From Eubacterium sp. (lineage in GTDB: Bacteria; Bacillota; Clostridia; Lachnospirales; Lachnospiraceae): a DNA stretch of 40,681 bases. Shown here piece after piece: positions 1-40,681 of the stretch. A program made the translations under genes and the position numbers. Numbering within the stretch: the stretch's first letter is position 1; each line of letters begins with the position of its first letter. The notes beneath the pieces were generated by a model. That model searched no databases. It saw only the letters and a list, made by a program, of their open reading frames with translations, and was not told the DNA's origin. The stretch covers positions 1-40,681 of the forward strand of contig JAFXZW010000128.1 of the NCBI GenBank assembly GCA_017541035.1, read 5' to 3'.

Positions 1-128
1 AACGCAGCAATCGGGCAAGGAGGGGGAGACCCCGCTTCATGCTGCCCGATTTGGCGCCATTCCCGCAGAACGGGCGGCGCCCGTGACCAGGCCGGAGACA
101 TTCCGGGCCGGTTCAGAGGAGCATAAGG
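1..128. other. Non-coding leader before accD with inverted repeats
   Basis: No recognisable protein end is present here. Short open frames run into accD but their translations are low-complexity and do not resemble the C-terminus of AccC, so the preceding gene probably ends upstream of the window. A perfect 8-bp inverted repeat, ATCGGGCA (10-17) with TGCCCGAT (43-50), and a second small GC-rich pairing, CCCG/CGGG at 62-74, could fold in the transcript. The accD ribosome-binding site, GAGGA at 116-120, lies 8 nt before the start. No T-tract follows the hairpins, so this looks like a structured spacer inside an operon rather than a terminator. Confidence 0.4.
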
Positions 129-1088
129 ATGAAATTAATAAAAAGAAAAAGGAAAAAAAATCCTCCGGAGGAAACTGTCCTTCCGGAGGTTAATCTTGTG
201 TCGGACTCTGTGGGGGAGGAAGAGGCACCTTCCTTCAGCCTGGAGGAGGTCCTGGAGGATCCGGTGAAGCCGCCGGCGGTAAAACCTCCGGATCCCCAGG
301 CTACGGAGATTTTTACCTGTTCCGGATGTGGATCGACACATCTGATCCGGGAGATGAGAAAGGTTCTCTATGTCTGCCCGGAGTGCGGAAAGCACCATAA
401 GATATCCGCCCGGAGAAGAATGAGGAATCTGATGGATCCCGGTTCCTTCCGGAAGCTGCGGACACCTGTTCCCATGGTGAATCCGCTGGATTATCCGGAA
501 TATGAGGATAAGATCCGTAGTCTTCAGGAAAAGACCGGTATGGATGAGGGCATCCTGTCCGGTATCGGGGAGATAGAAGGACAGAAGACCGTTGCTGTGA
601 TCATGGGAAGTGAGTTCCTGATGGGCAGCATGGGTATTGCAGTCGGGGAAAAGGTGACAAGAGCCTTTGAGATAGCGGAAAAAGCAAAGCTTCCGATCAT
701 TATTTTTGCGGCAAGCGGCGGCGCCCGTATGCAGGAGGGTATCCTTTCCCTGATGCAGATGGCCAAGACCTCGGCGGCCGTAAAACGTTTTTCCGATAAT
801 GGCGGTCTGTACATTTCCGTGCTTACTCATCCCACGACGGGTGGAGTCAGCGCGAGCTTTGCCACACTGGCGGATATCACCCTGGCAGAACCGGACGCTT
901 TGATCGGGTTCGCCGGTCCCCGGGTGATCGAGCAGACCATCGGGCAGAAACTGCCGGAGGGCTTTCAGAGAGCGGAATATCTGGAAACCCACGGTTTTGT
1001 GGATGCCATTGTAAAGAGACAGGATATGCGGAGTACTCTTTCTCTGCTGCTTCGTCTGCATCAGAATAAGAGGAGGCCGCGGTTATGA
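129..1088 (+). CDS. accD: Acetyl-CoA carboxylase, carboxyltransferase beta subunit
   Basis: AccD pairs with AccA to transfer the carboxyl group from carboxybiotin to acetyl-CoA, giving malonyl-CoA, the first committed step of fatty-acid synthesis in the cytoplasm. The sequence shows a zinc ribbon, C64-x2-C67-x15-C83-x2-C86, followed by a crotonase-fold carboxyltransferase core with SGGARMQEG and HPTTGGVSASFA. The first ~60 residues are a charged, proline-rich extension, beginning with a Lys/Arg run, that is longer than the short lead before the zinc ribbon in typical bacterial AccD. The ATG at 129 has a GAGGA Shine-Dalgarno 8 nt upstream. The stop overlaps the accA start (ATGA at 1085-1088), which indicates translational coupling and equimolar synthesis of the two partners. 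Identification is secure. Confidence 0.97.
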   Translation: MKLIKRKRKKNPPEETVLPEVNLVSDSVGEEEAPSFSLEEVLEDPVKPPAVKPPDPQATEIFTCSGCGSTHLIREMRKVLYVCPECGKHHKISARRRMRNLMDPGSFRKLRTPVPMVNPLDYPEYEDKIRSLQEKTGMDEGILSGIGEIEGQKTVAVIMGSEFLMGSMGIAVGEKVTRAFEIAEKAKLPIIIFAASGGARMQEGILSLMQMAKTSAAVKRFSDNGGLYISVLTHPTTGGVSASFATLADITLAEPDALIGFAGPRVIEQTIGQKLPEGFQRAEYLETHGFVDAIVKRQDMRSTLSLLLRLHQNKRRPRL

Positions 1089-2017
1089 CAATTCGGGAGA
1101 TAGATGAACGTATGACGGCCATCGCCGCAGATAAGGAGAAGGGCGGTCTTACGGAGGATGAGCTACGTGCACTTGACGCGGAATATGCGGAGCTGGCAGG
1201 GCAGTGTGAGAATCTGACAGCTCATGACAAGGTTTTTCTGGCAAGGCATCGGAAAAGACCGAAGATCGATGATTACATTTCCCATTTGTTTAAGGATTTC
1301 TTTGAACAGAAGGGAGACTTCCTCGGCGGAGAGGATCCCAGTATCCTGGGAGGTATCGCCGACTTTCACGGGATTTCCGTTACGGTGCTGGGACATCGCA
1401 AGGGACATGATATTGCGGAGAACATGAAATATCGTTTCGGTATGCCGGAGCCCGAGGGCTACCGGAAGGCGCTTCGGATGATGAAGCAGGCGGAGAAGTT
1501 TAACCGTCCGGTCATCACTTTTATTGATACGCCGGGAGCCTATCCCGGACTGGAGGCGGAGGAGCATGGCCAAAGCAGTGCCATTTCCGAAAATCTGGCG
1601 GAAATGAGTGCCCTGAAGATCCCCATCATTTCCATAGTGACCGGAGAGGGAAGCTCCGGAGGAGCCCTGGCCATCGGCGTTGCCAACCGGGTTTATATGT
1701 TGGAAAATGCGGTGTATTCCGTCCTTTCTCCGGAGGGCTTTGCGTCGATCCTGTGGAAGGATTCCGGACGGGCGGCAGAAGCCTGCGAACTGATGAAGCT
1801 GACGGCGGAGGATCTTCTTCGCTATAAGGTGATTGACGGGATCATTCCTGAACCGGCGGGAGGTATCCATCATGATCCCGATACGGTATATAAGGCAATC
1901 GAGCGTCTGATCATCAGGGAATTCAACCGGATGAAGGGCATGTCTCCTGCGGATATTGCCCGGGAAAGATATGAGAAGTTCAGAAATATTGACATTGCTG
2001 CAAGACAGGCAAAATAG
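1085..2017 (+). CDS. accA: Acetyl-CoA carboxylase, carboxyltransferase alpha subunit
   Basis: This is the alpha partner of AccD in the carboxyltransferase component of acetyl-CoA carboxylase. Its 310 residues are a normal length for the family. Recognisable blocks are the N-terminal helical region, the core DTPGAYPGLEAEEHGQ near residue 150, and GEGSSGGALAIGVANRV near 190, which builds the oxyanion and CoA site. It starts inside the accD stop codon (4-bp ATGA overlap) and lies 57 bp before fabK, so it belongs to the same operon. The biotin carrier and biotin carboxylase (AccB, AccC) are not in this window; in related clusters they lie in the same operon, so they are inferred to be upstream. 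Confidence 0.97.
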   Translation: MTIREIDERMTAIAADKEKGGLTEDELRALDAEYAELAGQCENLTAHDKVFLARHRKRPKIDDYISHLFKDFFEQKGDFLGGEDPSILGGIADFHGISVTVLGHRKGHDIAENMKYRFGMPEPEGYRKALRMMKQAEKFNRPVITFIDTPGAYPGLEAEEHGQSSAISENLAEMSALKIPIISIVTGEGSSGGALAIGVANRVYMLENAVYSVLSPEGFASILWKDSGRAAEACELMKLTAEDLLRYKVIDGIIPEPAGGIHHDPDTVYKAIERLIIREFNRMKGMSPADIARERYEKFRNIDIAARQAK

Positions 2018-2074
2018 TCGCAGCACATTGAATGACACGCCGTCTTTGTACGGCGGATATAAGAGGTATGATGA

Positions 2075-3013
2075 ATGAAGTTATTGAATGAAATGCTGGG
2101 GATCCGGTATCCCATAATTCAGGGAGGTATGGCAAATATTGCAACCGGAGCTTTTGCAGCGGCGGTATCCAATGCAGGAGCGCTGGGGCTTATCGCTTCG
2201 GGCGGTATGCCTGCGGAAGCCATTGAAAAAGAAATACATGATGCCAGAAAGGCAACGGATAAGCCTTTTGGCGTGAATCTGATGCTGATGAATCCCGACG
2301 CGGATAATATTGCTGACCTGCTGGCCAGAGAAAAGATCCGTATCATTACCACAGGTGCGGGAACGCCCGGTAAGTATATCGAGCTCTGGAAGGAAGCGGG
2401 AGCGATGGTGATCCCGGTGGTGGCCAGCTGTGCTCTTGCCAAAAAGGTAGAAAAGCAGGGAGCGGATGCGGTTATCGCTGAAGGCGGAGAAAGCGGCGGT
2501 CATGTGGGCGATATGACGACCATGGCTTTGGTGCCGCAGGTGATCGACAGCGTGGAAATACCGGTCATTGCCGCCGGAGGAATCGCGGACGGACGGCAGT
2601 TTGCCGCTGCCCTCTGCCTGGGAGCGGCAGGAATCCAGATCGGAACCAGTCTTCTGGTCAGCGAGGAATGTCCGATACATGAGAATTACAAGCAGGAGCT
2701 GATCAAGGCCAGGGACAACAGCACAACCGTAACGGGCAGAAGCCTGGGAGCGCCTGTTCGTATCATCAAGAACCCCATGGCCAGAGAATATCTGAAGCTG
2801 GAGGCTTCAGCGGCTTCCCGGGATGAACTGGAGCAGATCACGCTGGGAGGACTGCGCCGTGCTGTCTTCGATGGAGATATGAAGAACGGCTCCGTTATGG
2901 CAGGCCAGGTATGCGGGCAGTTAAAGGAAATCCGTCCTTTGGCGGATATTCTGGAGGATATGTATCAGGGAGCGAAGGATGTTCTTTCGGCAACCCGGAG
3001 TATCGAATTATAA
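2075..3013 (+). CDS. fabK: Enoyl-ACP reductase II (FMN-dependent)
   Basis: FabK catalyses the last step of each elongation cycle, reducing trans-2-enoyl-ACP with NAD(P)H through FMN. It is the triclosan-insensitive alternative to FabI used by many Firmicutes. The 312-residue sequence opens with the nitronate-monooxygenase/FabK signature (RYPIIQGGMANIA) and carries the glycine-rich FMN-phosphate loops GGESGGHVG and IAAGGIADGRQFAAAL followed by GAAGIQIGTSLL. The start at 2075 is supported by AAGAGG at 2061-2066, 8 nt upstream; nearby ATGs at 2068 and 2071 are in another frame. It sits between accA and fabD. A 2-nitropropane dioxygenase would look similar, but the context decides for FabK. Confidence 0.95.
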   Translation: MKLLNEMLGIRYPIIQGGMANIATGAFAAAVSNAGALGLIASGGMPAEAIEKEIHDARKATDKPFGVNLMLMNPDADNIADLLAREKIRIITTGAGTPGKYIELWKEAGAMVIPVVASCALAKKVEKQGADAVIAEGGESGGHVGDMTTMALVPQVIDSVEIPVIAAGGIADGRQFAAALCLGAAGIQIGTSLLVSEECPIHENYKQELIKARDNSTTVTGRSLGAPVRIIKNPMAREYLKLEASAASRDELEQITLGGLRRAVFDGDMKNGSVMAGQVCGQLKEIRPLADILEDMYQGAKDVLSATRSIEL

Positions 3014-3078
3014 AATGGTGCATTGCCGAGGGGTGATGAGCCGGGATATTCGGATGCCGAAATGAGAGTGAGGATATG

Positions 3079-4008
3079 ATGAAAATAGGATTTTTATATG
3101 CCGGGCAGGGCAGTCAGAGCGTAGGAATGGGAAAGGATCTCTATGAAGCATTTCCTGCATTCCGGGAAACACTGGATGCCGCCGATCCGGGTTTTGATGT
3201 AAAAGAGGTTTCTTTTGAAGGCCCTGCGGAAACCTTAAACGAGACAAAATACACGCAGCCCTGTATGGTGGCCTTTGCCGTGGGACTGACGAAGGTCCTG
3301 GCAGAAGAGGGGATTCGTCCGAATATGGCTGCCGGTCTTTCCCTGGGCGAATACAGTGCACTTTATGCAGCCGGCGTGTTGGAGGAAAAGCAGGTACTGG
3401 ACCTTGTGGCCTTCCGTGGAAATGCCATGCAGAACGCGGTAAAGGGAAGAGACTGCAAGATGATCGCAGTTCTTGGCCTGGAGAGAGATAAGGTTTATGA
3501 AGGAACGAAACGGATCGGAGAGCAGTTTCCGAATCTTGTGGCGGAACCTGCGAATTTCAACTGCCCCGGTCAGATCACCGTATCCGGTGATGCGGAAGCA
3601 GTGGATGCTGCAGCGGAGGTCATGAAGGAACTGGGAGCCAAAAAGGTACTTCCCGTAAAAGTCAGCGGCCCTTTTCATACATCTCTGATGAAGCCTGCGG
3701 GCGATGCGCTGGCGGAACGCTTCAGGGAGGAGCATTTTGGAGAAATGCAGCTTCCGGTGATCTTCAATGCCATCGGAAGGGAAAAGAACGATGAGGAGAC
3801 GATCCCGGCGCTTCTGGAGCGTCAGGTGCAGACCTCGGTCCTTTTCGAGGACACCATCCGCTATATGGCGGAGCAGGGAGTCGAGCTTTTCGTAGAAATC
3901 GGACCGGGAAAGACTCTTTCCAAGTTTGTTCAGAAAACCGTGGATATCCCCGTAGTTACGGTTGAGAAGAAAGAGGATATCGCCAAACTGAAGGAGATGC
4001 TCGCGTAG
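3079..4008 (+). CDS. fabD: Malonyl-CoA:ACP transacylase
   Basis: FabD moves the malonyl group from CoA to acyl carrier protein, supplying the extender unit for FabF. Seen in the sequence are the N-terminal GQGSQ motif, the nucleophile elbow GLSLGEYSALYAAG with Ser88, and GPFHTSLM with His200, which together form the Ser-His dyad of the family; the ~309-residue length is typical. Two tandem ATGs exist (3076 and 3079). The second is chosen because the GAGG at 3070-3073 is then 5 nt away rather than 2, but the difference is a single residue. It lies 62 bp after fabK and ~50 bp before fabG. Confidence 0.96.
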   Translation: MKIGFLYAGQGSQSVGMGKDLYEAFPAFRETLDAADPGFDVKEVSFEGPAETLNETKYTQPCMVAFAVGLTKVLAEEGIRPNMAAGLSLGEYSALYAAGVLEEKQVLDLVAFRGNAMQNAVKGRDCKMIAVLGLERDKVYEGTKRIGEQFPNLVAEPANFNCPGQITVSGDAEAVDAAAEVMKELGAKKVLPVKVSGPFHTSLMKPAGDALAERFREEHFGEMQLPVIFNAIGREKNDEETIPALLERQVQTSVLFEDTIRYMAEQGVELFVEIGPGKTLSKFVQKTVDIPVVTVEKKEDIAKLKEMLA

Positions 4009-4062
4009 AAAGGAAACCGCCGATTGCGGATTTCCGTGTCATTTTACAGGAGATATGTCATA

Positions 4063-4806
4063 ATGAAGGAATTTGAAGGAAAGACAGCCATCGTAACCGG
4101 CGGAAGCCGGGGCATCGGGCGGGCCATCGCCCTGCGTCTTGCTGAGGGTGGTGCCAATGTGCTGATCACATATGCCGGAAATACGGAAGCGGCAGAAGAA
4201 ACCGTGGCAGCCATGACGGCTTACGGAGTAAAGGCAAAAGCCATTCAGGCAGATGCCTCAGACATGGCTTCCGCAGCGGCAGTAGTGGGTGCTGCCATCG
4301 AACTGGGAGGAAGAGTGGATATTCTGGTTAATAATGCGGGAATCACCCGGGATAACCTCCTGATGCGCATGAAGGATGAGGAATTCGATGCCGTGATCAA
4401 TACCAATCTGCGCGGCGTTTATGCCATGATGAAGGCGGTGGCGAAGCCCATGATGAAGGCGCGTTACGGTCGCATCGTCAATATCAGCAGCGTGGTAGGT
4501 ATTTACGGAAATGCCGGTCAGATCAATTATGCGGCTGCCAAGGCAGGCGTGATCGGAATGACGAAGTCTCTGGCTAAGGAGCTGGGAAGCCGTGGGATCA
4601 CCTGCAATGCAGTTGCTCCCGGTTTTATTGAGACTGATATGACGGCGGTGCTTCCTGAGGATGTGAAGGAAAAGCTGAAGGGAGAAATCGTCCTCGGACG
4701 TCTGGGACAACCCTCAGACATAGCTGAAGCAGTAGCCTTTCTTGCTTCTGACAACGCGTCCTATATTACAGGACAGGTGCTGGAGGTAGCCGGAGGCCTG
4801 ACCTGA
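4063..4806 (+). CDS. fabG: 3-oxoacyl-ACP reductase
   Basis: FabG is the NADPH-dependent short-chain dehydrogenase that reduces 3-oxoacyl-ACP to 3-hydroxyacyl-ACP. The 247-residue protein has the Rossmann motif TGGSRGIG near residue 13, the NNAG motif, and the catalytic triad Ser143, Tyr156 and Lys160 in NISSVVGIYGN and NYAAAKAG, with the 13-residue Ser-Tyr spacing of the family. An upstream TTG at 4024 would add 13 residues not typical of FabG. The ATG at 4063 is preferred because AGGAG lies 10 nt upstream and the protein then begins right before the first beta strand. It is part of the acc-fab operon between fabD and fabF. Confidence 0.96.
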   Translation: MKEFEGKTAIVTGGSRGIGRAIALRLAEGGANVLITYAGNTEAAEETVAAMTAYGVKAKAIQADASDMASAAAVVGAAIELGGRVDILVNNAGITRDNLLMRMKDEEFDAVINTNLRGVYAMMKAVAKPMMKARYGRIVNISSVVGIYGNAGQINYAAAKAGVIGMTKSLAKELGSRGITCNAVAPGFIETDMTAVLPEDVKEKLKGEIVLGRLGQPSDIAEAVAFLASDNASYITGQVLEVAGGLT

Positions 4807-4931
4807 GTATGAGGTTATCATGAGACATTTGGGAAGGAATTCCTTTTCTGAGGAGAGAGCCTCTTCTGCAGGGTGCGCGGTTGATCGATATGCAGGACTG
4901 TGTCCGAAAAGAGATAAGGAGATAGATTTCA
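4807..4931 (+). other. fabG-fabF spacer with a 12-bp palindrome
   Basis: This 125-nt spacer is the longest gap inside the fatty-acid operon. It contains the perfect palindrome AAGGAATTCCTT at 4834-4845 and the fabF Shine-Dalgarno AAGGAG at 4917-4922. No T-tract terminator and no convincing -35/-10 pair were found. The palindrome could be an mRNA hairpin or a protein site; it does not match the FapR operator consensus. Confidence 0.3.
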
Positions 4932-6173
4932 ATGAGAAGAAGAGTCGTTATTACCGGTATGGGAACCATCAATCCCATCGGTCATAATCTGGAAGAAACC
5001 TGGGAAAATGTAAAAAAAGGCGTCTGCGGGATTGACGAGATAAAATCAGTGGATACCACAAATTTCAAGCTGAAGCTGGCAGGTGAGGTCAAGGACTATG
5101 AACCGGAGAACTTCCTGGACAAGAAGGAAGCCAGGAAAATGGACCGTTATACCCAGTTTGCTACTATTGCGGCGAGGGAGGCCATGAAGGACAGCGGCAT
5201 CAGGATCGAGGATGAGGATCCCTACCGTTGCGGAACCATCATTTCCAGCGGTATTGGAGGACTGATCACGAATTCCTCCGAGCATTCCCGGGGCCTGGAG
5301 AGAGGCTTTGAGAAGCTCTCCCCCTTCTATATCCCTATGACCATTGCCAACATGGCGGCCGGTCAGATCGCGATCGAAACAGGCTTTAAGGGAATCTGTA
5401 CCTGCGTGGTTACTGCCTGCGCCAGCGGAAATAATGCAGTGGGAGAGGCCTTCCGGAATATTCGTGACGGGTATACCGATGTGATGCTGTGCGGCGGTTC
5501 CGAGGCCTGCATCTGTGAAATGGGCATAGGAGGCTTTACCGTTATGCATGCCCTGAACCTTTCCAACGATAAGAACCGCGCTTCCATTCCCTTTGATAAG
5601 GAACGCTCCGGTTTTGTCATGGGCGAAGGCGCCGGTATTCTGGTGATGGAGGAACTGGAACACGCAAAGAAGCGTGGTGCGAAGATCTACGGTGAGGTGG
5701 TGGGTTACGGCGCAACCTGTGACGCTCATCACATTACCGCTCCGGATCCGGAAGGACTGGGAGCCGCAAATTGTATGAAGATGGCTGTGGAGGATGCCGG
5801 AATCCGGCCGGAGGATGTGGATTACATCAATGCCCACGGAACCTCCACTCCGCTTAACGATGCAGGAGAGACGAAGGCCATCAAGGCGGCCTTCGGTGAT
5901 CATGCCTATAAGCTGATGGTAAGCTCCACCAAGTCCATGACCGGACATCTTCTGGGTGGCAGCGGTGCGGTAGAGGCGATCATCACAACCATGGCATTAA
6001 AGGATGGCTTTGTTCCGGCTACCATTCATTATGAGGTACCGGATCCGGCCTGTGACCTGGATATCGTTCCGAATGAAGGAAGGAAGGCAGACATTAAATA
6101 CGCACTGTCCAACTCTCTGGGCTTCGGCGGCCATAATGCAACGACTGCATATAAGAAATGGGAGGAAGAATAA
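4932..6173 (+). CDS. fabF: 3-oxoacyl-ACP synthase II
   Basis: FabF condenses malonyl-ACP with acyl-ACP, the elongating decarboxylative Claisen step. The 413-residue length is typical. The Cys-His-His active site is visible: Cys163 in VTACASGNN, His302 in NAHGTSTPLND, and His339 in SMTGHLLGGSG, close to the positions in E. coli FabF, plus the C-terminal glycine-rich NSLGFGGHNA gate. The ATG at 4932 has AAGGAG 9 nt upstream. The fabZ start codon follows the stop immediately, so the two are co-translated. A KAS III (FabH) assignment is excluded by the two-His active site. Confidence 0.97.
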   Translation: MRRRVVITGMGTINPIGHNLEETWENVKKGVCGIDEIKSVDTTNFKLKLAGEVKDYEPENFLDKKEARKMDRYTQFATIAAREAMKDSGIRIEDEDPYRCGTIISSGIGGLITNSSEHSRGLERGFEKLSPFYIPMTIANMAAGQIAIETGFKGICTCVVTACASGNNAVGEAFRNIRDGYTDVMLCGGSEACICEMGIGGFTVMHALNLSNDKNRASIPFDKERSGFVMGEGAGILVMEELEHAKKRGAKIYGEVVGYGATCDAHHITAPDPEGLGAANCMKMAVEDAGIRPEDVDYINAHGTSTPLNDAGETKAIKAAFGDHAYKLMVSSTKSMTGHLLGGSGAVEAIITTMALKDGFVPATIHYEVPDPACDLDIVPNEGRKADIKYALSNSLGFGGHNATTAYKKWEEE

Positions 6174-6599
6174 ATGGAACTGAATTCCAATGAGATCAGG
6201 GAGATCCTTCCCCATCGTTACCCCATGCAGCTGGTAGATAAGATCACGGATTTTGAACCCGGAAAATGGGCTGACGGGATCAAATGTGTCACGGTAAATG
6301 AACCCTTCTTCCAAGGGCATTTTCCGGAAGCTCATGTAATGCCGGGGGTTCTCATCATTGAAGCTCTGGCACAGACCGGTGCGGTTGCCATCCTTTCAGA
6401 GGAAGAATACAAGGGGAAGATCGTTTTCTTCGGAGGAATCAAGAAGGCACGTTTCCGGAAACAGGTTCGACCGGGGGATGTTCTGTCGCTTCATTGCGAG
6501 ATCACTGAAAGGAAAGGGCCTGTCGGTTTCGGGAAAGCAGTGGCAAAGGTTGGAGATAAGGTAGCGGCGGAAGCGGAAATATCATTTGTTATCGGATAA
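6174..6599 (+). CDS. fabZ: 3-hydroxyacyl-ACP dehydratase
   Basis: FabZ dehydrates 3-hydroxyacyl-ACP to the trans-2-enoyl thioester that FabK then reduces. The 141-residue single hot-dog domain is the normal size. Active-site features are HRYPMQLVDKI near residue 15, the catalytic His in FFQGHFPEAHVMPG and the following Glu in LIIEALAQTGA. The ATG abuts the fabF stop with no intervening base, so translation is probably coupled. No separate FabA or FabM isomerase is present in the window, so how unsaturated chains would be made cannot be judged here. Confidence 0.96.
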   Translation: MELNSNEIREILPHRYPMQLVDKITDFEPGKWADGIKCVTVNEPFFQGHFPEAHVMPGVLIIEALAQTGAVAILSEEEYKGKIVFFGGIKKARFRKQVRPGDVLSLHCEITERKGPVGFGKAVAKVGDKVAAEAEISFVIG

Positions 6600-6612
6600 A
6601 GGGGTGTTTACA

Positions 6613-7077
6613 TTGCGTAAGAATCCATTAGCTGAAGTTTTCTCGAAATTCCGGGTGTATTATTACCGGGATGTCTTCAAAAGGATCAATAACAGAGATC
6701 TGTCGCTGACAACGACGGAGGCTTACTGTCTGGAGATCATCGGAAGTCTGGACGAACCTACCATCAACGAGTTCGCAAGCTTCATGGGGATCTCTTCTCC
6801 GAATGCCACCTATAAGGTGAATTCCCTGATCCGTAAGGGATATCTTACCAAGAAACAGTCCGGATCGGACAAAAGGGAGATGCTCCTCTCGGTAACGGAT
6901 AAATATTATAAATACTGGAACATCAGTGATAAATATATGGAGATCGTTCAGGATCGTCTGGAAAAAAGTCTGACTCCGGAGGAGTATGCTTTTTTTACCA
7001 GGATCATGCAGAAGATCTCGGATGAAATGATGCCGGAAGCATCCATTCCTGCCGGGGAGGGAAAAAAGCATGAATAG
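6613..7077 (+). CDS. MarR-family regulator, probably FabT-like
   Basis: A 154-residue MarR-type winged-helix protein. The helix-turn-helix lies around residues 45-75 (INEFASFMGISSPNATYKVNSLIRKGYL) followed by the wing with Ser-Asp-Lys-Arg, and long helices at both ends form the dimer. The start is taken as TTG 6613 because AAAGGGG at 6597-6603 lies 9 nt before it; in-frame TTG 6586 and GTG 6604 are less well placed. It follows fabZ by 13 bp. In streptococci the MarR protein FabT represses the fab operon when bound to acyl-ACP, and this position suggests the same job. That function is inference. The gene overlaps the next one by 8 bp. Confidence 0.85.
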   Translation: MRKNPLAEVFSKFRVYYYRDVFKRINNRDLSLTTTEAYCLEIIGSLDEPTINEFASFMGISSPNATYKVNSLIRKGYLTKKQSGSDKREMLLSVTDKYYKYWNISDKYMEIVQDRLEKSLTPEEYAFFTRIMQKISDEMMPEASIPAGEGKKHE

Positions 7078-7693
7078 TATTTACGGTGAGTTTTATCCTT
7101 ATCTGGAGCAGGTCATGAATCGACTTCGCCGGGAAATGGAGGAATATGACAGGAAGGTCTTTGCGGAGACCGGAGAGCATATTTATGAGCATTTCATCAC
7201 GCGGATCAAATCGGAAGACAGTATGAGGGAAAAATGTGCGCGTAAAGGTCTTCCGGAAACACCCCACTCCGCGTTACGGGAACTGCGGGATTCCATCGGC
7301 ATTCGTATCGTGACGGCTTTTCGGGATGATATTTACAATATCATAGATGAGATCCGCAGAATGAAGAATGTGGAGATCGTGGAAGAGAAGGATTATATCC
7401 GGCATGCCAAGGCAAATGGATATCGCAGCTATCATATGATCCTGCTCGTAACGACTTCCTACCCGGATGTGGACGGGAATGCTAACGGACGTTATTATGT
7501 GGAAATACAGCTGCGGACCATTGCCATGGATTCCTGGGCCAGTCTGGAGCATAAGATGAAATACAAGAAAAATGTGGAAGATACGGAACTGATCGTATCC
7601 GAGTTGAAACGCTGTGCCGATGAACTGGCGGCCTGCGATGTGTCCATGCAGACCATCCGGAAGCTGATCATGGGTCATGACAGCCTCCGATAG
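7070..7693 (+). CDS. Small alarmone synthetase (GTP pyrophosphokinase), copy 1
   Basis: A 207-residue single-domain RelA/SpoT synthetase that should transfer pyrophosphate from ATP to GTP or GDP, giving (p)ppGpp. Synthetase motifs in order are RIKS (45-48, ATP binding), Asp74 in LRDSIGIRI (metal), the G-loop KANGYRSYH (114-122, guanine stacking Tyr118), and VEIQLRT (144-150, catalytic Glu145) followed by HKMKYKK. There is no HD hydrolase, TGS or ACT domain, so it resembles the RelQ/RelP (YjbM/YwaC) stand-alone synthetases rather than Rel. Its ATG lies inside the MarR gene (8-bp overlap), so it is coupled to the fatty-acid operon. Whether it is RelP-like or RelQ-like cannot be settled by eye. 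Confidence 0.93.
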   Translation: MNSIYGEFYPYLEQVMNRLRREMEEYDRKVFAETGEHIYEHFITRIKSEDSMREKCARKGLPETPHSALRELRDSIGIRIVTAFRDDIYNIIDEIRRMKNVEIVEEKDYIRHAKANGYRSYHMILLVTTSYPDVDGNANGRYYVEIQLRTIAMDSWASLEHKMKYKKNVEDTELIVSELKRCADELAACDVSMQTIRKLIMGHDSLR

Positions 7694-7816
7694 TTTGGCG
7701 GGGATAGGGTGCCAGACGATCGGAGACGTCATGTCCGACTTGCGTTTATCCTAAGTTTCAGTCTGATTTCAGACTTGCGGAGTATTGTAGCAAAAAAGAT
7801 GAAGGAGGAAAACTCC
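7694..7816 (+). promoter_or_regulatory. Leader of the two-component pair with a 16-bp inverted repeat
   Basis: The spacer before the response regulator contains AGTCTGA-TT-TCAGACT (7760-7775), a perfect inverted repeat with a 2-nt spacer, and the octamer GACTTGCG twice (7737-7744 and 7772-7779), 35 bp apart. OmpR-type regulators often bind repeats before their own genes, so an autoregulatory site is plausible. No clear -35/-10 pair was identified. The Shine-Dalgarno AAGGAGG at 7802-7808 lies 8 nt before the ATG at 7817. Confidence 0.35.
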
Positions 7817-8485
7817 ATGCGTATCCTGTATGCGGAAGATGAAAAGGCACTGTCCAGGGCCGTTACCACGGTTCTCACGAAAAAAGGCGGATATGAAGTG
7901 GATACAGCCTATGACGGGGAAGAAGCGCTGGAAAAGGCAAGGAAGGGCGTACATGATGCTATCATTCTGGATGTGATGATGCCGAAAATGGATGGGATCG
8001 AAGTGCTTAGACTCCTCCGACGGGAGGGACTTCAAACGCCGATCCTGATGCTGACGGCGAAAGCGGAATTGAACGACAGGGTGAACGGACTGGATGAGGG
8101 AGCAGATGATTATCTGACAAAGCCCTTCCAGATGGCGGAGCTTTTGGCAAGGCTTCGCTCCATGATCAGGAGAGCCGGTCAGTTTACGCCGAAAACCATA
8201 AACCTCGGATCTTTGATGCTGGACATTGAGAAACAGGAGCTTTCCAGTGAGAATTCCATTCGTCTGGCCAAAAAGGAAACACGTCTGATGGAAATCTTTA
8301 TGACGAACCCGGAAAAGGATTTTACCTCAGACGATCTGCTTCACCGTGTCTGGGCAGAAGAGGAAGAGGATCCGAAAGCAGTCTGGCTTTATATCAGCTA
8401 TTTACGGAGTAAGCTGGAGGCAGTCACTTCCGATCTTACCGTGGAAGGGCCTGAGGAAGGCCCCTTCCGTCTGACGATGCGATAA
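7817..8485 (+). CDS. OmpR/PhoB-family response regulator
   Basis: A 222-residue response regulator. The receiver domain (about 1-118) has the acidic pocket YAEDE, phospho-acceptor Asp52 in IILDVMMPKMDG, the conserved Thr in MLTAKAE and Lys in LTKPF. The C-terminal domain (about 125-222) is a winged helix ending in ISYLRSKLEA, typical of OmpR-type DNA binding. The start is ATG 7817 with a strong AAGGAGG; the frame stays open upstream to 7709 but nothing there resembles a receiver domain. The histidine kinase follows by 30 bp, so they form an operon. The stimulus is not evident; no transporter or other target lies beside the pair. Confidence 0.93.
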   Translation: MRILYAEDEKALSRAVTTVLTKKGGYEVDTAYDGEEALEKARKGVHDAIILDVMMPKMDGIEVLRLLRREGLQTPILMLTAKAELNDRVNGLDEGADDYLTKPFQMAELLARLRSMIRRAGQFTPKTINLGSLMLDIEKQELSSENSIRLAKKETRLMEIFMTNPEKDFTSDDLLHRVWAEEEEDPKAVWLYISYLRSKLEAVTSDLTVEGPEEGPFRLTMR

Positions 8486-8515
8486 GACGAGAGCCCCTGG
8501 TGCGGAGGGTGAATG

Positions 8516-9745
8516 ATGATTCGAAAACTGCGGAAAAAATTCATAATGATCTCCACCTTTTCTGTGATCGCGGTGCTGGTGTTCGTTCTGGGCGGCATTA
8601 ACATGGTCAATTATTATAATGCACGGGTGGAGATTTTTTCCGTTTTAACCATGATATCGGAGTCCGGGGGTGTTGTTCCGGAGACCCTGTATTACCGGTC
8701 AATATTCGGAGAAGCGATCCTGACGCAGGAAACCGTTTATTCGCTTCGCTTTTTCTCGGCTTATGTGGCAGAAGACGGAACGGTTCACAATCTGAATCGG
8801 GAACAGGTCACCTTTATCCGGGAAAAGGAAGCGCAGGATCTGTTACAGAAAGCACTGAAGGCAAAAAAAGAAGAAGGCTTTTTGCGAAATGACAGCCAGA
8901 TCTTTGCTTATCAGAGAACGGAATCGACGGATGGAAAACGATCCTTCTATGTGATCATGGACTGTACCCGTCAGCTGCGAAGCACAAATATGTTTCTGAT
9001 GTTTTCCATCTGGACCGGGATCATAGCCATCCTTCTCCTGTTTTTGCTGCTTACCTGGTTTTCCCGCAGGGCGGTGGCTCCCATGGTGCGGAATATGGAG
9101 GCGCAGAAGCAGTTTATTACCAATGCCAGTCATGAACTGAAAACGCCCCTTGCTATCATTTCCGCCAATACCGAGGTGATCGAAATGACGGAGGGCAGGA
9201 ATGAGTGGACGGAAAGCACGATGGAACAGGTCAGCAGGATGTCGGAGCTGATCTCCCATCTGATCACCCTTTCCCGTTTACAGGAAAAAGAAGAAATCGA
9301 GATCACACAGGTGGATTTTTCGGCGGTTACCGATAAGATTGCAGAAGAATTCCGCGTTCTTGCGGAAAAGGATGGAAAAGAGTACGAAACGAGGATCACG
9401 GAAGGACGCATGGTCAAGGCCAATGAAACGGCTCTGCGGGAGCTGGTATCCATTCTCTGTGATAACGCGGTGAAATACTGCACGGAAGGCGGGATGATCC
9501 GTGTTACTCTGGAAGGAAAGGGACATGGGACGATTCTCACCGTATCCAATACCTACCCGGAGAAGGAGGATATGGATTACAGCCGCTTCTTTGAGCGCTT
9601 TTACCGGGAGGATGAATCCCATAACAGCGAGAAAAAGGGCTTTGGCATCGGCCTTTCCATGGCTGAGAAATTCGTGGAAATGTTCCATGGGAAGATCAGT
9701 GTTCACTATAAGGACGGAATGATCCATTTTGTCGTCAGCTTCTGA
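8516..9745 (+). CDS. Sensor histidine kinase
   Basis: A 409-residue membrane kinase. TM1 is at about residues 9-30 and TM2 at about 160-183, enclosing an extracytoplasmic sensor of ~130 residues with no recognised fold. Cytoplasmic motifs are the H-box FITNASHELKTPLA (His206), the N-box SILCDNAVKYC and the G-box GFGIGLSMAEKF, so autokinase activity is expected. A clear HAMP domain is not seen; TM2 leads almost directly into the DHp helix. ATG 8516 is preferred over 8513 because GGAGGG at 8504-8509 is then 6 nt away. It presumably phosphorylates the regulator encoded immediately upstream. The signal is unknown. Confidence 0.92.
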   Translation: MIRKLRKKFIMISTFSVIAVLVFVLGGINMVNYYNARVEIFSVLTMISESGGVVPETLYYRSIFGEAILTQETVYSLRFFSAYVAEDGTVHNLNREQVTFIREKEAQDLLQKALKAKKEEGFLRNDSQIFAYQRTESTDGKRSFYVIMDCTRQLRSTNMFLMFSIWTGIIAILLLFLLLTWFSRRAVAPMVRNMEAQKQFITNASHELKTPLAIISANTEVIEMTEGRNEWTESTMEQVSRMSELISHLITLSRLQEKEEIEITQVDFSAVTDKIAEEFRVLAEKDGKEYETRITEGRMVKANETALRELVSILCDNAVKYCTEGGMIRVTLEGKGHGTILTVSNTYPEKEDMDYSRFFERFYREDESHNSEKKGFGIGLSMAEKFVEMFHGKISVHYKDGMIHFVVSF

Positions 9746-9833
9746 CGATCGGAGCAGCATTTGAACGTGACTGGCGGGAATTTGTGTGGATGCATGGGTT
9801 AATCCGACAGTTGTTTCAGGCAGAAAAAAGGGA

Positions 9834-9865
9834 TAAGCGGATGAGCCTTTCGGTTCATCCGCTTA
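9834..9865 (+). terminator. Hairpin after the histidine kinase
   Basis: TAAGCGGATGA (9834-9844) pairs perfectly with TCATCCGCTTA (9855-9865); internal pairs extend the stem to ~14 bp around a TTTC loop. The following sequence, CTTTAG, is only weakly T-rich, so termination strength is uncertain. Confidence 0.6.
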
Positions 9866-9891
9866 CTTTAGTGAAGGTTAAAATATTTGAA

Positions 9892-9940
9892 TAAAGAAGA
9901 TTTAGGGGGATCTTCTTTAAACAGGGGGCTGTTTTTTCCT
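9892..9940 (+). terminator. Tandem hairpins with T-tract upstream of the AraC gene
   Basis: Two further stems lie in the same gap: TAAAGAAGAT (9892-9901) with ATCTTCTTTA (9910-9919), and AAACAG (9919-9924) with CTGTTT (9929-9934) running into a T-rich tract. With the hairpin at 9834 they insulate the two-component operon from the next unit. The rest of the 9746-10042 gap is AT-rich, where the AraC promoter should lie; no strong consensus boxes were found. Confidence 0.5.
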
Positions 9941-10042
9941 TATTTCTGAAAGTTATTATAGTCTTTTCTTCAAAAATGATATACAATTATTCTGTACTTT
10001 ATGCAAACTTTCTGACTCATTTTGTGATAAAGAGGATAAAAT

Positions 10043-10786
10043 ATGGCGGAAATATTTGATGATATCACAAAACAGCTGTTCCAGGGACGGGAAGAAGAGA
10101 TTAAGCATCCTGCCTTTGAAGGAGAGATGGGGCTGTACATGCTTGTGGCAGAGGGTAAGGTGGATCAGATCGATGAATACCGGAAAGGAAAACCCGCACC
10201 GGACGCAAAGGAACGGGGAATACTGTCCGAGAATCCGCTGCGCAATGCCATGTATCATTTTGTTGCCATGGTGACGATGATCACGCGGGTCTGCATCAGC
10301 CACGGGATGGATCAGGATGTGGCCTACAAAATGAGCGATTCCTTCATTCTGCAGGCGGATCGCCTGGGGACACCGGAAGAGGTGCGCAATCTGCAGAATC
10401 GCATGATCCATCGCTTTGCTTCCGCCATGAATACATTGCGGAAGGGCTCGACTCATTATTCCCGGCAGGTGGTACGCTGCATGGATTACATTAACCAGCA
10501 TCTGCACGATAAGCTGAGTATGGAAACGCTGGCGGAAAATGTACAGCTCTCCGAAACCTATCTGTCCCGTCTTTTCAAAAAGGAAACGGGGCAGTCTGTC
10601 AGCGAGTATATCCGGGATAAGAGGATCGAGGAGGCGCAGGCATTACTGCGTTATTCGGAGAAAAGCCCCGTGGAGATCGCAACAGATCTGGGCTTCTCCT
10701 CCCATAGCTATTTCATCAGCATTTTCAAGAGAGTTACAGGGGAGACGCCAAGGGAATACAGGGATAAGTATTTCCGGAAGATGTAG
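10043..10786 (+). CDS. AraC-family transcriptional regulator
   Basis: A 247-residue regulator. The last ~100 residues form the double helix-turn-helix of AraC/XylS proteins: LSMETLAENVQLSETYLSRLFKKE (first HTH) and VEIATDLGFSSHSYFISIFKRVTG (second), ending in TPREYRDKY. The N-terminal ~140 residues are mostly helical, with a conserved-looking stretch NPLRNAMYHFVAMVTMITR, and do not resemble a sugar-binding cupin. The ATG has AAAGAGGA just upstream. It is the first gene of a run continuing into SAS2, a SanA-like protein and a Nudix hydrolase, with 41 bp to SAS2, so it may control that unit. Ligand and targets are unknown. Confidence 0.9.
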   Translation: MAEIFDDITKQLFQGREEEIKHPAFEGEMGLYMLVAEGKVDQIDEYRKGKPAPDAKERGILSENPLRNAMYHFVAMVTMITRVCISHGMDQDVAYKMSDSFILQADRLGTPEEVRNLQNRMIHRFASAMNTLRKGSTHYSRQVVRCMDYINQHLHDKLSMETLAENVQLSETYLSRLFKKETGQSVSEYIRDKRIEEAQALLRYSEKSPVEIATDLGFSSHSYFISIFKRVTGETPREYRDKYFRKM

Positions 10787-10827
10787 AAATGCTTTGGATA
10801 ACATGAATTTTTTTAAGAGGATCATTT

Positions 10828-11499
10828 ATGGAAAATGAGAAGAATCCGACGCTTGAGGAAGTCGAGGAACTGGCCAAGGGAATCGCAAGAACACCTGCAT
10901 TTGTGCGCCTGATGACATATTATCGTTGTGCCATCATGGAGATTGAAACGAAGCTTCATGTTCTGAATGAGGAACTGTCCCTTCAGTATGACCGAAATCC
11001 CTTCGAATCCATTGAGAGTCGTCTGAAAAGCCCGGAAAGTATTGTTGAGAAAATGATACGGCGGGGAATCCCGCTTACTGTGGAGGACATGGAGCAGGAA
11101 ATGACAGACATTGCGGGGATCCGTGTAATCTGCTCTTTCCAGGAAGACCTGTACAGCCTGGCTGAGCTTCTGGTGGAACAGGACGATGTGCTGCTTCTTT
11201 CACGGAAGGATTATATAGAGAATCCGAAGTCGAACGGTTACCGTTCACTGCACCTGCTGATCGATATTCCGATCTTTCTGTATCAGGGAAAGAGACATAT
11301 GCGCGTGGAAGTGCAGTTCCGCACCATAGCCATGGATTTCTGGGCAAGTGTGGACCATAAGCTGAAATATAAGAAGACCATCCGGGAGCCGGAAAAGGTC
11401 GCGGCGAAGCTGAAGGTCTGTGCAGATACACTGGCCATGATGGATGCGGAAATGGAAGAGATACGTCGAACCATTGATGCGGATGGAGAAATCGAATGA
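10828..11499 (+). CDS. Small alarmone synthetase (GTP pyrophosphokinase), copy 2
   Basis: A 223-residue stand-alone (p)ppGpp synthetase, distinct from the copy at 7070. Motifs are RLKS (65-68), Asp94 in MTDIAGIRV, the G-loop NPKSNGYRSLH (122-132) and EVQFRT (Glu151, Arg155), then DHKLKYKK. It keeps the classic PKSNGYRSLH form more closely than copy 1 and has a longer N-terminal helical region. Both copies share the block RTIAMD-x-WAS-x2-HK-x-KYKK, so they are related. There is no hydrolase domain. AAGAGG at 10815-10820 lies 7 nt before the ATG, and the stop overlaps the next start (ATGA), so it is translationally coupled to the SanA-like gene. Confidence 0.93.
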   Translation: MENEKNPTLEEVEELAKGIARTPAFVRLMTYYRCAIMEIETKLHVLNEELSLQYDRNPFESIESRLKSPESIVEKMIRRGIPLTVEDMEQEMTDIAGIRVICSFQEDLYSLAELLVEQDDVLLLSRKDYIENPKSNGYRSLHLLIDIPIFLYQGKRHMRVEVQFRTIAMDFWASVDHKLKYKKTIREPEKVAAKLKVCADTLAMMDAEMEEIRRTIDADGEIE

Positions 11500-12842
11500 G
11501 TGATACGGAAGAAAAACGGAATGACTCCGCCGGGGAGAAAAGACCCCTGGGAGACGCTTCCGAAGCAGAAGAGAAGAAACCGGTCCGGGAAGGAAAAAAA
11601 CGTCCTGAAGGAAGGGTACCTTCGGAAGAAAGGCGTCCGGGAAGGGTACCTCCAGGAGAAGTCAGAAGGCGTCCGGAAGGAAAAGCACCATCCGGTGAAA
11701 TAAGAAGACTCCCCGAGGGAGAGAGAAGAGCGCCGGAAGGGGAAAGTAGAAGACGCCCCGAGGGGGAGAGAAGAGCCCCGGAAGGAGAAAGTAGAAGACG
11801 CCCCGAGGGAGAGAGAAGAGACCCGGAAGGAGAAAGTAGAAGACGCCCCGAGGGAGAGAGAAGGATACCTCCGGAAGAAGTCAGAAGACGCCCCGAGGGA
11901 GAGAGAAGGATACCTCCGGAAGAAGTCAGAAGGCGTCCGGAAGGAAAAGCACCATCCGGTGAAATAAGACGACGCCCCGAGGGAGAGAGAAGAGCCCCGG
12001 AAGGTGAAAGAAGACGACGCCCCGAGGGGGAGAGAAGGATACCTCCGGAAGAAGTCAGAAGACGTCCGGAAGGAGAACGAAGGCGGCCGGAAGAGTGGGA
12101 AGAACCGAGGGAAAGGCGGAGGCCGGAATCCCGGAAAAAACAGTCACCCGCAAAAAAGAAATGGATGAAATTCTTAAAGATTTCGCTCATTACACTGGGT
12201 ATTCTTTTCCTCCTTTTTGTTATGGGAACGTTGGCTGTAAACGGTTATATGCTCGTAGTTGACCGACGATATGTGAAAACGGTGAATGAATGGCATGACA
12301 GTATGATAGACGGAGAAGAGATCGACTGCATTTTTGTTCTGGGCTGCAGCGTGAATCCAGATCGTACACCCAGCGCGGCACTGAAGACGCGGTTGGACAG
12401 AGTCTGGGACCTATATAAGCTATCGCCTCATAAGGTTCTGGTCAGTGGGGATCATTCTGCTGACGGTTACTATAACGAGGTACGCGTCATGAAGGATTAT
12501 CTGATCGACAAAGGGATTCCGTCAGAGGAAATCTTCATCGATCACTACGGTTTTTCCACCTATGACAGCATTTACAGGGCCTATTTTACCTTCGGAGTAA
12601 GAAGGATGACCATTGTGACGGAAAACTCCCATATCTGCCGTGCGCTTTTTCTTGCCAGTGCCATCGGGATGGAGGCAGATGGCGTGGCAGCGGAGAATAC
12701 GAATATCACCGGAACATGGGAGCTTCGGGAGGTTCTGGCGAGGGATAAGGATTTTCTGGCATCCCTTTTCTGGCCGAAACCGGGGTATGACGGTGATTCG
12801 ATATCCCTTTCCGGAAATGGAGACGATACGAACGAAAGATAA
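11496..12842 (+). CDS. SanA/YdcF-like DUF218 membrane protein with Arg/Glu/Pro repeat tail
   Basis: A 448-residue protein in three parts. Residues ~1-215 are a low-complexity tail built from repeats of the type RRRPEGERRAPEGES, rich in Arg, Glu, Pro and Gly. One transmembrane helix follows at about 226-250. The C-terminal ~170 residues are a DUF218 domain of the SanA/YdcF type: DCIFVLGCSVNPDRTPSAAL, VLVSGDHSADGYYNE and TIVTENSHICRALFLASAIGM. SanA-family proteins affect envelope barrier function in Gram-negatives, but their reaction is unknown. The basic lysine-rich segment before the helix suggests the tail is cytoplasmic and the domain outside. The gene overlaps SAS2 by 4 bp and lies 10 bp before the Nudix gene. 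The tail is unusual for the family. Confidence 0.82.
   Translation: MSDTEEKRNDSAGEKRPLGDASEAEEKKPVREGKKRPEGRVPSEERRPGRVPPGEVRRRPEGKAPSGEIRRLPEGERRAPEGESRRRPEGERRAPEGESRRRPEGERRDPEGESRRRPEGERRIPPEEVRRRPEGERRIPPEEVRRRPEGKAPSGEIRRRPEGERRAPEGERRRRPEGERRIPPEEVRRRPEGERRRPEEWEEPRERRRPESRKKQSPAKKKWMKFLKISLITLGILFLLFVMGTLAVNGYMLVVDRRYVKTVNEWHDSMIDGEEIDCIFVLGCSVNPDRTPSAALKTRLDRVWDLYKLSPHKVLVSGDHSADGYYNEVRVMKDYLIDKGIPSEEIFIDHYGFSTYDSIYRAYFTFGVRRMTIVTENSHICRALFLASAIGMEADGVAAENTNITGTWELREVLARDKDFLASLFWPKPGYDGDSISLSGNGDDTNER
11590..12110 (+). repeat. In-frame degenerate tandem repeats coding the Arg/Glu/Pro tail
   Basis: About 500 bp of near-identical purine-rich units within the SanA-like gene; the core AGAAGACGCCCCGAGGG recurs many times, with alternating spacer types coding ERRAPEGES or ERRIPPEEV. 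Units vary in length by whole codons, so the frame is kept. Some neighbouring copies are identical over long stretches, which points to recent expansion by slippage or unequal recombination. Confidence 0.85.
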
Positions 12843-12852
12843 GGACATAATT

Positions 12853-13413
12853 ATGGAAATCAGAAAAATAGAGAAAAGGGAAGAGGGAAAATTTATCACC
12901 CGCTATAATCTGACCTATCAGCTGCAGGACGGAAGCGCAAAGGTGTATGAAATGATCAGCCGCGACAGTCAGATCAGGGATTTCGAGGATCTTCATGACA
13001 GAAAACCGGATGCGGTTGTTCTGATCATGCACAGTCCGGATGGAAAAAGGATTTTGCTGAACCGGGAATTTCGGCTGGCACCGGGAGAATGGGTATATAA
13101 TTTCCCGGCAGGACTGATCGATCCCGGAGAGAATCCCGAACAGGCCGCTGAGAGGGAATTACGGGAGGAGACAGGTCTTAAGCTGGTGGAGATTACGGAT
13201 CATATCGGAGAGAGCTACAGCGCCGTCGGTTTCTCCAACGAAAAAAATGTCTGCGTGGTTGGAGTGGCAGAGGGTGAGATTCAGGCAAGTGATTCGGATG
13301 CGGAGGAAATAGAAGCCGGATGGTATACCCGGGAAGAGGTGCGGAAGCTGCTTCAAAATGCAAGATTTGCCGCCAGAACCCAGGCGTATTGCTATCTCTG
13401 GTCGAAGGAATGA
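12853..13413 (+). CDS. Nudix hydrolase, ADP-ribose pyrophosphatase type
   Basis: A 186-residue Nudix protein. The full box G-x5-E-x7-REU-xEE-x-GU is present at about residues 87-109 (GLIDPGENPEQAAERELREE followed by TGL). The N-terminal beta domain and the overall layout resemble ADP-ribose pyrophosphatases (NudF/YqkG), which split ADP-ribose into AMP and ribose-5-phosphate. The frame is open further upstream inside the SanA-like gene, but ATG 12853 with AAGGA 7 nt upstream gives the normal family start. It lies 10 bp after the SanA-like gene and is followed by a terminator, so it closes the operon. The substrate is inferred from family resemblance. Confidence 0.9.
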   Translation: MEIRKIEKREEGKFITRYNLTYQLQDGSAKVYEMISRDSQIRDFEDLHDRKPDAVVLIMHSPDGKRILLNREFRLAPGEWVYNFPAGLIDPGENPEQAAERELREETGLKLVEITDHIGESYSAVGFSNEKNVCVVGVAEGEIQASDSDAEEIEAGWYTREEVRKLLQNARFAARTQAYCYLWSKE

Positions 13414-13516
13414 GAGAAGCCGGGCCGCAGAATATGGCGCGCTTTTTTCTGACTGGACAGTTTTTACGAAATTTCATCCGATTCTTCTGACAAATCTGAC
13501 AGAAGAAGATAAGAAG

Positions 13517-13561
13517 AGCATTTTTATCCACAGATGATTGTGGGTAAGGATGCTTTTTTTC
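13517..13561 (+). terminator. Rho-independent terminator of the AraC-SAS2-SanA-Nudix unit
   Basis: A 16-bp stem between 13517-13532 and 13539-13554, closed with three G-U pairs when read as RNA, has a 6-nt loop GATGAT and runs directly into a T-tract of at least seven bases. It lies about 100 bp after the Nudix stop codon. Confidence 0.85.
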
Positions 13562-13691
13562 TGTGGAAAGAGGGTTGGAAGGAAAGAGGGCGTTTGTATC
13601 CTGTAAAGGTCTGAGGCGTAATGACCTGTGTCGAATCGAAATGGGACAGAAAAAGTGAATCGGATCATCATAAAAAGCAAGCAAAAATTGA

Positions 13692-13720
13692 GCAATCATC
13701 TCTATATTTTTAGAGATTGC
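13692..13720. promoter_or_regulatory. Imperfect inverted repeat upstream of the giant surface-protein gene
   Basis: GCAATC-AT-CTCTA (13692-13704) pairs with TAGAGATTGC (13711-13720), leaving a 2-nt bulge and an AT-rich loop. There is no T-tract after it, so it is not a typical terminator. Its place ~90 bp before the start codon suggests an operator or an mRNA leader hairpin; function is unproven. Confidence 0.35.
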
Positions 13721-13810
13721 CAGAGTCGCTTTCAAAATGATATGGTCATTTCATCGACAAGACTCCGCGGAATGACAGGAGCCAAATGATGAAGGAAGAA
13801 GGTGTGATCT

Positions 13811-16800
13811 ATGAAAAAAAGACGATTACTGGCGGCGTTTCTTGCGCTTTTTATGTGCTTACCGTCTGTTAGCGTTTCGGCGGAAGAAATGTCTTATGAG
13901 AGACTGGAAGCGCCGGAATGGGTTGGGAATCCCGGAGATCTGTATGAACAGAATCCCCCGGGCAACAGTGGAGAAAGGGAAGCAAGCGAGACAGGCGAGA
14001 GTACAACAGTCAGGCTCCTGACGGAGGATGAGCTGGCAGGCTTTTTAGAGGAACAGGGGAGAAAGGATGAAGGAAGACCATCATCCTTTGCGGAGGTGTC
14101 CTCCGACAGAAGCACGCAGGAAATGGATTTTTCTTCCCGGGAGCTGCTGGTAGCGACAGAGGATCCAACGGTTTTTACATGGGATACGGAGGTGATCTCG
14201 GAATACGGAGGCGTTTACCTGACACGATACGGTACGGCGGAGGAGACGAGAAATGCCTATCTGTATTACTCGGACAGAACGGAATTCGTGTCGCCGAACA
14301 TTTCCTTCTCCGTAGCGGAACCGGGGCAGGATAAAGATGAAGCAAATCCCGGAAATGATGCGAATCCCGAGGATGAAGCAAATCCCGAAAATGATGCGAA
14401 TCCCGGAATCGAAGCAAATCCGGAAGCAACAGCTGCTCTCAATCAGGGAGACGACGCCATTTCCCTTCTGAATGAGCTGGTGGAAGAGTCACCGGAGAAC
14501 CGGGACCGGGAGCATGTGATCGCTCTGATCGATACGGGTGTTGACAGACAGTATTTCGGTGATCTGGTGGATTTTGTGACACTGGTTGACGATGATGCGT
14601 CAGACAGCCATGGCCATGGTACAAGGATGTACAAGGCCATGAAGGAGGAGTACGCGGATGCCCGGATCCTTTCGATCAAAGCCCTGGATCGGAACGGGAA
14701 AGGAAAAGCATCGGATATCTATGCGGCGATCCAATATGCCATTTATCGAAATGCGGATGTCATTAATCTTTCCATGACTTCATACAGTACAGCTGAAAAT
14801 GAAGTGATACGAAACGTGATCCGGGAAGCGGTTGATGCGGGAATCACGGTTGTCGGTGCGGCGGGAAATGACGGCAGGGATGCAAAATACTATATTCCCG
14901 GAAGCATTGAAGAGGCTGTGATTGTAGGAGCCTGTACCGAAAAAGGCATTAAGACTTCTTTCTCCAATTTTGGGGCAACGGTCGACTGTTATGTTGTGGC
15001 GGAAAGCACTTCGGAAGCGGCAGCCCGTTATTCGGCACTATTTGTTGGAAATGTAACCGGATCCGGGGTCTTTTCCGAGGTATCTCCGGAGGAGAATAAA
15101 GAGCAGGAAGGCAGCAATATCCTCTTTGAAGCTGCGGAACTGAATCCCGGACATGAGGCGGGAGAGACGGAAGTAAGAGTTGCGATTAACGGAACGGAAT
15201 ATGAGCTCACAGTGCCGGAGTACATCATGCTTCCGGTTACCTTTGACAGTGATTCGCAGCAGGGAGCCAGTTCAAGAACATCCGGCTTTTTGGGCGCACC
15301 GGAAAAGACGGAGGGAACATGGAAGCATATCGGTAAAAGGACCATCCCTGCTTCAACGCAGCATGCGGCTTTTGATAATGACTGCGGCTCCTATCTGCGT
15401 ACACAGTTTACGACAGATGCCATGCGCGCGGCCGGCGGAAATCTGGCAGGCTTTGCGCAGTACATGGAAACAGATGAGAATGGTGTGATCACCCGAAGCG
15501 CGGCAGGCACAAACGGAAGCTACAGCTATGGAAAGGATACCGGCTGGCAGAAATTTTATGACAAAGGATATCGTTTATCGGTGCGTGACGGGGACAGGTA
15601 TGCTCCCAGCGTCAATTGTCTGGAGGCCCATGACGAAGCCCCCACAGGCGGTGCCGGAGATCAGTTTATTTTATATCCCGTAACGGCGAATCCCGGAACC
15701 GACTATGCGAATTATTATGCAGACGATCAATATGTTTACGTACCTTATCGTTCTGCACAGATCGATATCCGGCCGGTTACGGGGAAGGATCATGAACAGA
15801 ATTTTCTGATCGGCGCTTACATCAAAGTCCCGGTCAGGGAGTATTATGCAGCCATCAGGAAAAAAGACAATCAGGGAAATCTGATCAACAATGTTTCCTT
15901 TGATGTGTCTGTTGACGGGGAAGTGAGAAGCCGGGCACTGTATACGGGTTATTGCTATGACTGGAAGAGCGGACAATCAGCCAGACTGACGGATAAAAAC
16001 ATGAGAGGAATCGGCGTCCTCTCTTTTGGAAAAACAAAACCGGGAAAAGTAACCGTCACGGAGAACTGGAATGATCAGAGTGAGGGGCAGGGACAGTTGT
16101 GGGAGAGCATTTCGGCTTCAAAATCCTCTTCGGTAAAGTGGTCGGATTATGCCGAAAATCACGAATCCCGCGATGTGACTGTTTATGAAAGCATGGAAGA
16201 AGCAGTCTCTCATGCGGATGCTTTTACATGGGTTAATGTTCCGGAAACCATAGTTCCGAATCCTTTCTATGTGGCGATCCACAAGGTAGATGATGCAGGG
16301 CATCTTATGAAAAATGTATCCTTCGATATCGTTGCGGCGGGAAAGCTGAACGGAATGGATAAAACGGTAAGGTCACGGGTTTCAGCCACAAGCGGAATAT
16401 GGACAGGCTGGTACGTGGATCTGTCCGGAAGCACTCCTCGCTTTACAGAGCTTACGAGTGAAAATGATCTCGGGATTACCGGAATTGACCGCCTGGGAAC
16501 AGCCATCGCCTGCCTTGGCGAATGGGATACGCCTCCTGATGTGACGATAAAGGAAAACTGGGATTATGATCACCAGCTGACCGGTTTTTCCATGAAGCTC
16601 TATAAGTCAACCGGTGAGGAGGTTCCGGAAGCGGATTACCCGGTAGAGGGTTTTATCGATGAGGAAACGAGCCTTTCGGTAACACCGTTTGTGTCCGTGA
16701 TGACAGCGTGGAATAACCGAAAATCCTTTACATTTATCAATTATCCTCAGGATAATCCCCCTCCTCCGCCACCGGAGCTGACACCGATCTTTATAGCCAT

Positions 16801-19800
16801 CAAGAAGGAAGCGGAGAATCCGGAAGACGGTAAAATGTATCCTGTGAACGGAGTGACTTTCAGCATTTATACCGACCAGGAAGGTCATATCGCTGATGTT
16901 CCCACGGGCTTTTACTACGATAATATGGAGGTGATCCGGGAATGGCAGAACGACTGGCCGATCAAGACGTATGCGTATTCTACGGCTGAAGATCATGGGG
17001 ATCATATCACCTACGATCCGGCAGACAGTGAACGGACTATCAAATATCATGCAGACGGTGAGGTGAAAAAAGCAACCCTTCTCAGGACAGATGGATGGTT
17101 GATCTGCTATGTGGGGGATTATAATGTGACATGGACAGAGGATCCGAATGATCCCAATTCCTTCTTCGTGGAAGGCTGGCCCACGATCTATGCCTATGAG
17201 ACGAAGCGCACGGACAGAAGGTATGATTATGATCATTCGCTGATCATTCCGGAAATGGTGCTGGGCTATGATGAGGAAAGCGGAAAGGTAAAAACCAGGA
17301 AAATCAATCTGGATGATTATGAGATCGATACGCACAGAAGGATCAATCTGGAAGGATTTGAAAATCCGCCCAGATATCTGGAACGGTCACAGCTTCCCTC
17401 GGGAGTCTATCCGTATCTGCCGAATTATACCACCATACAGAATTATCTGAAGAGAACACTGAAGATATCCATGCGAAAAAGCTCCGCGCAAAATGACCTG
17501 ATGCTTTCCATGGATGGGATTAAATACGGGTTATATTATTCTTCACAGAAATATCAGCGCTTTACCGAAGACTATACAGGCGGCAGAGCCAGGTATGAAG
17601 ATAAATCGGAAACAGCCGTTGAGCCCATACTGATTGCAAGCTTTATCCTGGATAAAAAAGGAAATGTAAAGGCCATCGAGCCGGCGGACTTCAGAAGAGG
17701 GGAGCTGACGGATACGCTTCTCGGAATTGACGGAAAAAACCAGTATCCTTTTACAACCTATCCTTTCTGGAGTAATGAAGAGGTATATTTCAGCAGGCAG
17801 AAGGGGGATTATTACCCGATCGCCGGCAAAGGAGAATTTGAATATACAAAACCGACGATCACTTATGAAGGCGTTGTCGGAACGGATATGAAATACCTTC
17901 TTCTGCACCTTAATCCACAGGTGTCGTATAAAGAAGATAATAAGACAAAGTATATTCATACGGACATGGATGAAGCCCGCCGGAATATCCTTGCCGGGAC
18001 CTTCTTCTTCCGGGAATTGGAGACGAACGAGAATTACGAACTGAATGACAGGATTTATGATACACCGGTGATCTCCGTCGATACCAGCGAATGTGTTTTT
18101 GACATCGAGGACGATCCGCTCTTTGCGGACAAGCCCGTTAAAATGCCGTATTTTGCCGCAGTCAGAAAAACGGATGAGGATGACAGACCGATCAACGGGG
18201 TACCCTTTGATCTCACCGTGAACGGAACAACGCTTAAGGGGAGTGCAGAACAGGGCGTGATCACCGGATCCGTATATAATTACGATAACGGTGAACGTCT
18301 GTCGGTGGCAACCTACAGACCGGGCACGGGTGAGAATCTGACAGACAAGGTCTCTTTTGCGCTTACGGATAAAGGAGATATCATCAGAAAAACCGAACTG
18401 TCCAGACAGGATGGCGTGGCTTTGATCTATCTGGGCGTATATAAAGAGGCACCCTCTGTTTCCGTGAAGGAAAACTGGACGGGGACTGCTGAGCAGGTGA
18501 CCGGAAAAACAGCAGATAAAATCACAGTTATTCAGGTAAATGCGTCCGCCTTTGAGAAGGATCCGAATACCTGCGATCTTCCTGTCACCGGAGAAATATC
18601 TGAAGCAGTTTCAAATGTGAAAACCATCGTGAATGAGACGAATGGAAGTATCCGGGTGAAAAAGCTTCTCACACCCTCCAATATTAAGGGTGCCGATCCG
18701 ACAGGAGCAGAGTATACCGTAACAGCGGATGAAGGACAGGGCTTTGCCTATTCCGGTGTCTGCATCATTCAAAAGGACGGAACATCAAATGTCCTGGAGG
18801 GCCTGAAGAAGGGCCGGTATTCCATCGTGGAGACAAAAGGACCGGGAGGAAAGAGTAAGGAAGAATCCGAATGGTTCTTTGATAAAACTGTTTATCATGT
18901 AGAAATCACCGGCGATGGGGGCGTGAAGACTGTTTCGTCGAGCATATCCCAGAAAGCAACCCAGGCGACCGTTCTTTCGACGGATACTCATAAACCCTGT
19001 GATTTTTATCTGTCCATCCGGAAATCTTCATCCAATCCGGATTATGAGCCGGATATGGCAGGAACGGCCTATGGCTTGTACTTCGGTTCCGTTGCGGAGG
19101 CAAACAGGGTGGGAACCATTATCATGGATCAGGACGGCCTGGCTCATTCCGTGACCGGAAATGACAACTGGAAGCATGTAGTTTATCGGTATATCGGAAC
19201 GGAGAAGGAAAAACGAAAGGTGACCGTAAAGGGAGAACTTAAGGATACAGAGATCCTTTATCTTCACCTGCAAAGTGACGGTTCTGTCTCCGAGATTCCG
19301 GCGGGGACCTTCAAACTGAAGGAAATCCGGAATCATCAGAACTATGAACTGAATGAAGGAGTGTCGGATATTCCGGCCATTCCAAAGGATGAAAAACTTC
19401 TGCTGGATGCGGAAAGGGTTGATGTTCTTGCTGAGAAGCCGGTTTACGGAAGTATTCAGGTGAAAAAGAGTCTGCAGCCTTCTGATATACCAGGAGCCTC
19501 TCCTGCGGGAGCGGAATATACCGTTGTTGCTGAAGAGGGGCAAAGCTTTACCTATACCGGTATATGCAGGATCAAGGCGGACGGAACCTCTGATATTCTT
19601 CACGGGCTGCAGCCCGGAAGATACAGGGTTGAGGAAACAAAAGCTCCGGACAAGGGAAGCTGGGAACTGGATGATCATATCTACGTGGTCACCATCGCAG
19701 TGGATGGCGGAAGCAAAATCCTGAATGCGGAGCTTGTTACGGCTACAGCAAAGGATGCAACCATTGAGTCCGTAGATTATGCGCGCGGAGATCTTCGCCT

Positions 19801-22800
19801 TGTAAAGAGACAGGAAGACGGAGCTCCCATGGCGGGAGTCCATTTTATCATACGGAATACGGAAAGCGGTGAGTCAGTCGAGATTGTAACGGATGAGAAT
19901 GGTTACTGGTCCAGTGAAAGCAGCTATGCTCTTCATTCATTCAAAACGAATGAAGCTGAGGCAAAAACAGGATGCTGGTTTTACGGTACAGGGAAGAAGG
20001 AAATGATCAACGATCATTACGGAGCTTTCCCTGCAGGGGAGTATACCGTGACGGAGAAGAATGCGAAAGGAAAACAGAAAGAGGATGCCATACACGTTGC
20101 CGTTACCGGTAAAGGCGTACAGGATGTGTATGATACCCGAAGGACGGATGACCGAAAAGAAATAACGGATATGGAGCTTCCGTCTCTGACATCAAAGGCA
20201 GTGATCCTGACAGAGGCGGGAGAAGCAAAGGAAGCATCTCCGATGCCGGGACTTACCGTAAGGGATACGGTCAGCTATACAAATCTGCGGGCGGATACGG
20301 ACTATACACTTGCAGGCCGGCTGATGCGGATCAATAAAGACGGAACACTGACAGAAGTAAAAACCGGGGCAAAGACGTTCCATACGCCGGCTTCCTATGC
20401 AAAGTCCGGGTACGGAGTCTGCGGAACGGCAGAGATGGTATTTAAGGATGTAGACTTCTCGTCCGCAGCAGGAACACAGTTTATTGTCTTCCAGAGAGTA
20501 TATCTGGGGTCTCCGGCTGACGGTTTCACGTCCTACAGGGATGCATTTCCGGACAGCAATAATGATGTGGTTGTATTCCCGCTGGTTCATGAAGATGTGA
20601 AGGATAAGGACCAGACGATTACTGTTCTGGGAAAACTATGTGTTCATAAAATACTGAATGTGGAAGGGGATCCATCAGGAGCGGAGTACACGGTAAAGGG
20701 TGTGACGGATCCGGAATTTCGAACGGTACTTTCCATTGGTGCTGACGGCTTTTCGGAAAGCGTTGCGCTTCCCTTCGGGTCCTATACCGTAAGGGAAACA
20801 AAGCTTCCGTCCAGGGGTGAATGGGCCATGGACGGGAATACCTATACTGTGGAGATCGCTCTGAACAAGGGAGAAGCTACGATCGGATCTTCCCTAAAGG
20901 GAGAAGCCGGATCGGCAACGATTGTTTCAAATGAAGTGGCCAGGACATTTGTCACGCTGAAAAAGAGATCAAAAGATGAAACAATTGTCCGGAACAATCC
21001 GAATTATTCCCTGGCCGGGGCAGAGTATCAGCTTTTTGCGTCAGAGGCGGATGCAAAGGAGGCGTTGGAGAAAAAGGATTATTCATCCGCTCTGGGGACA
21101 TGGATCACCGATGAGGATGGTAATACCGATCTGATCGAGGTGACTGACTGGATGAAGGGTGCGGATGAGAAAGCCTTCTATGTTGTGGAGTCTGCAGCAG
21201 CCAGAAACTACCTGCGCAGTACGGAAATCACCGGAATCATGGTTAAAAAGGATAATCTGCGAAATTCTCCAGCATGCTTTATTGTGGAAGATGAGCCTGT
21301 CAGGGTACCGGCGGAGGCGGTGATCCGGAAGATAGACCGGCTGACGGGAGGTACAAACACTGCAAAGGGAAAGACTCTGGAAGGTGCTTCCTTTACCATT
21401 GCTTATTATGCGTCTGATATCACGGCTTCCGGACCTGTGGGAGATCCTGTTTTTACCGAGACTTTTGCGGCAAAGAAGGATGAGGATTACCGGATATCCT
21501 TCAGCAGGACACTTCCGCTGGGCTTTCTGGTGATCAGGGAGATTCGGCTTCCGGAGGAGTACACGAAGGAGGGCGCGGAGATAACGGCAGACGGAAAGAA
21601 GGCTACAGAGCCCATCGTAATCCGGCTTTCCGGAACCTATCAGAATGATCATGCAGTCTTTACTCCGGAGTATACGCTGGCTGATGGCAAGAAGCTTTCA
21701 TCATTGGAGGTGATCTGGGAGAATACACCGATCCGCGGCAATATTGATCTTGTGAAGAAGAGTCTCGCAGGAGAAGGAATGGCCGGTGTTGAGTTTGAGA
21801 TCAAAAATAAAGAAACCGGCGAAAGCCATATTCTTGTCAGTGATGAGAAAGGAAGAGCGGCAACCGGGACCGATACAGATTCTTCCGTCTGGTTTTCTCT
21901 CGGGGAAGAAGGAGACATCAGGCCGAAGGATGGTTTTGCGGCATTGCCTCTCGGAACCTATATCGTGACGGAGCTGCGCTGTGCGGCCAATGAAGGGTAT
22001 CAGTTGAATGCACCGGTTGAAGTAACGCTGACGGCAGATCAGCCGGAAGCACATCTTGCAACAGCAGTGGCTGAAGAGGATGGTATGACATACTTTTATA
22101 ATGTCCCGAATCCTGTGATCCGGACACTGGCAAAGGCAGCTTCCACAGATTCGAAGACCATGCCCCAGAGCGGTGAAAAGGGGGAAACCATCCTGGATAC
22201 CGTCAGCTATGATTTCCTGCGGGAGAATACCACGTATACTCTTGTGGGAACGCTTATGGTAGCGGATCACCGGACCGGTTCGGTTTACGCATATCCGAAG
22301 GACGGAAAGCCATATCGGATTACAAAGTCCTTTACGACAGAGAAAGGATATGAGAAGTCCGTTTATGAAAAGTCCGGAAGGGTTGAGATGGAATTTACGG
22401 ATATTTATCCGGAGAATTATGAGGGTTGTTCATTCGTTGTGTTCGAGAAGCTGTATTACGGAACGAATACCGAAACGGCGGATCAGTATGAGGAGATTGA
22501 AGATAATGAGATTTTCCCGATTGAACATACAGACATTCATGACGCGGACCAGACTGTGGAGGTGGCTGATATTCAGACCCATGCAAAGGATTCCTGCCGG
22601 GAGCATATTGCGAGACCGGAAGGGACCGTTACCATCGTCGATGCCGTAAGCTATACAGGTCTTACTGTGGGGGAAACCTATACCATAACAGGAGATCTGC
22701 ATGTGACAGGATATACATGGAAGGATGCGGACGGAAAGGAGATAAAAAACACAGAAACAGATGAACCGCTGAAGGATAAGGAGGGTCATGTGATCACGGC

Positions 22801-25800
22801 TTCCGAGACCTTTACGGCAACAACATCTGCGGGAATAAGAGAGCTTGGCTTTACTGTCGATGCGGACCTTTTACAGGGACAGAGTGTCGTAGTCTTCGAG
22901 AATCTGTATTATAAGGAAATGCGGATTGCCTTTCATGCGGATCTTCGGGATGAGAATCAGACGATCCATTTTCCGAATATCCATACTACGCTGTTCCGGG
23001 AGGGAACAGAAGACTGGGCAGAGGATTTCGACGAAAATGACATAACCAAAAAAACAGTGGCAGATGAGGCATCCCGGGAAGTGATGGCTGCGGAGAACGC
23101 GGTAGTGATCGATCGCATCCGTTATCATAATCTTCTGGCGAACCGTACCTACCGGATCTATGGTGTGCTGATGGATAAGACCACGGGACAGAAGCTGGTA
23201 GACGCGGACGGGAAAAATGTGGAGGTTAATACAACCTTTACCACACCCAGCGTGGACGCCGTGCCGGATCAGACATCACCGAATTCGGCAAAGTATGTAA
23301 CAGAAGACGGAGTCATTCTGGATATGTCAGCGGATCATGGGAATTATACGGTAGATGGATTTGTCAAAGTACAGTTTCCCGCTTTTGATGCACGCAATCT
23401 TGCCAACCATACTGCCGTAGCCTTTGAGGAAATCCGGCTTCTGACAGAAGAAGGGGAGATCCTTGTGGCGGAGCATAAGGATATGGATGACAGTGATCAG
23501 ACAGTCCGTTTCATTGAGATCGGAACGAGGGCAGAGGTAAAGGAAACAAAAACACAGCTGCTCAACGCAAAAGGAGAAACAACGATCATTGATACGGTAG
23601 AGTATCATAATGTGGTTCCCGGAAAGACGTATTCCATGGAGGCTGCTCTGGTCGTTTCCAATGATAAATCCGGCTATTATAAAGAAGGTGACCGGCTGAA
23701 GGATACAGAGGGGAACGAGGTAAAGGCTGTGATATCCTTCATACCGGATCAGGCGGACGGGACGATAGATGTTCCGGTTACCTTTAAGGGACATTTCACG
23801 CCGGAAATGAATGTGGTATGCTTTGAGACCATGCGAAATGAGAAGGGGCTTGTGGTTGCGGCTCATAACAGCATTTCCGATGGAAATCAGACGGTATATA
23901 AAATGGCCATCGGAACCTATGCAACGGTAGATGGCTGCAAGACGGTATCTGCTGATGGAAGGGTGAACGTATCGGACAGGGTGGAGTACAGAAACCTGAT
24001 CCCCGGACTAACCTATGAGGTGACCGGTGTTCTGATCCGGAAATCGGACGGCCGGGAGATCATGATAAATGAAGAAAGGAGCGCTGCAGGGTCCACCACC
24101 TTTACACCGGACAAAGCCAACGGTTTTGTGACGGTTGACTTCCCGGAATTTGATGCATCCGGTCTGAAGGGAGATGCGCTGGTGGTTTTCGAGTATATGT
24201 ATGTGATCGCAGATGACGGTCATAGGGCGATGGTTGCATACCATGAAGATCTGTCGGATGAGGATCAGACCATTACCTTCCCGGAGATCCATACCGCCCT
24301 GTACCGTGCAGATGCATCTGAATGGGCGGAAGACGATTCAGCCAGGGAGGTGATGGCGGAAGAAAATGCAAAAGTAGTGGATAAGGTGACTTACGCCGGC
24401 ATTCCGGCAGACAGTGAGTATCAGCTGAAGGGAATCCTGATGGATAAGGAAACCGGAAAGCCTGCACTGGATGCGGAAGGGAAGGAGATTCGGAGTGGGG
24501 CTGTATTCAGGACAGCTGCTTCTGCCGACGGACAGGCAGGCGGAACCGCAGATGTGATATTTACCTTTGACGCAGGTGATCTGGCAGGACACACACTGGT
24601 AGCTTATGAGGAGCTCTATCTGATCCGGAAAGGACAGGAGGACATCCTGATGGCCGAGCATAAGGAACTCAATGACCAGGATCAGACTGTCCGGTTCATA
24701 AAGATCGGAACGAAGGCGGAAACAGAAACCGGAACACAGGTATTCTCTACTGCGGGTGAGACAACGGTTTATGATACGGTAACATATCATAACGTGAAGC
24801 CGGGTAAGGAGTATACCATGACGGCAACACTGATGGTAACAGGAGATATCACCGGTTATGATCAGAGCGGGCAGAAGCTCACGGATGCTGCCGGAAATGT
24901 GATTACCAGAACCGTTACATTTGTACCGGAGGACACGGACGGAACCATGGTAGTCCCGATTACCTTCAGCGGATATCTGATACCGGAAATTCGGATCGTT
25001 GCATTCGAAACCATGCGGAATGACAAGGGTCTTACGGTAGCAGTTCATAATGATATTACGGACAGAGATCAGACAACCTATGTGGTTAAGATCGGAACGG
25101 CAGCCAATGTAAATGACCGCCGAGAGGCACTGGGAACGACCGGAGTCATTGTAAATGATGCGGTTATGTACAGTAATGCGGTTCCGGGACTCAGCTATAT
25201 GATCAGAGGTATCCTGATGGATAAGGAGTCAGGGAAACCTGTAGTCATCAACGGAAAGGAAGTGACTGCGGAGAAGAGTTTTGTTCCGCAGTATGCGAAC
25301 CGCTATGAGATGATCCGGTTCCCAGAGATTGATGCCACAGCCCTGCGGGGAAAGGATATCGTGGTATTTGAAAAAATGTATCTTGTGGTAAATGACGAGG
25401 CCGGAAGCAGACTCGAATATGAAGTGGCAAAGCACGAAGACCTGAATGATGAAGGCCAGACCATCAGCTTCCCGGAGATCGGAACCAGCGTAAGGGATGA
25501 GGCGGATGGAGACCGAGTCCTTCGGGAAAATGAAACGGCATCGATCATTGATACGGTAACCTATCAGAATCTCAGTCCCGGTGACCGGTATACCGTTAAG
25601 GGATATCTGGTTTACGGGTCGGACGGAGAAAGTGTCCTGCAGAACGGAGTACCCGTGACCGGAGAAGCATCCTTTACGCCGGATGCGGAGAACGGAAGCG
25701 TGGAGGTGAACTTCCGCTTTGAAACAAAGGGAATGAAGGAAAACAGGCTTGTTGTTTTTGAGGAGATTTACAGTGATTCGGGGGAACTGGTAGGAGAGCA

Positions 25801-25993
25801 TAAGGATCTGACCGATGAGAATCAGACGATCCTGATCGAGCAGGTTTCACCGAAGAAAAAGAAGACTCCGAAAACCGGAGATGATACCCCGATTCTGTTC
25901 CTTCTGGCACTGATGCTGTCATCCGTAAGCTGTGCAGTCCTCGTGATGAGGAAAAAAAGAAAGGAACGCATGAAGCAGGATGGGAAGCAATAA
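13811..25993 (+). CDS. Giant cell-wall-anchored fibre protein with N-terminal subtilase domain
   Basis: A 4060-residue secreted protein. In order: signal peptide (1 to about 24, ending SVSA); acidic propeptide-like region with an Asn-Pro-rich repeat (about 178-210); compact S8 protease domain (about 233-415) with Asp241, His269, Asn353 and Ser401; an unassigned region with few cysteines (about 480-675); about thirteen Cna-B/SpaA-like modules (about 676-2770); ten VaFE T-Q ester modules (one at about 2116-2273, nine at about 2769-4010); and a sorting signal TPKTG (4019-4023), hydrophobic segment and Lys/Arg tail. Cna-B isopeptide and T-Q ester bonds stiffen such stalks, so a long covalently locked fibre presenting a protease at its tip is inferred. 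No sortase gene is in the window. The ATG follows GAAGGAAGAAGG. A single intact frame over 12 kb argues that it is functional. Confidence 0.9.
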   Translation: MKKRRLLAAFLALFMCLPSVSVSAEEMSYERLEAPEWVGNPGDLYEQNPPGNSGEREASETGESTTVRLLTEDELAGFLEEQGRKDEGRPSSFAEVSSDRSTQEMDFSSRELLVATEDPTVFTWDTEVISEYGGVYLTRYGTAEETRNAYLYYSDRTEFVSPNISFSVAEPGQDKDEANPGNDANPEDEANPENDANPGIEANPEATAALNQGDDAISLLNELVEESPENRDREHVIALIDTGVDRQYFGDLVDFVTLVDDDASDSHGHGTRMYKAMKEEYADARILSIKALDRNGKGKASDIYAAIQYAIYRNADVINLSMTSYSTAENEVIRNVIREAVDAGITVVGAAGNDGRDAKYYIPGSIEEAVIVGACTEKGIKTSFSNFGATVDCYVVAESTSEAAARYSALFVGNVTGSGVFSEVSPEENKEQEGSNILFEAAELNPGHEAGETEVRVAINGTEYELTVPEYIMLPVTFDSDSQQGASSRTSGFLGAPEKTEGTWKHIGKRTIPASTQHAAFDNDCGSYLRTQFTTDAMRAAGGNLAGFAQYMETDENGVITRSAAGTNGSYSYGKDTGWQKFYDKGYRLSVRDGDRYAPSVNCLEAHDEAPTGGAGDQFILYPVTANPGTDYANYYADDQYVYVPYRSAQIDIRPVTGKDHEQNFLIGAYIKVPVREYYAAIRKKDNQGNLINNVSFDVSVDGEVRSRALYTGYCYDWKSGQSARLTDKNMRGIGVLSFGKTKPGKVTVTENWNDQSEGQGQLWESISASKSSSVKWSDYAENHESRDVTVYESMEEAVSHADAFTWVNVPETIVPNPFYVAIHKVDDAGHLMKNVSFDIVAAGKLNGMDKTVRSRVSATSGIWTGWYVDLSGSTPRFTELTSENDLGITGIDRLGTAIACLGEWDTPPDVTIKENWDYDHQLTGFSMKLYKSTGEEVPEADYPVEGFIDEETSLSVTPFVSVMTAWNNRKSFTFINYPQDNPPPPPPELTPIFIAIKKEAENPEDGKMYPVNGVTFSIYTDQEGHIADVPTGFYYDNMEVIREWQNDWPIKTYAYSTAEDHGDHITYDPADSERTIKYHADGEVKKATLLRTDGWLICYVGDYNVTWTEDPNDPNSFFVEGWPTIYAYETKRTDRRYDYDHSLIIPEMVLGYDEESGKVKTRKINLDDYEIDTHRRINLEGFENPPRYLERSQLPSGVYPYLPNYTTIQNYLKRTLKISMRKSSAQNDLMLSMDGIKYGLYYSSQKYQRFTEDYTGGRARYEDKSETAVEPILIASFILDKKGNVKAIEPADFRRGELTDTLLGIDGKNQYPFTTYPFWSNEEVYFSRQKGDYYPIAGKGEFEYTKPTITYEGVVGTDMKYLLLHLNPQVSYKEDNKTKYIHTDMDEARRNILAGTFFFRELETNENYELNDRIYDTPVISVDTSECVFDIEDDPLFADKPVKMPYFAAVRKTDEDDRPINGVPFDLTVNGTTLKGSAEQGVITGSVYNYDNGERLSVATYRPGTGENLTDKVSFALTDKGDIIRKTELSRQDGVALIYLGVYKEAPSVSVKENWTGTAEQVTGKTADKITVIQVNASAFEKDPNTCDLPVTGEISEAVSNVKTIVNETNGSIRVKKLLTPSNIKGADPTGAEYTVTADEGQGFAYSGVCIIQKDGTSNVLEGLKKGRYSIVETKGPGGKSKEESEWFFDKTVYHVEITGDGGVKTVSSSISQKATQATVLSTDTHKPCDFYLSIRKSSSNPDYEPDMAGTAYGLYFGSVAEANRVGTIIMDQDGLAHSVTGNDNWKHVVYRYIGTEKEKRKVTVKGELKDTEILYLHLQSDGSVSEIPAGTFKLKEIRNHQNYELNEGVSDIPAIPKDEKLLLDAERVDVLAEKPVYGSIQVKKSLQPSDIPGASPAGAEYTVVAEEGQSFTYTGICRIKADGTSDILHGLQPGRYRVEETKAPDKGSWELDDHIYVVTIAVDGGSKILNAELVTATAKDATIESVDYARGDLRLVKRQEDGAPMAGVHFIIRNTESGESVEIVTDENGYWSSESSYALHSFKTNEAEAKTGCWFYGTGKKEMINDHYGAFPAGEYTVTEKNAKGKQKEDAIHVAVTGKGVQDVYDTRRTDDRKEITDMELPSLTSKAVILTEAGEAKEASPMPGLTVRDTVSYTNLRADTDYTLAGRLMRINKDGTLTEVKTGAKTFHTPASYAKSGYGVCGTAEMVFKDVDFSSAAGTQFIVFQRVYLGSPADGFTSYRDAFPDSNNDVVVFPLVHEDVKDKDQTITVLGKLCVHKILNVEGDPSGAEYTVKGVTDPEFRTVLSIGADGFSESVALPFGSYTVRETKLPSRGEWAMDGNTYTVEIALNKGEATIGSSLKGEAGSATIVSNEVARTFVTLKKRSKDETIVRNNPNYSLAGAEYQLFASEADAKEALEKKDYSSALGTWITDEDGNTDLIEVTDWMKGADEKAFYVVESAAARNYLRSTEITGIMVKKDNLRNSPACFIVEDEPVRVPAEAVIRKIDRLTGGTNTAKGKTLEGASFTIAYYASDITASGPVGDPVFTETFAAKKDEDYRISFSRTLPLGFLVIREIRLPEEYTKEGAEITADGKKATEPIVIRLSGTYQNDHAVFTPEYTLADGKKLSSLEVIWENTPIRGNIDLVKKSLAGEGMAGVEFEIKNKETGESHILVSDEKGRAATGTDTDSSVWFSLGEEGDIRPKDGFAALPLGTYIVTELRCAANEGYQLNAPVEVTLTADQPEAHLATAVAEEDGMTYFYNVPNPVIRTLAKAASTDSKTMPQSGEKGETILDTVSYDFLRENTTYTLVGTLMVADHRTGSVYAYPKDGKPYRITKSFTTEKGYEKSVYEKSGRVEMEFTDIYPENYEGCSFVVFEKLYYGTNTETADQYEEIEDNEIFPIEHTDIHDADQTVEVADIQTHAKDSCREHIARPEGTVTIVDAVSYTGLTVGETYTITGDLHVTGYTWKDADGKEIKNTETDEPLKDKEGHVITASETFTATTSAGIRELGFTVDADLLQGQSVVVFENLYYKEMRIAFHADLRDENQTIHFPNIHTTLFREGTEDWAEDFDENDITKKTVADEASREVMAAENAVVIDRIRYHNLLANRTYRIYGVLMDKTTGQKLVDADGKNVEVNTTFTTPSVDAVPDQTSPNSAKYVTEDGVILDMSADHGNYTVDGFVKVQFPAFDARNLANHTAVAFEEIRLLTEEGEILVAEHKDMDDSDQTVRFIEIGTRAEVKETKTQLLNAKGETTIIDTVEYHNVVPGKTYSMEAALVVSNDKSGYYKEGDRLKDTEGNEVKAVISFIPDQADGTIDVPVTFKGHFTPEMNVVCFETMRNEKGLVVAAHNSISDGNQTVYKMAIGTYATVDGCKTVSADGRVNVSDRVEYRNLIPGLTYEVTGVLIRKSDGREIMINEERSAAGSTTFTPDKANGFVTVDFPEFDASGLKGDALVVFEYMYVIADDGHRAMVAYHEDLSDEDQTITFPEIHTALYRADASEWAEDDSAREVMAEENAKVVDKVTYAGIPADSEYQLKGILMDKETGKPALDAEGKEIRSGAVFRTAASADGQAGGTADVIFTFDAGDLAGHTLVAYEELYLIRKGQEDILMAEHKELNDQDQTVRFIKIGTKAETETGTQVFSTAGETTVYDTVTYHNVKPGKEYTMTATLMVTGDITGYDQSGQKLTDAAGNVITRTVTFVPEDTDGTMVVPITFSGYLIPEIRIVAFETMRNDKGLTVAVHNDITDRDQTTYVVKIGTAANVNDRREALGTTGVIVNDAVMYSNAVPGLSYMIRGILMDKESGKPVVINGKEVTAEKSFVPQYANRYEMIRFPEIDATALRGKDIVVFEKMYLVVNDEAGSRLEYEVAKHEDLNDEGQTISFPEIGTSVRDEADGDRVLRENETASIIDTVTYQNLSPGDRYTVKGYLVYGSDGESVLQNGVPVTGEASFTPDAENGSVEVNFRFETKGMKENRLVVFEEIYSDSGELVGEHKDLTDENQTILIEQVSPKKKKTPKTGDDTPILFLLALMLSSVSCAVLVMRKKRKERMKQDGKQ
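14506..15055 (+). other. Subtilisin-like (S8) protease domain of the giant protein
   Basis: Motifs in order are ALIDTGVD (Asp241), SHGHGTRM (His269), VINLSMTSY, VVGAAGNDG (oxyanion Asn353) and AESTSEAAARYSA (Ser401). All three catalytic residues and the oxyanion Asn are therefore present and correctly ordered. Spacings are short (28, 84 and 48 residues) compared with subtilisin, so the domain is compact, and the usual Gly of the GTS motif is Ser399. Activity is likely but not certain. Confidence 0.85.
15838..18560 (+). other. Divergent Cna-B-like modules with an ENW signature
   Basis: Four related modules begin YYAAIRKKD (residue ~677), FYVAIHKVD (~819), IFIAIKKEA (~994) and YFAAVRKTD (~1447). 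Each continues with an N-x-V-x-F pattern and closes on VTVTENW, VTIKENW, VTWTEDP and VSVKENW. A further type, ISMRKSS (~1217), lies between the third and fourth. The leading Lys and closing Glu sit where Cna-B domains place their isopeptide residues, so these are read as divergent Cna-B folds; this is inference from pattern only. Confidence 0.55.
18640..22117 (+). other. SpaA/Cna-B module block, interrupted by one VaFE module
   Basis: Typical SpaA openings with Lys and closing E-T-K-x-P motifs are seen: SIRVKKLL (~1614), a second ISMRKSS-type module opening SIRKSSSNPD (~1733), SIQVKKSL (~1880), GDLRLVKR (~1993), KLCVHKIL (~2275), FVTLKKRS (~2380), EAVIRKID (~2502) and GNIDLVKK (~2643). Several end in VEETKAP, VRETKLP or VIREIRLP. 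One VaFE module sits at about 20160-20632, between the fourth and fifth classical types. Confidence 0.7.
22118..25846 (+). other. Nine consecutive VaFE (T-Q ester) modules
   Basis: Nine modules of ~120-180 residues each start with an I-x-T strand, continue with a D-x-V-x-Y strand and a pG-x-x-Y strand, then V-[VAC]-[FY]-E, and end in H-x-D/S-(4-5)-QT. The Gln of the final motif and the preceding His are kept in all nine (for example HKDMDDSDQT, HNSISDGNQT, HKDLTDENQT). Known VaFE domains form a Thr-Gln ester crosslink, so each is predicted to be self-crosslinked. Confidence 0.85.
25865..25993 (+). other. C-terminal sorting signal TPKTG and membrane anchor
   Basis: A lysine-rich linker leads to TPKTG (residues 4019-4023), Asp-Asp, a hydrophobic stretch of ~20 residues (TPILFLLALMLSSVSCAVLV) and a Lys/Arg-rich tail. 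This is the layout of a sortase substrate; Leu of LPXTG is replaced by Thr, as in some clostridial sorting signals. Confidence 0.85.
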
Positions 25994-26055
25994 GAAAAAT
26001 CAATGAGAGAGTAAACAGGAAAAAAGCCGGAAAAGGAGAAAAAGTAAAGAAATGA

Positions 26056-26085
26056 TTGACAAATCACATCCTGAGGTGATATAAC
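26056..26085 (+). promoter_or_regulatory. Sigma-A promoter of clpB
   Basis: TTGACA (26056-26061) and TATAAC (26080-26085) are separated by 18 bp. The predicted start of transcription, near 26092, lies just before the CIRCE element, the normal layout for an HrcA-repressed promoter. No terminator was seen between the giant gene and this promoter, so some read-through is possible. Confidence 0.8.
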
Positions 26086-26099
26086 AGAGTCAAACAGGA

Positions 26100-26126
26100 T
26101 TAGCACTCACCACAAGAGAGTGCTAA
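26100..26126. promoter_or_regulatory. CIRCE operator (HrcA binding site)
   Basis: TTAGCACTC (26100-26108), nine bases, then GAGTGCTAA (26118-26126): an exact match to the CIRCE consensus TTAGCACTC-N9-GAGTGCTAA. HrcA binds it and represses heat-shock genes until misfolded protein titrates GroEL. Its position 33 bp before the clpB start makes clpB an HrcA target here. Confidence 0.97.
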
Positions 26127-26159
26127 CAATTCTCTGAAAGACAGAAAGGATGTGATTGT

Positions 26160-28742
26160 ATGAAGCTGGAGAATTATACAAAAAAATCTTTGGAAGCCAT
26201 AGAGCTGACTCAGAAGCTGGCCGATAAATACGGGCAGCAGGAGCTGCAGGCGGAGCATTTGCTGCTGGCCCTTCTTTCGATCGATGACAGTCTGATCGTG
26301 AAGATCCTGTCAAAACAAGGAGTCGATGTGACTGCCTTCCGACAGGAAGCAGAGGGGCTGGCAGGCGGGCTTCCCCGTGTGAACGGTTCATCTCAGGAAC
26401 AGTATCTTGGAAATGATCTGCGGAAGACGCTGTCGGATGCGGAGGATCAGGCAAAGAAGATGGGTGATCAGTACATTTCCGTGGAACACCTTTTTCTGGG
26501 CCTGATCCGTCATGGCAGCACGTCTGTTAAGCAGCTTCTGAAGAAGTACAATGTGAAGGAATCCGAATTCCTGAATGTGGTGAACGGTCTCAGGGACGGT
26601 CGGACGGTACAGTCGGATAATCCGGAGGACAGCTATGATGCCCTGGAGAAATACGGAACCAGTCTGGTTCAGAGAGCCAGGGAGCAGAAGCTGGACCCCG
26701 TGATCGGAAGAGACACGGAGATCCGGAATATCATTCGGATTCTATCCCGGAAGACCAAGAATAATCCCGTACTGATCGGTGATCCCGGCGTAGGCAAAAC
26801 GGCAGCCATCGAAGGACTGGCTCAGCGTATCGTGAAGGGAGATGTGCCGGATTCCTTAAAGGACAAGGAGATATTCTCGCTGGATATGGGTTCGCTGATA
26901 GCCGGTGCAAAGTACCGGGGCGAGTTTGAAGAGAGACTGAAGGCAGTTCTGGATTCCGTAAAGAAGTCAGACGGACGGATCATACTCTTCATAGACGAGC
27001 TTCATACCATAGTCGGTGCCGGCAAGACAGAGGGATCTCTGGATGCAGGAAATATGCTGAAGCCCATGCTGGCCCGTGGCGAGCTGCACTGCATCGGTGC
27101 TACGACTGTGGATGAGTATCGGAAGTATATCGAAAAGGATAAGGCGTTGGAGCGGCGGTTCCAGCCGGTTATGGTGAATGAGCCTACAGTAGAGGATACC
27201 ATTTCCATATTGAGAGGGATCAAGAACCGGTATGAGGTCTTTCATGGTGTAAAGATCGCGGACGGGGCGCTGGTATCTGCGGCAACTCTGTCGAACAGGT
27301 ACATTTCCGACCGTTTCCTGCCGGATAAGGCCATCGACCTGGTGGATGAAGCATGTGCCATGATCAAGACGGAACTGAATTCCATGCCGGCGGAGCTGGA
27401 TGAGATCTTCCGGAAGATCATGCAGCTGGAGATCGAAGAAGCGGCACTGAAAAATGAAGAAGACAATCTCTCGAAGGAGAGACTATCCGTGCTTTCCGGG
27501 GAACTGGCGGAGCTGCGTGAAAAAGCGGCTTCCATGAAGGCTACCTGGGAGCAGGAGAAAAATGAAGTGGAGCGTGTATCTCAGATTCGTGAAGAGATCG
27601 AGCAGACAAAGGACGGCATTCAGATCGCACAGAGAAAATATGATCTGGCCAAGGCGGCTGAACTCCAGTACGGTAAGCTGCCGGCTCTTCAGAAGGAATT
27701 GGAAGCACTGGAGGATAAGATCGGCCGGGAAGGCAGGCAGATGCTGCATGAAACCGTGACCGAGGATGAGATCGAGAAGATCATTTCCAAGTGGACAGGA
27801 ATTCCGGTAGCGAAGCTTTCGGAGAGTGAGAGATCGAAGACTCTTCATCTGCCGGAGGAACTGCATAAGAGAGTTGTGGGACAGGATACGGCTGTCAGTC
27901 TGGTTTCCGACGCGATCCTTCGTTCACGTGCAGGGATCAAGGATCCGACGAAGCCCATAGGTTCCTTCCTGTTCCTGGGGCCCACCGGCGTGGGCAAAAC
28001 GGAACTGGCCAAGGCTCTGGCAGAAGCGCTTTTCGATGATGAGAACAGCGTGGTCCGGATTGATATGAGTGAATATATGGAGAAGCACAGTGTAGCCCGG
28101 CTCATCGGAGCGCCTCCGGGATATGTGGGCTATGATGAGGGCGGTCAGCTGACGGAAGCGGTACGGCGGAAGCCTTATGCGGTTGTGCTTTTCGATGAGG
28201 TGGAGAAGGCCCACCCTGACGTGTTCAATGTGATGCTGCAGATCCTGGATGACGGGCGGATCACGGACTCCAAGGGCAATACCGTGGATTTCAAGAATAC
28301 CATTCTGATCATGACCTCCAATATCGGCTCCCAGTATCTGCTGGACGGCATCGGAGAAGACGGAGAGTTTCTGCCGGATACCGAGCAGAAGGTGATGGGA
28401 GATCTGCGGAATTATTTCCGTCCGGAATTCCTGAACCGGCTGGATGAAACCATCCTCTTCAAGCCTCTTTCCGAGAAGGAGATCGGTTCCATCGTGGAGC
28501 TGCTGCTGGCAGATCTGAACAAGAGGCTGGCGGATAAGGAACTGAAGGTGGAGCTTACCGATGCGGCTAAAGAAGAGGTGGTACGTAAGGGCTATGACCC
28601 GATCTACGGAGCCCGTCCACTGAAGCGTTATCTGCAGAAGAATGTGGAGACACTTGTGGCCAGAGCCATCCTGCAGGGAAGTCTGCGAATGGGTGACACC
28701 ATAACCATTGATGCGGAAAACGGAGAACTGATCGTAAAGTGA
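26160..28742 (+). CDS. clpB: ATP-dependent disaggregase ClpB
   Basis: An 860-residue Hsp100 ATPase that, with DnaK, threads proteins out of aggregates through a hexameric pore. Domains in order are two Clp-N repeats (about 1-150), NBD1 with Walker A GDPGVGKT (207-214) and [10 protein letters not shown], a long coiled-coil middle domain (about 400-520), NBD2 with GPTGVGKT (607-614) and [13 protein letters not shown], and a C-terminal D2-small domain. The long middle domain and the absence of an evident ClpP-binding IGF/L loop separate it from ClpC and ClpA. The ATG at 26160 follows AGAAAGGATGTG. Control is by the CIRCE element and sigma-A promoter just upstream. The neighbouring genes are not chaperones, so it is a monocistronic heat-shock unit. 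Confidence 0.96.
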
Positions 28743-29067
28743 TAGAGAGGCGCATTTTACAGGGTAAGAAAAAGGCGCATTTTACAGGATAAGAAAAAAG
28801 CGTATTTTTACAGGATAAGAAAAAAGCGTATTTTACAGGGTAAGAAAAAAGGGCATTTTATAGGGTAAGAAAAAGGTTGCATTTTTACCGAAAAAGAAGT
28901 AGAGTATAGTTTAGTGGCTTTTTGCACTTTAATGCGCTAAAGCGTTCTGGACTTTATTTTGAAGGCGGTGTGGTTATGACGAAGTTGTGACATCTGTAGC
29001 GCACCGACCGAAGTGCCGCCGAACCTGTGTGAGGGGGCAATATCTTTTATACAAGGAGAAAAATGCA
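28743..29067. other. 325-bp gap between clpB and paaK
   Basis: The first ~150 bp hold the tandem repeat array (28750-28896). The remainder includes a short imperfect palindrome, AATGCGC-TAA-AGCGTT, at about 28930-28945, a GGCGG (28964-28968) that can pair with CCGCC (29016-29020), and the paaK Shine-Dalgarno AAGGAG at 29053-29058. TATAGT at 28915-28920 could be a -10 box but lacks a well-placed -35. No gene is supported. Confidence 0.5.
28750..28896. repeat. Tandem array of ~25-bp units after clpB
   Basis: Five full copies start at 28750, 28775, 28800, 28826 and 28851, with a sixth degraded copy from 28876. Each has the core ATTTTACAGG (or ATTTTATAGG, with one extra T in copy 3), then G/A, then TAAGAAAAA. 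Units are 25-26 bp, contiguous, without spacers. Each can form a small imperfect hairpin (TTTTAC with GTAAGAAAA). Confidence 0.9.
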
Positions 29068-30378
29068 ATGAAGAAGTTTTTCCAACCGGAAATCGAGACC
29101 ATGCCGGTCGAAAAGATCAAGGAACTGCAGGCGGAACGCCTGGTAAAGCAGGTCGCGTATGTGTATGCAAACAATAAGTATTACCATAAGCTGATGGATG
29201 AGAAGGGCGTAAAGCCCGAGGATATCAAAGGACTGGAGGATCTGCATAAGCTTCCGTTCCTGACCAAGAATGATCTCCGTGAGGCTTATCCCTACGGACT
29301 TCTTTCCTGCCCGACGAAGGACTGTGTGCGTATCCAGTCCACCAGCGGCACCACAGGACGTCGTGTAGTGGCCTTTTATACTCAGCATGATCTGGATCTC
29401 TGGGAGGATTGCTGCGCAAGGGCCCTGGTTGCTGCCGGAGCATCCGAGGATGATGTGGTTCAGGTATGTTACGGTTACGGACTTTTTACCGGTGGCCCGG
29501 GACTTCACGGGGGTTCTCACAAGGTAGGAAGTCTGACCATCCCCATGTCTTCCGGAAATACCGAGCGTCAGATTCAGTTTATGCGGGATCTGGATACCAC
29601 CATCCTTTGCTGTACACCTTCCTATGCGGCTTATCTTGCGGAGCGTCTCTATGAGATGGGTTGCACCAAGGATGACATTCGTCTGAAGGCAGGTATTTTC
29701 GGCGCGGAGCCCTGGACCGAGGAAATGCGCCATGAGATCGAAAGCAAGCTGGGAATCAAGGCTTATGATATCTACGGTCTGACCGAGATTTCCGGGCCGG
29801 GTGTCTCCTTCGAATGTGAGGAGCAGTCAGGCATGCACATCAATGAGGATCATTTTATCGCAGAGATTATTGATCCGGAGACGGGAGAGGTGCTTCCGGA
29901 AGGAACAGAGGGCGAGCTTGTGTTCACCAGCATCACCAAGGAGGCATTCCCGCTGATCCGGTATCGAACCAGAGACCTTTGCATACTGTCCCGTAAGCAG
30001 TGTTCCTGCGGACGGACTCATATCAAGATGTGCAAGCCGAAGGGCCGCAGTGATGATATGCTGATCATCCGCGGAGTAAATGTATTCCCGTCACAGATTG
30101 AAACTGTACTTCTGAAGGAAGGCTATACGCCGAATTACCAGATCCTGGTTGATCGTATCGGCAATGAGGATACCTTTGAGATCAATGTGGAATTGTCTCA
30201 GGAGCAGTATGCATCGTTGAAGGATGACGATTTTACAAAGGCCGAGAAGAAACTGGTATCCGCGATGGTTGCCATGCTGGGCATCCGTCCCCGCATTCAC
30301 CTGCTTGCGCCTCACAGTGTGATACGGAGTGAAGGCAAGGCGGTTCGTGTAGTGGATAAGCGAAAGCTGCACGATTAA
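29068..30378 (+). CDS. paaK: Phenylacetate-CoA ligase-type adenylating enzyme
   Basis: A 436-residue ANL-superfamily ligase that should activate phenylacetate or a related aryl acid to its CoA thioester with ATP, releasing AMP and PPi. Seen are the P-loop STSGTTGRRVVAFYT, the Y-G-L-T-E motif (DIYGLTEISGPG), the hinge YRTRDL and the C-terminal GRSDDMLIIRGVNVFP that carries the mobile domain. Four cysteines around ILSRKQCSCGRTH resemble the small insert of this family. ATG 29068 has AAGGAG 9 nt upstream; the frame opens earlier at 28987 without a better start. No phenylacetate-degradation genes and no indolepyruvate oxidoreductase lie beside it, so its exact substrate is uncertain; such lone paaK genes are common in anaerobic clostridia. 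Confidence 0.92.
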   Translation: MKKFFQPEIETMPVEKIKELQAERLVKQVAYVYANNKYYHKLMDEKGVKPEDIKGLEDLHKLPFLTKNDLREAYPYGLLSCPTKDCVRIQSTSGTTGRRVVAFYTQHDLDLWEDCCARALVAAGASEDDVVQVCYGYGLFTGGPGLHGGSHKVGSLTIPMSSGNTERQIQFMRDLDTTILCCTPSYAAYLAERLYEMGCTKDDIRLKAGIFGAEPWTEEMRHEIESKLGIKAYDIYGLTEISGPGVSFECEEQSGMHINEDHFIAEIIDPETGEVLPEGTEGELVFTSITKEAFPLIRYRTRDLCILSRKQCSCGRTHIKMCKPKGRSDDMLIIRGVNVFPSQIETVLLKEGYTPNYQILVDRIGNEDTFEINVELSQEQYASLKDDDFTKAEKKLVSAMVAMLGIRPRIHLLAPHSVIRSEGKAVRVVDKRKLHD

Positions 30379-30429
30379 GAAGCATGGACTTTGTTGAACA
30401 TAAGACAGCTTGAGGAGCATAGCAGTTTG

Positions 30430-31539
30430 ATGATAAAAATCAGAAACAGAATACTGACAGGAGGATTGCTTTTCCTCTTTGCATTGGGGGCATGGTCTGA
30501 CCATGCCCTTGCTGCGTCTTCCCCCAATGGATTCTGGGAAAAGCATAACGGAAAATGGTATTATTCAAGTAACGGAGGGGAATACCTTACCGGCTGGCTT
30601 CGGATTGGGAAGGACCGGTACTTTCTGAATAAAAGCGGTTCCATGGAGACCGGCTGGAAATGCATATCCGGAAACTGGTACTTCTTCGGAAGAGACGGGA
30701 GGATGGGGACCGGCTGGAGGTGCATATCCGGAAAATGGTATTATTTTGATGATCAGGGAATCATGCAGACCGGCTGGCTGGAAAGTGACGGAGATACATA
30801 TTTCCTGAACAGCTACGGGTACATGGTGGCCGGATGGAGCAAGATCGGTGAAAACTGGTATTTCTTTAATGAATCCGGAATCCTGCAGCGGGATACACTG
30901 ATTGACGGGCAGTATGTGGATGAGAATGGTATCTGGCTAAAGGATGTACCGCGTTCCCGGCGACTTAACGTGGAGTGTATTTATCAGAAACCCGAGCTTC
31001 CCAATGGCTGCGAAGTGACATCTCTCTCCATGGTGCTGCGATATATGGGCTTTCCGGTGGATAAGAAAATGCTCTCGGATCAATATCTGCCGAAGGGTTC
31101 TTCCGGGAAGGTTACTCCCTATGAGGCTTTTATCGGCAATCCGAGCAGCGTAAATGGGTGGTACTGCTTCAGCCCGGTGATCGTGAAATGTGCCAACAGC
31201 TATCTGCAAAGTGTCCGGGCGGATAAAGAAGCCGTGGATCTGTCGGGAAGCTCCTTCGAAGCTCTTTTCCGGGAAGTGGATCATGGACGGCCGGTTATTA
31301 TCTGGGGAACTCTTGGTATGGGAAGCCCGAAATATAACGGCAGCTGGAATGTGAGGGGAACGATCTGCAAGCGATTAATCAATCTTCATTGCTTCGTACT
31401 GACGGGGTATGATCTGGATCGGGATCTGGTCTATCTATCCGATCCGCTTGCAGGAAACCGGACATTCAGATTAAGCACCTGCCGGAAATGTTATGAACAG
31501 CTGAATTCACAGGCTGTTGTGATCCGGGACAGGAAATGA
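30430..31539 (+). CDS. Secreted C39-like cysteine peptidase with cell-wall-binding repeats
   Basis: A 369-residue exported protein. Residues 1 to about 27 are a signal peptide ending in ALA. About five cell-wall/choline-binding-type repeats follow (about 30-155), each with the pattern GW-x(5-7)-WY-[FY]-F. The C-terminal ~190 residues are a papain-like C39_2 domain: Cys194 in LPNGCEVTSLSMVLRYMGF, His320 in INLHCFVLTGYD and Asp338 in LSDPLAG. It probably cleaves a peptide or peptidoglycan stem while held on the wall; the substrate is unknown. ATG 30430 was chosen (GAGGAG 12 nt upstream); TTG 30427 is nearly as good, and TTG 30391 would add 13 residues before the signal peptide. It is 51 bp after paaK. 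Confidence 0.87.
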   Translation: MIKIRNRILTGGLLFLFALGAWSDHALAASSPNGFWEKHNGKWYYSSNGGEYLTGWLRIGKDRYFLNKSGSMETGWKCISGNWYFFGRDGRMGTGWRCISGKWYYFDDQGIMQTGWLESDGDTYFLNSYGYMVAGWSKIGENWYFFNESGILQRDTLIDGQYVDENGIWLKDVPRSRRLNVECIYQKPELPNGCEVTSLSMVLRYMGFPVDKKMLSDQYLPKGSSGKVTPYEAFIGNPSSVNGWYCFSPVIVKCANSYLQSVRADKEAVDLSGSSFEALFREVDHGRPVIIWGTLGMGSPKYNGSWNVRGTICKRLINLHCFVLTGYDLDRDLVYLSDPLAGNRTFRLSTCRKCYEQLNSQAVVIRDRK

Positions 31540-31575
31540 CAAAATACCTTTTGCCCCCGGCATCATAATATGCAG

Positions 31576-31612
31576 AAAAAACACCATCCCTACCGGGGGA
31601 TGGTGTTTTTTT
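31576..31612. terminator. Bidirectional terminator between convergent genes
   Basis: An A-tract (31576-31580) plus ACACCATCCC (31581-31590) pairs with GGGATGGTG and a T-tract (31597-31612) around a 6-nt loop. Read in either direction the stem is followed by U residues, so it can end both the C39-like gene and the converging VWA lipoprotein gene. Confidence 0.93.
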
Positions 31613-31671
31613 GTGGTAAGGGAATACCCTTGCCTGTACGAATGTTGTTTTCGTTTTTCGGCTTCCTTTGA

Positions 31672-33444
31672 TTATTTGGAAACCTTCTTTACCAGGTACA
31701 CGAACTCTGCCTTGAAATCGTCTTCCATTATCTCAGGAATGGACTTCAGGCGGTCATAAATCTCCTGGTAGCTGGCTGTTCCGCTGTACTCGGATTTCCG
31801 GAGCAGCATTCCGAATTCTGCCACACCTGCTGCGAAGGAGGTGTCATCATCCATCTCTTCCCTCAGCATTTCTTCGGTTACCGGGTAGGTGAGAAGCTTG
31901 CTTTCCGATGCATCCGGCTCCTTGTAGCGAATGTTGACTGCCAGCAGTTCATTGGTAAGAGCGCTTGCCTTTTCGGTATTGTCATTTCCGTAACGGCTCT
32001 CTACCTGCGGGATGGAGAGGGCGGAATCTGTGGGAACGATCTCGTAAAGCACGGTTACTGTCTGGCCGGAACCAACTTCACCGCCATCCTTCTTGTCATT
32101 TGCAAAATCCTCAGCTGCCATTGCCCTGTTCTCATAACCGATCAGACGATATCCCTTTACCTTCTCGGAATTGAATTCTACCTGGAACTTCACATCCTTT
32201 GCTACGGTGTAGAGAGTGGACCACATTTCATCCTTCAGCACGCGTGTTGCTTCTGCGGTGCAGTCGATATAGGAGTAGTTTCCGTTCCCGTGATCCGCAA
32301 GCGCTTCCATCTTATTGTCCTTGTAGTTACCGGTCCCGAAACCGAGGCAGGAGAGGAAAACGCCGGTTTCTCTTTTTTCCTCCACCAGACTGATCAGACC
32401 GGCTTCGGAGGAAACTCCTACATTCAGATCACCATCGGTGGCAAGGATGATGCGGTTGTTTCCGCCTTTGATGAAGTGCTTTTCGGCAATCTCATATGCT
32501 TTTTTGATTCCGCCTTCACCGTTCGTGCTTCCATATGCCTGCAGGGAATTTACGGCCTTTTTGATCTTTTCCGTATCGGATCCCTTTGCTCCTTCGAGAA
32601 CCACTTCTTCACTTCCGGCGTAGGTTACAATGGACACGGTATCCTCGGGCTTCAGGTTATCCGCAAGGATTGAGAAAGCCTTCTGCGCAAGGGGAAGTTT
32701 GTCGTTATCAAACATGGAGCCTGAGGTGTCGATCAGGAAGACAATGTTGGATCCTCCCTTTGGCGTGATCTCTTCTGCTTTGACACCTACGCGGAGGAGA
32801 AGAGTATCCTTGTTCCAAGGGCACTTTGTCAGAACGGTGGTGACGCCGAATTTATTTCCGTCCTCCGGTGCCGCGTAATCATAGTGGAAATAGTTGATCA
32901 TTTCCTCGATCCGGATGGCAGTTTCGTCGATGCCGAATCCGTCATTTTCGAAAATGCTACGCCTCAGGTTGGTATAGGTCGCGGTATCCACATCCGCACC
33001 GAAGGTGGAATAAGGACTGGTGAAGACGGAGAGAAAACCGGATTCTTTGACCGGATTATAATCCTCCGTATTCCAGTCTACAGGTTCGCTCCAGCCGGGA
33101 ACCGGTTCATAGCAGTAACTGTCATCGCAGGATTCCATTGCTGATTCGTACATAACCACCCCATTTGTCGCTCCGCTTTTTGTGTAGGAACGGAAGCCGT
33201 CGCGCATATCGAGCTGCGGGTTGTAAAGGCCGTCATACAGAGCACCGACCTGCTCGATCCTTTTTTCAATCTCGACATCGGTATAGGTATGGGTGTATGC
33301 CAGAATTTTCTCGGTTGCCGTCTGTCCGGTCTGCAGACCGGTTATAGATGCGGGCTGCTCACCGCATCCGGTAAGCAGTATGCAGGAAGTGAGCAAAAGA
33401 GCTGCTCTTTTTTTCAGGGAACGCTGTAATCCTCTCATCTTCAT
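31672..33444 (-). CDS. VWA-domain lipoprotein (YfbK-like)
   Basis: A 590-residue lipoprotein. The N-terminus has a Lys/Arg-rich start, hydrophobic core and lipobox LLTG-Cys, so it should be tethered to the outer face of the membrane. After a ~100-residue linker comes a VWA N-terminal region (YSTFGADVDTATYTNLRRSI), then a von Willebrand A domain with an intact MIDAS, Asp239 in FLIDTSGSM, plus TDGD later, then a C-terminal DUF3520-like region (TYPVTEEMLREEMDDDTSFA). Family members are thought to bind ligands through a metal ion, but no function is established. The start is ATG 33444, since AGGAGG lies 7 nt upstream; an ATG ten codons earlier has no ribosome-binding site. Confidence 0.9.
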   Translation of the reverse strand: MKMRGLQRSLKKRAALLLTSCILLTGCGEQPASITGLQTGQTATEKILAYTHTYTDVEIEKRIEQVGALYDGLYNPQLDMRDGFRSYTKSGATNGVVMYESAMESCDDSYCYEPVPGWSEPVDWNTEDYNPVKESGFLSVFTSPYSTFGADVDTATYTNLRRSIFENDGFGIDETAIRIEEMINYFHYDYAAPEDGNKFGVTTVLTKCPWNKDTLLLRVGVKAEEITPKGGSNIVFLIDTSGSMFDNDKLPLAQKAFSILADNLKPEDTVSIVTYAGSEEVVLEGAKGSDTEKIKKAVNSLQAYGSTNGEGGIKKAYEIAEKHFIKGGNNRIILATDGDLNVGVSSEAGLISLVEEKRETGVFLSCLGFGTGNYKDNKMEALADHGNGNYSYIDCTAEATRVLKDEMWSTLYTVAKDVKFQVEFNSEKVKGYRLIGYENRAMAAEDFANDKKDGGEVGSGQTVTVLYEIVPTDSALSIPQVESRYGNDNTEKASALTNELLAVNIRYKEPDASESKLLTYPVTEEMLREEMDDDTSFAAGVAEFGMLLRKSEYSGTASYQEIYDRLKSIPEIMEDDFKAEFVYLVKKVSK

Positions 33445-33554
33445 AGAAAACCCTCCTAAAGTGTATTTTTCCATCTGTGTTTTTGTGCTGTTGATTAGGG
33501 TACGGACGGGGAAAAAGATTTTATGGAAAAAAATTTATCTTTTTTTTCGACCAC

Positions 33555-33583
33555 TTGAAAAAAGCTTTTTTTCTCAGTACAAT
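33555..33583 (+). promoter_or_regulatory. Sigma-A promoter of the NAD(P)HX repair gene
   Basis: TTGAAA (33555-33560) and TACAAT (33578-33583) are separated by exactly 17 bp, in the divergent gap between the VWA gene and the repair gene, about 65 bp before the start codon. The gap is strongly A/T-rich upstream of it, which may act as an UP-type element. Confidence 0.75.
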
Positions 33584-33647
33584 TCAAAGGACAATCGTTT
33601 TTTGGGAAAGAAGCTCCGGGGGAAACCCGGATGGAAGGGAGCGGAAG

Positions 33648-35288
33648 ATGCGTTATCTTATGACAGGAAAGCAGGCGGCGGAGATTGACCGCTTTACCAT
33701 AGAAGAGATCGGTGTGCCGCAGCTCGTTCTGATGGAACGGGCTTCTCTTGCCGTAGCTGAGGAAGTGACCGCATTGGTTGATGACCGGAAAAAAGATCGT
33801 ATCCTTGTGGTGGCGGAAAGCGGAAATAACGGCGGAGACGGTGTGGCTGCCGCACGGATCCTGCACCAGAGAGGTTATCGTGTGGAAATATGGGCGCTGA
33901 ACGGGATAAACCGAAGGTCGGAGGCATATGAGAAACAGGTGGATCTGGCCGGGAAAGCAGGAGTCCCCTTTGTTACGATCGGAAGCTCACCGGAACAGAC
34001 AGCTGAAAAGGATACCGGAATATCTCCGGAAGATCAACAGAATAATTCCGGATATCGCGTGATTATGGATGCCATCTTTGGCGTCGGACTCACCCGTGAG
34101 GTTAAGGGAGTGCAGCGGGATGCAGTGGAATGGATCAACCGGCAGAGAGAAGAGTATGGGGCGGAAGTACTGGCAGTGGATATCCCCACGGGTATTTCTT
34201 CGGATAACGGAGATGTGCTGGGAACGGCGGTCCATGCAGACCGGACAGTCACCTTCGGTTTCGAAAAGGTAGGAATGCGCTTCGCTAAGGAAAGCTGCGG
34301 AAAGGTATCCGTAAAGGAGATCGGCTTCTTCCTTCCGGCCGGATCGGCCGGTAATGGCAGAGGAATGGAAGAAGCTCCTTCCAAAAAAGAGGATTCGGAG
34401 AGAGCCGGTGGCAGGGAACTGTATTACACCTATGAGAAGGAGGATATACGGACACTCCTTCCCGTACGAAGCATGGATGGAAATAAGGGAAGCTTCGGAC
34501 GTGTGCTGGTGATCGCCGGATCAAAGGACATTTCCGGTGCCGCTTATCTGGTGGCGGAAGCAGCGTATCGTATGGGGTGCGGTCTGGTAAAGGTGGTGAC
34601 CCATGAAAGTAACCGCACAGCGCTTCAGAAGCTGCTTCCGGAGGCGTTGCTGCAATGTTATGATGACACGGAAAAAAATGCAGAGGGGCTGGGAGAGGCA
34701 ATCCTTTGGGCGTCTGCCATCATTATCGGACCGGGAATTGGAAGGACGGAAACGGCACGGAATATGCTGGAAAAGGTGCTCCGGGAAGCAGTCTGTCCTG
34801 TGGTCGCGGATGCGGATGCCGTCAATCTGCTTGCAGAGCATACGGAGCTTCTTACGCCCGGGAAAAGACAGCTGATCCTGACGCCCCATATGCTGGAAAT
34901 GACCCGTCTTACGGAAAAAACGTTTCATCCGGAACGTAATGCATTGGAAAGGCTGAGGAAGGAACGGATCCGCATTGTCAGGGAAACGGCAGAGAGGTAT
35001 CAGGCAACAGTTGTTCTGAAGGACGCGTGTACGGTGGTGGCGGATGCCGGCGCATCCGGGATTTATTTCAATTCCTCTGGGTGTGATGCCATGGCGAAGG
35101 GTGGAAGCGGAGATGTGCTGACCGGTGTGATCGCGGCACTTATTGCACAGGGGATGACAGTGGCCGGGGCGGCACGCCTGGGGGTTTATCTCCACGGCCT
35201 TGCCGGAGAGAAGGCTGCAGAGCTGCTTGGAAGCTACAGTGTCCTGGCAGGTGACCTGATCCGGATGCTGCCCGAGACATTCAGATAG
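33648..35288 (+). CDS. nnr: Bifunctional NAD(P)H-hydrate epimerase and ADP-dependent dehydratase
   Basis: A 546-residue fusion that repairs hydrated nicotinamide cofactors. The N-terminal YjeF_N domain (about 1-225) is the epimerase, with SGNNGGDGVAAARIL near 60, DAIFGVGLTREV and VLAVDIPTGISSDNG. The C-terminal ribokinase-like domain (about 265-546) is the dehydratase that converts S-NAD(P)HX back using ADP or ATP, with GSFGRVLVIAGSKDISGAA, LTPHMLEMTRL and the catalytic-loop MAKGGSGDVLTG near 485. The start is ATG 33648 with AAGGGA 7 nt upstream; the frame is open to 33555 but that segment is the promoter. Both halves keep their motifs. It is flanked by its own promoter and a terminator, so it is monocistronic. 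Confidence 0.95.
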   Translation: MRYLMTGKQAAEIDRFTIEEIGVPQLVLMERASLAVAEEVTALVDDRKKDRILVVAESGNNGGDGVAAARILHQRGYRVEIWALNGINRRSEAYEKQVDLAGKAGVPFVTIGSSPEQTAEKDTGISPEDQQNNSGYRVIMDAIFGVGLTREVKGVQRDAVEWINRQREEYGAEVLAVDIPTGISSDNGDVLGTAVHADRTVTFGFEKVGMRFAKESCGKVSVKEIGFFLPAGSAGNGRGMEEAPSKKEDSERAGGRELYYTYEKEDIRTLLPVRSMDGNKGSFGRVLVIAGSKDISGAAYLVAEAAYRMGCGLVKVVTHESNRTALQKLLPEALLQCYDDTEKNAEGLGEAILWASAIIIGPGIGRTETARNMLEKVLREAVCPVVADADAVNLLAEHTELLTPGKRQLILTPHMLEMTRLTEKTFHPERNALERLRKERIRIVRETAERYQATVVLKDACTVVADAGASGIYFNSSGCDAMAKGGSGDVLTGVIAALIAQGMTVAGAARLGVYLHGLAGEKAAELLGSYSVLAGDLIRMLPETFR

Positions 35289-35320
35289 GGCGGGGCTCTG
35301 ATATCGCAGAGGCTCATTAC

Positions 35321-35355
35321 AAAAAAAGAACTGCCATTGTGACAGTTCTTTTTTT
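35321..35355. terminator. Bidirectional terminator between convergent genes
   Basis: A 13-bp perfect stem, A7-GAACTG (35321-35333) with CAGTTC-T7 (35343-35355), has a 9-nt loop and A- and T-tracts on the two sides. It serves the repair gene on the plus strand and the Thr/Glu-rich gene on the minus strand. Confidence 0.93.
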
Positions 35356-35363
35356 AGCTTACA

Positions 35364-35996
35364 TTATTTCTTGGCACCGCACTTGTTGCAGATCTTTTTG
35401 CCGGTCTTCTTGTAGTGACCTTCCGAGATCACCTTCTCATACCAGTGACCATTCTCATTTCCGTCAGCATCGACCTCATCAACAACCCAGATCCTTTCTT
35501 TTTCTTCCGGAACCCAAACCTTCTCATCTACCCATACATGATCACAGGCAGGTGCTTCCGTTGCTTTCTCGGTGGGCTTTTCGGTCTTCTTCTCGGTAGC
35601 CTTCTCTGTCGTCCTCCGCTGAGTTGCCCTTTCGGTCTTCTTCTCAGTCTTCTTTTCAGTCTTCTTCTCGGTAACCTGCTCGGTTGTCGATTCCGTCTCC
35701 GTTACAGACTCGGTTTCCGTCTCGGTCTGTGTAACGGATTCCGTCTCGGTCGGCGCCTCCGTTTCCGTCGGCTTCTCGGTTTCTTTTTCCGTTGGCTTTT
35801 CCGTTACAGTGGGAGCCTCCGTGGGAGCTTCCGTCGGAGCTACCGTCGGGACCTCGGTCAGAGCTTCGCTGGCAGGGGACTGCGCATCCGACTTGGTCTT
35901 TCTGTTGGTAAAATAATAACTGTAGCCGTATATTTCCAACCCGAATATCACAAGCAATGCTATCGTTGAAATGATGATGATCTTCTTATTCTTCAT
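35364..35996 (-). CDS. Thr/Glu/Pro-rich single-pass membrane protein with C-terminal CxxC tail
   Basis: A 210-residue protein of unknown function. It starts MKNKKIIII and has one transmembrane helix (about 6-28), then ~120 residues of low-complexity Thr, Glu, Pro and Lys (motifs such as TEAPTEAPT and TEKKTEKKTEK), and a C-terminal ~55-residue segment, CDHVWVDEKVW to CNKCGAKK, with aromatic repeats and a Cys pair that could bind zinc. Similar Thr-rich anchored proteins with a short His/Cys-containing end occur in other clostridia. The stalk is probably extracellular. ATG 35996 is chosen because GGAGGAGGG lies 5 nt upstream. A promoter with an extended -10 lies ~130 nt before it. The divergent neighbour is a MATE transporter. 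Confidence 0.75.
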   Translation of the reverse strand: MKNKKIIIISTIALLVIFGLEIYGYSYYFTNRKTKSDAQSPASEALTEVPTVAPTEAPTEAPTVTEKPTEKETEKPTETEAPTETESVTQTETETESVTETESTTEQVTEKKTEKKTEKKTERATQRRTTEKATEKKTEKPTEKATEAPACDHVWVDEKVWVPEEKERIWVVDEVDADGNENGHWYEKVISEGHYKKTGKKICNKCGAKK

Positions 35997-36348
35997 GACA
36001 TCCCTCCTCCGGGTTCTTCCTCGGATCAGATAATGATCCGGGATCCATATTCGACAAAAATGTATATCATTCAAAGACCGAAGCATCTCCTCACTGAGTC
36101 GGGAGATCTTTCGCTTCGCAAGGTATCTCTCGTATTATAGCATATTCCTGACGGTATCACCATTCTTTTTTACGCAAAATATGTTTCCATTTTTTGTGAA
36201 GAAAATGTGAAAATGCTTCATTCCGCATATACCATGTGGTATCATCACTTTTTACATTTTGCAGGTGGATACATTTCGGAGACGGTGTTTTGCTTGGCAA
36301 TGCCAATCATCATTTTCAGGAATTTGAGTATCGCTAAAAAAGGACAGT
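35997..36348. other. 352-bp divergent gap before the MATE gene
   Basis: No gene is supported here. The minus-strand promoter and its ~130-nt leader take up 35997-36162; the leader carries an inverted repeat CGGATCA-GATAA-TGATCCG (36022-36040). On the MATE side, palindromes TACCA-TG-TGGTA (36230-36241) and TTGGCA-A-TGCCAA (36294-36306) could be regulator sites. No convincing -35/-10 pair for the MATE gene was found. The MATE ribosome-binding site is AAAGGA at about 36339-36344. Confidence 0.5.
36134..36162 (-). promoter_or_regulatory. Extended -10 promoter of the Thr/Glu-rich membrane protein gene
   Basis: On the minus strand TGCTATAAT places a perfect TATAAT (36139-36134) behind a TG extended -10. 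A weak -35, TGGTGA (36162-36157), is 17 bp upstream. Predicted transcription starts near 36127, giving a leader of ~130 nt. Confidence 0.65.
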
Positions 36349-37770
36349 ATGAACAGTATGGAATCCGGACAATTGAATAAAAAGCCGTTCCTTCGCCGCT
36401 ATTTTGGAGATAAGGCCTTCTATAAAATGGTTCTCGGTGTTGCCGTTCCGATCATGATTCAGAACGGCATCTCTAATTTTGTGAGCCTCCTGGATAATAT
36501 CATGGTGGGGCAGATCGGAACGGAACAGATGTCAGGTGTAGCCATCGTGAACCAGCTGATCTTCATTTTCTTTCTGTGCATGTTCGGCGGCCTTTCGGGA
36601 GTGGGAATCTTTACGTCCCAGTATTACGGCTTCAAAGACGATGAGGGCATCCGCCATACCTTCCGTTATAAATTCTGGCTGGGACTGATCATCGTCCTTG
36701 TGGCAGGCACCGTTCTTTTCTTCTTCGGTTCGCAGCTCATTTCCCTTTATCTCGAAGGAAATGAAGAGGGGGTAGATCCTGTGGCGGCACTGGGTTACGG
36801 AAAGGATTATCTGATGGTGATCCTGATCTCGCTGCCGGCGATCTTCGTAGGACAGCTGTATTCCAGTACCTTAAGGGAGTGCGGGATGACGCGGATTCCC
36901 ATGCTGGCCGGTGTAAGCGCGGTAGTTGTCAATCTGGCATTAAACTATCTGCTGATCTTCGGTCATTTCGGCTTTCCGAAGCTGGGGGTTGTGGGAGCGG
37001 CCATCGCGACTGTGATCTCCCGTTATGTGGAAATGCTGATCGTGATGATCTGGTGTATTCGGAATAAGACACGATGCCCCTTTTTCCGGGGCATTTTCCG
37101 GACGCTGAAGGTTCCGGGCCATTTGGTGGCCAAGTTCTTTCGGACGGGTATGCCCATCCTGGTCAATGAGGGACTGTGGTCAGTGGGGGTTGCCATGCTG
37201 GCTCAGGCATACAGTATCCGCGGCATGAATGTGGTGGCCGGACAGAACATAGCGTCTACCATTAATAACATTTTTAATGTGGTCTTTATCGCCATGGGTG
37301 ATGCGGTGGCCATCCTGGTAGGACAGGCGCTGGGCGCGGGCGAGCTGGAGAAGGCAAAAGACTGGGCGCGCAAGCTGATCATGGCCGGTATCATCAGCGG
37401 TCTGGTCATGGGATGCGCCATGCTTTTTACGGCAAGCGGATTTCCGAAGCTGTATAATACAAATGAACAGGCCAGGGATATCGCATCCATGTTCATTATC
37501 GTGCAGGCGGTAGCCATGGTGAAGGACGCCTTTTTGCACTGCAGCTATTTCACCCTTCGTTCCGGCGGAAAGACCATCATCACCTTCCTTTTCGACAGTG
37601 TTTTCATGCTGGCGGTTTCCGTGCCGGTGGCGTATCTTCTTACGAATCTGACGGATCTTCCCGTTGTCTGGATCTTTGCTCTGGTACATGCGGCGGATCT
37701 TCTGAAATGCCTCATCGGGTACATCCTGCTACGCAAGGGCGTTTGGGTGAAAAATATCGTTGCGACATAA
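36349..37770 (+). CDS. MATE-family multidrug/Na+ antiporter
   Basis: A 473-residue polytopic membrane protein with about twelve hydrophobic helices in two MatE repeats. The N-terminal repeat starts KMVLGVAVPIMIQNGISNFVSLLDNIMVGQIGTEQMSGV, the usual MATE opening; the second starts near MPILVNEGLWSVG. MATE proteins export cationic drugs or metabolites in exchange for Na+ or H+; the substrate here is unknown. ATG 36349 has AAAGGA only 4 nt away; ATG 36358 would be spaced at 13 nt, so the start is uncertain by three residues. Clade (NorM, DinF or DAMP-like) was not resolved. The gene is followed by alanine racemase after 75 bp without a terminator. Confidence 0.93.
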   Translation: MNSMESGQLNKKPFLRRYFGDKAFYKMVLGVAVPIMIQNGISNFVSLLDNIMVGQIGTEQMSGVAIVNQLIFIFFLCMFGGLSGVGIFTSQYYGFKDDEGIRHTFRYKFWLGLIIVLVAGTVLFFFGSQLISLYLEGNEEGVDPVAALGYGKDYLMVILISLPAIFVGQLYSSTLRECGMTRIPMLAGVSAVVVNLALNYLLIFGHFGFPKLGVVGAAIATVISRYVEMLIVMIWCIRNKTRCPFFRGIFRTLKVPGHLVAKFFRTGMPILVNEGLWSVGVAMLAQAYSIRGMNVVAGQNIASTINNIFNVVFIAMGDAVAILVGQALGAGELEKAKDWARKLIMAGIISGLVMGCAMLFTASGFPKLYNTNEQARDIASMFIIVQAVAMVKDAFLHCSYFTLRSGGKTIITFLFDSVFMLAVSVPVAYLLTNLTDLPVVWIFALVHAADLLKCLIGYILLRKGVWVKNIVAT

Positions 37771-37845
37771 AGGGGATTGAATCGAAAGGGATATCCTGTT
37801 AAAATCGTTCTGATGATTTCATGAAAGAAAAGAGGCAGGAGTACA

Positions 37846-39021
37846 ATGAAACCGGTAAAACCATATCATCGGATAGAAGCAAGGATCGATCTTTCCGCGA
37901 TCCGCAGGAACATCGAAGCGGTACAGGCTCTGAATCCGCCGGAAGAGAAGACGCTGCTGGTGATCAAAGCAGATGCCTACGGACACGGTTCGGTCACCCT
38001 GGCGGAAAAGCTGGCGGATCTGGCAGATTATTTCGGAGTGGCTGAGATCGATGAGGCCGTGGAACTCCGAAAAAGCGGGGTGACAAAACCGATCCTGATC
38101 CTGGGCTATACGGATGAAACGGAATTTGAGGATCTGATCGATTACGATATTACCCAGGCCGTTTTCGATGTGGAGAAATGCAGATCCCTTTCCCTTCTGG
38201 CAGAGAAAAAGGGAAAGAAGGCAAGAGTGCATATCAAGGTTGATTCCGGTATGCACCGGATCGGATTTTCCGCAGATGAGGCAGGGATCGCGCAGGCGGA
38301 ACAGCTGTATTCCATGCCCGGTCTGTCCGTAGAAGGCATCTTTACGCATTTTGCCAGAGCGGATGAAAAGGATAAAAGTGTCGCAATGGAGCAGTATGAG
38401 GCCTTTTCACACTTCGTTCATGCGCTGGAGGAAAAAGGATATCCTACGGGAATCCGCCATATCGACAATAGTGCCGGGGCCATGGAACTGCATTCAAAAG
38501 GGTTTGACATGATGCGCCTTGGTATCGTAATATATGGTCTGTATCCGTCGGAGGAGATGGATAAGGAGGCCGTTCCCATCACACCGGCCATGTCACTGAT
38601 CAGCCATATTACCCATATTAAAACATTACCGGCGGGCTGCGGCATCAGCTACGGACATACCTTCGTGACGGAAAGGGATACCCGTGTAGCCACCGTTTCC
38701 GCAGGTTATGCGGACGGTTATCCCAGGGCACAGTCCGGAAAAGGAAGGGTACTGATCCGGGGGGAATATGCCCCGATCCTGGGAAGAGTGTGCATGGATC
38801 AGTTTATGGTGGATGTGACCCACATTCCCGAGGCGGAGGTGGGAGATGAGGTTACCCTCTTCGGAAAGGACGGAGAGAACCGCATTTCCGTGGAAGAAGT
38901 GGCAGAGCCTGCAGTCAGCTTCAATTATGAACTGGTCTGCAATGTGGCGCGCCGCGTTCCCCGGGTTTATATAGAGGGTGATCTGGAAATCGGCGAAGTG
39001 AACGAACTGAGAGACAAGTAA
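37846..39021 (+). CDS. alr: Alanine racemase
   Basis: A 391-residue PLP enzyme that interconverts L- and D-alanine for peptidoglycan and teichoic acid D-alanylation. The PLP lysine is Lys41 in VIKADAYGHG, and the second catalytic base is Tyr269 in GISYGHTF. Other family blocks are HIKVDSGMHRIGF, IFTHFARADE, DNSAGAMEL and YADGYPRAQSGKG. Length is normal. The ATG follows AGGAG at about 37834-37838. It lies 16 bp before the CBS-domain gene and 75 bp after the MATE gene, so the three may be cotranscribed. Identification is secure; whether this is the cell's only racemase cannot be seen. Confidence 0.96.
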   Translation: MKPVKPYHRIEARIDLSAIRRNIEAVQALNPPEEKTLLVIKADAYGHGSVTLAEKLADLADYFGVAEIDEAVELRKSGVTKPILILGYTDETEFEDLIDYDITQAVFDVEKCRSLSLLAEKKGKKARVHIKVDSGMHRIGFSADEAGIAQAEQLYSMPGLSVEGIFTHFARADEKDKSVAMEQYEAFSHFVHALEEKGYPTGIRHIDNSAGAMELHSKGFDMMRLGIVIYGLYPSEEMDKEAVPITPAMSLISHITHIKTLPAGCGISYGHTFVTERDTRVATVSAGYADGYPRAQSGKGRVLIRGEYAPILGRVCMDQFMVDVTHIPEAEVGDEVTLFGKDGENRISVEEVAEPAVSFNYELVCNVARRVPRVYIEGDLEIGEVNELRDK

Positions 39022-39037
39022 CTTTCAGAGGAGGATT

Positions 39038-39847
39038 ATGTTTAGGAGGAAAGACGAAGCCGAGGTAGAGGAAGAGATACTCTCCATGGTGGAGGAAGGA
39101 CAGGATCAGGGCTTCATCCATGAGGACGAAGCGGAAATGATCTCGAATATCCTGGATTTTGATGACAAGGCTGCTCATGATATCATGACTGCCCGCAACC
39201 GGATGTTTGTTCTGGAAAAGGATATCACCGTGGAACAGGCTCTGCGGCGGGGGCTGGAAAGCAGCTATTCCCGTTATCCCGTGATCGACGGGGAGCTGGA
39301 TAATATCATTGGCGTGCTGCATCTGAAGGACCTTATGGAGGCTTATCTCGACGGAAAGGGAGAGGAAGGCTGTGAAAAGGTTATGGAAGCCCCCATGCTG
39401 ATTCATCCCAACTATGACATTTCCAAGCTTCTGCGACGCATGCAGAAGGAAAAAAACCATATCGCGATTGTTGTGGATGAGTACGGACAGACCGACGGCC
39501 TGGTTACACTGGAGGATATCATAGAGGAGATCGTCGGGAAGATACAGGATGAGCATGATGATGAGGAAGAAGAAGCACACCGCACGGCGGATGAAGGCTA
39601 TGTGGTGGACGGACTCATTTCCCTGGTGGACCTGCAGGATCTTCTTCCGGAGCTTATGCTGCCGGAGGATGTGGAAATAGAAACACTGAACGGTTTTCTG
39701 CTGTATCAGCTGGGACATCTCCCGAAGGAAAGGGAGAAACCACTGATCGATTACGGAGGATATCAGTTCATTCCCCTAAGGATCGAAAACCAGATGATCC
39801 GGTTGGTAAAGATCCTTCCCGTTAAGAAAGAGAAAGAAAAAGATTAA
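39038..39847 (+). CDS. CBS-pair/CorC-domain protein (HlyC/CorC family, soluble form)
   Basis: A 269-residue cytoplasmic protein. After a short acidic start, VMxAR-like DIMTARNRMFVLEKD opens a CBS pair (about 45-170) that includes SRYPVIDG, IGVLHLKDLM and HIAIVVDEYGQTDGLVTLEDIIEEIVG. The last ~80 residues (about 185-265) form the CorC_HlyC transporter-associated domain (VDGLISLVDLQDLL to GYQFIPLRIENQMIRLVKIL). There is no DUF21 membrane domain, so it matches the short CorC-like type, linked in enterobacteria to Mg2+/Co2+ handling; a regulatory, nucleotide-sensing role is inferred. The gene follows alr by 16 bp and has GAGGAGG as its ribosome-binding site. Confidence 0.9.
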   Translation: MFRRKDEAEVEEEILSMVEEGQDQGFIHEDEAEMISNILDFDDKAAHDIMTARNRMFVLEKDITVEQALRRGLESSYSRYPVIDGELDNIIGVLHLKDLMEAYLDGKGEEGCEKVMEAPMLIHPNYDISKLLRRMQKEKNHIAIVVDEYGQTDGLVTLEDIIEEIVGKIQDEHDDEEEEAHRTADEGYVVDGLISLVDLQDLLPELMLPEDVEIETLNGFLLYQLGHLPKEREKPLIDYGGYQFIPLRIENQMIRLVKILPVKKEKEKD

Positions 39848-39859
39848 AGGAGAAAGAAA

Positions 39860-40594
39860 ATGTCAGGACATTCCAAATTCGCAAACATTAAGCATAAGAA
39901 GGAGAAGAACGATGCGGCCAAGGGCAAGATCTTTACCATCATCGGTCGTGAGATCGCCGTTGCCGTAAAGGAAGGCGGCCCCGATCCTGCCAACAATTCC
40001 AAGCTTCGTGATGTCATCGCAAAGGCAAAGGCCAATAACATGCCTAACGATACCATCGACAGAGGCATCAAGAAAGCGGCAGGCGACGCCAACAGCGTCA
40101 ACTACGTAGTTAACACCTATGAAGGCTACGGCCCCTCCGGAACCGCGATCATCGTCAGCTGTCTCACTGACAACAAGAACCGGACAGCATCCAATGTCCG
40201 CAACGCCTTCACAAAGGGCGGCGGAAATGTCGGAACCACCGGCTGCGTATCCTACATGTTCGATGAAAAAGGACAGATCATCATCGCAAAGGAAGACTAT
40301 GAATGTGTCGCTGACGATCTGATGATGATGGCTCTCGAAGCAGGAGCCGAGGACTTCTCAGAGGAAGAAGACAGCTACGAAATCCTTACATCACCCGACG
40401 ACTTCTCCGCAGTCCGTGAAGCACTGGAAAAAGAAGGCGTCCCCATGGTATCCGCAGAAGTAACCATGATCCCCCAGAATTACGTCACCCTTACCAGTGA
40501 TGAAGATAAGAAAAAAATCCAGAAGATCCTCGACCTCCTCGACGAAGACGACGACGTCCAAGCCGTATATCATAACTGGGACGATGAAGAGTAA
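39860..40594 (+). CDS. yebC: YebC/TACO1-family protein
   Basis: A 244-residue protein of the YebC/PmpR/TACO1 family, whose members are described as transcriptional regulators and, more recently, as factors that help translation of difficult proline-rich stretches. The family start [23 protein letters not shown] is intact, followed by [47 protein letters not shown] and the C-terminal [13 protein letters not shown]. Here the start is the canonical ATG with AAAGGAG 7 nt upstream. It is 12 bp after the CBS gene. The 3' half uses noticeably more C-ending codons than the neighbouring genes, which may reflect higher expression. A long hairpin follows the stop. Confidence 0.95.
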
Positions 40595-40605
40595 CTATTT
40601 GCAGT

Positions 40606-40667
40606 CACAAAACAATAAGAGGTCACGCGCGTGCTCGCACGCAAGCGTGACCTCTTATTGTTTTGTG
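40606..40667. terminator. Perfect 23-bp hairpin after yebC
   Basis: The arms 40606-40628 and 40645-40667 are exact inverse complements over 23 bp. The 16-nt loop contains a second perfect stem, GCGTG (40629-40633) with CACGC (40638-40642), around CTCG. The distal part of the stem is AT-rich (AACAATAA and TTATTGTT), so U-rich ends occur on both strands. It probably acts as a bidirectional terminator, but its length is exceptional and it could be a small mobile inverted repeat. Confidence 0.75.
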
Positions 40668-40681
40668 AAACCTGCGAAGTA

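Follow-up and report, generated by a model that had tools for sequence, protein, structure and literature searches.

What might a subtilisin-type (S8) protease domain do in front of a very long, wall-anchored stalk? The question is raised by one frame of 4060 residues (13811-25993, forward strand) in a 40,681-nucleotide stretch of Eubacterium sp. DNA, analysed as a whole and called here the window. Surface proteins of giant size with cross-linked modules are mostly taken to be adhesins. We explored the domain order of this protein, the integrity of its protease domain and its relatives, using profile searches, family alignments and a predicted structure.

Domain order, stalk and genomic surroundings

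The frame is intact, with no internal stop, as the initial annotation had read it. Whole-protein scans gave one Pfam Peptidase_S8 match (residues 235-399, E 1e-16), ten stretches of the Pfam T-Q ester domain (E 2.6e-221), five of Pfam SpaA (PF17802, E 1.1e-36), ten of NCBIfam VaFE_rpt and an NCBIfam LPXTG_anchor match (4020-4051, 17.9 bits, cut-off 15.9) beside a sorting motif that reads TPKTG (residues 4019-4023). Pfam and NCBIfam thus agree on a protease placed ahead of the stalk, as that annotation had it, its count of ten VaFE modules was matched exactly, and its sorting signal was recovered. It had overlooked three features: a propeptide-like module (residues 104-171), a further module between protease and stalk (residues ~414-690) and a trimming of the protease just before its catalytic serine.

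Table 1. Features of the 4060-residue frame, with window positions and basis of assignment.
Feature	Residues	Positions	Strand	Basis
Signal peptide	~1-25	13811..13885	+	sequence read by eye; cleavage site presumed
Glu-rich linker	26-103	13886..14119	+	composition
Predicted subtilisin-type propeptide	~104-171	14120..14323	+	family alignment, predicted fold, related module before canonical subtilases
Propeptide-protease linker	172-229	14324..14497	+	sequence; tandem repeats 14336-14425
Trimmed subtilase domain (D241, H269, N353 oxyanion, S401)	230-413	14498..15049	+	Pfam S8, fold, conservation
Variable-type module between S8 and stalk	~414-690	15050..15880	+	relatives' matches
SpaA/Cna-B-like block 1	691-2121	15881..20173	+	Pfam SpaA, home-made profile, some by pattern only
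T-Q ester (VaFE) module 1, buried Glu replaced by Gln	2122-2272	20174..20626	+	profiles, residue check
SpaA/Cna-B-like block 2	2273-2763	20627..22099	+	home-made profile
T-Q ester (VaFE) modules 2-10	2764-4008	22100..25834	+	Pfam, home-made profile, residue check
TPKTG sorting signal, hydrophobic stretch, basic tail, stop		25865..25993	+	NCBIfam LPXTG_anchor, sequence

The approximately 13 Cna-B-like modules annotated earlier were recovered in part, five stretches by Pfam and eight with a home-made profile, the remainder being counted by lysine-strand patterns and partly by eye. The stalk had also been predicted to be locked by isopeptide and ester bonds. Its modules keep the residues for ester bonds, a view supported at the sequence level by Thr, Asp, His, Asp and Gln in all ten ester modules and by the buried Glu in nine (Gln in module 1); here Thr and the first Asp were assigned by pattern, without alignment to Cpe0147, except that in modules 1 and 4 the Thr was placed by eye. 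The spacing of His, Asp and Gln equals that of Cpe0147, with residue roles as given in the accessible part of the source (PMC12679949). For the isopeptide-type (Cna-B/SpaA) modules, candidate cross-linking was assigned by domain match (the five PF17802 stretches).

Two candidate signals lie upstream of the frame, one promoter-like (13717-13746) and one a terminator-like hairpin (13514-13557). Shuffled sequence gave 14.9 (sd 3.5) promoter-like and 12.1 (sd 3.8) terminator-like sites where the scan itself gave 23 and 15, so the signal for a single-gene unit is weak. An operon partner was sought among the neighbours and discarded, the scanned ones (about 20 frames, not all) looking housekeeping or unrelated. 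Elsewhere in the window we noted a pair of genes with RelA/SpoT domains, resembling small alarmone synthetases (7070-7693 and 10828-11499); they lie roughly 3 kb from each other and flank a response regulator and a histidine kinase. A DUF218 protein gene contains long, imperfect tandem repeats of 45/90 bases (11703-12093). Shortly after the clpB stop codon and before a CoA ligase gene, a 25-base unit occurs in five tandem copies (28750-28885). A choline-binding-repeat protein with a Peptidase_C39-like domain (30391-31539) is another likely surface protein nearby.

A shortened subtilase domain with an invariant catalytic set

Of 61 genomes sampled from the genus, 31 had the trimmed head, at 40 places, one of them a contig-end fragment. 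The organism's own genome holds two: the window's frame and a 2884-residue frame on contig C95 of identical order. Among 397 genomes of the family (334 genera), ten gave matches of at least E 1e-40 strength: two of the genus, strong matches in genomes of four other genera (G525, G635, G645 and G760) and four weaker ones. Five frames from this draw were read, of which L144 (G525) was trimmed, L145 (G702) intermediate and L146-L148 longer. The order draw (392 genomes) gave 21 matches at E 1e-25, own genome counted; those frames from outside the genus that were read had a canonical or only moderately shortened domain. In the phylum draw (398 genomes) the own genome was the sole match at E 1e-38. 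One further Eubacterium sp. relative, a metagenome-assembled genome frame (L017), came from a collection scan that used short exact patterns and is a poor guide to absence.

Comparisons below refer to 43 frames, namely 39 of the 40 genus places (the contig-end fragment being left out) together with L017, L110, L111 and L112, the window included. Since all 43 have the shared head, 40 of them with the propeptide-like module, this head is not a chance association. SpaA-like modules were found in 38/43 members and ester modules likewise in 38/43. The 3' end is complete in 38 frames, and among these a sorting-like tail was recognised by pattern in 29 and by eye in three more (L064, L110 and L128); the six without one include L067, because its end reads N. 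Two short members, L068 (689 residues) and L139 (672 residues), showed no detected propeptide or stalk modules, L068 having choline-binding repeats instead.

The Pfam S8 match stops short, spanning positions 4-209 of a 288-position profile, and the catalytic serine falls outside the matched part. A pseudo-protease reading drawn from this early stop was demoted to a rival when the family alignment gave an invariant serine, the catalytic one, at position 401. The match is partial because the stretch from the SN(Y/F)G motif to the catalytic serine is shortened, as seen in an alignment of 26 heads, later 43. The Asn-to-Ser spacing was 15 in 25 of the 26 heads and 13 in the other, against at least 24 in the ordinary subtilases compared (L145 excepted), for which 28 frames gave a value, with one protein in twice (L076 = L113), none for L092, and the spacing pattern mis-placed in L089 and L115 (the latter ~29 by eye). 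About 15 residues directly N-terminal of the catalytic serine are thus absent, and the GTSMAAP-type motif of the comparison frames reads STSEAAA in the window protein. The L145 subtilase, with a spacing of ~20 by eye, may be an intermediate between the canonical and trimmed forms.

We modelled residues 89-711 with AlphaFold2 from 24 sequences; overall scores were low (mean pLDDT 57.5, pTM 0.51), but the model was confident (mostly 80-94) over the propeptide module and most of S8. The initial annotation had proposed a subtilase fold for residues 233-415 and had made this one of two points on which its reading could fail; the predicted model of the region aligns with pro-subtilisins and supports that fold, with the catalytic Asp, His and Ser and the oxyanion Asn all there. 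S401 is model residue 313, the second in a predicted helix (312-325). The segment C-terminal of this helix is short and by sequence no recognisable subtilase; the structural alignment, however, continues to about residue 260 of subtilisin, which suggests, in a low-confidence part of the model, that the subtilase end is not wholly lost.

D241, H269, N353 and S401 were identical in 43/43 members, four of only 16 invariant columns among the 184 of the S8 alignment, whose pairwise identity averaged 49% (range 35-97%, above 95% in four pairs). From this conservation, the trimmed domain is probably active as a protease, although we know of no enzyme trimmed in this way with demonstrated activity. 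The substrate-binding-strand Gly, which we take to be position 127 in subtilisin numbering, was absent in all 43 members; of the 29 comparison rows, in which one protein occurs twice, 17 have it. The lost pre-serine segment and the altered strand would both suit a domain that has given up cleavage and acts as an adhesin or a structural cap; we consider this quite improbable, given that pseudo-enzymes usually lose catalytic residues, while here all four are identical throughout and the propeptide is retained in 40/43.

A constant propeptide-protease cassette beside a changing neighbour

The module at residues 104-171, delimited by a family alignment (A3) of 24 sequences and undetected only in L064, L068 and L139, had no sequence match in Pfam or the PDB; with E values up to 1 admitted, any of the 24 members matched only five families, and the Pfam propeptide family was not one of them. 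In the Foldseek ranking, the best structural matches of the predicted propeptide-S8 unit were unprocessed pro-subtilisins, aligned over both domains (model residues 20-339, protein residues 108-427). Nine loci with the module were retrieved from other genera: it preceded a trimmed S8 in three (L110, L111 and L112) and a canonical subtilase in five (L113-L117, with E from 1e-10 to 1e-5 and several of the matches partial), and occurred without S8 in one short frame (L118). The module is most simply read, with the predicted fold, as a subtilase propeptide. The window head would accordingly resemble in fold the propeptide and catalytic domain of the pro-subtilisin E and Tk-subtilisin zymogens; unlike them, it lacks the ~15 pre-serine residues and sits within an anchored giant protein.

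A propeptide of this kind raises the alternative that the protease serves its own maturation only, cutting its propeptide, perhaps exposing the adjacent binding module, and finding no further substrate, so that the fibre would be an adhesin. There is a parallel in PCSK9, which cleaves its own propeptide and afterwards no further substrate. We regard this alternative as rather unlikely, since the three of 43 members without a detectable propeptide still have all four catalytic residues.

The module after the protease (~414-690) has relatives in four genomes of the genus (G002 twice, G011, G035 and G448) and in the own-genome paralogue, the match in G003 being weak. It had no Pfam match at the curated cut-off, and no thioester domain (TED) match in Pfam at E up to 0.1 or NCBIfam at E up to 0.01, the model of residues 430-700 having a pLDDT of only 32.7. 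A thioester domain had been considered for residues 500-700, where two Cys and some Gln were conserved in a seven-sequence alignment. Across the family, 224-499 residues separate S8 from the first profile-recognised stalk module (except in L069, whose frame ends 54 residues on), where 499 is a chosen cut-off and missed first stalk modules inflate the gap, as in the window, whose stalk starts near 691. Single-linkage clustering at E 1e-5 placed the 42 post-S8 segments of at least 60 residues in 18 groups; the largest has 14 members and is perhaps partly joined through terminal Cna-B-like residues. In L052 and L068, the NlpC/P60-like modules that follow S8 scored under the cut-off and are not claimed.

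At E 1e-5 in both cases, 64 of 861 pairs of post-S8 segments were alike, against 903 of 903 S8 pairs; the propeptide-S8 cassette is therefore constant while its neighbour varies. The post-S8 module may be a putative binding part. The annotated placement of a protease ahead of the stalk stands, but describing it as a protease head in place of an adhesin head is too simple, since a further module follows S8 that varies among relatives and may bind.

Relation to known systems and possible function

As a whole, the window protein fits membership of neither of two known groups. Cell envelope proteinases (lactocepin PrtP, the C5a peptidase ScpA, ScpC/SpyCEP) are described, in the accessible part of PMC10535647, as having a pre-propeptide, an N-terminal S8 domain, a multi-domain stalk and, in many, an LPXTG-type anchor. 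The window protein shares their gross order and sortase anchor (the latter by NCBIfam match); they sometimes carry a PA insert and then Fn3-like domains, whereas it continues into a Cna-B-like and T-Q ester stalk, and a search for their Fn3-like A domains behind the protease gave no Fn3_5 match (E up to 0.1). Their subtilase domain is also of ordinary length, in contrast to the trimmed one here. TIE (thioester-isopeptide-ester) adhesins, such as the Mobiluncus giant adhesin and the Cpe0147 ester domains, consist of one chain whose long stalk is made up of isopeptide- and ester-type modules, and start with a thioester domain, according to the accessible part of PMC10619420. Cna-B/SpaA modules and T-Q ester modules with Thr and Gln (10/10) are common to both, while in the window protein a propeptide and a subtilase precede the stalk and no thioester domain was found by sequence. 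Anchored subtilases and ester-bonded stalks are each known separately. The annotation had named an already well-described architecture as the other point on which its reading could fail; among openly licensed PubMed Central papers we found no published description of this combination or of the trimmed domain.

A lactocepin-like, nutrient-type tethered protease for bulk protein degradation would share the gross order of propeptide, S8, stalk and LPXTG anchor (in the lactocepin layout given in the accessible part of PMC10535647), but the protein has neither a PA nor an Fn3 domain at E up to 0.1 and its cleft is altered. The own genome encodes another subtilase frame of 1412 residues (contig C137, locus L016), which looks nearer the lactocepin class, given its two-part S8 match. 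Bulk degradation is accordingly a highly improbable role for the window protein.

The best reading, to which we give about even chances, is an anchored, autoprocessing protease of narrow specificity, carried as a zymogen at the outer end of a cross-linking stalk. After export, the propeptide would aid folding of S8 and then be removed autocatalytically, so that the chain would now begin, at the tip, with the protease; sortase would attach the opposite end to the wall. The module adjoining S8, varied among most relatives, would set the surface against which the tip is held, and the protease, with its altered substrate cleft, would cut a narrow set of substrates there, perhaps including part of its own chain. 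The annotation had suggested host or neighbour surface proteins as targets; any range of substrates open to the trimmed domain may be narrow. Against this reading stand the loss of ~15 residues before the serine, a part after the serine helix unrecognisable as subtilase by sequence, and the substrate-strand Gly missing in 43/43.

More tentatively, and with the odds somewhat against it, the family might form a new, lineage-restricted subtilase class, in which the fixed pre-serine shortening marks a dedicated enzyme and a constant propeptide-protease cassette is combined with interchangeable surface modules, giving a self-activating, re-targetable protease on a covalently locked stalk. If active, the trimmed domain would offer a natural subtilase without the segment immediately before the catalytic serine. 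About half of the sampled genomes of the genus encode such a subtilase, with strictly constrained catalytic residues, at the predicted outer end of a giant stalk protein; if it is active, the cells would have a protease tethered to them on the end of a long fibre.
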